DNA of 64,000 nt, from assembly GCA_036924085.1 (NCBI GenBank), contig JAVGWX010000025.1:24818752-24882751 (forward strand). Direction: 5' to 3'. The stretch comes from Ariolimax columbianus. Lineage: Eukaryota > Mollusca > Gastropoda > Stylommatophora > Arionidae. The notes under the pieces were generated by a model. It saw nothing but the letters and a program-made list of their open reading frames with translations. It made no database searches and was not told where the DNA came from. Positions within the stretch are counted from its first letter, which is position 1. The number at the start of each line of letters is the position of its first letter. Of the stretch, positions 1-64,000 are shown in pieces. Position numbers and translations under genes: made by a program.

Positions 1-1
1 G

Positions 2-151
2 GTGCAGAAAAAGCGAGCTGTACGAAAGGAAAGAATGCAAGACTGCCCAACTACAAATGCTGTTCATGTGTGTCCTACGTGCTGTAGACTTTGTCACACT
101 CAAATCGGACTGTACAGTCATATGCAGTCACATCTGAATAAATATGTCTGA
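2..151 (+). pseudogene. LINE ORF C-terminal fragment with zinc finger
   Basis: An open frame enters from the left edge and ends at TGA 149-151. It contains CPTC...HMQSH, a C2H2 zinc-finger spacing (C-x2-C, then H-x3-H) of the kind found at the C-terminus of many non-LTR retrotransposon reverse transcriptases. Only about 49 codons are in the window, so the clade cannot be fixed. The 140 bp that follow look like a 3' UTR with a short AACT repeat. A cellular zinc-finger exon is possible but less likely in this repeat-rich setting. Confidence 0.5.
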
Positions 152-306
152 CACTGTTGACATCTTCGTTACTAACATCATGGGCAACTAACTAACTAAC
201 TTTGCTTGAATTGGACAACTATTATTTAGCTGCTTACGTGACAAGGGTCAATCGCACCAGCTGTAAATGAGCACAACTAGTAACCCAGAACCGGGACAAT
301 GTCTTT

Positions 307-706
307 CCTGTCTGATCTAACCAGGTGGTGCATGGACGGCCCCATGGGATGGCAATGATGGAGAGAGATGTCTGACCTAACCAGGTGGTGCATGGGATGA
401 CTGATGGAGAGAGATGTCTGACCTAACCAGATGATGGATGGATGGCCCCATGGGAACACTGATGGAGAGAGATGTCTGGCCTAACCAGGTGGTGCATGGA
501 CGGCCCCATGGGATGACTGATGGAGAGAGATGTCTGACCTAACCAGGTGGTGCATGGACAGCCCCATGGGATGACTGATGGAGAGAGATGTCTGGCCTAA
601 CCAGGTGGTGCATGGACGGCCCCATGGGATGACTGATGGAGAGAGATGTCTGACCTAACCAGGTGGTGCATGGACAGCCCCATGGGATGACTGATGGAGA
701 GAGACA
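307..706. repeat. Minisatellite, 58-59 bp unit, about 7 copies
   Basis: The block containing CTAACCAGGTGGTGCATGG, CCCCATGGGATG and CTGATGGAGAGAGATGTCTG recurs with a 58-59 bp period; one copy is shortened to 46 bp. Open frames on the - strand across it are a by-product of the repeat. Confidence 0.9.
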
Positions 707-779
707 TTTGCATTCTTTATGTCCATGGCCTGTTTCAAGAGCTGGTGAGCTGGGACAGACGACATGCACAAATAGGGCC

Positions 780-1560
780 AAATAGTTATGGCTTAGCATG
801 GTGAATGTGCTTTTGAGGCATGTCCATTGGGTGACTTGATTGTTTGTGACCTGATCATACCAATAGATTGCAGGAAGGTGCCTCTGGTTGTACCTGGGGA
901 AAGCTTAAATTTACTTCAGATCATTTTGCAGATGTTTCACCAGGATGGAAACGACAGGTTATGTCTTCTTCTGTTGTCCAACTGCTCCGGCTTTGCACAG
1001 AGGAGACTTCTGGTTGAGGCTTGTGCTGCTGACATGTTGAACTTTTGGAGTGCTTCTTTGATTTCAGCTAACCATCATTGTGGAGGAGGGGTTGTCGACC
1101 TGTTCCTCGTGGCCTTAAAACCACCATGTAGTATGATTTCGCTGCATGTTGATCATATTTTATCCTTGTCAACTGAGCAAACCACTTAATCTTCTGTGCG
1201 TCAGTATAGTGGTTGACCGATGTAGCACCACATTCCTCAGCGTGCTGTTTCGTATTTTGTCACGAATGATCTTTCCTGCAGCACGTCGTACCCAATGCAT
1301 CATCTGACATGTCATGATCAGACATTTGTGCCTATCTAATAGAGTTTGACACTGACAACATAATTTGGGGATGATCAATGTGTTTATCAGTGTCTGTTTA
1401 GTGGACATAGTGACACTTGGATGTTTCAGTAACTGCTAGCTGGTAGTGCACCTTGTTTGCCTTTTCAATTCTATTTTCCATCACTATGTCCATTCTGCCG
1501 TTGTCAGTGAAGGCAAACAGATTCTGTAAAGCTTGGTTTTCAGTGAAAACTTCTACTGGT
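780..1560 (-). pseudogene. RTE-like LINE, C-terminal remnant
   Basis: Read on the - strand in several frames, this resembles the end of an RTE-like non-LTR ORF. From about 1530 downwards it gives NGRMDIVMENRIEKANKV, then LINTLIIPKL, then AAGKIIRDKIRNSTLR (the usual GKTrrDrIRN block), then KIKWFAQLTRIKYDQHAA (the kWFgHltR block). Frames change at least twice and stops are present, so it is dead. The fragment at 62835-63240 shares the YDQ-AA-Y block and is probably the same family. The 120-codon + strand frame at 827-1189 is its antisense shadow. Confidence 0.65.
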
Positions 1561-2010
1561 TACAGACTCGATACACTACGTCCATAGAGGTAGCAGTCTG
1601 GCTGACTCCTCAACCATGTGTAGTTTAAGCGCGGAAAAAAATCATCAAATGAAAGGTAGTTTGCTTTTATCAAACTCAGAGACACACTTCTGTTTTTACC
1701 TTTTCCTGCACACGTTGAAACTTTTGATATATAATGGATAACAAGTCAGCGGTGTTAAACCATTGACAATGTATCAGCTAAACCACCTATATCAAAGCGA
1801 TGGATAACAAAGATAATCCGTAACAAGGATTGATTGTACCAGCTGCAACTCTGTGATAACAGCGCTGTCTTCTATATAGCAGCTATTTGAAAGTTTCACA
1901 GGTGGGTACCACATATTGACCATCCTTGATTAATAAACAACTAGTCAAACAACTAGTGCATCCTATTACTATAAGAGCAAAATGTCAGCTTCTACCATTT
2001 TTGTCTTCAG
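1561..2010. other. Intron sequence, nothing recognised
   Basis: AT-rich sequence ending in the pyrimidine tract and CAG acceptor (2008-2010) of the first visible Gq exon. I see no gene or clear repeat in it. Confidence 0.5.
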
Positions 2011-2165
2011 GCTAATGGCATCATGGTTCGTCAAGTTGATTATGAAACAGTAACTACATTTGACAAGGCTTGTGTTGAAGCTGTCATCTCTCTCTGGAGT
2101 GACGATGGCATCCAGGAGTGCTATGACAGGAGGCGTGAATATCAGCTTACAGACTCTGCAAAATA
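2011..2165 (+). CDS. GNAQ: G protein alpha subunit Gq/11, internal exon (helical domain end)
   Basis: First visible exon of a Gq-class G-protein alpha subunit, the GTP switch that links seven-transmembrane receptors to phospholipase C-beta at the inner face of the plasma membrane. The 155-bp exon follows acceptor TTTTGTCTTCAG, starts in phase 0 and ends in phase 2 (TA + T, Tyr) at donor GTGAGT. It encodes VDYETVTTF, then [14 protein letters not shown], which is diagnostic for the family and belongs to the end of the helical domain. It corresponds to about residues 108-159 of the 359-residue vertebrate protein. The start codon and P-loop lie upstream of the window. Its 3' end is immediately repeated (2164-2277). 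Confidence 0.95.
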
Positions 2166-2277
2166 GTGAGTTTGTTTGGACAATGGGCTTAGTAAATTGT
2201 AGTGAGTTTGTTTGGACAATGGGCTTAGTAAATTGTAGTGAGTTTGTTTGGACAATGGGCTTAGTAAATTGTAGTAG
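2164..2277 (+). repeat. 36-bp tandem repeat containing the 5' splice site
   Basis: Three full 36-bp copies (junctions at 2166, 2202, 2238) and a broken fourth (2274) each carry TA|GTGAGTTTGTTTGG, the same junction as the exon end. The fourth reads GTAGTA. Read-through from the exon meets TAG at once (AAA TAG), so use of donors 2-4 would truncate the protein. Confidence 0.9.
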
Positions 2278-3110
2278 TAATATGAAAGAGAAGGGTGAAG
2301 AGTGATATGCATCTTGTCAAGTTCATCATTTTAAATTAGTTTTAAAATGACTACTTCTTTGAAGATGAGGCAACTTGGAATCCTGGTATTCAAACAGGCA
2401 TGGTTGTAATGTCTGTCACCAGGTAGCCGAAGGCTAGCCATTGTAGGTATTACTGTAAACTTCCTATGGCGTACTAGGCCTGGGGGACTAGGGGAAGGTT
2501 CTCTTCAGTATGTCATCTGTTAGTTCTGTCTATCTGACATTGGAGGAATAAACTTTTTCTCAGCATCAAGTAGTTCTCTCATAGAGATGATCGTTGTTGT
2601 TGTTTCGAATGCCCACAATGAGTAGGTTTACATTTTTGTGTGCCCTTGAAAAGGAGGTTAAGTGGCGGGTTGCAGTAGCTTTCCTCACATCTAGAGTGTG
2701 CTGATGAAGGTGAGCCTGGGTCCTCCAGGCAGTTGTGCTATGCTTTGCTTCATGTGCGTGTTGCTCACTACTATGGGATCATGTAGATCCCTCACCCCGT
2801 TAGCCAGGCTACTAGAAAGCCGAGGTGATGGTCTTGGCCAGTATATTCTGCCTATCCCTAACATGTCTGATCAGTGTGTTGTGCCCTAGTCTTCCTCCAC
2901 AGGGATGATGGTCAACAGTTTCATATTAGTGTGTGTGTATAGCTGACACTGGAGTGATTTGTGATATGAAACTGCTCAGGTGTTTTTACAGTTCAAGAAG
3001 TGTTTAAAAATTAGATGCAACATAATATTGCTAAGACTTGTTTGTGATTCCAGAAAATAGTCTTTTATTGTTGAAAATTGTTGACCAATACATGTCTTTC
3101 TAATTGACAG
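2278..3110. other. Intron, nothing recognised
   Basis: Single-copy-looking intron. It ends in a TTTC-TAATTGACAG acceptor before the exon at 3111. I recognised no element in it. Confidence 0.5.
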
Positions 3111-3239
3111 TTATTTAGACAGTGTTGAAAGAATCTCACAGCCTGATTACCTGCCCTCATTACAAGATATTCTACGTGTACGTGTACCGACAACTGGTAT
3201 AATTGAGTACCCATTTGATCTGGATAGTATAATATTTAG
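3111..3239 (+). CDS. GNAQ: G protein alpha subunit Gq/11, switch I exon
   Basis: The 129-bp exon lies between acceptor TAATTGACAG and donor GTAAGT. It encodes [15 protein letters not shown], then [18 protein letters not shown] and [13 protein letters not shown] is switch I: the Arg (183 in human numbering) stabilises the GTP-hydrolysis transition state and the Thr (186) binds Mg. It ends in phase 2 (AG + G, Arg). Length and both intron phases match my memory of vertebrate GNAQ. All key residues are intact. Confidence 0.96.
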
Positions 3240-3612
3240 GTAAGTTGTGCTGCTCATATTTCAACCATTCAATACGGTTAGTGGGCATTTAGTTTTGCTT
3301 AAAATGGTCACATTTGGAGCTTCTTGGGGATATTATTGGTCATTCATATTTCCATGGTTGATAAAAATAAATTGTCTCCATTTTTTGTAAGCACCAATAA
3401 ATGTAATTGTCTCCACCTTGACATAATTACTGATCTCCAAAGGCTGGATCAAACAAGCTAGTAGTTAGCTTAGGGCTAACAACTCAAGTCCAGAACAAAA
3501 TTAAACTGTTGAACAGTAGAAGAGGAATCTGGAGAAACCAGAGCCTAATTGACAGAACGCAGGATTGTTACAAATACAGTTTCAGCCCCATTTTCAGAAG
3601 AGAAATTAAAAG
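3240..3612. other. Intron, nothing recognised
   Basis: Intron sequence between the switch I exon and the 42-bp array; no gene or element recognised. Confidence 0.5.
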
Positions 3613-3918
3613 GGATACATCGTCGAGCCATTGCTTGCTGAATTCGAATGGATAGATCAAGTCGAGCCATTACTTGCTGACTTTAGAAGGGATAGCTTGT
3701 CGAGCCATTGCTTGCTAACTTTAGAAGGGATAGATCAAGTCAAGACATTGCTTGCTGACTTTAGAAGGGATAGCTTGTCGAGCCATTGTTTGCTGACTTT
3801 AGAAGCTATAGATCAAGTCCATGCATTGCTTGCTGAATTAGAAGGGATAGATCAAGTCGAGCCATTGCTTGCTGATTTAGAAGGGGCAGATCAAGTCGAG
3901 CCATTACTTGCTGACTTT
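3613..3918. repeat. Minisatellite, about 42 bp unit, about 7 copies
   Basis: The block GATAGATCAAGTCGAGCCAT followed by TGCTTGCTGACTTTAGAAGG recurs about seven times with substitutions. The unit is a multiple of three, so a 99-codon frame stays open through it; there is no sign that it is a gene. Confidence 0.9.
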
Positions 3919-4159
3919 TGTTTTCTCTGAAATAGCAAACCTTTTTATGTTGTCTTGCTATGTATTTGGCACATGAGATAATTCTCACAATATTTCTGAT
4001 TTCCATTTTGTTTGCCATTCTATCTCTCCTTGTGACTTCAGAAGTATTTCTTATCACAATTCTCCTCTTCTGTGCCTTGTATCAGGACCACGTCCGACAC
4101 TGGCAGCAGCCAAATGGTAATATACATCTGATGGATTTCCATGGTGATGTTTAAGTAGT

Positions 4160-4750
4160 AATGACAGCTGGTAAGTCAAATCTAGGATATAGTTGAAGTG
4201 ACAGCTGGTAAGTCAAGGCCAGGAGATAGTTATAGTGACAGCTGGTAAGTCAAGGCCAGGAGATAGTTATAGTGACAGCTGGTAAGTCAAGGCCAGGAGA
4301 TAGTTGTAGTGACAGCTGGTAAGTCAAGGCCAAGAGATAGTTATAGTGACAGCTGGTAAGTCAAGGCCAGGAGATAGTTATAGTGACAGCTGGTAAGTCA
4401 AGGCCAGGAGATAGTTATAGTGACAGCTGGTAAGTCAAGGCCAAGAGATAGTTATAGTGACAGCTGGTAAGTCAAGGCCAGGAGATAGTTATAGTGACAG
4501 CTGGTAAGTCAAGGCCAGGAGTTAGTTGTAGTGACAGCTGGTAAGTCAAGGCCAAGAGATAGTTATAGTAACAGCTGGTAAGTCAAGGCCAGGAGATAGT
4601 TATAGTGACAGCTGGTAAGTCAAGGCCAAGAAATAGTTATAGTGACAGCTGGTAAGTCAAGGCCAGGAGATAGTTGTAGTGACAGCTGGTAAGTCAAGGC
4701 CAAGAGATAGTTATAGTGACAGCTGGTAAGTCAAGGCCAGGAGATAATTG
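4160..4750 (+). repeat. Minisatellite, 37-bp unit, about 16 copies, each with GTAAGT
   Basis: Each copy contains GTGACAGCTGGTAAGTCAAG followed by GCCAGGAGATAGTTATA. Every unit therefore carries CTG|GTAAGT, a strong 5' splice-site consensus, on the sense strand of the host gene's intron. No flanking coding sequence was recognised. Confidence 0.92.
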
Positions 4751-5097
4751 TGTGTGTCAATAGGTTTATAGTTTTCATGGTGATGTTTAAGGAGCCAGTA
4801 AAATATTTTCTTATATCATTTTCTGGTTTTTCTTTAAAAATTCTCATAATATGACACCATCTGGTCAATATGATCGCAACCAATCGTGCACAACGTGTAG
4901 CGGTGAACGGTTGATGGTTTCTTAATTAGGTTGTGACGAGTTGTAACTTCTACCATCTCGACAGGTGTCAATGCATGACTTCTTTGTCTTTTTGTATCAC
5001 CAGTTATCTGTGATCCATCACCATTTGAGTACCACTTGGCTTCTTTGTGTTCTTGTTGTTTTTGTGGGTTTTTTTCAGCGTTCGTGTTATTTCTCTA
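4751..5097. other. Intron, nothing recognised
   Basis: Region between the 37-bp array and the SINE; no feature recognised apart from a T-rich stretch next to the SINE end. Confidence 0.4.
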
Positions 5098-5308
5098 TTC
5101 CCCAAGGAGTTGCACTATGTTTTTATTTTGCGCCTGTCAGCAAAGTGCATCTGACTTTGGCATGCATTTTATGTAGGGATCTGCTTCCTCTTGCATTTTC
5201 TAAGGGTTTGCATGCCCAGGTTAACGGCTGGTGCTGTATTGGGGAGTGAACCCAGCACCTTCGTGTTGCGAGCTGTGTCACTTAACCGCTAGTCCACACA
5301 GTCCCCTT
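5098..5308 (-). mobile_element. tRNA-derived SINE, family 1
   Basis: On the - strand the element starts GGGGACTGTGTGGACTAGCG, an A-box region, followed by a B-box-like GGGTTCACTCCCC and then a body with GACAGGCGCAAAATAAAAAC. The full-length copy at 28957-29187 has the same head and body. It is pol III-type, non-coding and presumably moved by a LINE. It is not a functional tRNA: the head does not fold as a complete cloverleaf and runs into an unrelated body. Confidence 0.8.
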
Positions 5309-5309
5309 G

Positions 5310-6420
5310 TAGCAGAGAGAACAGGATGTTGCTCTTTAAGGCAGCACTTCGTCTAAACACCTTAATCTAAAGAATCTAACACAATAAACTTAGATAAACA
5401 AATTCTTTATTCCTTACTACACTGGCACCCTTCTATTCACAACTCACTCACTCCTATCCAGGGATTACCTAACCTAACAATCTCTACCCCTACACCTAAA
5501 CTATTGTCAACAGTCACTTTTCCCATGCTTGGCCTGCCGTGACGTAACGCAAGTCCAAATTATGGCCGGAATGACGCCGATGAGTACTTCGTGCTGTGAC
5601 CCCAACCCAGGCAGATCGCCATTGGTCCTGTTCCTTCGTACCACTTGTCGAATTGTGTTGTTAATGTCAGGAAAAACTAAATCAGCAGCCGCAGGTTTGA
5701 ATTGACGTGTGTTGAACAAGGGCCGGCTGACCATGTGATAACGTGTCACGGGTCAACACACGTTTGAGATGGCAACGTTCACTCCCACAGCGGGCAATTA
5801 TGGCTAACAACCCAGAGGATCGCCCACGTCACACCCCAGCCTAAATGAAATGGTACTCACAGTTGTAGACTTTGAATACCTTGAACTGGAGCTCAGACGA
5901 GGTGACATCCAGTTCAAAGTAAAGTGGCCAACTCGTTCAAGGTGTCGGGCGCTTGAAAACCTTGTGTAACTGTGTCGGACCTGGAAAACCGTGTAACTCG
6001 TGCTGATGATCTCTTAGTGTGCGGCGCTCAACTGTCTCCCTCTTCAATGAATCGCTCTTCAAAAATCGTGTAATCTCTCTGCAAATGGTGGGACCTCGCC
6101 CTCTGCAAGTCGCGCAGTCTCTGCATTTCAAATTTGTATCGCTCTGCAAATCGCGTAGAGTATTTTTGCAAATTTTGTAAAGGTTCATCTCTCTGCAAAA
6201 TCGTGTAACGCCTCTCTGCTCTTGCGCTCTGCAAATTGCGTACTCTGTGCTTAGCTCCTGGCCCGTCAGGCTTTTTATAACCCCAAACTATTTTCTTAGT
6301 GTGCGCTACTTTCAAAAGGGCGTCACGATTACTCCGCCACGGTATTTGCCGACGTGAGTGATCCGGTCAGATGGAAGCCCTTCTCTAAATTAATAGAAGT
6401 ATACAACTGCGTTTGCGCAT
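5310..6420 (-). other. CpG-richer block with TATA box; candidate solo LTR or promoter
   Basis: This block looks richer in CpG than its surroundings. On the - strand it has TTATAAAAAG (6271-6280), followed by six copies of TGCAGAG in imperfect repeats (about 6078-6235), and AATAAA-type signals near 5385-5410. The order TATA, transcribed region, polyadenylation signal is that of an LTR. I could not find target duplications or a retroviral-type gene, so it may instead be an internal promoter or another repeat. Confidence 0.3.
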
Positions 6421-6739
6421 TACCATAGGCAACAAAATGTGTCAGTAGGGAGACAAGATTTGTCTGCCCAGACCAAATCTGTCATACCCTTTGTGTTCTA
6501 GTGAGATGGTCTTCAGTTGAAGAGGAACATTTGTTTTGTTTGTGCTGACTGTGCCAGTGTAGTGGACACTCTATTCAACACTGATAGGTAATCAGTGTGC
6601 CCTCTGTAAAGTACTTGTCTGCAAATACATAATGACTCTTTCCAATTCCTACTGCCTGTCTTGTCAACGGAAGGTTTATAAGAGGTATTTTTGCTAAAGT
6701 ATGTCAATAGTAAGTAGACATATCCTGTAGAGGAATCCC
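6421..6739. other. Intron, nothing recognised
   Basis: Short stretch before the LINE at 6740. It may be an upstream decayed part of that LINE, but I could not align it. Confidence 0.3.
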
Positions 6740-8800
6740 ACTATAGAGATCATAAATATGGTGAAGGAGTTCAACCACACTATAGAGAAGTCATCTGTGC
6801 CTGAGGACTGGCTTCACAGCTATCTGTGCTCACTGTCTAAACCTGGTAAGGACTCCACGCTTCTTAGTGGCTATCGAATAATCACCATACAGAATGTGTA
6901 TGGCAAATTGCTCGAGAAGATAGTGGCCATGAAAATAATAGCCTACCTTGATGGGAGCAGATTCTACCCGACATGCTGAGCAGCTATAGATCAGCGAAGG
7001 AGACCTGGGGCAACGCTGAAAATTTTGCATATGATTTGTATGAAGGTTTTCAGTCAAAGCAAGAAACAGTCACGGTGGTACTCGACCTGCAAGACGCATA
7101 CAACTGTGTTGATTTTGGGACCTTAATTACCTGTCTGAAGCAGTGTGGTTTAAACCTGTGGCTCATTAGTTGGATATCAGCTGCACTGATGGAAAGAACA
7201 GTTGCATTACGCGTCGGATCGTAGACATCAGAACCGAGGCAAATATGTTTAGGACTGCCTCAAGGGTCTCCGCTCTCACTGGTGCAGTTAAACATCTACA
7301 CAGTAAAAGTGGCCAATATTCAACCCACGGGGATAGGGCGAACGTTGACATCTGCCTATGGCATCCTAATGTACAGGACTGGCTCAGACAGGCAAGAGTT
7401 GGCCAAAGACATCCAGGAAACCTTGCAAGCAATCTCACAGTGGTACGGCAACTCAAGTTCCAAGATCAATCCGAACAAGGCCTGCATGATGTGGTGCTCT
7501 TTGAATAATTCCATAGTAAAGGCTGAGCTCCGGGAATCACTTTTAATGGTTGCATCATTGACAGATTGAAATACCTCTGAGTGACTTTTGATCGCAGTCT
7601 TTCCTATAATTGCCATGTTGACCACATCGTACAAAGATGCAAGAGAGGGTTAGGAGCACTCAAGACCATGGCTGCGGCCGACTTGGAATAGCGCTTCCTG
7701 TTCATCCTATTTTGTCAGGTCGTGTTGTCTGTCATCGATTACGGACTAGGCATGCTCACACTATCAAGAACACGGTGTGAAAGGTTGGAACACATCCAGA
7801 ATGAAGGTATGCGACTGGTTTTGGCTGCACTAGAGATACCCAAATTGTGATGGTGCGGTACATGTTGGGATTGTTATCGGTAATATCCAGACATAAACTG
7901 GCACGTCAAAGCCTGTATGTGTGTCACCACAGACACGCGGCACCCTCTGCACAGTAGTATCTCAGACATCAAGAGATCAAGAATCAAGAGAGGGTCATCA
8001 CGGATGGCACAGGCAGAGACAACAATCGGACACGTCACTCCAGCTGAGATGATAGCCAAAGGGGAAGAATGGGTCCACACTAGTGATAGAATGATAGAGT
8101 ACCAGAGAGTCATCATAACCTTAGGCAAGGAATGCAGAGAACGGAGCAATGGGAGAGCAGAGCACGAGGTAAATCAGCTGATAACAGAGAACACGCAGGA
8201 GAGTGACACCGTCATATACACCGACGGAGCAGTTGTGCGCAGTGGGACATTAGGCTGGGGCTTCTTGGCTAGAGTGAGAGGACAGGTTGTTGTTGAGCAC
8301 AGTAGGGCATGCATGTCAACAACCTCCAGTATGAGAATGGAGACAGAAGCAGTGATCTCAGCACTGAAATCGGAGACTTCTGTGACAGCTTAGGTACGAG
8401 TGGATAGCAGCTGTTGAGACCTCAAACCTCCAGAGGTTAACCTGGATCTACGATCCTGCTCATGCCAGGGTTCAGGGCAATGAAAGAGCTGACATCTTGG
8501 CTTCACAAGCTACCATCATCGGCACATTAATGATGGATAGAAGTGACGTTTTGAAATCAATCAATGGCCGCCTGCTGAATGAGGACACCGCAATAGATGA
8601 TGCAGCAATCCACACACTGTAAATTTTTTGCATTTAGCGAGGTTCGAGCAGAGTGGGGCGCATGGATGACAGAGCAGGAGAATGTACAACCAACGAGCTA
8701 CAGGGACCATCAGCATCTCTACCTTACACCATTTGATGAGAGAGACTGAGCACCTATGGGTATGCCAGGAGTGCAGTGATGGCAATTCACAGAAACAGAA
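6740..8800 (+). mobile_element. I-group LINE remnant: reverse transcriptase plus RNase H
   Basis: Decayed non-LTR retrotransposon. 6758-6970 gives SVPEDWLHSYLCSLSKPGKD and the YRIITIQNVYGKLLEKIV block of the RT fingers. 7000-7220 gives VVLDLQDAYNCVDF, the first catalytic motif. 7340-7500 gives the palm, where the expected YADD reads AYGILMYRTG, so the catalytic aspartates are lost. 8200-8390 gives an RNase H domain (VIYTDGAVVRSGTLGWGF, then SSMRMETEAV). 8440-8520 gives the AHARVQGNERADILA block. Frames change repeatedly and stops are common. It lies in a Gq intron in the sense orientation. Confidence 0.85.
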
Positions 8801-9020
8801 ACTTACTTGCAGCGACCATTGTTGTCAATAACCATTTTAATCTATAGCTAAATTTTGAAAAGGGATTCATGACAATAAAAAATCTTATGTCCTGGCTACC
8901 AAGGGTATCCATTGTTGTTACATTAGATATGGATAAACAATTGAATATCCATTGTTGTGATATCAGATATGGATAAGGCAACCATTAGATTATGGGGCTA
9001 ACAACCTCATCATGCAAAAT

Positions 9021-9600
9021 CCTTGCTATGTGGTGGTCTCTGTCAAGGGGCCAGTAGTCTCTATCAAGGGGCGAGCGGTGGTCTATGTCAAGGGCCCAGT
9101 GGTACTCTCTGTCAAGGGGCGAGTGGTGGTCTCTGTCAAGGGGCGAGTGGTGGTCTCTGTCAAGCTGTAGTGGTGGTCTCTTTCAAGGGGTCAGCTGTAG
9201 TGGTGGTCTCTGTCAAGGGGTCAGCTGTAGTAGTGGTCTCTGTAAAGGGGCCAGCTGTAGTGGTGGTCTCTGTCAAGGGACCAGTGGTAGTCTCTGTCAA
9301 GGGGCCAGCTGTAGTGGTGGTCTCTGTCAAGGGGTCAGCTGTAGTGGTGGTCTCTGTCAAGGGGCCAGCTGTAGTGGTGGTCTCTGTCAAGGGGTCAGCT
9401 GTAGTGGTGGTCTCTGTCAAGGGGTCAGCTGTAGCTGTAGTCTCTGTCAAGGGGTCAGCTGTAGTGGTGGTCTCTTGCAAGGGGCCAGTGGTAGTCTCTG
9501 TCAAGGGGTCAGCTGTAGTGGTGGTCTCTGTCAATGGGTCAGCTGTAATGGTAGTCTCTGTCAAGGGGTCAGCTGTAGTGGCGGTCTCTGTGAATGTGGA
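9021..9600. repeat. Minisatellite, about 30-bp unit, about 18 copies
   Basis: The unit is TCAAGGGGTCAGCTGTAGTG plus GTGGTCTCTG. It is open in several frames on both strands only because the unit length is divisible by three. It ends about 230 bp before the exon at 9828. Confidence 0.9.
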
Positions 9601-9827
9601 AGTGAGTGAGCATTTGTAGAAGTGAGTGAGCACCTGTGGAAGTGTGGATGTGGAAGTGAGCAAGCACCCGGGGAAGTGCTTGAATTGCAGTGTTGTCTGT
9701 TGTTCATAACACATGATAAATGAAATGTTGCGGAATATATCATTTGAATATATCTTGTATGATGTGTGCAATTATTTGAGCCAAAGAGGATTCTGTATTC
9801 TAATGATAACTTTTCATATTTGTTTAG

Positions 9828-9957
9828 GATGGTGGATGTAGGAGGTCAGAGGTCAGAACGCAGAAAATGGATTCACTGTTTTGAAAATGTAACGTCCATC
9901 ATGTTTTTAGTCGCCTTAAGTGAGTATGATCAGGTCCTGGTTGAATCTGATAATGAG
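9828..9957 (+). CDS. GNAQ: G protein alpha subunit Gq/11, switch II exon
   Basis: The 130-bp exon lies between acceptor TTTGTTTAG and donor GTGAGA. It encodes [20 protein letters not shown], then [20 protein letters not shown] and DNE. DVGGQ is the G3 box; its Gln (209 in human numbering) positions the water for GTP hydrolysis. RSERRKW forms switch II, the effector and beta-gamma contact. Phase is 2 at the start and 0 at the end. The sequence looks identical to vertebrate Gq over this exon as far as I remember it. Confidence 0.98.
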
Positions 9958-10174
9958 GTGAGAGTTATAGAAATGTGTACGTCACCAGAAAATCAAGTTT
10001 ATGATGATGGATACTTTGAGATAATGGTATCCCTATCAACCGTTTCAGTGAAGCAAACACGAATTGCTCAAGGGCCTAAACATATTCATTGTTTAACTAA
10101 TAAATTGGAAAAAATATATATTTGATGTTAGAAATGAAATTCCTGGATATGTTCTGAAAAATAAATCTGAAAAA

Positions 10175-10297
10175 TCAAATGATTTCAAAGTTGTACTTTC
10201 AATGATACATTTGAAGTCAAATGATTTCAAAGTTGTACTTTCAATGAAATATTTGATGTCAAACGATTTCAAAGTTGTACTTTCAATGATATATTTT
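10175..10297. repeat. Short tandem repeat, 41-44 bp, 3 copies
   Basis: ATGATTTCAAAGTTGTACTT followed by TCAATGA occurs three times, starting near 10177, 10220 and 10262. Confidence 0.85.
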
Positions 10298-10960
10298 CAA
10301 AACATTAGAGGATCATGTCTGGCACTTGTGTGTTAGCAGTGGAGTTTTAAACAAAAATTCATGTTGGCAATCTTCTCTTAGAATCAAAATCAATATTTGC
10401 CCAAATTACCTCAAAAGTAGACACAGACATAAGCTTCATTTATGGTGGTGTATCACAAGTTTATGTTGTCTCCATGTTTAAACTGACATCAAGTTGAAGT
10501 TGGTAGTAGTACATCACATGATAGTTGCTAAAAGTCATTGACATTTGTTTATTATGTGTGTGCGGCTCAAGTTTTACTCAAGGTAATAAATAAACACAAA
10601 GAGTAATAAACTGTCAAATATGCATTGTATACATTTTTCTCACATGTTTTTGATTCAATTAGTTTCCAATGCAGACTCAAAATGTCAGCTCTGAATCTTT
10701 TCATTGGCAAAGCATTTGTTTAGAACATCATGTCAAATCTTAAGATGAGCAGACGACGACCACAAGTGGGGAGCACATCAATGAAACAGGTTTTCTTGTG
10801 CACAGCGGTGTCAGAAAATGTGAAATAGAACCGACATAGAATCAACCAACATATGCTAGAGTCATTAAGATATGGCTAAAGTGCTGCCTCACAATAACAT
10901 GGACATCCACTTAAAGTGGGTTACAGTGAGAACAAGTGCAAACTATTTTACATAACTACA
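10298..10960. other. Intron, nothing recognised
   Basis: AT-rich intron sequence without a recognisable gene or element. Confidence 0.5.
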
Positions 10961-11340
10961 AACTATAAATAGTAATAATAATAAGTTTACTTAGGCATCT
11001 GAGGCCTGTCGATCGACCACATCAATGGCCCGCTGCTGCGGCACGGCTCCAGACCTCGTCCTGAGCGGAAGAGAGGCTGCTACCTGAAGCCATACTGTGT
11101 GAGGATGGCCTCTTCTGTTCTCTAGTCAGGGGAAGTCTTTTAACGCAAAGGAACGACATGTGAAGTACATGTTTGCCTGGGTTTCCTGGTTCAGCCAAAT
11201 GACATGAGAACAAAAGAGACTCAGCGGCAGTCCAGTGTTTCTGAAATTGTGGGGAGACCTGTTTTCGCAAAGACTTCCATGTTACCGGAGGTAGTAATGC
11301 CAACAATAAAAGTAGTAAATAAACAAGACAAATTAATTAT
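10961..11340 (-). pseudogene. RTE-like LINE 3' end, distal part
   Basis: On the - strand this stretch ends in GATCGACAGGCCTCAGATGC and CTAAGTAAACTTATTATTAT, with an ATT-rich tail near 10970-10985, as LINE 3' ends with microsatellite tails do. Together with 13490-13600 it forms one element split by the 2.1-kb array. Stops interrupt all frames. Confidence 0.5.
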
Positions 11341-13490
11341 ACGAGAATGCTGCCATGCCAACATAGATACCTGACACATCTGACATATCAACATAGATAC
11401 CTGACACATCTGACATTCCAACAAAGATACCTGACACATCTGACATTCCAACATATATACCTGACACATCTGGCATGCGAAAAAAGATACCTGATACATC
11501 TGACATGCCAACATAGATACCTGACACATCTGACATGCCAACATAGATACCTGACACATCTGGCATGTGAAAAGATACCTGACACATCTGACATGCCAAC
11601 ATAGATACCTGACACATCTGACATGCCAACATAGATACCTGACACATCTGACATTCCAACATAGATACCTGACACATCTGGCATGCGAAAAAAGATACCT
11701 GACACATCTGACATTCCAACATAGATACCTGACACATCTGACATGCCATCATAGATACCTGACACATCTGACATGCCAACATAGATACCTGACACATCTG
11801 GCATGCGAAAAGATACCTGACACATCTGACATGCCAACATAGATACCTGACACATCTGACATGCCAACATAGATACCTGACACATCTGACATTCCAACAT
11901 AGATACCTGACACATCAGGCATGCGAAAAAAGATACCTGACACATCTGATATGCCAACATAGATACCTGACACATCAGGCATGCGAAAAAAGATACCTGA
12001 CACATCTGATATGCCAACATAGATACCTGACACATCTGGCATGCCAACATAGATACCTGACACATCTGGCATGCCAACATAGATAAAGAGACCTGACACA
12101 TCTGACATGCCAACAAAGATACCTGACATGCCAACAAAGATACCTGACACATCTGACATGCCAACAAAGATACCTGACACATCTGACATGCCAACAAAGA
12201 TACCTGACACATCTGACATTCCAACAAAGATACCTGACACATCTGGCATGCTAACATAGATAAAGATATCTGACATGCCAACAAAGATACCTGACATGCC
12301 AACAAAGATACCTGACACATCTGACATGCCAACAAAGATATCTGACATGCCAACAAAGATACCTGACACATCTGACATGCTAACAAAGATACCTGACACA
12401 TCTGACATGCCAACAAAGATACCTGACACATCTGGCATGCCAACATAGATACCTGACACATCTGGCATGCCAACATAGATAAAGATACCTGACACATCTT
12501 GTATGCCAACATAGATAAAGTTATCTGACATGCCAACAAAGATACCTGACATGCCAACAAAGATACCTGACACATCTGACATGCCAACAAAGATACCTGA
12601 CACATCTGGCATGCCAACATAGATACCTGACACATCTGGCATGCCAACATAGATAAAGATACCTGACACATCTTGTATGCCAACATAGATAAAGTTATCT
12701 GACATGCCAACAAAGATACCTGACATGCCAACAAAGATACCTGACACATCTGACATGCCAACAAAGATACCTGACACATCTGGCATGCCAACATAGATAA
12801 AGATACCTGGCACATCTGACATGCCAACAAAGATACCTGACATGCCAACAAAGATACCTGACACATCTGACATGCCAACAAAGATACCTGACACATCTGG
12901 CATGCCAACATAGATAAAGTTACCTGACACATCTGACAAGCCAACAAAGATACCTCACATGCCAACAAAGATACCTGACACATCTGACATGCCAACAAAG
13001 ATACCTGACACATCTGACATGCTAACAAAGATACCTGACACATCTGACATGCCAACAAAGATACCTGACACATCTGGCATGCCAACATAGATAAAGATAC
13101 CAGACACATCTGACATGCCAACAAAGATACCTGACATGCCAACAAAGATACTGACAAATCTGACATGCCAACAAAGATACCTGACATGCCAACAAAGATA
13201 CCTGACACATCTGACATGCTAACAAAAATACCTGACACATCTGGCATGCCAACATAGATAAAGATACCTGACAAATCTGACATGCCAACATAGATAAAGA
13301 TACCTGACACATCTGACATGCCAACATAGATACCTAGCACATCTGACATGCCAACATAGATACCTGGCACATCTGACATGCCAACATAGATACCTGACAC
13401 ATCTGACATACCAACATAGATACCTGACACATCTGACATACCAACATAGATACCTGGCACATCTGACATGCCAACATAGATACCTGGTAC
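11340..13490. repeat. Large minisatellite, about 30-bp unit, about 70 copies
   Basis: The unit is GATACCTGACACATCTGACA plus TGCCAACA(T/A)A, with frequent truncated variants lacking the CACATCTGAC part and others with an added AAAGAT. Sub-blocks (CATAGATA-rich at 11340-12060 and 13260-13490, CAAAGATA-rich in between) show local homogenisation. The 693-codon - strand frame is a repeat artefact. Confidence 0.95.
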
Positions 13491-13600
13491 TCTTTAATGT
13501 TGCCCTCCGATCTCTTTTTCGGTCTCCCTCTCCCACACTTCCCAGGCACAGTGCCTTGCTGAAAAGTTTTGGACAGCTGCAGCGATCTTGACACATATAA
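13490..13600 (-). pseudogene. RTE-like LINE C-terminus next to the array
   Basis: The - strand reads LQLSKTFQQGTVPGKCGRGR, then PKKRSEGNIKEY, matching the GRGRPkkRWedNIkEW block near the end of RTE-like LINE ORFs. Directly after NIKEY the frame runs into the first array unit, so the array interrupts the LINE just after this block. Confidence 0.65.
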
Positions 13601-14736
13601 ATTGTCTGTAAATTGTTAAGTCAATAATCAAAGAAAACATTGTAATGCATCTAGACAGGTAATGCATCTAATCAGAAAGCATGGGTTTACTAGAGAGAGA
13701 TCATACTTAACAAATCTATTGGAGTTCATAGAGGAGGTTATTAAAATGATAGATAAGGGGGAACCAGTGGATGTTATTTATCTAGATTTTGCAAAGGCTT
13801 TTGATAGTACCTCATCAAAGATCATTTTAAAAAGTTAAAATCACATGGAATAGTTGGGGAGGTTGCAGAATGGATTGAAAGTTGGTTAACGGGAAGAAGG
13901 CAGAGACTGGGCATTAATAAGGAGTGGTGTGATGTAAAAAGTGGAGTACCACAGGACTCGGTTTTGGGACCAATATTGTTCTTGATATATATATATAAAC
14001 GATTTGGACATTGATAGAGGATCCATGATTAAAAAATTTTCAGATGACACAAAACTATGTAGGAGTATCTCATCAATAGCAGAGGTGAATATATTGAGGG
14101 CGGATTTAGATAAAATTCGAGACTGGTCTGTGAAATGTCAAATGGAGTTTAATATAGATATGTGAACAGTCATCCACATGGGTAAATCTAATATGGAACA
14201 TAATTACAGAATGTGCGAGAACAATTTTAGAAGGAAAGGGACCTAGGGATTATAATAGAGAATATAGGAAAAATTAATTAGCAAGTCCATGTAGCAGGGA
14301 ATAAGGCAAATGCAATGTTAGGCATGATAAAAAGAAATATTAAACATAGGAGTAAAGAGGTGATTGTCAAACTGATTAAAGCATTGATTAGACCTAGGTT
14401 GGAATACTGTTTACAGGTGTAGAGTCCTTATCGTAGAGGAGATATAAACATGCTGGAAAGGATATAAAGAAGAGCAATACAACTGACATCCAGAATTACA
14501 GTTATGAGGAAAGACTCAGGAAAACTGGCCTACAGTGTCTAGAAAAGAAGAATTCGAGGTGACTTGAATACAGGTTTATAAGATAATCACAATAAAAGGT
14601 AAAATTAGACTATAACAAGTTTTTCAAAATACAACCACCAACGAGAACGGCAGGGCACAGATACAAATCAACTAAAGAAAGGTCCAGATTGGATATTAGG
14701 AAATATTTTGCTACAGAGTGGTGAATGCTTGTAATG

Positions 14737-15519
14737 AAACACAGAACGGAGGGGCAGGAGTATTCCTGAGCCTACCAAAGGGTAGAAAAATAACAGTGTC
14801 AGTGGCAACTAGAAAATACTCAAGCAATTTCAGAGCGGAGGCAGAGGCACTGAGGGCTGCAGTAGAAGAAATGGTGACAGGCAAAAGAAATGAAAGCCAT
14901 ATAGTCCTGTTTACAGATGCCCTGGCCGTAGTCACAGCACTAAAAAGCCAGAAAAATACTGAACTTAATGATTTAAGAGCAGCACTGTCAACTATGCCAG
15001 CAGTCCGCACCAAAAAGAGTAGTGGTACAGTGGGTTCCATCCCACTGTAACATCCAAGGCAACAAGGAGGCAGACAGACTAGCAAAAGAAGGTGCAAGAC
15101 TACCACAACCAGACCCTAGTGACCTACGAAGAGTCAAAAAGGCTTATTAGAGCTAGATACATGACCAATTGGGAAACAGAACATACTGGCTACACAAAAA
15201 ACGATGCCTATTACCAGCTGAACAGAAGATAGCAGGTCGTGGTCTTCAGACTTCGCACAGGCCACAATAGACTGAGGTACCACATATTCAATAAATTGAA
15301 GATAGGTGGCACTGACGAATGCTCGTGTGGTATCGGGAAAATGACCGCTGAACATTTACTGCAAAACTGCCCGACATACGAGGATCAGAGAAAGCAGATG
15401 TGGCCATCACCAGTGGCAACACTAGACAAGCTCTATGGCAGTGTTGACAGCCTCAGGATGACTTTTGGTTTTTTCGAAAAAATACAGGTTGACGTCAGAC
15501 AGCGTACGAAGAAGAAGAA
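14737..15519 (+). mobile_element. I-group LINE, 5'-truncated, nested in CR1, with TSD
   Basis: Insertion flanked by the 14-bp duplication GAATGCTTGTAATG (14723-14736 and 15520-15533), which falls inside the CR1 sequence GAATGCTTGGAATGC. It encodes the end of an RNase H domain (RKYSSNFRAEAEALRAAVEE, HIVLFTDALAVVTALKSQKN) and the C-terminal CSCGIGKMTAEHLLQNCPTY zinc-knuckle-like block. It ends in CGTACGAAGAAGAAGAAG, a GAA tail. A longer copy lies at 30766-32727 on the other strand. A stop at 15048-15050 and shifted frames make it inactive. Confidence 0.9.
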
Positions 15520-15628
15520 GAATGCTTGTAATGCATTACCCCAGAAGGTGGTGGAGGCAGAGACAGTTAATGCATTTAAGAAAAGATTGGATCTGCATAG
15601 CTTTTAAAGCAGAGCAATGCAAATATGA

Positions 15629-15667
15629 TTGGTTGTCTACAGACTCTGATGAGTCTTCTAAACCAGT
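15629..15667 (+). other. CR1 3' UTR stem-loop
   Basis: ATTGGTT...AACCAGT forms an outer stem and AGACTC-TGAT-GAGTCT an inner stem. The same structure recurs at 34269-34306 and 48734-48771. In LINEs such 3' structures are often the reverse transcriptase recognition site. Confidence 0.6.
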
Positions 15668-15819
15668 ATCAATTTTTATGTCTTTACTATAGTCAATAGC
15701 ATTTTATATTGGCCTAGCTTCAAGGTTCAAGAACACTCATTTGTGACACAATCCAAATATGAAATTTTTGTAAACATCTTATTTTCAGTGCGCAAATTTT
15801 ACGTTCTAGGGTAGCCATC

Positions 15820-16200
15820 AGAGTTCAAGTCTCACACACGTAGAGGTATACCGAGGTGACCATTGTATACATTAAAGTCAGCTTCGATATAAGGCTAATG
15901 TTCTTGTCTTTCCAGATTATTTTCAATCTGGTCATGGCGACCATGGCCTTCACTGTTCTTGTCTGGATCTCCGCTCTAGACCCCTCCGCATTCATTTTTG
16001 CTCCCAGATGTTTGAACCGCATAACACTTTCCAGAGGTTCATCTTTGACCATAATCGGGTTTAGAATACCCTCTGGGGTGTTGACGATGATCTTACTCTT
16101 CTCTGCACTGATTTCCATCCCAAATTTCTGGGCAGCATTGTCCAGGTTTGCGATTAGGCTTGCAAGTTTAGGCTCTGATCCAGCCAGGCTCTGATCCAGC
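15820..16200 (-). pseudogene. RTE-like LINE fragment (RT end)
   Basis: The - strand reads FGMEISAEKSKIIVNT, then LESVMRFKHLGAKMNAEGS, RAEIQTRTVKAMVAMTRLK, IIWKDKNISLISKLTLMYTM and VTSVYLYVCE. This is the RT thumb and connection region of RTE-like elements (EKTKvm, FKYLG, IwKdknIslktK). The frame is open for 97 codons with both ends missing, so it is a fragment. Confidence 0.85.
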
Positions 16201-16242
16201 TATATTCTGCTGTCATTTATTAGGTACAACCACTACCAACAT

Positions 16243-16475
16243 CAGATCCAGAAAATTATAGACCGCTGAGTTTAGCTAGCATAGTCTCCAAAAAAGAAAA
16301 CATTTGTAATGTATTTATAAATATTTAGTCTAATCAGATATAGTCAGAATGAGTTTACTAAAAGGAAATCATGCTTAACAGATTTTTTAGAATTCATGGA
16401 GGAAGTTATCAAAATGATAGATGGAAGAAAGTCATTGGACGTTATTTATCTAGATTTTGGCAAGGGCCTTGATAG
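16243..16475 (+). pseudogene. CR1 LINE fragment (RT)
   Basis: Broken frames give DPENYRPLSLASIVSKK, then KRKSCLTDFLEFMEEVIKMI and LDVIYLDFGKGLD, matching the CR1 RT at 49800-50100. Short internal deletions are present relative to that copy. Confidence 0.8.
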
Positions 16476-16529
16476 CTTTGATTTTTATGTCCTTCCACCC
16501 CCACAGACTTTCAAAGGTGCTTGGCATTG

Positions 16530-16845
16530 TAGATCTGAATTTATTCAAATCACCCGAGATTCTGATGACATCACCTCACGTCTGATCTTATTCAAATCAC
16601 CCTAGATTCTGACATCACCTCATCTCACGTCTAATCTTTTTAAAATCACCCTAAATTCTGACGACATCACCTGACGTCTGATCTTATTCAAATTACCCTA
16701 GATTCTGACATCACCTGACGTCTAATATTATTCAAATCACCCTAGATTCTGACATCACCTGGTGTCTGATCTTATTAAAAACACCCTAGATTCTGACATC
16801 ACCTCATGTGACATCTAATCTTATTCAAATCACCCTAGATTCTAT
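16530..16845. repeat. Minisatellite, about 46-48 bp unit, about 7 copies
   Basis: TTCAAATCACCCTAGATTCT then GACATCACCTCACGTCTGAT recurs about seven times with substitutions and small gaps. It starts about 55 bp after the CR1 fragment ends. Confidence 0.85.
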
Positions 16846-16857
16846 GATATACTAGGC

Positions 16858-16945
16858 CTACACTACAGTTCCAGTACAGACAGTTACTACTGCTCACCAT
16901 ACCACGCTATTAAATTCTGTCAAGAACATTAACTAGCTGTTAGAA
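16858..16945 (-). mobile_element. Fragment of CR1 5' UTR
   Basis: Shares ACTAGGCCTA, TACTACNGCTCAC, CCACGCTATT and AATTCTGTCAAG with 53375-53440, the 5' UTR of the large - strand CR1. The two match in the same orientation on the + strand, so this fragment is also antisense. Confidence 0.6.
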
Positions 16946-17251
16946 TTCTTTTCTCATCATAAGGCTCCGTGATATATTCTGACCATATGAATTTGTAAAA
17001 TATTAGTTGTAAATAAGCATCATATCTCGTGTTAGGACAAGCCAACATCAACTTTTTTTCCAATATTTAAAGAAATATGACTTTCTACCTTCAAATTATC
17101 TGAAATTTGCGGAAAACATTTTATATTTGGATTTACAAAAATTATTGTACTTTTGTCAGCAATAGGAATAGAACACATGATTAGAAAATTTGATTTATTA
17201 AAACACATGAGCTTATATGTTTTCTAGTTTTATTGTCATTGACATTAATAG

Positions 17252-17735
<484 letters not shown>

Positions 17736-17879
17736 GGCCATGATGGGGTTTAGACAACTATTGTTCTATATAGTTTTACATTCAATTGGTAATCATTTGT
17801 TCCTTACAACCATAAACAGTCTTTTTAGTTATACAAGGTCGTGTGAATCATCAAAAAATGTTCAACAGCCAGACTTTAT

Positions 17880-18055
17880 TCTTTGAACCCTGACCACCCA
17901 TCACTGAAGATTTTAACTCTTTGAACCCCTGGGCACATGAGCAAAAAATGTACACATAGGCAAAACTAGTTACTGTGACATAACTGTTTTAATTATTCTA
18001 TTTCAAATTGTCTGATGTGGTCATCTCTAATGTTATACCTGCTGATATTTAGGTA
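17880..18055 (+). mobile_element. piggyBac terminal fragment
   Basis: TTAACTCTTTGAACCCCTGG (from 17913) and the sequence after it resemble the left end of the piggyBac at 26665 (terminal CCCTTTGAACCCTGG, then AAAAATG-ACA, CAAAACTAGTT and TTTCAATTATT-like blocks in the same order). A second terminus-like CTTTGAACCCTGACCACCC lies at 17881. No opposite end was found. Confidence 0.55.
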
Positions 18056-18089
18056 TCTTAGACACTTGTCTGATTGACAGATTGTACAA

Positions 18090-19110
18090 AAGAGAATGAC
18101 TTACAGATGACACCCTTCTCAGAGGAACTAACATGTCTTACTGGTGACACTCTTCTCAGAGGAACTAACATGACTTACTGCTGACACCCTTCTCAGAGGA
18201 ACTAACATGTCTTACTGGTGACACCCTTCTCAGAGGAATTAACATGACTTGCTGGTGACACCCTTCTCAGAGGAACTAACATGACTTGCTGGTGACACCC
18301 TTCTCAGAGGAACTAACATGACTTACTGGTGACACCCTCCTCAGAGGAACTAACATGTCTTACTGGTGACACTCTTCTCAGAGGAACTAACATGAGAGGA
18401 ACTAACATGACTTACTGGTGACACGCTTTTCAGAGAAACTAACATGACTTACTGCTGACACCCTTCTCAGAGGAACTAACATGACTTACTGGTGACACCC
18501 TTCTCAGAGGAATTAACATGACTTACTGGTGACACCCTTTTCAGAGGAACTAACATGTCTTACTGGGGACACCCTTCTCAGAGGAAGTAACATGACTTGC
18601 TGGTGACACCCTTCTCAGAGGAACTAACATGACTTGCTGGTGACACCCTTCTCAAAGGAACTAACATGTCTTACTGGTGACATCTTTCTCCAGAGAGGAA
18701 CTAACATGGCTTACTGGTGACACCCTTATCAGATGAACTAACATGACTTACTGGTAACACCCTTCTCAGAGGAATTAACATGACTTACTGGTGACACCCT
18801 TTTCAGAGGAACTAACATGACTTACTGGTGACACCATTCTCAGAGGAACTAACATGACTTACTGGTAACACCCTTCTCAGAGGAACTATCATGACTTACT
18901 GGTGACATCCTTCTCAAAGGAACTAACCTTGCTTACTGGTGACACCTTTCTCAAAGGAACTAACATGACTTACTGGTGACATCCTTCTCAGAGGAACTAA
19001 CATGGCTTACTGGTGACACCCTTCTCAGAGGAACTAACATAGCTCACTGGTGACACCCTTCTCAGAGGAACTAACATGACTTACTGGTGACATCCCTCTC
19101 AGAGGAACTA
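18090..19110. repeat. Minisatellite, 37-bp unit, about 27 copies
   Basis: The unit is GACACCCTTCTCAGAGGAAC plus TAACATGACTTACTGGT. Many point variants and one internal partial duplication (near 18390) are visible. Confidence 0.95.
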
Positions 19111-19115
19111 ACATG

Positions 19116-19489
19116 ACGTGTCAAGATGAGGTACTAAAGCGTGGAGGAAACCATTGCTTGTGAAGATGAGGTACTAAAGAATGGAGGAAACCATTGCTTG
19201 TGAAGATGAGGTACTAAAGAATGGAGGAAACCATTGCTTGTGAAGATGAGGTACTAAAGAATGGAGGAAACCATTGTTTGTGAAGATGAGGTACTAAAGA
19301 ATGGAGGAAACCATTGCTTGTGAAGATGAGGTACTAAAGAATGGAGGAAACCATTGCTTGTGAAGATGAGGTACTAAAGAATGGAGGAAACCATTGCTTG
19401 TGAAGATGAGGTACTAAAGAATGGAGGAAACCATTGTTTGTGAAGATGAGGTACTAAAGAATGGAGGAAACCATTGCTTGTGAAGATGT
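19116..19489. repeat. Minisatellite, 40-bp unit, 9 copies
   Basis: The unit is GAAGATGAGGTACTAAAGAA plus TGGAGGAAACCATTGCTTGT. Copies are nearly identical, which suggests recent expansion. It directly abuts the previous array. Confidence 0.95.
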
Positions 19490-19534
19490 GGTCCATCGTA
19501 ATATTGTTAATAATATGAACGTTGTTTCAGCCTA

Positions 19535-19880
19535 GGGATCAAGATGCTGAGCTGCAGTGGTCAGCGACCCATAGCTGACTGCTAGCGTCAGGGCTAGTGA
19601 ACCATAGCTGCAAGACCCTTCTACACCTCCACGTGGTGATCCTGGATAACAGGCTGCAGCAGGGCAGACTGGCTAAGGAGAAGGGATCGAAGAGGGAATG
19701 CTAACCCGGTACTAAAAAAATGCTTGCTCAAGTCGGATGTGTTGGACCGAAAGGTGCAAATATCGCAGCCAAGCTGTAAACTACGACACAACGCATTCCG
19801 TTCTCTGGACTACATTCTGCTACTTAAGCCCTGTCAGGGTTTGATAGTGGGAGATTGAGAACAAACAAAGAAAAGAAGAA
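19535..19880 (+). mobile_element. SINE-like element, family 2, with TSD and GAA tail
   Basis: A 346-bp insertion flanked by GTTTCAGCCTA (19524-19534 and 19881-19891). It has no coding potential and ends in a purine tail, AAAGAAAAGAAGAA. A 5'-truncated copy lies at 53897-54060 with its own TSD. Positions 19717-19760 are homologous to 29096-29139 in SINE family 1. The tail matches the GAA tail of the I-group LINE at 14737-15519, its possible mobiliser. Confidence 0.8.
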
Positions 19881-20048
19881 GTTTCAGCCTATCATGGTCA
19901 TGTACCCTCATTTAAGCAGTTGAATGTAACAGTTGACAAGAACTGACCATCTTAGCTCACAATAACTGTCACCATGTACCGTCCACAATGGATGTGTCTG
20001 CTAGGGAACTGTACTATCTTGACCCCATATATGTATGCTTTTTTCCAG

Positions 20049-20156
20049 GTCCAAAGAAGGAAGCAAGCACAGCCAAAGAGTTCATCCTAAAAATGTTTGT
20101 AGAACTAAACCCAGACCCGGACAAGATCATCTATTCTCATTTCACTTGTGCCACAG
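20049..20156 (+). CDS. GNAQ: G protein alpha subunit Gq/11, TCAT (G5) exon
   Basis: The 108-bp exon follows acceptor TTTTTTCCAG and ends at donor GTAATG. It encodes [20 protein letters not shown], then [19 protein letters not shown] is the G5 box, which contacts the guanine ring and sets GDP release. The last codon is split (G + AT, Asp). PKKEASTA is the least conserved stretch. From memory, vertebrate GNAQ has this part and the C-terminus in one final exon, so the intron after TCAT would be lineage-specific. The exon end and donor are tandemly repeated in frame. Confidence 0.96.
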
Positions 20157-20412
20157 GTAATGTTCTATCTATAGTTTGTTCTATATCTCATTTTACTTGT
20201 GCCACAGGTAATGTTCTTATAGTTTGTTCTATATCTCATTTCAGTTGTGCCACAGGTAATGTTCTTATAGTTTGTTCTATATCTCATTTCACTTGTGCCA
20301 CAGGTAATGTTCTATTTATAGTTTGTTCTATATTTCATTTTACTTGTGCCACAGGTAACATGCAATCTATAGTTTGTTCTATATCTCATTTCACTTGTAC
20401 CACAGGTAATGT
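20130..20412 (+). repeat. 48/51-bp tandem repeat of TCAT exon end with six donors
   Basis: Six copies of CTCATTTCACTTGTGCCACA followed by G|GTAATGTTCT and a TATAGTTTGTTCTATAT linker. Donor GT positions are 20157, 20208, 20256, 20304, 20355 and 20406; spacings 51, 48, 48, 51, 51 are all multiples of three. The exon frame stays open through the array to a stop at 20471-20473. Copy 5 reads GTAACA and copy 6 has ACC in place of GCC. Confidence 0.95.
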
Positions 20413-20987
20413 TCTATCTATAGTTCTATATTTTGTTCCAAAATTGCTGAACAACTTTAGCTATTTATATTAAATAATTCCCTGGACAGAATGTAATGAA
20501 ATTTTGTGTGGGTATTAATAATAGTTACAACCTTAAGAAAGTATTTCCTGTAAGTGATTACTTTTTTGGGATTAGTCAAATAACACTGAGCTGGATTTGG
20601 TATACATATACAAGTTTTACAGTAGTACATTCTAGTATTTCATTCAATGTGTACTATCGTGTCCTAAAGCTAAGGTATTTCCAGTGAAGAATCAGGAATT
20701 TCATGGAAAAACTCAAGCGAGTCGTTCACACTTCTTTTTACACCCATGGATGTGGCTTATCTATCTAACACAACATTTGTTTTCCGTTAGAAGATGTAGA
20801 ACTAGCTACTTTCTTGTCAATTTTGTAATGAATGCGAAGTGTAAATTCATGGTGGAGAAGCCAGAAGGGGATGTTTATATCACAGAATACAGGATCCTAG
20901 GAAGAGAACACCACAGGCGCTAGACATAGATAGAAAATCTTTTTCCCATTGGATAAAACATGCATTAAAATCTGCAAAATAATACAA
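20413..20987. other. Intron, nothing recognised
   Basis: Intron sequence between the exon-end array and a TTAA-flanked transposon; no gene recognised. Confidence 0.5.
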
Positions 20988-20991
20988 TTAA

Positions 20992-22124
20992 CTCTTAAAG
21001 GCCATAATTTTGTAACTAGTTTTGCCAGAATTATTTTTTCTATAAAAGCAGTCTCTTCATAAAACTTGAATTTTCTTAATTATTTCACAAGGAAGACAAG
21101 CATGTTATATATCAAATTAAAGGAAAATGAATATGCAGTAAGAATATGCAGGTCTTGTAGAATTTCTTAAAATATTACAAGTAATTGTTTATAATTATTT
21201 TGCCATTTATTGTAATAAAAACTATTTTTCACACACAAAAATGTCACCTCTCTATGAATAATCACTGAAACGTAATGCAGATTGGTCTAGTGTACTTCAG
21301 AATAACAGTATCCACATATGAATAATATCTACAAGAAAATAATTTTCTGTGGTAGTCAAAGTGAGTTGATGTGTCACTGAGTTGTAGGTCTCCCTTCACT
21401 CCACACGGTCGACTACATTTTGGCAGCATTCTGAATGAGTTCTGGGTCTCAGCCAGCCAGTGGTGATGGAATTTGGTACCGAAATCCATTCGCTAGAATT
21501 TGCTTTAGAAATATTGCATCTTCGTTTTTCTGTTAACAGTGCAGTCAAATATTTTTGCCTCTTAGCAGCACTAGGTCCTGGCTGTGACAAGTCCCCTCAT
21601 CTTCAGCATCAGATTCAGTAGGCTGAGTAGGTTGACTAATATTATATTCTATGTCTGACTCTGATTCAACATCAGAAAAATGTGTATCCTCATCACTAAA
21701 TTCATCTAGAGTACACAACTCCCTAGCCTTTTCTACAGATAAAAACAACCTACTATTAGACAATCTTGAAGTGCTAGGTTCGCTAGACAATCTGGAAGTT
21801 CTAGATTCACTAGACAATCTTTGAAGTGCTAGGTTCACTAGACAATCTTGAAGTGCTAGGTTGGCTAGACATTTTTGTGATAGACTGATCTGAAAGACGA
21901 GAAATGTTTTCCAACTAACAATGTCCACACAAAGCATGCAGCTATTTTACATTTGAAACACAAATATGAGTTACTTCCGTTACCATGAAATGGCAATTCA
22001 AGTTTAAAAACACTGAAAAAACGAAACAAATTTAGTTCGATGTGCTGTTAATGATATGAGCATTTTTCTTACATCAAGTGGACGCCAGAAAGAACGCTGA
22101 CAGCCTTATTATGAACTTTAAGAG
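20992..22124 (-). mobile_element. Non-autonomous piggyBac-type element
   Basis: Flanked by TTAA on both sides (20988-20991 and 22125-22128). Terminal inverted repeats are CTCTTAAAGGCCATAAT and, on the other strand, CTCTTAAAGTTCATAAT, matching at 15 of 17 positions. TTAA duplication is the hallmark of piggyBac. At 1133 bp the element is too short for a full transposase. It keeps only an N-terminal-like acidic frame (21937-21545) and so seems to be an internally deleted derivative. Confidence 0.85.
21400..21937 (-). pseudogene. piggyBac transposase N-terminal remnant
   Basis: The - strand frame contains RLSSESRTSRLSSEPSTSRL repeats, then SVEKARELCTLDEFSDEDTH, FSDVESESDIEYN and SDAEDEGT. A Ser/Asp/Glu-rich acidic leader like this precedes the catalytic domain in many piggyBac transposases. 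A frame change near 21560 leads to KRQKYLTALLTEKRR. The DDD catalytic core is absent. Confidence 0.6.
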
Positions 22125-22327
22125 TTAAACAAGGCCGTAAAATAAATACCAATGATTTCTACAAAGATGTAATTAGACGTGAGATAGGGGAAATGAACTT
22201 GTTACATCTCGTAAACTTAAATTGTTCGCACGCAAAGTCAGTGTGATATTGAAATTTCTAAAACCGCTTTATGGAGAGTTGTTATGTGCAGCTTTTCTGA
22301 AATTTTCTAGTGGCAGAAACATAGTTT

Positions 22328-23672
22328 GTGGAAAACTGCGCCTCATTTTCCGCACGATGCAAACATTTGAGGCAGATTCGTGAGCGCATGATGGAAGGCT
22401 ATGACACATTATATTTGGACAAATCGAGGGTAATTGCTGACCATACAGAAAGAATGGCAATCACTGGACAGAAACAAAAGAAGGGAAATTCCAAGTAGCA
22501 AGGGTCAACTCATGGTAACAGCTCATGCAGGGAGCAAGGGTCAACTCATGGTACCAGCTCATACAGGGAGCAAGGGTCAACACATTGTAACAGCTCATGC
22601 AGGGAGCAAGGGTCAACACATTGTAACAGCTCATATGCAGGGAGCAAGGGTCAACACATTGTAACAGCTCATGCAGGGAGCAAGGGTCAACACATTGTAA
22701 CAGCTCATGAAGGGAGCATGGGTCAACACATTGTAACAGCTCATGCAGGGAGCAAGGGTCAACACATTGTAACAGCTCATGCAAGGAGCAAGGGTCAACA
22801 CATTGTAACAGCTCATGCAGGGAGCATGGGTCAACACATTGTAACAGCTCATGCAGGGAGCATGGGTCAACATATTGTAACAGCTCATGCAGGGAGCATG
22901 GGTCAACACATTGTAACAGCTCATGCAGGGAGCAAGGGTCAACACATTGTAACAGCTCATGCAGGGAGCAAGGGTCAACACATTGTAACAGCTCATGCAG
23001 GGAGCATAGGTCAACACATTGTAACAGCTCATGCAGGGAGCAAGGGTCAACACATTGTAACAGCTCATGCAGGGAGCATGGGTCAACACATTGTAACAGC
23101 TCATGCAGGGAGCAAGGGTCAACACATTGTAATTAGCTCATGCAAGGAGCAAGGGTCAACACATTGTAACAGCTCATGCAGGTCATATAAGTGGAGCAAA
23201 ACTTCTTTTCCAAGCACAGTCCACAGATGGTAGGGACTACCACACTGAAATGAATGGAGAGATTTTCAGGAATTGGTTGGAGAATATATTTCATCCCACT
23301 CTGGATAGGCCATCATGTCTTGTAATGGACAATGCATCCTATCATAATGTTACAAAATTTCAAAATTGTTTTTAGTTGACAAGATCATTGCAGAGCATAG
23401 CCACACCTCTCAGACTACCACCGTACCATTCACACCTCAACCCCGTATACATTATGTGGGCTGCAATTAAAGGTCAAGTTGCCGTACAGAACAAGACTTT
23501 CATGTGTGATGTTAAAGAATTGACATTTAATGCCCTCTCAGCAATCGATATTGAGTCCTGGAATAAATGTGAAGAACATGTGCTCAAAGAGGAAGAAGCA
23601 AATTGGCAACGAGATGGCTTGCATTTTATTCAGCCCTTAGCAGTAGTTAATCTCTTTGAATCGTCAGAATAG
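22328..23672 (+). pseudogene. DDE transposase (Tc1/mariner-IS630 type) with internal repeat expansion
   Basis: Frames in order: VENCASFSARCKHLRQIRER, then GYDTLYLDKSRVIADHT (first catalytic Asp in YLD, where YLDETW is usual). After a frameshift near 22440 comes IQKEWQSLDRNKRREIPSSK, then GQLMVTAHAGS, then about 19 tandem copies of a 12-codon unit, then VTAHAGHISGAKLLF, STDGRDYHTEMNGEIF and LVMDNASYHNVT (second Asp). A stop follows at 23372-23374, and a separate frame gives LRLPPYHSHLNPVYIMWAAI. The usual LNPIE-x2-W Glu is Tyr, so the third catalytic residue is lost. Nonfunctional. No terminal repeats were identified. Confidence 0.85.
22490..23185 (+). repeat. 36-bp in-frame repeat born inside a transposase gene
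   Basis: The unit AGCAAGGGTCAACACATTGT plus AACAGCTCATGCAGGG encodes SKGQHIVTAHAG. The first copy (KGQLMVTAHAG) and the last (VTAHAGHISG) are continuous with flanking transposase coding sequence, where a single LIVxHAG block is normal. The unit is exactly 12 codons in most copies; one copy near 22630 has 3 extra bases and one near 23135 is altered. Confidence 0.95.
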
Positions 23673-23834
23673 TGCAGTTCACATGCCAATCTCAGTTACT
23701 GACAAGTGGATTATCTCAGTCGATCAACCAACAAACACTATAATATTTTTCAGTGGTATGAAAAGATAGTGGTCCTAATTTTTGTGTGGAAAAATAACAG
23801 CAATAACTGGTGCTTTATTTTTCTGCTTTGCACA

Positions 23835-24450
23835 ACAAATTTGTAATGGGTGATTTCAATGACAGACCAGGATTAGATAGAAAAGGGGTTGAAGACTTAA
23901 CTAGGGAACTTTGGAGACAAACTTAGACAGAAAAACAGTAATGGTTGCAGACTACTTGAATGATGTAGTCTGAATGATTTGTTTGTAGTCTGAATGATTT
24001 GTTTATAACTAACACCTCTTTCAACATACAGTCACAAGTATTGACATGGTACAGATGACATGACCTGCATTGTAAAAGTCAGATAGACTTTATTCTAGTT
24101 AAGAGAAACAAGAAAAGAGCAGTAATAGATTCAAGAGCTATACAAAATTAGTGTGTAGATATTGATCACAAAGTGGTAATGTTGGTTATGAAAGTTCAAG
24201 ACAAAAAGCATCCCTAACGAAAGGATGTGTTAGGAAAAGAATCGATACACACAAACTTATTACAGAAACGGTTTAGCCTATGCTAAAAGAATTGCAGAGA
24301 GCTTTGCTAGATTGTCCACAGATAAAATCAGTTGAAAGAGAATGGGCAACGTTTACAAGTCATTGAATAAAAGCAGCTAAATAAACATGTGGTACTGTAA
24401 AGTCAAGAGGTTCAAGGTCGTTAGAAACAGCGTGGTGGAGCGACGAAGTC
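23835..24450 (+). pseudogene. RTE-like LINE, endonuclease part
   Basis: Broken frames give FVMGDFNDRPGLDRKG (the GDFN motif of AP-type endonucleases), SNGCRLLE, ITNTSFN, QIDFILVKRN and DIDHKVVM (the final D-H pair). This is the C-terminal half of the endonuclease domain of a LINE continuing to 29900. Multiple stops and a short direct repeat near 23965-24000 are present. Confidence 0.7.
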
Positions 24451-24680
24451 AAAACAGTTAACAAAGAGAAGAAGAATAGCTACAAAGAGAAGAACAGCTA
24501 ACAAAGAGAAGAAGAACAGCTAACAAAGAGAAGAAGAACAGCTAACAAAGAGAAGAATAGCTACAAAGAGAAGAAGAATAGCTACAAAGAGAAGAAGAAC
24601 AGCTAACAAAGAGAAGAAGAATAGCTACAAAGAGAAGAAGAATAGCTACAAAGAGAAGAAGAATAGCTACAAAGCATGGG
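24450..24680. repeat. Purine-rich tandem repeat, about 21-24 bp unit
   Basis: AGCTAACAAAGAGAAGAAGA and the variant AGCTACAAAGAGAAGAAGA recur about ten times, inside the LINE between its endonuclease and RT domains. Confidence 0.9.
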
Positions 24681-25420
24681 CTGCAAGCAAAAAGGAGCAA
24701 GACTATGTCGACTATAGGAAGCAAGAAAAGCATGCACAGTTGACAATTAAGTAGGTTAAATCTAAATCTTGGACAGAGTATAGGGAACTTCTTCATTCAG
24801 ATTTTTAAAATGCAACAAGAAATTTTTACATGAAAATCAAAAGTAGGAGAGGTGATTGTTACAATCGAACAGAAATTATTAATGACGAAAATGGAATCAC
24901 AGTAAGTGACCCTCAACTTGTCCTGAACAGCAATACTTTAAATAACTTCTCGATTTACCAACAACTGGGATCAATGACAAACAAGATACTAACGTTAATG
25001 CTGGAACCAGGCATACCACTTTCAGAAATGAGATATGCTTTACAAGTAGCTCCCCACAACAAATGTCCAGAGCCTGACAACATTCAGGTTGAATTCATTA
25101 AAGCAGTCAATGAGGTAGGGATATTGTGGCTACAAAGATTGTATAACCTTTGGACCACACAGGAAATGCCAGAAGATTGGAGAAATGCAATTAAAATCCC
25201 TCTATGGAAAAAGAAAGGTAGGAAAAGAGACTACAAAATATATAGAGGAATACCTGAACAAAACTGGCAAAATATGTTGTAAAATCTTGGGGAAAAAGAT
25301 AACGCTGTGTTATCGAACCTCAGCTCAACCAGTCAGATGGGATTTAGAAAGAACAGAAGCTGCACGGATGCAATTTTTATACTCCGGTAATTGATGGAGA
25401 AAACAATTGAATACGACCAG
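24680..25420 (+). pseudogene. RTE-like LINE, reverse transcriptase N-terminal part
   Basis: Gives RSRRGDCYNRTEIINDENGI, then PLSEMRYALQVAPHNKCPEP with DNIQVEFIKAV (the GpDgI-vEl block), LQRLYNLWTTQEMPEDWRNA and IKIPLWKKKGRKRDYKIYRG. This is the RT fingers region. The frame from 24830 stays open for 150 codons and then shifts. A SINE-like insertion follows directly at 25431. Confidence 0.85.
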
Positions 25421-25430
25421 GAACTGTATG

Positions 25431-25806
25431 CTTACTCGAGTGGTGCGCCGGGGTCTTTGTGTGTGACAAGGATAAATGTAGCACCAGTACCTCACAGAGA
25501 GCATGTGGTAAGAGGCGAATCATTGTGTAACTGTGACATGGCATAACACCAGCCAAGGTTAGCTGGTTTGTTTAAAGCAGCATAGATGGCGCCTAACAGG
25601 CTGCGGGTCTACTTTGCTCTAGTCTTTGAGTCTATTAAGATGAACTCGAAAATCGGTTAACCACCTAACGCAGCGGAGTATTAAGCTCAAGCCTAGCCCG
25701 CTAAGCAGGACATCTTTCTGCCGGCTACATCCAGCTCATACCAGACCTGGGACCTGCACAAGGGCATCTGCCCCTGTAGAAGTACAGGTCGACTAAGAAC
25801 TGAGAA
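25431..25806. mobile_element. 376-bp unclassified insertion with 10-bp TSD
   Basis: GAACTGTATG flanks the element on both sides (25421-25430 and 25807-25816), and the LINE reading continues after the second copy with LYVAFLDQEKAFDKVD. The insert has no coding capacity and a mixed base composition unlike the AT-rich surroundings. It does not share the SINE core block. A SINE of a third family is the simplest reading; its orientation is not certain. Confidence 0.7.
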
Positions 25807-25816
25807 GAACTGTATG

Positions 25817-25880
25817 TTGCATTTCTAGATCAAGAAAAAGCTTTTGACAAGGTAGACATCATCTACTACAGACCGCTTCG
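25817..25880 (+). pseudogene. RTE-like LINE, RT motif with catalytic Asp
   Basis: VAFLDQEKAFDKVD is the first catalytic motif (F-x-D-x-x-K-A-F-D) of the reverse transcriptase and continues the fragment before the 376-bp insertion. Sequence after 25880 diverges into a short direct repeat (CTACTACAGACC...GGTGTGCTGG, twice) and a tRNA-like SINE. Confidence 0.75.
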
Positions 25881-25974
25881 CCACTGGTGTCGCTACCTGG
25901 TGTGCTGGGGTAGTTGAGGGGTTTTAAAGGCTGAGTACTACAGACCACTTCATGACCTGGTGTGCTGGCTATGT

Positions 25975-26100
25975 TTGTTTATTTCACCCATGACAGAAAA
26001 ACAACATATGCCATACCGGGGATTCGAATCGCTGTCCTCCTTGTCGGCAGGCAAGCATCGAAACTATTAGGCCACGCACTCCTCTCTAGTAAACTAAATA
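25975..26100 (-). mobile_element. tRNA-derived SINE head, another family
   Basis: On the - strand GAGTGCGTGGCCTAATAGTT contains an A-box and GCGATTCGAATCCCCGGTAT a strong B-box; the two are spaced as in a tRNA. The acceptor ends do not pair and no intact anticodon arm is evident, so it is a SINE head and not a tRNA gene. It interrupts the RTE-like LINE. Confidence 0.7.
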
Positions 26101-26262
26101 CAGCATGTAAAGAATAATAAAGCATGTGAATCAATGTAGAAAAAAAAACTGAGGTCATGAAAATATCTAGAATAGCCTGAGACAATATCGCCATTGAGAA
26201 ACAGGAAATCAAACAGATGAAAGATTTCACATACTTAGGAACACATTATCAGCAAACTAAAG
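26100..26262 (+). pseudogene. RTE-like LINE, RT palm end
   Basis: Gives NVEKKTEVMKISRIA, then EIKQMKDFTYLGTHYQQTKE, matching the NvdKTevM and F-YLG blocks that follow the YADD motif in RTE-like elements. It runs straight into the 50-bp array. Confidence 0.8.
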
Positions 26263-26664
26263 AATTACTGCAGAACTCCAACAAAGATACAATAAGGCAA
26301 ATCAGATCAATTAATGACTGCAGAACTCCAACAAAGATGCAATAAGGCAAATCAGATCAATTAATGACTGCAGAACTCCAACAAAGATTAAATAAGGCAA
26401 ATCAGATCAATTAATGACTGCAGAACTCCAACAAAGATGCAATAAGGTAAATCAGATCAATTAATGACTGCAGAACTCCAACAAAGATGCAATAAGGCAA
26501 ATCAGATCAATTAATGACTGCAGAACTCCAACAAAGATGCAAAAAGGCAAATCAGATCAATTAATGACTGCAGAACTCCAACAAAGATGCAATAAGGCAA
26601 ATCAGATCAATTAATGACTGCAGAACTCCAACAAAGATGCAATAAGGCAGATCAGATCAGTTAA
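26255..26664 (+). repeat. 50-bp minisatellite within LINE ORF, left part, 8 copies
   Basis: The unit is TGACTGCAGAACTCCAACAA plus AGATGCAATAAGGCAAATCA and GATCAATTAA. One frame of the unit reads TAELQQRCNKANQIN, the expected next block of the LINE ORF (E-qqRi-kANqin). Each unit contains a TTAA site. The array resumes after the piggyBac insertion at 28903. Confidence 0.93.
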
Positions 26665-28902
26665 CCCTTTGAACCCTGGTCACCTGGCCTGTAAAACCCC
26701 ACTCCCCTGGGCTCCTGAAGAAAAAAAGCCAAAAATGGACACCTGAACAAAACTAGTTTCAATGACAAAACTAAGTGATCTGTTTCAATTATTTGATCTC
26801 AAATAGACTGACCTGATCATCTCCAATATTCCTGCTTATTATGCCAGTCCTCCCAGCATGTAGACCCATCCTTTAGGCACAGATAAGTTTCACAATTTTT
26901 ACACCAAAATTTTGTCTTGACTTGTTTGAATGGTCTGTCTTTGTAGGCCATGTTTGGGAAGTCCTTGACATGCTTGTTAAATTTAAATGACCATACTACA
27001 CAAACATTATTTTCTGTAGCTTTTGGAGACATTTGTGGATGATGGGAACCAACATTTTCCAGTCTCTGTTGTTTCTCGACACGGTTGTGAAGTTTTGCAG
27101 TAGCTGTTCTATAATCCTCAATGAGGGATAAACAAACTTCGTTTATGAACATCCCAAATGTCCTGTAGCGTCTTCCTGTTGTATTGTGGGGACTATAATG
27201 AGCCATAAGTATGTAGGCATTATTACATGCCCACATAAAGAATTTCACAATTAGCCTCCTAGGCCAGCGATAATGCTGTCGTGTCTTGTTGAGACGACAA
27301 ATTTGGTCGTTGACATCTGTGACCCGTATGAAAGCATTTTAGTCAATACAAAGTTGAGGAGTTGGAACATCTACAGCTGTTCCATCCTTTCTTCTTCTAA
27401 CAGTTCCAATTTCTGTTGGGTTGTGGTAGTTGGATATAAAATTTACAGGTCTTTGGTCCATCCAGACAAGGCATACAATGTTGTTATAGCAAATAAATTC
27501 TGAATGACCCCTGTCCATTTTCTTCTTTCCTGACAGAACTATTCCTATTTGTCATTGCTGTATCTACAGCAAGTGTACCATAATCAGTCTACAACTTGTC
27601 AAAGAGAGTTACACTGTTGTAGAATCTGTCCATAATAACATATGGTTTTTGTTGTTAAAATTCTAATAACAACGCTACCAACACCACCAAGATCTGGAAT
27701 AATATTGTCTGCTTTTCCAGTGTAGATTTCCAGATTCAGAATATATCCAGAGCTTGCTTCACAAGCCGTGTAAGCCTTTATTCCTCACTTTATGGGCTTT
27801 GACTTGATATACTGTTTGAAGGCAAGCCTGCTCTTCGAGGGGATCATACCTTCATCTAAGCTTAAGTGCTGTGAAGGCAAATAATAGTGCTGAAATTTTG
27901 GCAGCAACACATCCAACATAGGCCTCACTTTGTAAAGTTTATCTGCTTTATCCAAAGCCGGGCCCTCCTCATCAACAAGATGAAGAAAAGTCCAGAGAGC
28001 AAGGAAGCGTCACAGTGCAGAAACCAGGAGTATGAGACACGAAGTTAGCAGACGAGCTAGACCAGTACTCCTCGTAACGTGGTTTAATCACACTGTGTTC
28101 CATTTGAAGACGCAGTCCAAAGAATGCTTTCATCTCTGCCACTACTACACTTTAAAAATGTTTGGCATAGTAGCTAGTTGGTTTCTTGCTTCTCACCTGC
28201 TCAGCGTGTCGAGTTGTCTGCTCACACAAATTGTGCCAGAAATCATTATCCAGGAAAAGTTGCAAAAATTCACTGGCTTTACTTTCTGGATTAATAGATT
28301 CTGGAATGTTCTTAGGGCATATCTGCTCCATAAATGTTGTGTCTACTACAGACACAGGTCTGAATATATTTATTGGAGACCAACCTGCATCAAATTTACT
28401 TGAGACACTACCTGGGAGATGCCCCCTTCCACGCCCCTGTAAAACAGCCTGATCGCCAGAAAACCAGAAAAATCAGGAACAGGGTAAGATGTAGCTTCAT
28501 CAGAGTCTAATGAACACATGTTATCACTCAAATGATCATCTGATTCAACTTCTATATCAGTTTCAGAATAGTTGCTATCTAAATCTAATTCATCGTCCTC
28601 CGAATTATTGAGAACAATCTCGACAGCTTGTTCCATTGTAAGCCTTTTAGAATGCTCATTTACTGGTTTTTCTGCATGTCTTTTCATCGTGAAAATATTG
28701 TAAAAATTTGTCGCAATGTGATCAGTTCATGGACGCCACCATTTTGAAGTAACATTCAGGAAGCAGTATGCAAATTCTGCAGTGTCTATCCATACTATGC
28801 CCGTTCTTATAAGATACGTGTGCTCTACCGCCAAACCGGGGACTCGGGCAGCGGGTTATGTACACACACACAACGGTTCATCGGGATCACGGGTTCAAAG
28901 GG
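26665..28902 (-). mobile_element. piggyBac transposon inserted in the 50-bp array
   Basis: A 2238-bp element with perfect 12-bp terminal inverted repeats, CCCTTTGAACCC and GGGTTCAAAGGG, flanked by TTAA at 26661-26664 and 28903-28906. The flanks are two parts of the same minisatellite, whose unit ends in TTAA. It carries a degraded transposase on the - strand. The termini agree with piggyBac ends (TTAA then CCYT). Confidence 0.95.
26817..28687 (-). pseudogene. piggyBac transposase (PGBD-like), degraded
   Basis: The cut-and-paste transposase of the surrounding element. From the start: acidic leader NNSEDDELDLDSNYSETDIE (28687-28490); ASEFLQLFLDNDFWHNLCEQ (about 28270); DKADKLYKVRPMLDVL, then LSLDEGMIPSKSRLAFKQYI and KSKPIKGIKAY with an inserted stop (27980-27770), which holds the first catalytic Asp (LSLDEGM); TGKADNIIPDLGGVGSVVIR; and the C-terminal Cys-rich block FWCKNCETYLCLKDGSTCWE with DWHNK (26890-26840). 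At least five frameshifts or stops mean it is inactive. Confidence 0.9.
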
Positions 28903-29450
28903 TTAATGACTGCAGAACTCCAACAAAGATGCAATACGGTAAATCAGATCAATAAATAAGGGGACGGCGTGGCCTAGTGGTTAAGTGGCACGGCTCACAA
29001 CCCGAAGGTGCTGGGCTTGATCCCCATCACAGCACCGGCATTTACCCCGGGGAAGCAAACCATTAGAAAATGCAGGAGGAAGCAGACCCTTACATAAAAT
29101 GCATGCTGAAGACGGATGCACTGGGCCGACAGGCGCAAAATAAAAACCACAGTGCAACGCACACCGCCTGGGGGGGGGGGGGGGGAGAGATCAATAAAGG
29201 ACTCCAGAACTCCAACAAAGATGCAATAAGGTAAATCAGATCAATTAATGACTGCAGAACTCCAACAAAGATGCAATAAGGCAAATCAGATCAATTAATG
29301 ACTGCAGAACTCCAACAAAGATGCAATAAGGCAAAAATCAGATCAAATAATGACTGCAGAACTCCAACAAAGATGCAATAAGGCAAATCAGATCAATTAA
29401 GGACTGCAGAACTCCAACAAAGATGCAATAAGGTAAATCAGATCAATTAA
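28903..29450 (+). repeat. 50-bp minisatellite within LINE ORF, right part, about 8 copies
   Basis: Continuation of the array at 26255 after the piggyBac. It is interrupted again by the SINE at 28957-29187. Units show AATAAGG(C/T)AAATCAGATC variants. It ends at 29450 where single-copy LINE sequence resumes. Confidence 0.93.
28957..29187 (+). mobile_element. tRNA-derived SINE, family 1, full length with TSD
   Basis: Flanked by AGATCAATAAA (28946-28956 and 29188-29198). Head GGCGTGGCCTAGTGGTTAAG is an A-box and GGGCTTGATCCCC a B-box, so transcription would be by pol III. The body includes 29096-29139, homologous to SINE family 2. It ends in an unusual run of about 18 G. It lies inside a minisatellite that lies inside a LINE. 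Confidence 0.9.
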
Positions 29451-29900
29451 CTTTCATACTTAATTGCAATAAATACAAAAGGAACTTTATACAACATGAT
29501 TTTCGTCTCAACACTATGCTATCAATGTCAAAACGGGACACTAATATCAAATGAAAAACAAATCGTAACAACAGAAATTAAATGCCTGTTTAAATATTGG
29601 CCGTAACAAGGAAAGACATGATCAGAAAAAATGACAACAGGAGACTAGTGGGAACAACGCCAGTATTAGACTACATTAAAAGACAGCAACTAAAATGGTT
29701 TGGCCACATAACAAGATACCACCACACAACACTTCCCAACAAGAAATGCTATTAAGATACAACGGATTTAAAGGCTGATCATGTAAAAGGTGGCTTACAG
29801 AAATGTCTGGGAGTAAATGCTACTGTGTATGAGGCACACAGGTGGGCACGTTCTAGAGATCTATTCATAACCTGACACAGAGAGGCATAACAGAATTAGC
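29450..29900 (+). pseudogene. RTE-like LINE, C-terminal part
   Basis: In changing frames: INTKGTLYNMIFVSTLCYQC, then ISNEKQIVTTEIKCL, RKDMIRKNDNRRLVGTTPVL and DYIKRQQLKWFGHITRY, then ARSRDLF. These are the conserved blocks after the RT in RTE-like elements (TrrDkiRN-iR, qLkWFGHitR). The tail is GAAAAGAAGAAGAAATAAAT. The region completes the element begun at 23835. Confidence 0.85.
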
Positions 29901-30379
29901 GAAAAGAAGAAGAAATAAATAAATAAGAAAGCACAAGGAATCTTGAGTCATGTGGAGATCTCAAGATCACAGACTTGTTCAGGATCCATGCCACAAAAGG
30001 AAGCACAACACAATTTGATTGCAACATGACATTTGACATGAAGCAAAGTACTCTACATCTCACTGAATGTTGCCACGTGTGGTATGGACATGCCTTTAGA
30101 AAAGCTTTATCATTATTTAGTGTATTACTGTAAAAATATAAGGTTTGATTAACATTGTTTTGTGCACAATCATAAAACAAAAACGTTTCTATGCAAAAAC
30201 TACACATCCTGTGAATTCATGAACATGAAATCTTAAGGTTCTAGGAAATACAATACTACTTGCACAAAATTACTGTAATATAAGTATAGTAGTTTTTGAG
30301 ATAATTGAGCAAGAGTATGTTCAACAACTTTGGAACGAAATCTAGTTCTTAGCATGTACAATGTTTGAAATAATATAGC
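29901..30379. other. Intron, nothing recognised
   Basis: AT-rich sequence between the RTE-like LINE and the 36-bp array; no feature seen. Confidence 0.5.
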
Positions 30380-30765
30380 TGCAGGCAAACTTTCTACATA
30401 CATTTGACTCTAAGCTGTAGGCAAGCTTGCTCCATACATTTGACTCTAAGCTGTAGGCAAACTTCCTACATACATTTGACTCTAAGCTGTAGGCAAGCTT
30501 ACTCCATACATTTGACTCTAAGCTGTAGGCAAGCTTGCTCCATACATTTGACTCTAAGCTGTAGGCAAACTTCCTACATACATTTGACTCTAAGCTGTAG
30601 GCAAGTTTGCTCCATACATTTGACTCTAAGCTGTAGGCAAACATGCTCCATACATTTGACTCTAAGCTGTAGGCAAGCTTGCTCCATACATTTGACTCTA
30701 AGCTGTAGGCAAACTTCCTACATACATTTGACTCTAAGCTGTAGGCAAGCTTGCTCCATACATTT
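30380..30765. repeat. 36-bp minisatellite, left part
   Basis: The unit CATTTGACTCTAAGCTGTAG plus GCAAGCTTGCTCCATA recurs about ten times. Two unit types alternate, GCTTGCTCCATA and ACTTCCTACATA. The array is the same as 32728-33413 and was split by a LINE insertion. Confidence 0.95.
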
Positions 30766-32727
30766 CTTCTTCTTCTTCTTCGTACGCAGTCAGACAGTAA
30801 CCATTATTTTTTCGAGAAAAGCGGCGGTCATCCTGAGGCTGTCGCCACTGCCATAGAGCTTGTCTTGCAGTTCCACTGGTGATGGCCACATCTGCTCTCT
30901 CTGATCCTCGTATGTCGGGCAGTTCTGCAGCAGATGTTCAGCGGTCATTTTACCGGTACCGCACGGGTATTCGTCGGTACTACCTATCTTCAATTTGTTG
31001 AATAGGTGGTACCTCAGTCTATTGTGGCCAGTGCGAAGTCTGAAGACAACGACCTGCTCTCTTCTGTTCAACTGGTAATAAGCATCGTTTTTGGTGTAAC
31101 CAGTATGTTCGGTTTCCCATTTGGTTGGTCATGTATCTGGCTTTGATAAGCTGTTGTGACTCTTCGTACATCATACTAGTATCTGTTTGTGGTAGTCTTG
31201 CACCTTCTTTTGCCAGTCTGTCTGCCTCCTCGTTGCCTTGGATGTTGCAGTGTGATGGGACCCACTGTACCACTACCCTTTTTGGTGCGGACTGCTGGCA
31301 CAGTTTGCAGAGTGCTGCTCTTAAGTCATTAAGCTCAGTGTTTTTCTGGCTTGTTAGCGCTGTGACTACGGCGAGAGCATCTGTAAGCAGGACTATATGG
31401 CTTTCATTTTCTTTATGTGTCACCATTTCTTCCACTGCCGCCCTCAGTGCCTCTGCCTCCGCTCTGAAATTGCTTGTGTACTTACCAGTAGCGAATGACA
31501 GTGTTATTTTTCTGCCATTTGGTAGGTTCAGGAATGCTCCTCTGCCTCCGCTCTGAAATTGCTTGTGTACTTACCAGTAGCGAATGACAGTGTTATTTTT
31601 CTGCCATTTGGTAGGTTCAGGAATGCTCCTGCCCCTCTGTTCTGTGTAGTGTTTGTTACAGAACCGTCGGAGTATGCATGGGTCCAGTCCATGCTTGGGT
31701 AGTTTTCCGATATAAAGCTTAGGGTAGTATCTCTCCTTTCTTTTTCAGTCTGGCCGTTTTTGTTTCCAATAACTGGTATATTTTCTGCCACCTCTGGAAA
31801 TATATCCTGCCTCCAGGTAGGTTTTCGTACAGTAGTGATGGGTTTTGGTGTTGTTAGTGCGTTTATGGGATCTTCGTGCATCTTTGCTTTGGCTATTTCT
31901 GCAAAGTTTCTCCGCTTTAGTTTCCCATTTCCCAAATTGTTTAGTCTCTGGTGCATTGGATGGTCGGTCAGTCTTCAGAGTTTCTCTGACTGCAGCTGGG
32001 CTCTGCAGTCTCTTCTATCGGTCATGGATTGCAGTTTTGTAATCTTTTCAAGTTCTACAATTGGCGTTGACTTCATGCCTCCTGTTATAACTCTCATGGC
32101 TTGGTTTTGAAGTTTGCTAACTTTATCGAAGTTCGCCTTTGCTGCTGTTGTCCATGCCGCAATGCCATACTCGAGAACTGGTCTCACTCTTCCAGTGTAC
32201 AGTTTCTTTAGTATGCTTTCATCTGCTCCCCAGCTTGTGCCAGCAAGTTTCCTCATGATTGCCATTCTTTCTCTGGCTCTCATTCGGTTTCTCTCGATCT
32301 GACTTTTCCATGTCATGCGCCGATCAAATGTGACTCCCAGATAGTTTGGGTTGTCGTTTGGCTGCAAGAATTTGCCATTTAAACTTAACTTGGTATTTTG
32401 GGGTTTGATTGAAAGCGAGAATATTGTTCATGTGGTTTTCTCCTCGTTTATTTTGACCAGCCATGAGTTCGCCCAATCTTCCAGCGATGTTAGGGCCTGC
32501 TGCATCCGATTTCTTGCTATGGTGAGATTCTTTTCAGAGGTCCACATAGCCAGATCGTCTGCAAACATTGAGCTATGGACTCTTCTTGGTATATTCTCTG
32601 TAATGTCGTTTAAATACACCAGGAAGAGTGTGGGTGACAGTACTCCCCCTTGGGGTACTCCCTGCTCGAGTGTCACCTTTCTGCTCATCTGTCCTTGTAC
32701 TTGGACTCTGGCCGTTCTGTTTTTGAG
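30766..32727 (-). mobile_element. I-group LINE (RT plus RNase H), 5'-truncated, inserted in minisatellite
   Basis: GCTCCATACATTT at 30753-30765 and 32728-32740 flanks the insert, and array units lie on both sides. On the - strand: LEQGVPQGGVLSPTLFLVYL and SSMFADDLAMWTSEKNL (intact FADD, 32690-32430); NPNYLGVTFDRRMTWKSQIE; LYTGRVRPVLEYGIAAWTTA; RNase H AYSDGSVTNTTQNRGAGAFL, HIVLLTDALAVVTALTSQKN and VVVQWVPSHCNIQGNEEADR; and C-terminal YPCGTGKMTAEHLLQNCPTY. The tail is TGCGTACGAAGAAG with repeated GAA. An 89-bp tandem duplication (31451-31628) disrupts RNase H, and some frames shift. Confidence 0.93.
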
Positions 32728-33413
32728 GCTCCATACATTTGACTCTAAGATGTAGGCAAGCTTCCTACATACATTTGACTCTAATCTGTAGGCAAACTTC
32801 CTACATACATTTGACTCTAAGCTGTAGGCAAGCTTCCTACATACATTTGACTCTAAGCTGTAGGCAAGCTTGCTCCATACATTTGACTCTAAGCTGTAGG
32901 GAAGCTTCCTACATACATTTGACTCTAAGCTGTAGGCAAACTTCCTACATACATTTGACTCTAAGCTGTAGGCAAGTTTGCTTCATAAATTTAACTCTAA
33001 GCTGTAGGCAAACTTCCTACATACATTTGACTCTAAGCTGCAGGCAAACTTCCTACATACATTTGACTCTAAGCTGTAGGCAAGCTCGCTCCATACATTT
33101 GACTCTAAGCTGTAGGCAAGCTTGCTCCATACATTTGATTCTAAGCTGTAGGCAAGCTTGCTCCATACATTTGACTCTAAGCTGTAGGCAAGCTTGCTCC
33201 ATACATTTGACTCTAAGCTGTAGGCAAGCTTGCTCCATACATTTGACTCTAAGCTGTAGGCAAGCTTGCTCCATACATTTGACTCTAAGCTGTAGGCAAA
33301 CTTGCTCCATACATTTGACTCTAAGCTGCAGGCAAACTTCCTGCATACATTTGACTCTAAGCTGCAGGCAAACTTCCTACATACATTTGACTTTAAGCTG
33401 CATACATTTGACT
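32728..33413. repeat. 36-bp minisatellite, right part, about 19 copies
   Basis: Same unit as 30380-30765. Both strands have long open frames here as an artefact. It ends by running into a CR1 fragment at 33437. Confidence 0.95.
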
Positions 33414-33436
33414 TTAAGTTACAATCAAGCTTGCCT

Positions 33437-34330
33437 GTAGATTTGGACATTAATATAGGATCCATGATTGAAAAATTTGCGGACGACACAAAACTATGTA
33501 GGAGTGTCTCATCTATAGCAGAAGTAGATTTATTGAGGTCGGATTTAAATGAAATTCGAGATTGGTCTGTGAGATGGCAAATGCAGTTTAATGTAGATAA
33601 ATGTACAGTCATCCACATGGGTAGATCCAATATGGAACATAATTACAGAATGGGCAAGAAGGATAGATAAGGAAAGGGACCTAGGGGTTATAATAGAGCA
33701 TACAGGTAAAGTGAGTAGGCAAGTCCAGATAGCAGTGAATAAGGCATATGCAATATTAGGTATGATAAAAAGAAATATTAAACCTAGGAGGTGATAGTCA
33801 AACTGTATGAAGCATTAGTTAGCCCTACATTGGAGTACTGTGGAGTCCTTATGGTAGAAGAGATATGCATTTGTTGAAAAGGATTCAAAGAAGAGCAACA
33901 AAACTGATAGTGGGATTCAAGAATTACAGTAAGAGGAAAGACCCAGCATTACCGGCCTACAATGCCTCGAAGAGAGAAGAATTTGAGGAGACAATACAGG
34001 ATTATAAGATAATCACAGAAAAGGTTAAATTAGACTATAACAAAGTTTTCTCAAAATGCAACCACCAATGAGAACAAAAGGGCACAGATAAATTAGCTAA
34101 AGAAAGGTCCAGATTGGATATTAGGAAATATTTGGTGAATGGTGAATTATTTGAGTGGTGAATGCTTGGAATGCATTACCCCAAGAGATAGTGGAGGCAG
34201 AGACAATTAATGCATTTAAGAATAGATTGTATATGCATAGCTTTTAGAGCAGCGTAATGCAAATGTAACTGGTTGTCTACAGACTCTGATGAGTCTTCTA
34301 AACCAGTATAAAAAACATTAAGTTGCTCGA
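33437..34330 (+). mobile_element. CR1 LINE fragment (RT end to 3' UTR)
   Basis: Begins at DLDINIGSMIEKFADDTKLC (catalytic FADD intact), then RDWSVRWQMQFNVDKCTVIH and MGRSNMEHNYRMG, and continues in broken frames through VNAWNALPQEIVEAETINAF to the 3' UTR hairpin at 34269-34306. 5'-truncated and decayed; same family as 48720-53620. Confidence 0.9.
34269..34306 (+). other. CR1 3' UTR stem-loop
   Basis: CTGGTT...AACCAG outer stem and AGACTC-TGAT-GAGTCT inner stem, identical in its core to 15629-15667. Confidence 0.6.
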
Positions 34331-34432
34331 TACGTTTCCTTAGGCTGCTTAACTTATAATGAGACAACAACAATATTTGATACTATTAGCACAACATTTC
34401 ATGTTTCTCTGAGTTCTGCAAGTGCTTGTTGC

Positions 34433-35568
<1,136 letters not shown>

Positions 35569-36043
35569 ATAAAAGGCGAGAGTCTTTCACCTTCTATGAT
35601 GCCCTTCTGCCAATTGTCACCATATCCTCCCACCACTCATTTCCAATCCAAGTTTTGCACTTCATATAGTCTCATCTGGCTCCACTTCCAAGTATATCTC
35701 AGTCTAGACACGAAACAAACTTTGTTCTATTCAAGTTTTACCAAATGGAAAACGGCGTCTGTCTGCTGTATGAAGATGAGAAACATCAGAAGTACAAAGA
35801 TGGCAGCGTGAACCCCAGACAGACTTGACTAATCTATTGCTTTTGTTGCTGCTATATTTATCTATTTATAGTATTTTGTTCGTTTGAGAACTGTTTTAAA
35901 TGATTGTCATATTAGAAACTAGTGTCTCCAGACAAGACATTAGGAAACAAAATTTCTAACTGATAAATTTGAGGACATTAGCACAATTCTATATTTACTA
36001 TAAACATTTAGTTAATTGAAAATAGGAAATTGGCAGAAATAAA
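35569..36043 (+). other. Probable 3' UTR with polyadenylation signal
   Basis: Non-repetitive sequence after the stop, with AATAAA at 36038-36043. Another AATAAA (35568-35573) overlaps the last base of the stop codon and is too close to be the likely end. Later AATAAA motifs (near 36958 and 37837) could serve longer transcripts. Confidence 0.5.
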
Positions 36044-36984
36044 ACAGACTAACAAGTTAACAACATTGATATATTTTATTATTTCACAATGTATGGGGCA
36101 CACATACAGAAGAGGCCAGCAAATATTTGCTGGTCAAGTTGTAAGTAGAGCTTGTTGATTCAGGATTTACTGCAACCTTTTGTTTCTGAAGATCTGATTA
36201 CCGTGTTTGATTAAGATTAGAAAGAGCTTAATGTCAAAATGGTGAAAACAGGTTGATTGGGTGGGGTCAAGTACATGACACTTTCTTACAAGAGGAAGCT
36301 GGCGATGGATTGATTGTATTGTAATAGTGGTTGTCATGTGTGAAGTTCCTCACTCTTCACTCTTATGTAAATGTATGTGTATGCGCATATATATATTGTG
36401 TGTGTGTGATGAGCAGTTGGGGAATGTACAGGATATGAACTGTCCAGGCAGAACAATCTCTTGCTCCAACATATTCTTTGCTTAAAGGACCCAGTGAATT
36501 TTCAGATATTTGTGTACTTGTTTAGGAAGAAGGTTTCACATGATCAGAATTTAGATGAGGAATAAAGGGCATGCAGTCACAAGCCTGCCAGTGTGGGTGT
36601 GCTTAAGTCATTCAATGAGCTGACTATGCTATAGGCTATCTTCATAAATAACATACATCTGGTTTCTCAACATACATGATTAACGCTTTATATCTTCTAC
36701 TATTTTCTGCTTTGCAGGATGACTGTTTATAAACAAATAATATAAATTTCTCTTAAAAATTCATTATAAATTTTAGTATAACAATTGCAAAATTGGTGGC
36801 TGAATATTTGATTTGTATTTATATATACAATGGAGGCTGTTTTTTGTAACATGCAGGTGTAGAAGTTAACATGATAGAAAATAGAATCAATATTTGTGCC
36901 CAATGTTGACAATCCTGAAATGTTTTAAGCATCGAGCTTGACCTGGATTTTCTGGCGAATAAATGACAGCACCTGCTTGTACTG
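36044..36984. other. 3' flank, nothing recognised
   Basis: AT-rich sequence with a short TATATA/TGTGTG run near 36385-36410; no gene seen. Confidence 0.5.
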
Positions 36985-37435
36985 TGTGAAACACACTGTC
37001 CAGGTCAATCACTTCTCCTCCTTGTGAAGCACACTGTCCAGGTCAATCACTTCTCCTTGGGAAACACACTGTCCAGGTCAATCACTTCTCCTCCTTGTGA
37101 AACACACTGTCCAGGTCAATCACTTCTCCTCCTTGTGAAACACACTGTCCAGGTCAATCACTTCTCCTTCTTGTGAAGCACACCTTCTAGGTCAATCACT
37201 TCTCCTCCTTGTGAAACACACTGTCCAGGTCAATCACTTCTCCTCCTTGTGAAACACACTGTCCAGGTCAATCACTTCTCCTCCTTGTGAAACACACTGT
37301 CCAGGTCAATCACTTCTCCTCCTTGTGAAACACACTGTCCAGGTCAATCACTTCTCCTCCTTGTGAAACACACTGTCCAGGTTAATCACTTCTCCTCCTT
37401 GTGAAGCACACCTTCCAGGTCAATCATTTCTCCTC
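36985..37435. repeat. Minisatellite, 38-bp unit, about 11 copies
   Basis: GTGAAACACACTGTCCAGGT plus CAATCACTTCTCCTCCTT. One copy is shortened; two carry CACCTTC in place of CACTGTC. Confidence 0.93.
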
Positions 37436-37925
37436 CTTCAGGAAAACTATCAAAACTAGTTCTGAAAGAAATTATGATATCTGCTACTGCTTTTGGTATT
37501 CCTTGTTCATGTATAAAAGGGTCTGCTCATTTGCCAGCTTTGTAGCTAGAAATGACAGATTTCTGTTACCACAGTGACGGCCAATCGACCACACTGACGA
37601 CTACTCGCTATCTCTTTGATTCCTATTAGACTTCGCAGATGTTGGCACTGAGTTTGTTGCAAATCTGCAGCAAGTAAAAAATTGATTTATCAACAGCCTC
37701 ATTAGAAGTGTTACTGGTAGATATGTGGTTCTGATCTGCTTACTGCCCTCACTAGTGTTGCTGGTAGATCTGATCTACTTACTGCGCTCACTAGTGTTGC
37801 TGGTAGATATATAGTTCTGATCTGCAGTTGAATTTGTAATAAAATAGAGACAAGATCAAACATTCATGTGTGTCTTTTGCTGTTCACATCTGAAGAGGCA
37901 CAGAAGTTAAGGAAATAATCTAGAG
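37436..37925. other. Intergenic, short imperfect repeat only
   Basis: Contains ACTAGTGTTGCTGGTAGAT with flanking TCTGATCT-CTTACTG in two to three imperfect copies (about 37700-37830). Nothing else was recognised. Confidence 0.5.
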
Positions 37926-37929
37926 CCGA

Positions 37930-38590
37930 ACCCCCAGGACAACACTTCTACATCCAACCCACATTTCGTGTCAACCCACCAGGACAACACTTCTACATCC
38001 AACCCACATCTCGTGTCAACCCACCAGGATAACACTTCTACATCCAACCCACATCTCGTGTCAACCCACCAGGACAACACTTCTACATCCGACCCACATC
38101 TCGTGTCAACCCACCAGGACAACACTTCTACATCCAACCCACATCTCGTGTCAACCCACCAGGACAACACTTCTACATCCAACCCACATCTCGTGTTAAC
38201 CCACCAGGACAACACTTCTACATCCAACCCACATCTCGTGTCAACCCACCAGGATAACACTTCTACATCCAACCCACATCTCGTGTCAACCCACCAGGAC
38301 AACACTTCTACATCCAACCCACATCTCATGTTAACCCACCAGGACAACACTTGTACATCCAACCCACATCTCATGTTTACCCACCAGGACAACACTTGTA
38401 CATCCAACCCACATCTCATGTTAACCCACCAGGACAACACTTGTACATCCAACCCACATCTCATGTTAACCCAACAGGACAACACTTGTACATCCAACCC
38501 ACATCTCATGTTAACCCACCAGGACAACACTTGTACATCCAACCCACATCTCATGTTAACCCACCAGGACAACACTTATACATCCCAAAA
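37930..38590. repeat. Minisatellite, 45-bp unit, about 15 copies, two subtypes
   Basis: AACACTTCTACATCCAACCC plus ACATCTCGTGTCAACCCACC and AGGAC. The first eight or nine copies have CTTCTAC and TCGTGTC, the rest CTTGTAC and TCATGTT. Open frames on both strands (over 200 codons) follow from a unit length divisible by three. Confidence 0.95.
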
Positions 38591-39178
38591 ACATGAAACT
38601 TGATATATAAATACCCACAGACATCCCAGAGAATGAATGTTAATGGTTGACATAAAGCAAAACAGGCGAATATTCAGATGCTCAGAAATAAACCAGCATA
38701 TTATAGCTTGTCATGGATGATGAGACACTGCAGGAAATATGTTTTGCTCCTTATGAGGGATGCTCTCAATGTGCAGACTGACTACTCTCAAATGTTTGTG
38801 GACACTGGTATCATCAGACCATCAATGCCAGATCTGCCTTCACAATCATCTAGATCAAATGTTCTCTGAACAATATCCATGGCTCTTGCAGCTATTAAAT
38901 GTTGTTGATGCTAACATTTCATTTGTTTACTAAAAGTCAACAGCTTGCCATGAGCATATAACAAGTTATCATTGAAATCAGTGTCTCCTGTAGTAAAACC
39001 AAAATGGCACCGTTAATAAACCTCTTGTTTGAAATGTCACAAGGGAAAATATCAGTTCTGTGTAGTGGATGTCATGCTGAAAAACAACTATTCACGAATT
39101 TGAAGCACTCATTAATCCATCCGGTGAAGTCTCAAGTCATTGTAGAAGCCAAGAAACAGTGATGGCTACGGATTGGAA
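38591..39178. other. Intergenic, nothing recognised
   Basis: No coding similarity or repeat recognised. Confidence 0.5.
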
Positions 39179-39320
39179 ACAATGGTTATTGAGGAGATTA
39201 CCTGTATATCTCTGCATCAGCATGTATGCTACTCTCTAGTTCATGGCGAGACAATGGTTATTGAGGAGATTACCTGTATATCTCTGCATCAGCATGTATG
39301 CTACTCTCTAGTTCATGGCA
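39179..39320. repeat. 72-bp tandem duplication
   Basis: ACAATGGTTATTGAGGAGAT starts at 39179 and again at 39251, and the copies are nearly identical to GTTCATGGC(A/G)AGA. This could be an early two-copy stage of a minisatellite. Confidence 0.9.
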
Positions 39321-39322
39321 AG

Positions 39323-39807
39323 AGTTGTAGGCGACCATGGATATCCACAACAACCTGTAGTGCTTGTTTTATCAATGTTGTTATAGATTCCTTCCTTCGT
39401 GGCTCTCTTTTATGTCATGATGTTAAACTGTTCCATGTCTTTTATCTTTACGGACATCTATCTCTTTGTTTTCTTCATGATATTTTGTCTGTTGTCACAG
39501 TTTTCATGAATCACTTAGCCCTCCTTGTTGCATGCCCTCTAGGGTCATTATTGATATGTGTAATAAGCTTCCTTTGGGCATTTCTCTCCCTCGGCACATC
39601 TTTATTAGTTTTCTTACCTGTTCATGGGATAGTTAACATTCTCCTGTAAAAGCATGTATTTGATCTTCATTAAGCTTTTCATGTTTTCAATGTATGCACA
39701 TATAGACGACACACAGTAAACCTGCCATTACTGAACTTCACACCGTCTTTTTGGTATTCCTTGTTCAGGGTTTAGTTGTTTGGAGATGTAAGATCCGCTG
39801 CATATTG
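39323..39807. other. Intergenic, nothing recognised
   Basis: A frame from 39173 to 39649 has hydrophobic stretches, but no recognisable family or splice context. Confidence 0.4.
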
Positions 39808-39811
39808 TTAA

Positions 39812-40470
39812 CTCTTTCAGGACTTGATTCTTTTTAGGTTTGGACCAAATTAATTTTCAGCTGTAGCAAAATTTCACTGCATCCCTTTTACAACTGACTA
39901 TTACACACCATAGCATAGAGAAATATAGTACTCATTATATATCATTGTAAAGAAAAATGGGTACAGAAAATGAAAATATCTGTAAATTGCTATTTCATTA
40001 TTTGAAAAAATAATTATGTTTACAAAAATAATAATTTAAAGGGTAGATAATTTATAAGTCAAAATATTGTAACTCACCATCCTTTTTCATTGGACTGAAT
40101 TGTTGATTTCAATTTGTCTGGTAATTTTGCAGAATAGTATCCAAAGTCCCCCCAAACACTGTTTATTTGGTGCATTTATCTCCAAAAATGGTCTAGGAGA
40201 AGCAGTGGGCGTTGCCATTATTTTTTAGGAATCAACAACACAGTTTAGCTACTTCAAAACGCAAATATATCACTTATTCAGTTCCAAAACACGTGTGGCT
40301 CGACTCAAATGTCACGAACGGAAGCTGTTCTAATTCTGGTTGTAATTTTTAAGTAGTTTGGTTAACACAAAACCCGAATCATGACTACACAACAAAATCC
40401 GATTTATCGGTTAATGGTCCTCTGGGGTTTAATTCCGAGTCCGATATATCGGTCATCGGTCCTGAAAGAG
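39812..40470. mobile_element. MITE with TTAA target, piggyBac-type
   Basis: Terminal inverted repeats CTCTTTCAGGAC (39812) and, on the other strand, the same CTCTTTCAGGAC (ending 40470). The left flank is TTAA (39808-39811); the right is TTGA (40471-40474), one substitution away. It is 659 bp long with no coding capacity. Near the right end GATTTATCGG and CGATATATCG repeats occur. Confidence 0.75.
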
Positions 40471-40510
40471 TTGAACAAAATGCTATAATAGTTTAATCTA
40501 ATGAATGAAA

Positions 40511-40870
40511 ATGCAGTCATTATGGATGGTGAGCCAGTCGTTGATGGTAAGCCAATCATTGTGGATGGTCAGCCAGTCATTGTGGATGGTCAGCCAGTCA
40601 TTATGGATGGTAAGCCAGTCATTATGGATGGTCAGCCAGTCATTATGAATGGTCAGCCAGTCATGGATGGTAAGTCAGTTGTTATGGATGGTAAGCCAGT
40701 CATTATGGATGGTAAGCCAGTCGTTATGGATGGTCAGCCAGTCATTATGGATGGTGAGCCAGTCGTTATGGATGGTCAGCCAGTCATTATGGATGGTGAG
40801 CCAGTCGTTATGGATGGTAAGCCGGTCATTGTGGATGGTGAGCCAGTCGTTATGGATGGTAAGCTATATG
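40511..40870. repeat. Minisatellite, 21-bp unit, about 17 copies
   Basis: GTCATTATGGATGGTAAGCCA with variants (GTTATGG, GGTCAGCCA, GGTGAGCCA). It lies 40 bp after the MITE. The frames V-I-M-D-G-K-P and S-Q-S-L-W-M-V are repeat artefacts. Confidence 0.92.
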
Positions 40871-41049
40871 TGAAATGTGCCAGGCATGATTACCTGTCCT
40901 AGTGACTATAACAAACGTATGAAAGGTACATCAGCAGGTGTGGCAGAATTAAACAAAGCAGTTGCTAGGAAGCAAACATGCTTATGTATTTTGGGTCAGA
41001 TGAGTTCTCCGTAGGCATTCAGACATGTGTCATGAGACCACAGATATTG

Positions 41050-41850
41050 TCTGGAGAAAAAAAAACTACTTTGGTTGATCATTGAATCATTTAGTCACTC
41101 TGCCATGATGTCTGAATTGCAGTGAAATCATTGTTCCTTTAAAGATCCGAACAAATGAGTCACATGGTGGCAGATAGGTGTGGCAGGACTTTCTACCTTT
41201 TCCGTGCTAGAACTTCTTACGCACAACATGTGGATGAGCATGGTAGTGCAACAAATGACAGCATGTGAAAGCATGCATTTTGGCTCATTGTTGATGGCTT
41301 TATGCAGCTTGTCCAGTGTGTTCTGGCAGCAGATGGCTTTGATGTTCATGCCATGCTCTTTAACCGTTCATGGTCAACAAAATCAAACCTGTCAGTTAAA
41401 TTTTTTGTGTGCTTTGGTGATCCTGAATGTTCCCATTGCATGTTCGCTGTTTTGCTGCACGGCTCAAAGTGATGGTACCATGATTCACCACCGCCTGCCA
41501 CTACACGTAGCAGAAATAGATCACACTCCACCTCATAACGCAGCAAGTGGTTCAAACTCCAACCCATGCATTCTTCATCTATGGTGGTCTGTCAGAACAT
41601 CCGTGGGACCCATTGTAAACCTTCCAATACTTCACTTTCTTCTGAACCACCATTCGAACTGTTCCAAACACACAGCAAATTTCTCCACAGGTGAATGTAA
41701 GTTCCAACAACACTGCATCAATCTTGATGATGGCTTCTTCTGTCACAACAATATGCGTCTGACATTGCTGCAGATCTTTCGTTAACTCTCGTCCTTCCCT
41801 AAATATTTGCGCTAGGTTCTTCACTGTTGTCTTCACAACACACATGTGTC
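41050..41850 (-). pseudogene. mariner transposase remnant
   Basis: Decayed DD34D transposase on the - strand. It contains CGEICCVFGTV-like and MVVQKKVKYWKVYNG stretches, HHFEPCSKTANMQWEHSGSP (the HHfePeSKrqSmqWrHsgsP block after the first catalytic Asp), and near 41180-41130 THLFGSLKEQ, the hLFgpLKe block that follows the third Asp. The Asp of PcDyHLF reads Val. Stops and shifts are throughout. The long + strand frame at 41180-41785 is antisense to it. Confidence 0.8.
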
Positions 41851-42159
41851 ACCATACACTACCTGCATTCTGATAGGAATATTGACATCCTTCAGCTGTT
41901 AGGAACTAAATAACTGCTCAGTGATCCACTTTGGATGAATTCGATATCACACGACCATGCTGTCAGCAATTTGTAGCGGAGCATGTGCTCACTTGCTTGT
42001 TGGTCTGTGCTTATTACATCAACTTTGATGTCATCATGCGCTCCCTTGTGCCATGCAACTTGGACGGATTTGAATTGATCACATTTATTACACTGGTTTT
42101 TAAAAAAAGAATGAGAATAGAAAGTTATTTTTTTTGTTCAATTTCTTTAGCACCATTTT
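41851..42159. other. Intergenic, nothing recognised
   Basis: No gene or element recognised. Confidence 0.5.
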
Positions 42160-42335
42160 CAACTGCCAGTTTCTAGCTTCCATCAGTAAAGTGCCAGTTT
42201 CTAGCTCCCATCAGTGAAGTGCCCAGCTCCCATCAGTGAAGTGCCAGTTTCTAGCTCCCATCAGTGAAGTGCCCAGCTCCCATCAGTGAAGTGCCAGTTT
42301 CTAGCTCCCATCAGTGAAGTGCCCAGCTCCCATTT
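42160..42335. repeat. Short minisatellite, about 28 and 50 bp composite
   Basis: GTGCCAGTTTCTAGCTCCCA plus TCAGTGAA alternates with GTGCCCAGCTCCCATCAGTGAA. Confidence 0.9.
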
Positions 42336-42505
42336 CTTGTATGGTGCAGCATAACATGAGGTCAGACCACTGAAAACATGTTATCTGTCCACCCATATAG
42401 AAGGAACCTGGGGCAGTCATGAATGAAGTGATGGAAAACTAAACAGTATGCCAAGTTTTAAGAAAGACATAGAGCCAATGTAACAAATTAATTATTCTTC
42501 TCTCG

Positions 42506-42900
42506 TTCGCTTGATAATATTGTCTATATCTGCAGTGTTGTCTCTTGTATCAACTTCACTTGATAATATTGTCTATATCTGCAGTGTTGTCTCTTGTATC
42601 AACTTCACTTGAAGATATTGTCTATATCTGCAGTGTTGTCTCTTGTATCAACTTCACTTGAAAATATTATCTATATCTGCAGTGTTGTCTCTTGTATCAT
42701 CTTCACTTGAAGATATTGTCTATATCTGCAGTGTTGTCTCTTGTATCATCTTCACTTGAAGATATTGTCTATATCTGCAGTGTTGTCTCTTGTATCATCT
42801 TCACTTGAAGATATTGTCTATATCTGCAGTGTTGTCTCTTGTATCATCTTCACTTGAAAATATTGTCTATATCTGCAGTGTTGTCTCTTGTATCAACTTC
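42506..42900 (-). repeat. 49-bp repeat grown from a LINE stop-codon region, 8 copies
   Basis: On the - strand each unit reads GTGAAGTTGATACAAGAGAC and AACACTGCAGATATAGACAA, coding VKLIQETTLQI and a TAG stop, then 13 bp of 3' UTR. The copy next to the LINE ORF is its genuine C-terminus (stop at 42867-42869). Spacing is a regular 49 bp (for example TGCAG at 42531 and 42580). Confidence 0.9.
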
Positions 42901-43060
42901 ACTGTCTTTTGTAGTTCACATACAGGTCGATAAAGTTTCTCTTCCAGTGTTGTTTCTATGGGCCAGTGGGATTGTTTCTGTATATCATATTCGGGGTAGT
43001 TCTGTAGTATGTGCTCTGCTGTCTGGGGTGCCTGTCCGCATGGTTGATTTGCCAATCTTA
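42867..43060 (-). pseudogene. I-group LINE C-terminus
   Basis: The - strand frame reads NQPCGQAPQTAEHILQNYPE, then LEEKLYRPVCELQKTVKLIQ, ETTLQI and a stop. This matches the zinc-knuckle-like CG-x4-QT-EHiLqnCP block after RNase H in I-group LINEs; the last Cys is Tyr. It is only the last 62 codons. Confidence 0.8.
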
Positions 43061-43139
43061 ATTTTTGTGTACATGTGTCTGCTGTGTCGGTTGTGTCCTT
43101 TGTCTGCTCATCTTATGGTAATCGTCTTGTGTTGGTGGC

Positions 43140-43405
43140 TTTCTTATTGATTTGATCATCCTTATCTTCTGTTGGTGATTTTCTGATTTGATTTGATCAT
43201 CCGTATCTTTTGTTTGTGGCTCTCTGGTTGATTTGATCAGACTTATCTTTTGTTAGTGGCTTTCTGATTGATTTAATCATCTGTATCTTTTGTTAGTGGC
43301 TTTCTGATTTATTTGATCATTCTTATCTTTTGTTGTAAGTTTTTCTGATTGATTTGATCATCCTTATCTTCTATTGGTGGCTTTCTGATTGGTTTGATTA
43401 TTAGA
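43140..43405. repeat. Minisatellite, about 48-50 bp unit, about 5 copies
   Basis: TTATCTTTTGTTAGTGGCTT plus TCTGATTGATTTGATCATC recurs about five times with substitutions. Confidence 0.88.
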
Positions 43406-43409
43406 GACA

Positions 43410-43810
43410 ACATGCTACCCAACAGAGATATTTCCAGCACATTGAAGGTGGTGTGAGAGGAATCTAGGTCACAGATCAAATCCAACATAAGCAGTCGCAT
43501 GGTATGAGAGGAATCCAGCTAACAGATCGAATACATCACAAGCAGTCGCATGGTATGAGAGGAATCCAGCTAACAGATCGAATCCAACATAAGCAGTCGC
43601 ATGGTGTGAGAGGAATCCAGCTAACAGATCGAATCCAACATAAGCAGTTGCATGGTGTGAGAGGAATCCAGCTAACAGATCGAATCCAACATAAGCAGTC
43701 GCATGGTCTGAGAGGAATCCAGCTAACAGATCGAATCCAACATAAGCAGTTGCATGGTGTGAGAGGAATCCAGCTAACAGATCGAATCCAACATAAGCAG
43801 TTGCACTTGA
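43410..43810. repeat. Minisatellite, 51-bp unit, about 8 copies
   Basis: GTGAGAGGAATCCAGCTAAC plus AGATCGAATCCAACATAAGC and AGTCGCATG. The unit is 17 codons, so frames stay open on both strands. Confidence 0.95.
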
Positions 43811-44230
43811 GAAGGTATGAAGATGATCTATCACATGAAGGTCTGGCAGCACTCCCAACGTTGACAGTTTCACACTTGCAGGATAGCTTATCCATTTCCT
43901 GGACTTGTTGATCATTGGCAAAAACATAACGGTCTACCCACAAAAATGTGTTAACCATGGAATGAAATGGAGAGATATAGCTGCAGTGGAGTCCTGGAAG
44001 TCAAACCACTGATAAAATCTATAGCTTGGACAAATGTCACTGTTTTACCAGAGAAAACTATGTATGGCACATGCGTAGATTGTACACATAGAAGCATTGA
44101 ATCATAAGGGGCTTGTGCTCCAGACACACATGTACACGTGTATGGCAGTCATAGAGGTTATATGTCTGTTTCAAAAGTCCCTATAATGGGGACATTGGAT
44201 ATCAATATGGGAACATGCTAAAATCACTCA
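43811..44230. other. Intergenic with possible CR1 trace at its end
   Basis: Mostly unrecognised. 44190-44255 reads LDINMG, a stop, then VEDTKL, resembling the DLDIN-GSMI-KFADDTKL motif of the CR1 RT. Confidence 0.35.
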
Positions 44231-44234
44231 ATGT

Positions 44235-45010
44235 GGTACTTAGTTGAAGACACCAAACTCAATGTCGGACTGTTAGTTGATGATACCAAACTCTATGTTG
44301 GACTGTTAGATGACACCATACTCTATGTCGGACTGTTAGTTGATGACACCAAACTTAATGTCGGACTGTTAGTTGATGACACCAAACTCAATGTCGGACT
44401 GCTAGTTGATAACACCAAACTCAATGTCGGACTGTTAGTTGATGACACCAAACTCAATGTCGGACTGCTAGCTGATGACACCAATTTCGATGTTGGACTG
44501 TTAGTCGATGACACCAAACTCAATGTTGGACTGTTAGTCGATGATACCAAACTCTATGTTGGACTGTTAGTCGATGATACCAAACTCTATGTTGGACTGT
44601 TAGTCGATGATACCAAACTCTATGTTGGACTGTTAGTCGATGATACCAAACTCTATGTTGGACTGTTGGTCGAGGACACCAAAATCAATGTTGGACTGTT
44701 AGTCGATAACACCCAACTCAATGTTGGGCTGTTAGATGACACCAAACTCTATGTTGGACTGCTAGCTGATGACACCAAACTCTATGTTGGACTGTTAGTC
44801 AATGACACCAAACTCTATGTTAGACTGTTAGTTGATGGCATAAAACTATATGTTGGACTGTTAGTCAATGATACCAAATTCAATGTTGGGCTGTTAGATG
44901 ACACCAAACTCTATGTTGGACTGCTAGCTGATGACACCAAACTCTATGTTGGACTGTTAGTCAATGACACCAAACTCAATGTTGGACTGTTAATTGATGG
45001 CACCAAAGGA
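44235..45010 (+). repeat. Minisatellite, 36-bp unit, about 21 copies
   Basis: The unit GTTGGACTGTTAGTCGATGA plus TACCAAACTCTAT encodes VGLLVDDTKLY in frame for 267 codons. Several copies are shortened by three or six bases but stay in frame. DDTKL equals the motif after the RT catalytic site in nearby CR1 copies. I do not regard it as a gene. Confidence 0.93.
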
Positions 45011-45214
45011 TCAATCAGCAGTTCTGGTAGATGAGCAGATATGGCTGCCTGAAAGGGCCAATCAGGAGTATGTAGAAGCAGCAAGCTTCATAAACCTAGA
45101 GGCATACTTACTCTTTCCTGAAAGCACCTATGGGTTTGCCCATAGTGCAGTAATGCATGTTCTACTACACAGTGTATGCTGAATGGCATATTTGCTGTCA
45201 ATATTGTAACATGT

Positions 45215-45345
45215 ACATTAGTTGATCAATTCTTCTTTAAAACATGCAACTTCGCTGTGAAGTTTTGTTGTGAATTGATCAATTCTTCTTAATCAATTTG
45301 TCTTTAAAACATGCAACTTCGCTGTGAAGTTTTGTTCTGAAGAGG
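45215..45345. repeat. Imperfect tandem duplication, about 70 bp
   Basis: TTTAAAACATGCAACTTCGC plus TGTGAAGTTTTGTT occurs at 45235 and 45302, with GATCAATTCTTCTT also repeated. Confidence 0.88.
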
Positions 45346-46520
45346 TAGACAAAATCTGATCTACTGTCATTTGCCTTCATTAGTCTGGAGTAAGTGTGAT
45401 ATGAAAGGTATCTATTTGATTTCAAATAGATATTTGACATAACTGACAGTATTGTGTTGATCATACATGAGGATTTGTGACTTAGGATGTCCACTGTAGA
45501 ATATCAAGTTGTATAGATGAGCTGCTCGATCATTCTAACATACTTCTTACATTATTGACAGCATGTTCATTGCATCTTTGCTGTTCTTGGCAATATATTA
45601 TTTATATTTATTTCTCGTATATCTTTTGGATACCTGGTACCAGGCACACAATTTGCCTGATTATTTACCAGAATTACAGAAATTATATATATATACACAT
45701 ACATACACTCAAACACACACACACATATATATGTATATCTATGTGTGTGTGTGCGCATTTATTGTATACATACAGATGAATTGAGTACATAGGTTGATAT
45801 ACTTAATATAAATATGATGCTGTGTGTGCAAACTCAAATGTTTAATATCAGACTTGCATTTCTGGTTTCTTGTTTTGTATTTATGGATATTTGTGTACTT
45901 TGATTAATGGTATGGAAAATTGATGGTAGTTCCCCGTTGAGAGTGTTAGCAAGAATGGGTCATGACTATTGGCTTGAGTTGTGACCAACTGGCATAGCTC
46001 ACATATTTTTGTCAGATCATGTGACTGATGATAGCATATATAATACAGGCTTGCAGAATGCTTTTATGTTGCACTACATGTTATTTCTGTAACTGTGTCA
46101 TCTTTCTATTAATTGTGGATTTATTGAATTACCTTTAGGATAAACTCTTAAGTAGATCATCCTTTGTCATTAATTTGTCATGTTTTTTTTAGAAGACCTT
46201 GAATCTGATAAGCTAGCGTGTGAAGTTTTCTCCCTGGTTTTGAAACATTCAATAGGCAAGTTTTATGAAATTATTCATTTTTGGACAACACTTGGGGAAA
46301 CAAATTCTGTTAAGACAACTCGTGATATAAAAAATGCTTTCACGTTGGTTGCTTTGTTTCAGTAATTTATGAAGTATATCAATCTTGTTAATAAACACAA
46401 CAGTGATTTGATCTTTGAACTTTGTTTTGTGTGAGGAATTATAAATGATAATTAAAACACTAGATTGTCTGGCTACGCAGGTTTGACCAATTCAAGTTGT
46501 CTTTTATTTCTCCTTGCATA
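45346..46520. other. Intergenic, microsatellite only
   Basis: Contains a TA/CA/TG microsatellite (about 45684-45760). A frame at 46180-46365 preceded by TTTTTTTTAG could be an exon but has no recognisable relative. Confidence 0.4.
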
Positions 46521-47035
46521 ACTGTCATGTGCCATGAAGACCTGTGTCATAGTGACCTGTGGCATGTGCCATGAAGATGTGTGCCATGGTGACCTGTGTC
46601 ATGTGCCAGTTACATTTGCATTACCCTGCTCTAAAAGCTATGCACATCAAATTTATTCTTAAATGCATTAACTGTCTCTGCCTCCATCACCTCCTGGGGC
46701 AATGCATTCCAAGCATTCACCCACCACTATCTTACAAAAAATATTTCTTAATGTCTAGACCTTTCCTTAGTTAATTTTTAGTTGTGCCCTCTTGTTCTTG
46801 CTGATGGTTGTATTTTGAAAAACTTGTTATAGTCTAATTGAACCACTCCTGTGATCATCTTATAAACCTGTATTAAGTCACCTTGAATTCTTCTCTGTTC
46901 TAGACACTGTAGGCCGGTAATTCTGGAATCCCACTATCAGTGTTGTCACTGTTCTTTGTATCATGTGTAATGGTGACCTATGCAATGTGCCATGGTGACC
47001 TACATAATGTACCATGGTGACCTATGGTTGACCTC
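46521..47035 (-). mobile_element. CR1 3' fragment inside a short minisatellite
   Basis: Short repeats of GTGCCATGGTGACCT flank both sides (46521-46605 and 46950-47035). Between them (46606-46950) is the 3' end of CR1 on the - strand, from LQCLE through VNAWNALPQEVMEAETVNAF to CAGTTACATTTGCATTACCC. It is decayed. Confidence 0.75.
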
Positions 47036-47669
47036 CACCTATACTAAGCTTTCCCTCTGCTCTGTTCTGCCAGCCTCCTCACTCTCTTCTATTCCAGTCC
47101 ATTACTTGTTAAATTGTTATTGTCAGTTTCCTGACATGGTGACTTTCTCTGTCCAAGCTTCAACTGTGTTTGTTTGCCTTATTCTGTTGACTTCTATAAC
47201 CAAGTGATTATCACTAGTTCCCCGTCTCATGTGTAGTATATGCCTGCAGTCTCACTGTGCTATTCTTAGTTACTTTTGCTGTGCTTCCGAGCCTTAGAGT
47301 AGGACATGCTTGTGATGTAGTTCAACTACTGTTGTCAAGTTCCATTATAAGCAAAGAGAGTGTCATAGTTTGTCTGCATGGAATGACTGATCCTCCAATG
47401 ACCAGATCATTGAAATCGCAAGTGTTGACAAAAATATCAATTTTCGCTTCATTTTGTCTATGGCATTATTTCGTGCAATCAATTCACAGGGTATGTAATC
47501 TGTTCTGACCATTGTATATAACCCTGTGCAGTCTGGTCGAGTATGGCGGACGTGTGTCTGACAGTCCAAGGCAAGTGCTGCAACTCTGTATGTCAAATAG
47601 TTTTTTCAAAATAAAATTCATGAATATGAAACAAATTGAGCTGAAATTGTGATATAAAGATTGCATAGT
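47036..47669. other. Intergenic, nothing recognised
   Basis: No gene or element recognised. Confidence 0.5.
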
Positions 47670-47800
47670 TTCATTTACATTTCCTTGCTCTAAAAGCTAT
47701 GCCCATCCTATCTATTGTTAAATGCATTAATTGTTCCTGCCTCCACTACTTCCTGTGGCAACGGATTCCAAACATTCACCACTCTCTAGCTAAAATAATA
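47670..47800 (-). mobile_element. CR1 3' terminal fragment
   Basis: The - strand reads the CR1 C-terminus (RVVNVWNPLPQEVVEAGTIN-like) and CTCTAAAAGC-region at 47686-47797. It lies just before the 35-bp array. Confidence 0.75.
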
Positions 47801-47879
47801 TTTCCTTCAATGAATATTCTTGGTAACTCAGCACATATATATTAATGTGCAACATGTTGACGTTCTTCTGTGTCCCAAT

Positions 47880-48652
47880 CAAAGTTGAGATAGGACTGGT
47901 ATGGAATATCCATGTGTAATCCAGATAGGACTGGCATGGAATATCCAGGTGTAATCCAGATAGGACTGGCATGGAATATCCAGGTATAATCCAGATAGGA
48001 CTGGCATGGAATATCCATGTGTAACCCAGATAGGACTGGCATGGAATATCCAGGTGTAACCCAGATGGGACTGGCTTGGAATATCCAGGTGTAATCCAGA
48101 TGGGACTGGCTTGGAATATCCATGTGTAATCCAGATAGGACTGGCATGGAATATCCAGGTGTAATCCAGATAGGACTGGCATGGAATATCCAGGTGTAAT
48201 CCAGATGGGACTGGCTTGGAATATCCATGTGAAATCCAGATAGGACTGGCATGGAATATCCAGGTGTAATCCAGATAGGACTGGCATGGAATATCCAGGT
48301 GTAATCCAGATGGGACTGGCTTGGAATATCCATGTGTAATCCAGATAGGACTGGCATGGAATATCCAGGTGTAATCCCGATACCAGCATGGAATATCCAG
48401 GTGTAATCCAGATAGGACTGGCATTGAATATTCATGTGTAATCCAGATAGGACTGGCATGGAATATCCAGGTGTAATCCAGATACTAGCATGGAATATCC
48501 ACGTGTAATCCAGATAGGACTGGCATGGAATATCTATGTGTAATCCAGATTCTAGCATGGAAAATCCATGTGTAATCCAAATAGGACTGGCATAAAATAT
48601 CCCTGTGTAATCCAGATAGGACTGGCATGGAATATCCATGTGTAATCCAGAT
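47880..48652. repeat. Minisatellite, 35-bp unit, about 22 copies
   Basis: GGACTGGCATGGAATATCCA plus GGTGTAATCCAGATA, with CATGTGTAATC, CTTGG and shortened (GATACTAGCATGG) variants. It starts about 80 bp beyond the CR1 3' hairpin. Long - strand frames are artefacts. Confidence 0.95.
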
Positions 48653-48733
48653 GCATGATCCAACGACTATATCAAATAATAACAGTAATTTCTCTGCTGT
48701 TGACATCCTAATCCTTAACTTAACGTCTTTATA

Positions 48734-48771
48734 CTGGTTTAGAAGACCCTTAAGAGTCTGTATACAACCAG
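48734..48771 (-). other. CR1 3' UTR stem-loop
   Basis: On the - strand CTGGTT...AACCAG encloses AGACTC-TTAA-GGGTCT. Compared with the other two copies one pair of the inner stem becomes G-U, so it would still fold in RNA. Confidence 0.6.
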
Positions 48772-48792
48772 TTACATTTACATCACCTTGCT

Positions 48793-50785
48793 CTAAAAGC
48801 TATGTGCATCCAGTTTATTCTTAAATGCATTAACTGTCCCTGCCTCCACTACCTCCCCTGGCAATGCATTCCAAGCAGACACCACTCTCTGACTAAAAAA
48901 ATATTTCCTAATATCTAACCTGGACCTCTCTTTAGTCAGCTTGTAGCTATGCCCTCGTGTTATTGTAGGTGGCTGTATTTTAAAAAACTTGTTATAGTCT
49001 AATTTATCGATTCCTCTGATCATCTTATAAACCTGTATTAAGTCACCACGAATTCTTCTCTCTTCGAGACACTGTAGGCCGGTTTTTTTGAGTCGTTCCT
49101 CATAACTGTAATTCTGGAATCCCACTATCATCTTTGTTGCTCTTTTTTGTATTCTTTCTAGCATGTTTATGTCCCCTCTATGATAAGGACTCCACACCTG
49201 TAAACAGTACTCCAACCTAGGTCTAACTAAAGCTTTATACAGTTTGACGATCACTTCCTTGCTCCTATGTTTAATATTTCTTTTTATCATTCCTAACATT
49301 GCATTTGCCTTTTTCACTGCTACCTTAACTTGCTCACTCACCTTTCCTGTATGATCTATTATAACCGCTAGGCCCCTTTCCTTATCTATCTTTCTAATAT
49401 TGTTTTCTCCCATTCTGTAATTATGTTCCATATTGGATCTACCCATGTGGATGACTGTACATTTATCTACATTAAATTCCATTTGCCAGCTTACAGACCA
49501 TTCTCAAATTTTATCTAAATCCGACATCAATATATCCACTTCCGCTTTAGATGAGACACTACTGCATAGTTTTGTGTCATCAGCAAATTTTGCAATCATG
49601 GATCTCATATCAATGTCCAAATCATTTATATATATCAAGAACAAAATTGGTCCCAAAACCGAGCCCTGTGGCACACCACTTTTCACTTCACTCCACTCAG
49701 AGTACTCCTTATTTATGCCCACCCTCTGCCTTCTTCCCGTTAACCAGTTATCAATCCATTTGGCAACTTCCCCACCTATTCCATGTGATTTTAACTTTCG
49801 AAATAATCTTTGATGAGATACTCTATCAAAGGCCTTTGCAAAGTCTAGATAAATAACATCCACTGGCTCCCCTTTATCTATGATTTTAGTAACCTCCTCC
49901 ATGAATTCTAATAGATTTGTTAAGCATGATCTCCCTCTAGTAAACCCATGCTGACTATTTCTAATTAGATTAAATTTGTCTAAATGCATTACAATGTTTT
50001 CTTTGATTATTGACTCTAACAATTTACAGACTATGCTCGTTAAACTCACCGGTCTATAATTTGCTGGATCTGATTTTTTGCCTTTTTTGAAAAAGGGGAT
50101 CACTGCATCTTTCCAATCCCGTGGAACAATCCCTTTTGTAAGTGATTGAGAACATAATATAGCCCATGGTTTTGCTAGTTGGTCTCTAATTTCATATAGC
50201 AATTTTGGATGAATACCATCTTGACCTGGACATTTATTCACTTTCAACCCCTCCAATTTTTTAAAAACCATTTCCTCTGTAATACAGATTGATCTTAATC
50301 CCGCTGTATCCATGTCTCTTTGAAAAATATCTATAGGCTCTGGGATCTCGGAGCAGTCCTCCTTTGTGAAGACTGTGCCAAAGTACTGATTTAGCAGATT
50401 AGCTGCCTCCCTATTTTCACTTATTATTTTCCTTGTACTGTCTATGAGAGGGCCTACTTTGTCTTTCGTTCTTTGTTTATTTCTAACATAAGAGAAGAAG
50501 CTTTTACTGTCAGTCTTGATCCTCTGAGCAAGTTTTTTTTCAAAGTATAATTTTGCTGTTTTATTCACTTTCTGAGATATGTTCTGCTCGTCCAAATATT
50601 TTACATATGTTTCTTTTGACTTATCTGCCTCTATATATTTTTTCCATGCTTTATTTTTTGCTCTTCTACATTTCACTACAAATCTAGTTATCCACTTTTT
50701 ACGCTTAGGGTTTACCTCCCTACATGGAACACATTCCTCTTTTAGCGTTTCTAGAACTGTTTTAAAACTTTCCCACTCCTGTTCA
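48793..50785 (-). pseudogene. CR1 ORF2, reverse transcriptase part
   Basis: Polymerase for target-primed reverse transcription. Blocks in order: FFKKGKKSDPANYRPVSLTS (fingers), RGRSCLTNLLEFMEEVTKII, VDVIYLDFAKAFDRVSHQRL (first catalytic motif), SGVPQGSVLGPILFLIYIND, MIAKFADDTKLCSSVSS (FADD intact), then thumb and C-terminus WNALPGEVVEAGTVNAFKNK with LDAHSF. A TGA at 49506-49504 replaces the Arg codon seen in related copies (CGA to TGA) without changing frame. Otherwise the 390- and 229-codon parts are continuous. Confidence 0.93.
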
Positions 50786-51716
50786 ACATCTGTTCCTACA
50801 ACAAAAACCTTTCCAGATTATGTGGTTCGCTGCCTCTTTCATCCTCTTAACATCTGCCTTAGAGTAGTCGTATGTTCGCGTGTTTATGTTTACTTCTTTC
50901 ACTGCAATAAGATCCCAACGGATGATTTGATGGTCACTTGAGCCAAACAGTTCCCCAACGGTAATGTTTTCAATAATATTTTCCTCTGTGGTAAAAACTA
51001 GGTCGAGTATGTTTTTGCCTCTGGTGGCTGCTTCTACATGTTGAATTAAAAAATTGTCAGTTATGCACTTAACAAAAGGTTTTGACTCTACAAGTGCTTC
51101 TGCCATATCCCATTTTATTTCTGGATAATTGAAATCTCCCATTAATAATAATTTCCCTTCACTTGCCTTTGCTATGCTACTAATCAGCTCCTCATCTTCC
51201 TCTTTTTTGACTTGATGGACATCTATAGCACACTCCAATCACTGTTTTTTCATCCCCACTTTCTATTTCTCCCCATACACTTTCATTTTTGTTACCACAT
51301 GATAAATAATCTTTGATCATTATATTAACAGAATTTATACAGTATAATAAAACGCCACCTCCCTTAGTCTTGTCTCCAATTATCCTATCTTTCCTTAACA
51401 TTGTATATCCCTCAATTTCAAGTTCACTATCTGCAATCTTCTCATATGTCCATGATTCTGTTAACCCTATTATATCTGGTTTTTCTTCTTCTACATACAG
51501 TTCCAATTCTTCTCTTTTATTTACTATGATTCTCACATTTGCATAAAAACATTTTAGTTTGTAATGTTGTTGGTTTTCCTCTTTTTGCTTCTGCTTTATC
51601 ATTTTAGTGTTTGCTTTTCCACTATGTATTTCACACTTCCCTGACACCAACTTACCCCTTTGACTATATCCTCTATAGCACCCTATTGTAGGCCTATCTT
51701 TAGTCTCATACTTCAT
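50783..51716 (-). pseudogene. CR1 ORF2, AP-like endonuclease part
   Basis: Nicks the genomic target to prime reverse transcription. It reads KPDIIGLTESWTYE (catalytic Glu), YTMLRKDRIIGDKTKGGGVL, then ESGDEKTVIGVCYRCPSSQ. After a one-base slip near 51220 it reads KLLLMGDFNYPEIKW (GDFN), then HVEAATRGKNILDLVFT and LFGSSDHQIIRWDL (SDH, the final catalytic pair). A second one-base shift near 50800 precedes the RT linker. The domain is otherwise complete and the active-site residues are kept. Confidence 0.92.
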
Positions 51717-51724
51717 AGGCCTTA

Positions 51725-53239
51725 CTAGTTTAAATTTCTAACACAATGATAGAACATATACTTTGCTACAACATGCTGTCCTATCTCATTTAGATGTAAA
51801 CCTCCCCTATCTAACATTTTACTTTTGTCTACTTTAACATCAATAAATTCCATTTCCATGTCCGCACACATCACCTGTAACCTAAGGTTGACACCTATTA
51901 TTTTGCTATCTAGATAGTCTGACCCATCTGCTCTGTCTAAAATGCCCATCATTGTGACCTTTCTAAACTTTTTTTTTCTTAAGTGTTCTCATAAGACTTT
52001 TATATTTATCCATAATTATTTCGGTACCGTCTCCCTTTACATTATTTGTTCCTACCAATACTACCACATGACTGTTTCCTTTGTCATCTAACCTCTTTAT
52101 TCTCCCCTCTATGTCCTCTATTTTTGCTCCCCCAATATCCATTCTTTCAAACATGTTGTGTTGTTTAGCCTTTAGCACGCCAATGTTAGAAGAAAACCAC
52201 CCTTCCTGGCTAACAAAAACGGTGTGCGGAAAAAAAAAATGTTTTGAACGAAGTCACTCCCGACAGCCATTTTTTACTGCTGAATACGTCCTCCATATAT
52301 ACACAATATTTTGCCGGTTAAAGTATCGTATGTTCGATTACAAATGGCTTTTGAACAGTTTTAATTTTGTATACGCCGTTTGGAGCAAGCCGACTTTTGC
52401 GAAAGGGGAAGTAGATTGTTGGGAAAGATCTTTATCGAGTAGATCTGTTTATTTTGTTTGTTTAAATGAAAGAACTATGTTTGAATTGGAAACTAACAGT
52501 TGTGGCGATATTGTAAACACAGTATCGATACGTTGTTGTGGTTTCCATGGTTTTCTATCGGAGCGACTAGTGGTCGAGTCCAAATATTTCCTGAGATTTT
52601 CATAAATTTTCAACTTCATCTTTTTGAATCTCAAAAACTAACAAACACACAACAAAAACAATAACACCCACTTGTTCGTTATGCTATTGTGTATCTACAC
52701 GCCAGAAAATCATATTTATTGGCAAACAAACATAAAAGTTACAAATTTTGTAAGACGACTACCATAGCGACTAATTAAGAAAATTAATTAGGTTACAAAA
52801 GACTGACATTTTTTTCAAAAATATATTGGAGTGCTAAAGGTTAGACAAATGTCTGCCAACCTCTCTCACCATTGAATCTCCTACTACCAATACTGACCCC
52901 TCACCTATATGTGCATACTTCTCTCCAAAGCTCTCTGCCCTGTGAGCTGTTTCCTTACTCAAATCTCCCTTACTTCCTTGACTGCAGCTTCTTTAAAATC
53001 TCCATTTTCACTTGTTTCCTTTCTATTTCCATCTGCCTCTTTTCTATCTCCTCCAATCTCTTCTCATTTTCCCTTATATTGCACTCCATTTGTGCCTGCC
53101 TCTCTTCAACTCTACATATCCTACATAAAACGGTTCTTTCATCTTCCAACGTTATAGTAATACTAACATTTTCGCCACACAAATCACATAATCTGACTTG
53201 TCCTTTCCTCGCAGCAGTTCGTCTCGTCTTAGTGGCCAT
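51725..53239 (-). pseudogene. CR1 ORF1: zinc/coiled-coil plus SGNH esterase
   Basis: Starts MATKTRRTAARKGQVRLCDL at 53239. Paired cysteines (CDLCGE, LCRIC) suggest a zinc-binding region, then a charged coiled coil (ENEKRLEEIEKRQMEIERKQ). After a frameshift near 52968 comes GSVLVVGDSMVREVGRHL, block I of SGNH hydrolases (GDS). The 672-bp TIR element intervenes; then VVVLVGTNNVKGDG (block III) and, after a slip in an A9 run near 51970, MLDRGGLHLNEIGQHV (block V, catalytic Asp/His). Such esterase ORF1 proteins occur in some CR1 elements and may act on lipids or aid RNP formation. Confidence 0.85.
52169..52840. mobile_element. 672-bp TIR element (MITE) with TTAG duplication
   Basis: Inverted termini CCTTTAGCACGCCAATGTT and, on the other strand, CCTTTAGCACTCCAATAT, flanked by TTAG at 52165-52168 and 52841-52844. 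Removing the insert and one TTAG rejoins the LINE esterase frame exactly, which confirms its ends. CCTTT termini resemble piggyBac (CCYT), but TTAG departs from the usual TTAA. A 174-codon frame across it has no recognised relative. Confidence 0.85.
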
Positions 53240-53620
53240 ACTGATTTTGCTATTTATTTCCGTTAGCCAATAAGTTATATTAATACCTGATAAAATGTAT
53301 ACTTCTTAAAGCAACGCCAAAAAAAACAAAAAACAAATGTCGCTGGTATTTACCTTTCTACAAAGTATCGCTAACGACTAGGCCTAGTGTTACTTGAGTG
53401 TTACTACCGCTCACTGTTCCACGCTATTTAATTCTGTCAAGTCACTAACTATCTGTTATAACAAGGCCACTATATTTGAAAATATGTATGCTGCAATAAA
53501 CTACAATCACAACTAAGTTATTACACAAATTAATTTTCAACACTAATACTTATCTGAAACGTTATAAATCTCTGTTCTGTCAATTCAAACCAACCACCAT
53601 CTTGAACAACCGGAAACATC

Positions 53621-53886
53621 TATTGCACAAAACATCACAAATTTAAACATTTATCAAAGATATGAATACTGACGAAACGGAACAGACTACATTGAATGAA
53701 AGATGCGCATGTGGCTAAAATTCTGCCATAATTAATGCTATTTCAAAAACAGAAATGTCATAGCAAAACACATATTTAAGATATTAATTTAGGTGGAATT
53801 GGCCTTTGACTAATGTTTTGCCTGCCATTGATCCTAGTTGAAGGGACAGTAAAGAGTTGGGATCTACCATAATTGCCGTCAGTTCA
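53621..53886. other. Spacer between CR1 and SINE
   Basis: Unrecognised AT-rich sequence. Confidence 0.5.
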
Positions 53887-53896
53887 CAATCTGGCT

Positions 53897-54060
53897 TCTT
53901 CTTCTTCTGCGTTCGTTCTCAATCTCCCGCTACCAAGTCCTGTACAGGTCTTCGCAAGTAGCAGGATGTAGTCCGGAGAACGGAATGCGTTGTGTCGCTA
54001 GTTTATAGTCTGGCTGCGATATTTGCACCTTTCGGTCCGACACATCCGTCTTCGGTGGGG
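53897..54060 (-). mobile_element. SINE-like element, family 2, 5'-truncated, with TSD
   Basis: CAATCTGGCT flanks it at 53887-53896 and 54061-54070. On the - strand it reads GACGGATGTGTCGGACCGAA, then AGGTGCAAATATCGCAGCC, ACAACGCATTCCGTTCTC, GGGAGATTGAGAACGAACGC and a (GAA)n tail, matching the 3' half of 19535-19880. Confidence 0.88.
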
Positions 54061-54164
54061 CAATCTGGCTATTTTATCTGTTCCCTGGATTTATTATCAA
54101 AATCTGGCTTCTTAATTTCTACTGTGTTGTGATGTAACACTGAAACATGATATTGTCCAATGTT

Positions 54165-54710
54165 CTTTCTAGGCCTCCGACTGTTGTAATTGTTGTACTT
54201 GAGAGGCCTCACTTGTAATTGTTGTATTTGAGAGACCTCACTTGTAATTGTTGTACTTGAGAGGCCTCCGACTGTTGTAATTGTTGTACTTGAGAGGCCT
54301 CCGACTGTTGTAATTGTTGTACTTGAGAGGCCTCTGACTGTTGTACTTAAAGAAACCTCACTTGTAATTGTTGTACTTGAGAGGCCTCTGACTGTTGTAC
54401 GTAAAGAAACCTCACTTGTAATTGTTGTACTTGAGAGGCCTCTGACTGTTGTACTTAAAGAAACCTCACTTGTAATTGTTGTACTTGAGAGGCCTCCAAC
54501 TGTTGTAATTGTTGTACTTGAGAGGCCTCCGACTGTTGTAATTGTTGTACTTGAGAGGCCTCCAACTGTTGTAATTGTTGTACTTGAGAGGCCTCCGACT
54601 GTTGTAATTGTTGTACTTGAGAGGCCTCTGACTGTTGTACTTAAAGAAACCTCACTTGTAATTGTTGTACTTGAGAGGCCTCCGACTGATGTACTAAAGA
54701 GGCCTCCGGC
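54165..54710. repeat. Minisatellite, about 31-33 bp unit with 60-bp variants
   Basis: TTGTACTTGAGAGGCCTCCG plus ACTGTTGTAATTG, alternating with TTGTACTTAAAGAAACCTCA plus CTTGTAATTG. Confidence 0.93.
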
Positions 54711-54879
54711 ATCTATATATTCGGTAGATATTTATAGTGTTAATGTCCATGTTTTGTCATGTATTTTGTCTGGTGCATCCTGCTCTATTCAGTTTGTCTC
54801 TCAAGTCCTAAAAACCTTAAATTACATTCTTCAATTTACTTCGTTCCTTGTACTGATATCCATGATTCCTGGCTGTTTC

Positions 54880-55735
54880 TCACATCTATGTACTGGTTCT
54901 CACATCTCTGTTCTGGGTCTCACATCTCTGTTCTGGCTGGTTCTCATATCTCTGTCCTGGCTGGTTCTCATATCTCTGTTTTGGCTGGTTCTCACATCTC
55001 TGTCCTGGATCTCATATCTCTGTCCTGGATCTCACATATCTGTCCTGGATCTCATATCTCTGTCCTGGCTGGTTCTCACATTTCTGTTCTGGCTGGATCT
55101 CACATCTCTGTTTTGGCTGGTTCTCACATCTCTGTCCTGGATCTCATATCTCTGTCCTGGATCTCACATATCTGTCCTGGATCTCATATCTCTGTCCTGG
55201 CTGGTTCTCACATCTCTGTCCTGGCTGGTTCTCACATTTCTGTTCTGGCTGGATCTCACATCTCTGTTCTGGCTGGTTCTCACATCTCTGTCCTGGATCT
55301 CACATCTCTGTCCTGGCTGGTTCTCATATCTCTGCCGTGGCTGGTTCACACATCTCTGTGCTGGCTGGTTCTCATATCTCTGTCTTGGCTGGTTCTCACA
55401 TCTCTGTCCTGGTTCTCACATCTCTGTCCTGGATCTCATATCTCTGTCCTGGATCTCACATATCTGTCCTGGATCTCATATCTCTGTCCTGGCTGGTTCT
55501 CACATCTCTGTCCTGGCTGGTTCTCACATTTCTGTTCTGGCTGGATCTCACATCTCTGTTCTGGCTGGTTCTCACATCTCTGTCCTGGATCTCACATCTC
55601 TGTCCTGGCTGGTTCTCATATCTCTGCCTTGGCTGGTTCACACATCTCTGTGCTGGCTGGTTCTCATATCTCTGTCTTGGCTGGTTCTCACATCTCTGTC
55701 CTGGTTCTCACATCTCTGTCCTGGATCTCACATTT
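54880..55735. repeat. Minisatellite, about 20/24-bp unit with 292-bp higher-order period
   Basis: Units GGATCTCACATCTCTGTCCT and GGCTGGTTCTCACATCTCTG plus TCCT. The pattern of variants from about 55164-55349 recurs at 55456-55641, an offset of 292 bp, showing block duplication. Confidence 0.93.
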
Positions 55736-58700
55736 CTGTTATTACCCCACTTATTACACCACTTATTACCCCGATTATTACACCACTTATTACCCCGATT
55801 ATTACACCACTTATTACCCCACTTATTACACCACTTATTACCCCGATTATTACACCACTTATTACCCCACTTATTACACCACTTATTTCCCCACTTATTA
55901 CACCACTTATTACCCCGATTATTACACCACTTATTACCCCACTTATTACACCACTTATTACCCCGATTATTACACCACTTATTACTCCGATTATTACACC
56001 ACTTATTACACCACTTATTATCCCACTTATTACACCACTTATTTCCCCACTTATTACACCACTTATTACCCCGATTATTACACCACTTATTACCCCACTT
56101 ATTACACCACTTATTTCCCCACTTATTACACCACTTATTACCCCGATTATTACACCACTTATTACCCCACTTATTACACCACTTATTTCCCCACTTAGTA
56201 CACCACTTATTACCCCACTTATTACCCCGCTTATTACACCGCTTATTACTCACCTTATTACTCAGCTTATTACACTGCTTATTACACCGCTTATTACTCT
56301 GCTTTTTACTCCGCTTATTACTCTGCTTAATTCTCAGCTTATTACTCCGCTTATTACCCCACTTATTACCCCGGTTATTACACCACTTATTACCCCACTT
56401 ATTACCCCGGTTATTACCTCACTTATTACCCCACTTATTACCTGCTTTATTACCCCACTTATTACCTCACTTATTACTCCACTTATTACCCCACTTATTA
56501 CCCCACTTATTACCCCGGTTATTACTCCACTTATTATCCCACTTATTACCCGCTTTATTACCCCACTTATTACCTCACTTATTACCCCGGTTATTACCCC
56601 ACTTATTACTCCACTTATTATCCCACTTATTACCTCACTTATTACCCCGGTTATTACCCCACTTATTATTTCACTTATTACCCCACTTATTATCCCACTT
56701 ATTACCTCACTTATTACCCCACTTATTACCCCGGTTATTACCCCACTTATTACCCCGGTTATTACACCACTTATTACCCCACTTATTACACCACTTATTG
56801 CCCCGGTTATTACCCCACTTATTACCCCACTTATTGCACCACTTATTGCCCCACTTATTACACCACTTATTACCCCGGTTATTACCCCACTTATTACCCC
56901 GGTTATTACCCCACTTATTACCCCACTTTTTACCCCACTTATTACCCCACTTATTACCCCGGTTATTACACCAATTATTACCCCACTTATTACCCCCCTT
57001 ATTACCCCAGTTATTACCCCACTTATTACACCATTTATTACCCCGGTTATTACCCCACTTATTACCCCACTTATTACCCCGGTTATTACCCCACTTATTA
57101 CCTCGCTTATTACCCCACTTATTACCCCACTTATTACCCCACTTATTACCCCGATTATTACACCACTTATTACACCACTTATTACCCCAATTATTACACC
57201 ACTTATTACCCCGGTTATTACCCCACCTATTACCCCACTAATTAACCCACTTATTACCCCACTTATTACCTCCCTTATTACACCACTTATTACCGCACCT
57301 ATTACACCACTTATTACCCCGGTTCTTTCCCTACTTATCACCCCGGTTATTACCCCAATTTTTACCCCACTTATTACCCCACGTATTACCCCGGTTATTA
57401 CACCACTTATTACCCCACTTATTACCCCACTTATTACACCACTTATTACCGCACCTATTACACCACTTATTACCCCGGTTCTTTCCCTACTTATCACCCC
57501 GGTTATTACCCCAATTTTTACCCCGCTTATTACCCCGCTTATTACCCCACTTATTACCTCACTTATTACCCCACTTATTACCCTGGTTATTACCCCACTT
57601 ATTACCCCGCTTATTACCCCACTTATTACTCCACTTATTACCCCACTTATTACCCCACTTATTACTCCACTTATTACCCCACTTATTACCCCACTTATTA
57701 CCCCACTTATTACCCCACTTATTACCCCACTTATTACCCGACTTTCTACCCCGGTTATTACCCCACTTATTACCTCGCTTATTACCCGACTTATTACACC
57801 ACTTATTACCCCACTTATTACCCGACTGATTACCCCACTTATTACCCGACTTATTACCCCACTTATTAACCCACTTATTACACCACTTATTACCCCAATT
57901 ATTACACCACTTATTACCCCACTTATTACCCCACTTATTACCCCACTTTTTACGCCACTTATTACACCACTTATTACCCCACTTATTACACCACTTATTA
58001 CCCCACTTATTACACCATTGATTACCCCGGTCATTACCCCACTTATTACCTCACTTATTACCCTGGTTATAACCCCACTTATTACCTCGCTTATTACCCC
58101 ACTTATTACACCACTTATTACCCCGATTATTACCCCACTTATTACCCCACTTATTACACCACTTATTACACCACTTATTACCCCACTTATTACCCCGGTT
58201 ATTACCCCACCTATTACCCCACTTATTAACCCACTTATGACCCCGGTTATTACCCCACTTATTTCCTCCCTTATTACACCACTTATTACCGCACCTATTA
58301 CACCACTTATTACCCCGGTTCTTTCCCTACTTATCACCCCGGTTATTACACCACTTTTTACCCCACTTATTACCCCGGTTATTACCCCACCTATTACCCC
58401 ACCTATTAACCCACTTATTACCCCACTTATTATCCCCGTTATTACCCCACTTATTACCTCCCTTATTACACCACTTTTTACCCCACTTATTACCGCACCT
58501 ATTACACCACTTATTACCCCGGTTCTTTCCCTACTTATCACCCCGGTTATTTCACCACTTATTACCCCACTTATTACCCCGGTTATTACCCCACCTATTA
58601 CCCCACCTATTAACCCACTTATTACCCCGGTTATTACCCCACTTATTATCCCCGTTATTACCCCACTTATTACCTCCCTTATTACACCACTTTTTACCCC

Positions 58701-61700
58701 ACTTATTACCGCACCTATTACACCACTTATTACCCCGGTTCTTTCCCCACTTATCACCCCGGTTATTACACCACTTATTACCCCATTTATTACACCACTT
58801 ATTACCCCAATTATTACACCACTTATTACCCCACTTATTACCCCGGGTATTAACCCACTTATTACCCCACTTATTACCCCACTTTTTACTCCACTTATTA
58901 CCCCGATTATTACCCCACTTATTACACCACTTATTACCCCGATTATTACACCACTTATTACCCCACTTATTACACCACTTATTACCCCGGTTATTACCCC
59001 ACTTATTACCCCGGTTATTACCCCTGTTATTACCCCACTTTTTACCCCACTTATTACCCCACTTATTACCCTCCTTATTACCCCCCTTATTACCCCACTT
59101 ATTACACCATTTATTACCCCGGTTATTACCTCACTTATTACCCTGGTTATTACCTCGCTTATTACCCCACTTATTACACCACTTATTACCCCGATTATTA
59201 CCCCACTTATTACACCACTTATTACCCCGATTATTAACCCACTTATTACCCCAATTATTACACCACTTATTACCCCACTTATTACCCCAGTTATTACCCC
59301 ACTTATTACCCCCGTTATTACACCACTTTTTACCCCACTTATTACTGCACCTATTACACCACTTATTACCCCGGTTCTTTCCCTACTTATCACCCCGGTT
59401 ATTACCAAACTTATTACCCCACTTATTACCCTGGTTATTACCCCACTTATCACCTCACTTATTACTCCACTTATTACCTCACTTATTACCCCAGTTATTA
59501 CCCCACTTATTACCTCACTTTCTACCCCGGTTATTACCCCACTTATTACCCCGCTTATTACCCACTTATTACCCCGGGTATTAACCCACTTTTTACGCCA
59601 CTTATTACACCACTTATTACCCCGATTATTACCCCACTTATTACCCCACTTATTACCCCACTTATTACCCCGATTATTACACCACTTATTACCCCACTTA
59701 TTACCCCACTTATTACACCACGTATTACCCCGGGTATTAACCCACTTATTACCCCACTTATTACCCCACTTTTTACGCCACTTATTACACCACTTATTAC
59801 CCCGATTATTACCCCACTTATTACCCCACTTATTACACCACTTATTACCCCGATTATTACCCTGGTTATTACCCCACTTATTACCTCGCTTATTACCCCA
59901 CTTATTACCCTGGTTATTACCCCACTTATTACCTCGCTTATTACCCCACTTATTACCCCACTTATTACCCTGGTTATTACCTCGCTTATTACCCCACTTA
60001 TTACACCACTTATTATCCCGGTTATTACCCCACTTATTACCCCGGTTATTACCCCACTTATTACCCCACTTATTAACCCACTTATTACCCCGGTTATTAC
60101 CCCACTTATTACCTCCTTTATTACACCACTTTTTACCCCACTTATTACCGCACCTATTACACCACTTATTACCCCGGTTCTTTCCCTACTTATCACCCCG
60201 GTTATTACACCACTTATTACCCCACTTATTACCCCGGTTATTACCCCACCTATTACCCCACCTATTAACCCACTTATTACCCCGGTTATTACCCCACTTA
60301 TTATCCCCGTTATTACCCCACTTATTACCTCCCTTATTACACCACTTTTTACCCCACTTATTACCGCACCTATTACACCACTTATTACCCCGGTTCTTTC
60401 CCTACTTATCACCCCGGTTATTACACCACTTATTACCCCACTTATTACCCCGGTTATTACCCCACCTATTACCCCACCTATTAACCCACTTATTACCCCG
60501 GTTATTACCCCACTTATTATCCCCGTTATTACCCCACTTATTACCTCCCTTATTACACCACTTTTTACCCCACTTATTACCGCACCTATTACACCACTTA
60601 TTACCCCGGTTCTTTCCCCACTTATCACCCCGGTTATTACACCACTTATTACCCCATTTATTACACCACTTATTACCCCAATTATTACACCACTTATTAC
60701 CCCACTTTTTACCCCACTTATTACCCCACTTATTACCCCGGGTATTAACCCACTTATTACCCCACTTATTACCCCACTTTTTACTCCACTTATTACCCCG
60801 ATTATTACCCCACTTATTACACCACTTATTACCCCGATTATTACACCACTTATTACCCCACTTATTACACAACTTATTACCCCGGTTATTACCCCACTTA
60901 TTACCCCGGTTATTACCCCTGTTATTACCCCACTTTTTACCCCACTTATTACCCCACTTATTACCCTCCTTATTACCCCCCTTATTACCCCACTTATTAC
61001 ACCATTTATTACCCCGGTTATTACCTCACTTATTACCCTGGTTATTACCTCGCTTATTACCCCACTTATTACACCACTTATTACCCCGATTATTACCCCA
61101 CTTATTACACCACTTATTACCCCGATTATTAACCCACTTATTACCCCAATTATTACACCACTTATTACCCCACTTATTACCCCAGTTATTATCCCACTTA
61201 TTACCCCCGTTATTACACCACTTTTTACCCCACTTATTACCGCACCTATTACACCACTTATTACCCCGGTTCTTTCCCTACTTATCACCCCGGTTATTAC
61301 CAAACTTATTACCCCACTTATTACCCTGGTTATTACCCCACTTATCACCTCACTTATTACTCCACTTATTACCTCACTTATTACCCCAGTTATTACCCCA
61401 CTTAGTACCTCACTTTCTACCCCGGTTATTACCCCACTTATTACCCCGCTTATTACCCACTTATTACCCCGGGTATTAACCCACTTTTTACGCCACTTAT
61501 TACACCACTTATTACCCCGATTATTACCCCACTTATTACCCCACTTATTACCCCACTTATTACCCCGATTATTACACCACTTATTACACCACTTATTACC
61601 CCACTTATTACACCACTTATTACCCCGGGTATTAACCCACTTATTACCCCACTTATTACCCCACTTTTTACGCCGCTTATTACACCACTTATTACCCCGA

Positions 61701-62830
61701 TTATTACCCCACTTATTACCCCACTTATTACACCACTTATTACCCCGATTATTACCCTGGTTATTACCCCACTTATTACCTCGCTTATTACCCCACTTAT
61801 TACCCTGGTTATTACCCCACTTATTACCTCGCTTATTACCCCGCTTATTACCCCGCTTATTACCCCACTTATTACCCTGGTTATTACCTCGCTTATTACC
61901 CCACTTATTACACCACTTATTATCCCGGTTATTACCCCACTTATTACCCCGGTTATTACCCCACTTATTACCCCACTTATTAACCCACTTATTACCCCGG
62001 TTATTACCCCACTTATTACCTCCTTTATTACACCACTTTTTACCCCACTTATTACCGCACCTATTACACCACTTATTACCCCGGTTCTTTCCCTACTTAT
62101 CACCCCGGTTATTACACCACTTATTACCCCACTTATTACCCCACCTATTACCCCACTTATTAACCCACTTATTGCCCCGGTTATTACCCCACTTATTACC
62201 CCACTTATTACCTCCCTTATTACACCACTTATTACCCCGGTTCTTTCCCCACTTATCACCCCGGTTATTACCCCATTTATTACCCCACTTATTACCCCAC
62301 TTATTACCTCGCTTATTACCCCACTTATTACCGCACCTATTACACCACTTATTACCCCGGTTCTTTCCCTACTTATCACCCCGGTTATTACACCACTTAT
62401 TACCCCACTTATTACCCCGGTTATTACCCCACCTATTACCCCACTTATTAACCCACTTATTGCCCCGGTTATTACCCCACTTATTACCTCGCTTATTACC
62501 CCACTTATTACCCCACTTATTACCTCCCTTATTACACCACTTATTACCCCGGTTCTTTCCCCACTTATCACCCCGGTTATTACACCACTTATTACCCCAT
62601 TTATTACCCCACTTATTAGCCAACTTATTACACCACTTATTACCACAATTATTACCCCACTTATTACCTCGCTTATTACCCACGTATTACCCCACTTGTT
62701 ATCCCGGTTATTACCCCACTTATTACCCACGTATTACCCCACTTGTTATCCCGGTTATTACCCCACTTATTTGCCCAGTTACTACCCCACTTATTACCCC
62801 CGCTTATTACCCCACTTATTACCCACTTAT
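55736..62830. repeat. 7.1-kb satellite, 12-bp unit, about 590 copies
   Basis: The unit is TTATTACCCCAC with frequent variants (ATTACACCAC, CCCGG, CCGATT, TCTTTCC). The 12-bp length leaves all frames without stops for kilobases, which explains predicted frames of up to 2241 codons (L-I-T-P repeats on +, V-I-S-G on -). Rare variants such as GGTTCTTTCCCTACTTATCA and CCGGGTATTAACCCAC define a higher-order period of 1895 bp (for example 59521 and 61416). The - strand carries GGGG(T)AATAAGT repeats. Confidence 0.97.
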
Positions 62831-62834
62831 TACT

Positions 62835-63240
62835 ATGTTTATCTTACTAACAAACCATAAGATCAAGAGCTATGAGATGTGCTGTGTGAGAAGTGCAGTA
62901 GGAAAGACAATCCATCACCGAATCCACAAACACCACACTAAGGCATAAAGTTGGGACAACCCCAGTTATTACCAACATTGACAGTGGGTCGGTCAGAAGG
63001 CATTATGACCAACCTGCAGCAGGAGCATATCATATAAAGGTCTGCCGTCCACAAACTATGGGCAGACCTCGACGTCGGTGGATCGAAGGTGTCTCTGACA
63101 CTCTCAGGAAGTTACACCTAATGACAGCACATGCCCTCCTACTTGGCTACAACAAGAAATCTACGCATCCCGCCTCTGTGAAGCCATATGGCAAGAGCAG
63201 TAGGACAAAAGAAGAAGTAGATGTTTACCTTATCCACGCA
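62835..63240 (+). pseudogene. RTE-like LINE C-terminal fragment
   Basis: Frames read KIKSYEMCCVRSAVGKTIHH, then RIHKHHTKA, RRHYDQPAAGAYHIKV and TMGRPRRRWIEGVSDTLRK, the R-GkT--RI and GRPR-RW blocks of RTE-like C-termini. It begins right at the satellite end and is probably the same family as 780-1560. Confidence 0.8.
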
Positions 63241-63680
63241 GTATCTTACCAGTGACTAGATAAGTATAGCATTCCTTTATCTTAATCGTTTTGAATATCT
63301 ATATACTTTCATTTGGGTTCTCTTCTTTCAATTAGATAAGTATAGCATTCCTGTAACTTTAACAATCTTAATTGTTTTGGATATCTATATACTTCCACTT
63401 GTATTCTCTTTTTTCAAGGAAGCGCATTTGACTGCGCATAAGAAAGGCTTCAAACCTCTTCCGTTCTTTTTGCAACGATCAAGTGTAGGGACCATACATA
63501 AAGATTAGAATGAGGCAGAATTTGTGTAGGCGCAGCTTAGTTTTCAGTGAAAGCCTCTGTTGGGGTCAGACTCAGCGCAAGGAGTTTGTACCGATCCTTC
63601 GGACAATGGTAGGGCTACTACGTACGTCAGAGGTCTGTCCGCTGGGCAGGTAGTTGAAGCCCTTGATAGGCTCTTCTACT
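63241..63680. other. Intergenic, imperfect direct repeat
   Basis: TAGATAAGTATAGCATTCCT with downstream TTTTGGATATCTATATACTT occurs twice (63255-63330 and 63334-63415). The rest is unrecognised. Confidence 0.6.
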
Positions 63681-63770
63681 TCTTCCGCCTAATCTTCTTT
63701 TTCTTCTTCTTAATCTTCTTTTTCTTTATCTTTTTCTTCTTCTTCTTCCTCTTCTTCTTCTTCTTTGTCG
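63680..63770 (-). repeat. Polypyrimidine tract, (TTC)n-rich; LINE tail
   Basis: About 90 bp almost wholly T and C on the + strand. It lies directly 3' of the I-group LINE C-terminus on the - strand, so it reads as that element's (GAA)n tail. Confidence 0.8.
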
Positions 63771-63789
63771 ATCAACTGATGCTATGCTT

Positions 63790-63999
63790 CTAGCCGGTGA
63801 GGTTAATGAAGGAAACTGCGATTAAGGTCATCGCCGATCCCCCACAGCTTTTCGAAATGGTCGCTCCACCGGGCCAGACTGTCTCTCTCTGGTCTGCATA
63901 AATGGGGCAGTCCTGCAGAATATGTTCTGATGTTTGCTTGGGTGCTCCACAATCGCATGTGACGGTGTCTCTAATACCCAATGTATAGAGATGGACCAT
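63790..63999 (-). pseudogene. I-group LINE C-terminus, running off the window
   Basis: The - strand frame reads MVHLYTLGIRDTVTCDCGAP, then KQTSEHILQDCPIYADQRET and VWPGG, ending in a stop at 63790. CDCG-x3-QT-EHIL-x2-CP is the C-terminal Cys-His block of I-group LINEs; here all ligands are intact. The body of the element would lie beyond the right edge. Confidence 0.85.
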
Positions 64000-64000
64000 G

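Follow-up and report, generated by a model that had tools for sequence, protein, structure and literature searches.

Why should the end of one exon of a gene, together with its 5' splice site, stand six times in tandem, and would more than one of the copies be used in splicing? The question is raised by a Gq-type G-protein alpha gene of the slug Ariolimax columbianus, found in the 64-kb stretch of DNA that was analysed (hereafter the window; positions are counted from its first base).

The Gq gene and the array over its E7 donor

The gene lies on the plus strand with six coding exons inside the window and its 5' exons outside; the exon names E3 to E8 are our own numbering. Spliced together, E3 (2011..2165), E4 (3111..3239), E5 (9828..9957), E6 (17285..17438), E7 (20049..20156) and the last coding exon, E8 (35486..35568, to TGA), give an uninterrupted frame of 252 residues and a stop. 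E7, whose acceptor is TTTTTTCCAG followed by GTCCA, ends in phase 1 with SHFTCAT and the donor ACAG/GTAATG (the slash marks the exon-intron junction throughout). The codon after SHFTCAT is split after its first base, and E8, which encodes the C-terminal helix and lies beyond an intron of 15.3 kb, supplies the remainder of this Asp codon. Among the matches listed (the best 120 of 6198), the closest Gq proteins are those of Elysia chlorotica, Candidula unifasciata and Bradybaena similaris. Identity to these three heterobranch gastropods is 96-97% by BLASTP and 94-95% in the alignment, while identity to six other aligned invertebrates is 89-90%. In the Gq proteins of all 10 aligned relatives, TCAT is directly followed by DTEN. 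The C-terminal part of a Gq-like database protein of Bombina bombina repeats a segment starting DLLEDKIM, which may reflect annotation or a real duplication.

The array over the E7 donor (20130..20425, plus strand) consists of six units of 51 or 48 bp with a TRF score of 473, and a chance repeat is excluded. It starts 27 nt inside the exon; every unit is a copy of the exon end and the donor, and unit 1 holds the real exon end. Downstream of donor 1 (20157..20162, GTAATG), the putative functional donor, the copies are found at 20208..20213 (GTAATG, +51 nt), 20256..20261 (GTAATG, +99 nt), 20304..20309 (GTAATG, +147 nt), 20355..20360 (GTAACA, +198 nt) and 20406..20411 (GTAATG, +249 nt), and the frame, open across the array, is closed by a TAA at 20471..20473. 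A sequence-only reading of the same DNA had identified the gene as Gq, placed the exon end and its donor, and described six donors with spacings of 51, 48, 48, 51 and 51 bp, all multiples of three, in an exon frame open to 20471; the sequence, the exon model and the coordinates confirm each of these points. The same holds for its calculation that donors 2-6 would add 17, 33, 49, 66 or 83 residues (51, 99, 147, 198 or 249 nt) without a frameshift, and all five keep the frame through to the normal C-terminus. Two of its details need amendment. The donor GTAATG that it assigned to all six units is present as CAG/GTAATG in five, while the donor at 20355 reads CAG/GTAACA, and the TCAT-like box that it saw in each added unit reads TCAT, SCAT, TCAT, TCAT and TCTT in units 2-6, so that the wording was slightly off. 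CAG/GTAA is kept in six of six units, and the predicted pairing of the donors with U1 is nearly equal (five at -8.1 and one at -8.0 kcal/mol).

Against the consensus of units 2-6, unit 1 matches in 45 of 51 columns, exon and intron alike, as is expected if unit 1 is the parent; the six differing columns are its first six, at the exon-side start. Units 2, 3, 4 and 6 are mutually 95.6-97.9% identical. Of the two edge units, unit 1 is 85-86% identical to these four and unit 6 is no more distant than the internal units, among which unit 5 is only 85-90% identical. Units 2 and 3 are missing the same 3 bp. Long tandem arrays are easily mis-assembled, and the number of units given here may be wrong; that the whole array is an artefact of assembly or cloning is nevertheless highly improbable, as its units differ by substitutions and by a 3-bp deletion and as arrays fill the region.

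Arrays at other donors and elsewhere in the window

Tandem arrays are commonplace in this region. TRF gives 44 with a period of at least 12 (overlapping rows removed), and they cover 36.9% of the window. The TRF period is divisible by three in 21 of the 44 (P=0.033 against an expectation of one third), a rough count, as some of these periods comprise several copies of a shorter unit. An intronic array at 4162-4746, which is not next to a known exon, carries 16 strong donor-like sites, which read CTG/GTAAGT in those printed (U1 -8.6 kcal/mol), and a 21-bp array downstream of the gene (40514-40864) carries 11, such as ATG/GTAAGC. Nearly the same 50-bp unit is found in the arrays at 26263-26664 and 29188-29450, and nearly the same 36-bp unit in those at 30377-30765 and 32732-33400, which suggests dispersal of the arrays or a larger duplication that included them. 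The interval 55739-62833 is occupied by a satellite of seven kilobases whose basic unit is the 12-bp TTATTACCCCAC. Retrotransposon pieces that match endonuclease and reverse transcriptase, spread over several reading frames, lie on the minus strand at 48793-51737; in a six-frame Pfam scan of 36001-55802 for other genes, the retrotransposon alone scored above the cut-off, with four matches below it.

Two further donors of the Gq gene lie in arrays. The array over the E6 donor, which is at 17439, spans 17412..17735 (plus strand), consists of eight units of 40 or 41 bp and, like that of E7, starts 27 nt inside the exon. GT is kept in six of the eight units: units 1, 2 and 5 retain ATG/GTGAGT, which gives three donors of equal U1 energy (-8.7), units 4, 7 and 8 have weaker donors, and the GT is gone in units 3 and 6. 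The array over the E3 donor (2164..2275, plus strand; donor TA/GTGAGT at 2166) consists of 3.1 identical units of 36 bp with three donors of equal U1 energy (-5.2). As its only exon bases are the last two, with which it starts, it would fail a strict boundary-spanning test. The donors of E4 (TAG/GTAAGT) and E5 (GAG/GTGAGA) and all six acceptors are outside arrays.

Downstream donors have different consequences at these two exons. Use of donor 2 or 3 of E3 would lead to a TAG at once, and use of any of the seven downstream positions of E6, including the two without GT, would add one residue before a TAG. The gene must therefore choose the first donor at both exons, and two of its three donor arrays cannot yield useful isoforms.

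Thus three of five donors, and none of six acceptors, lie in the first unit of an array. When the 26 arrays between 2011 and 35568 were placed at random 20,000 times, 0.17 donors were expected in a first unit, and at least three were found there in 0.015% of the placements (P=0.00015). The excess persists when the E7 array is left out (two of four donors, P=0.006) and, with that array included, when E3 is not counted (two of five, P=0.011 for at least two). If any overlap with an array is counted instead, 1.34 donors are expected (P=0.11), or 1.02 if the E7 array is left out (P=0.26). The first-unit criterion was picked post hoc and applied to one gene, in which the E3 array qualifies by two exon bases; it fits the birth of an array by duplication across a donor. 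A search for nearby duplicates of the 15 nt on either side of each splice site, which misses the array at 2164, finds them at two of five donors and none of six acceptors. Bare coverage by repeats is no evidence, because 137 of 400 random 30-mers of the gene body have a near copy within 1.5 kb. We consider the excess of arrays at donors a point worth pursuing.

One function that such arrays might serve is that of a landing pad, in which tandem donors raise local U1 binding at weak donors and help exon recognition while splicing takes place at the first donor. Besides the enrichment of donors in first units, the U1 pairing of the three array donors, the weakest of the five (-5.2, -8.7 and -8.1 vs -10.0 and -9.7), is consistent with this function; however, such a ranking would by itself arise by chance in 1 of 10 cases (3 of 5 can be chosen in 10 ways), the donor copies of the E6 array have decayed, and other gene-body arrays have no clear sense-strand excess of donor-like units. 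We consider a landing pad unlikely. A general tendency of gene-body arrays to consist of donor-like units was rejected: among 23 such arrays the sense strand was better in 10 and worse in 9, with 4 ties, and the lean to sense in mean U1 pairing (-3.53, vs -2.93 for antisense and -2.88 for shuffled sequence) is insufficient. Strong donor-like sites number 41 on the sense and 13 on the antisense strand of the gene body, counts that are not independent evidence since many of these sites come from a small number of arrays (the one at 4162-4746 contributes 16).

Reading frame and the use of downstream donors

The sequence-only reading had emphasised longer in-frame isoforms, and it committed itself neither on the use of the downstream donors nor on selection. 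Regulated use of the downstream donors of E7 would lengthen the protein by 17-83 residues after the TCAT loop, which contacts guanine, and before the C-terminal helix, and the six near-identical donors, all in a frame that is open through the array, argue for it. An open frame through an array is, however, commonplace here by chance. In the other local arrays, 11 of 78 plus-strand frames are open (26 arrays, with the three donor arrays left out), and 8 of these 26 arrays have at least one open plus frame; with donor arrays included, 12 of 84 frames are open, with at least one in 9 of 28 arrays. These counts cover the first 276 bases or less of arrays of at least 200 bp, with one array of more than 3 kb left out. 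Since a single 3-bp deletion is common to units 2 and 3, all five multiple-of-three spacings reduce to one 51-bp unit and that deletion, and the retention of frame amounts to two events rather than five. The changes from the consensus in units 2-6 (4 synonymous and 6 non-synonymous, where 26% are expected to be synonymous; P=0.25) do not point to coding constraint, in a test of little power. Selection on the frame of the E7 array is not shown by open-frame counts, spacing or substitutions, and their power is low.

Other observations also argue against longer isoforms. The E3 and E6 arrays are incapable of producing them because of the immediate stops. A protein-database search with the array-encoded insert (query residues 214-305) gave 2335 candidates, none of them at E<=10; the search was weak, as no protein identical to the Gq of the window is among the best 120 of 6198 matches. 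Furthermore, the loop in question connects the site of guanine contact with the receptor-coupled helix, and an insertion there would probably impair switching. On these grounds, the emphasis on longer isoforms is unsupported, and we regard their regulated production as quite unlikely.

Each unit of the E7 array could also be a double-purpose splice site composed of a pyrimidine tract, CAG and GTAATG, so that units would be removed singly as 48-51-nt introns or serve as resplicing points, and any choice of donor would be repaired to the same mRNA. The pyrimidine content before the six CAGs, 0.69-0.75, is in keeping with such a role; it is 0.69 in three of the six real acceptors and 0.81-0.94 in the other three, and just 10.7% of the 638 CAGs of the gene body (these six included) reach 0.69. 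Introns of 48-51 nt are, however, at or below the usual animal minimum. In the units of the E3 and E6 arrays, GT is not immediately preceded by AG; stepwise removal, although possible at E7, is therefore not a general rule for this gene. In favour of this reading, introns have been proposed to originate by duplication of AG/GT; in that model, as in the slug array, a duplicated AG/GT could serve as both donor and acceptor (PMC4974935, PMC3443670). The slug array differs from that model in that an existing exon-intron boundary, not the interior of an exon, was duplicated, and in that any new intron would be hypothetical. Overall, we judge stepwise removal to be very unlikely.

A boundary-spanning minisatellite and its known counterparts

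Based on these results, we propose, with a probability of about 0.8, that the E7 array is a minisatellite that arose by tandem duplication, and that donor 1 is joined to the acceptor at 35486 in nearly all transcripts, which leaves the protein unchanged. The founding event would have been the tandem duplication of a 51-bp segment that spans the exon end and the donor, perhaps between short matches, as TCTAT is found in the exon just before the copied part and several times in the intron. Unequal exchange or slippage would then have raised the number of units to six. Splicing most likely runs from 20157 to 35486, and the unused copies would be harmless at the start of a 15.3-kb intron. Why donor 1 should be preferred is a matter of conjecture; our guess is its closeness to the acceptor of the exon, i.e., exon definition. 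Different accessibility of the donors in the RNA was rejected as the reason, as predicted pairing is similar at all six (mean unpaired 0.12-0.29, 150/100 window). The array folds more strongly than shuffled sequences (z=-5.28), to which we give no weight since shuffling destroys repeats.

The main reason for this proposal is that the first donor has to be chosen among equally strong copies at E3 and E6, so that the same choice is expected at E7. The decay of donors in the E6 array and the TCAT-DTEN junction, unbroken in all 10 aligned relatives, lend further support. On the other side, the six E7 donors are equally strong and all in frame, so that leaky use would be tolerated, and some in vitro work on duplicated donors favours the downstream copy.

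Minisatellites that span exon-intron boundaries have been described in amphioxus under the name of mirages (PMC3087553). They are reported at 3' and 5' exon boundaries alike in the globin genes BflGb6 and BflGb9 and are cited for Adh3 of two Branchiostoma species; differences in copy number between haplotypes are noted, and the units are 10-72 bp in Adh3 and 150-160 bp in BflGb6 (PMC3087553). RT-PCR of the globins and the data on Adh3 suggest that splicing is undisturbed, with cryptic site use left open by that report (PMC3087553). The regular splicing suggested for structures of the same anatomy is another point in support of first-donor use in the slug. In BflGb6, internal units are more alike than edge units, as under concerted evolution (PMC3087553). 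In amphioxus PGBD5, arrays abut 5' splice sites, and an exon predicted in one array is described as having no transcript support; a mirage in troponin C is cited in the same paper (PMC3902484).

The slug arrays share with mirages tandem repeats that contain the exon end and intron start, a variable unit length and a splice signal that many units, though not every one, retain (six of six at E7 and six of eight at E6), and the arrays of both E7 and E6 span the boundary. In contrast to amphioxus, where both kinds of boundary are affected, three donors of one gene and no acceptor lie in arrays here, and the host is a gastropod rather than a cephalochordate; we treat the host as the place where mirages have been reported, not as part of their definition. 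By this analogy, the E7 array appears to be the same kind of structure as mirages in another phylum. A limited search of open-licence papers found no mirage in a mollusc. A polymorphic 27-bp minisatellite in an abalone TSSK1-like gene lies inside intron 3 and, in the accessible text, is not described as boundary-spanning (PMC6905558). With alternative tandem 5' splice sites the E7 array has in common several in-frame donors at one exon end; it differs in that its downstream donors are copies within a minisatellite and putative sites.

For the protein, the E7 array probably has no effect, and the likely consequence for Gq itself is nil. A wider possibility is that minisatellites are born or kept preferentially at the 5' splice sites of this gastropod, that donor arrays across its genome increase the number of U1 sites at weak donors without moving splicing away from the first copy, and that new introns and isoforms could arise from them in a second phylum, independently of amphioxus; we hold this to be rather doubtful. 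If donor arrays do recur genome-wide, they would amount to a natural experiment in which the spliceosome meets a row of identical donors and has to select one, boundary-spanning minisatellites would not be peculiar to cephalochordates, and the arrays would be a standing source of intron gain by tandem duplication.
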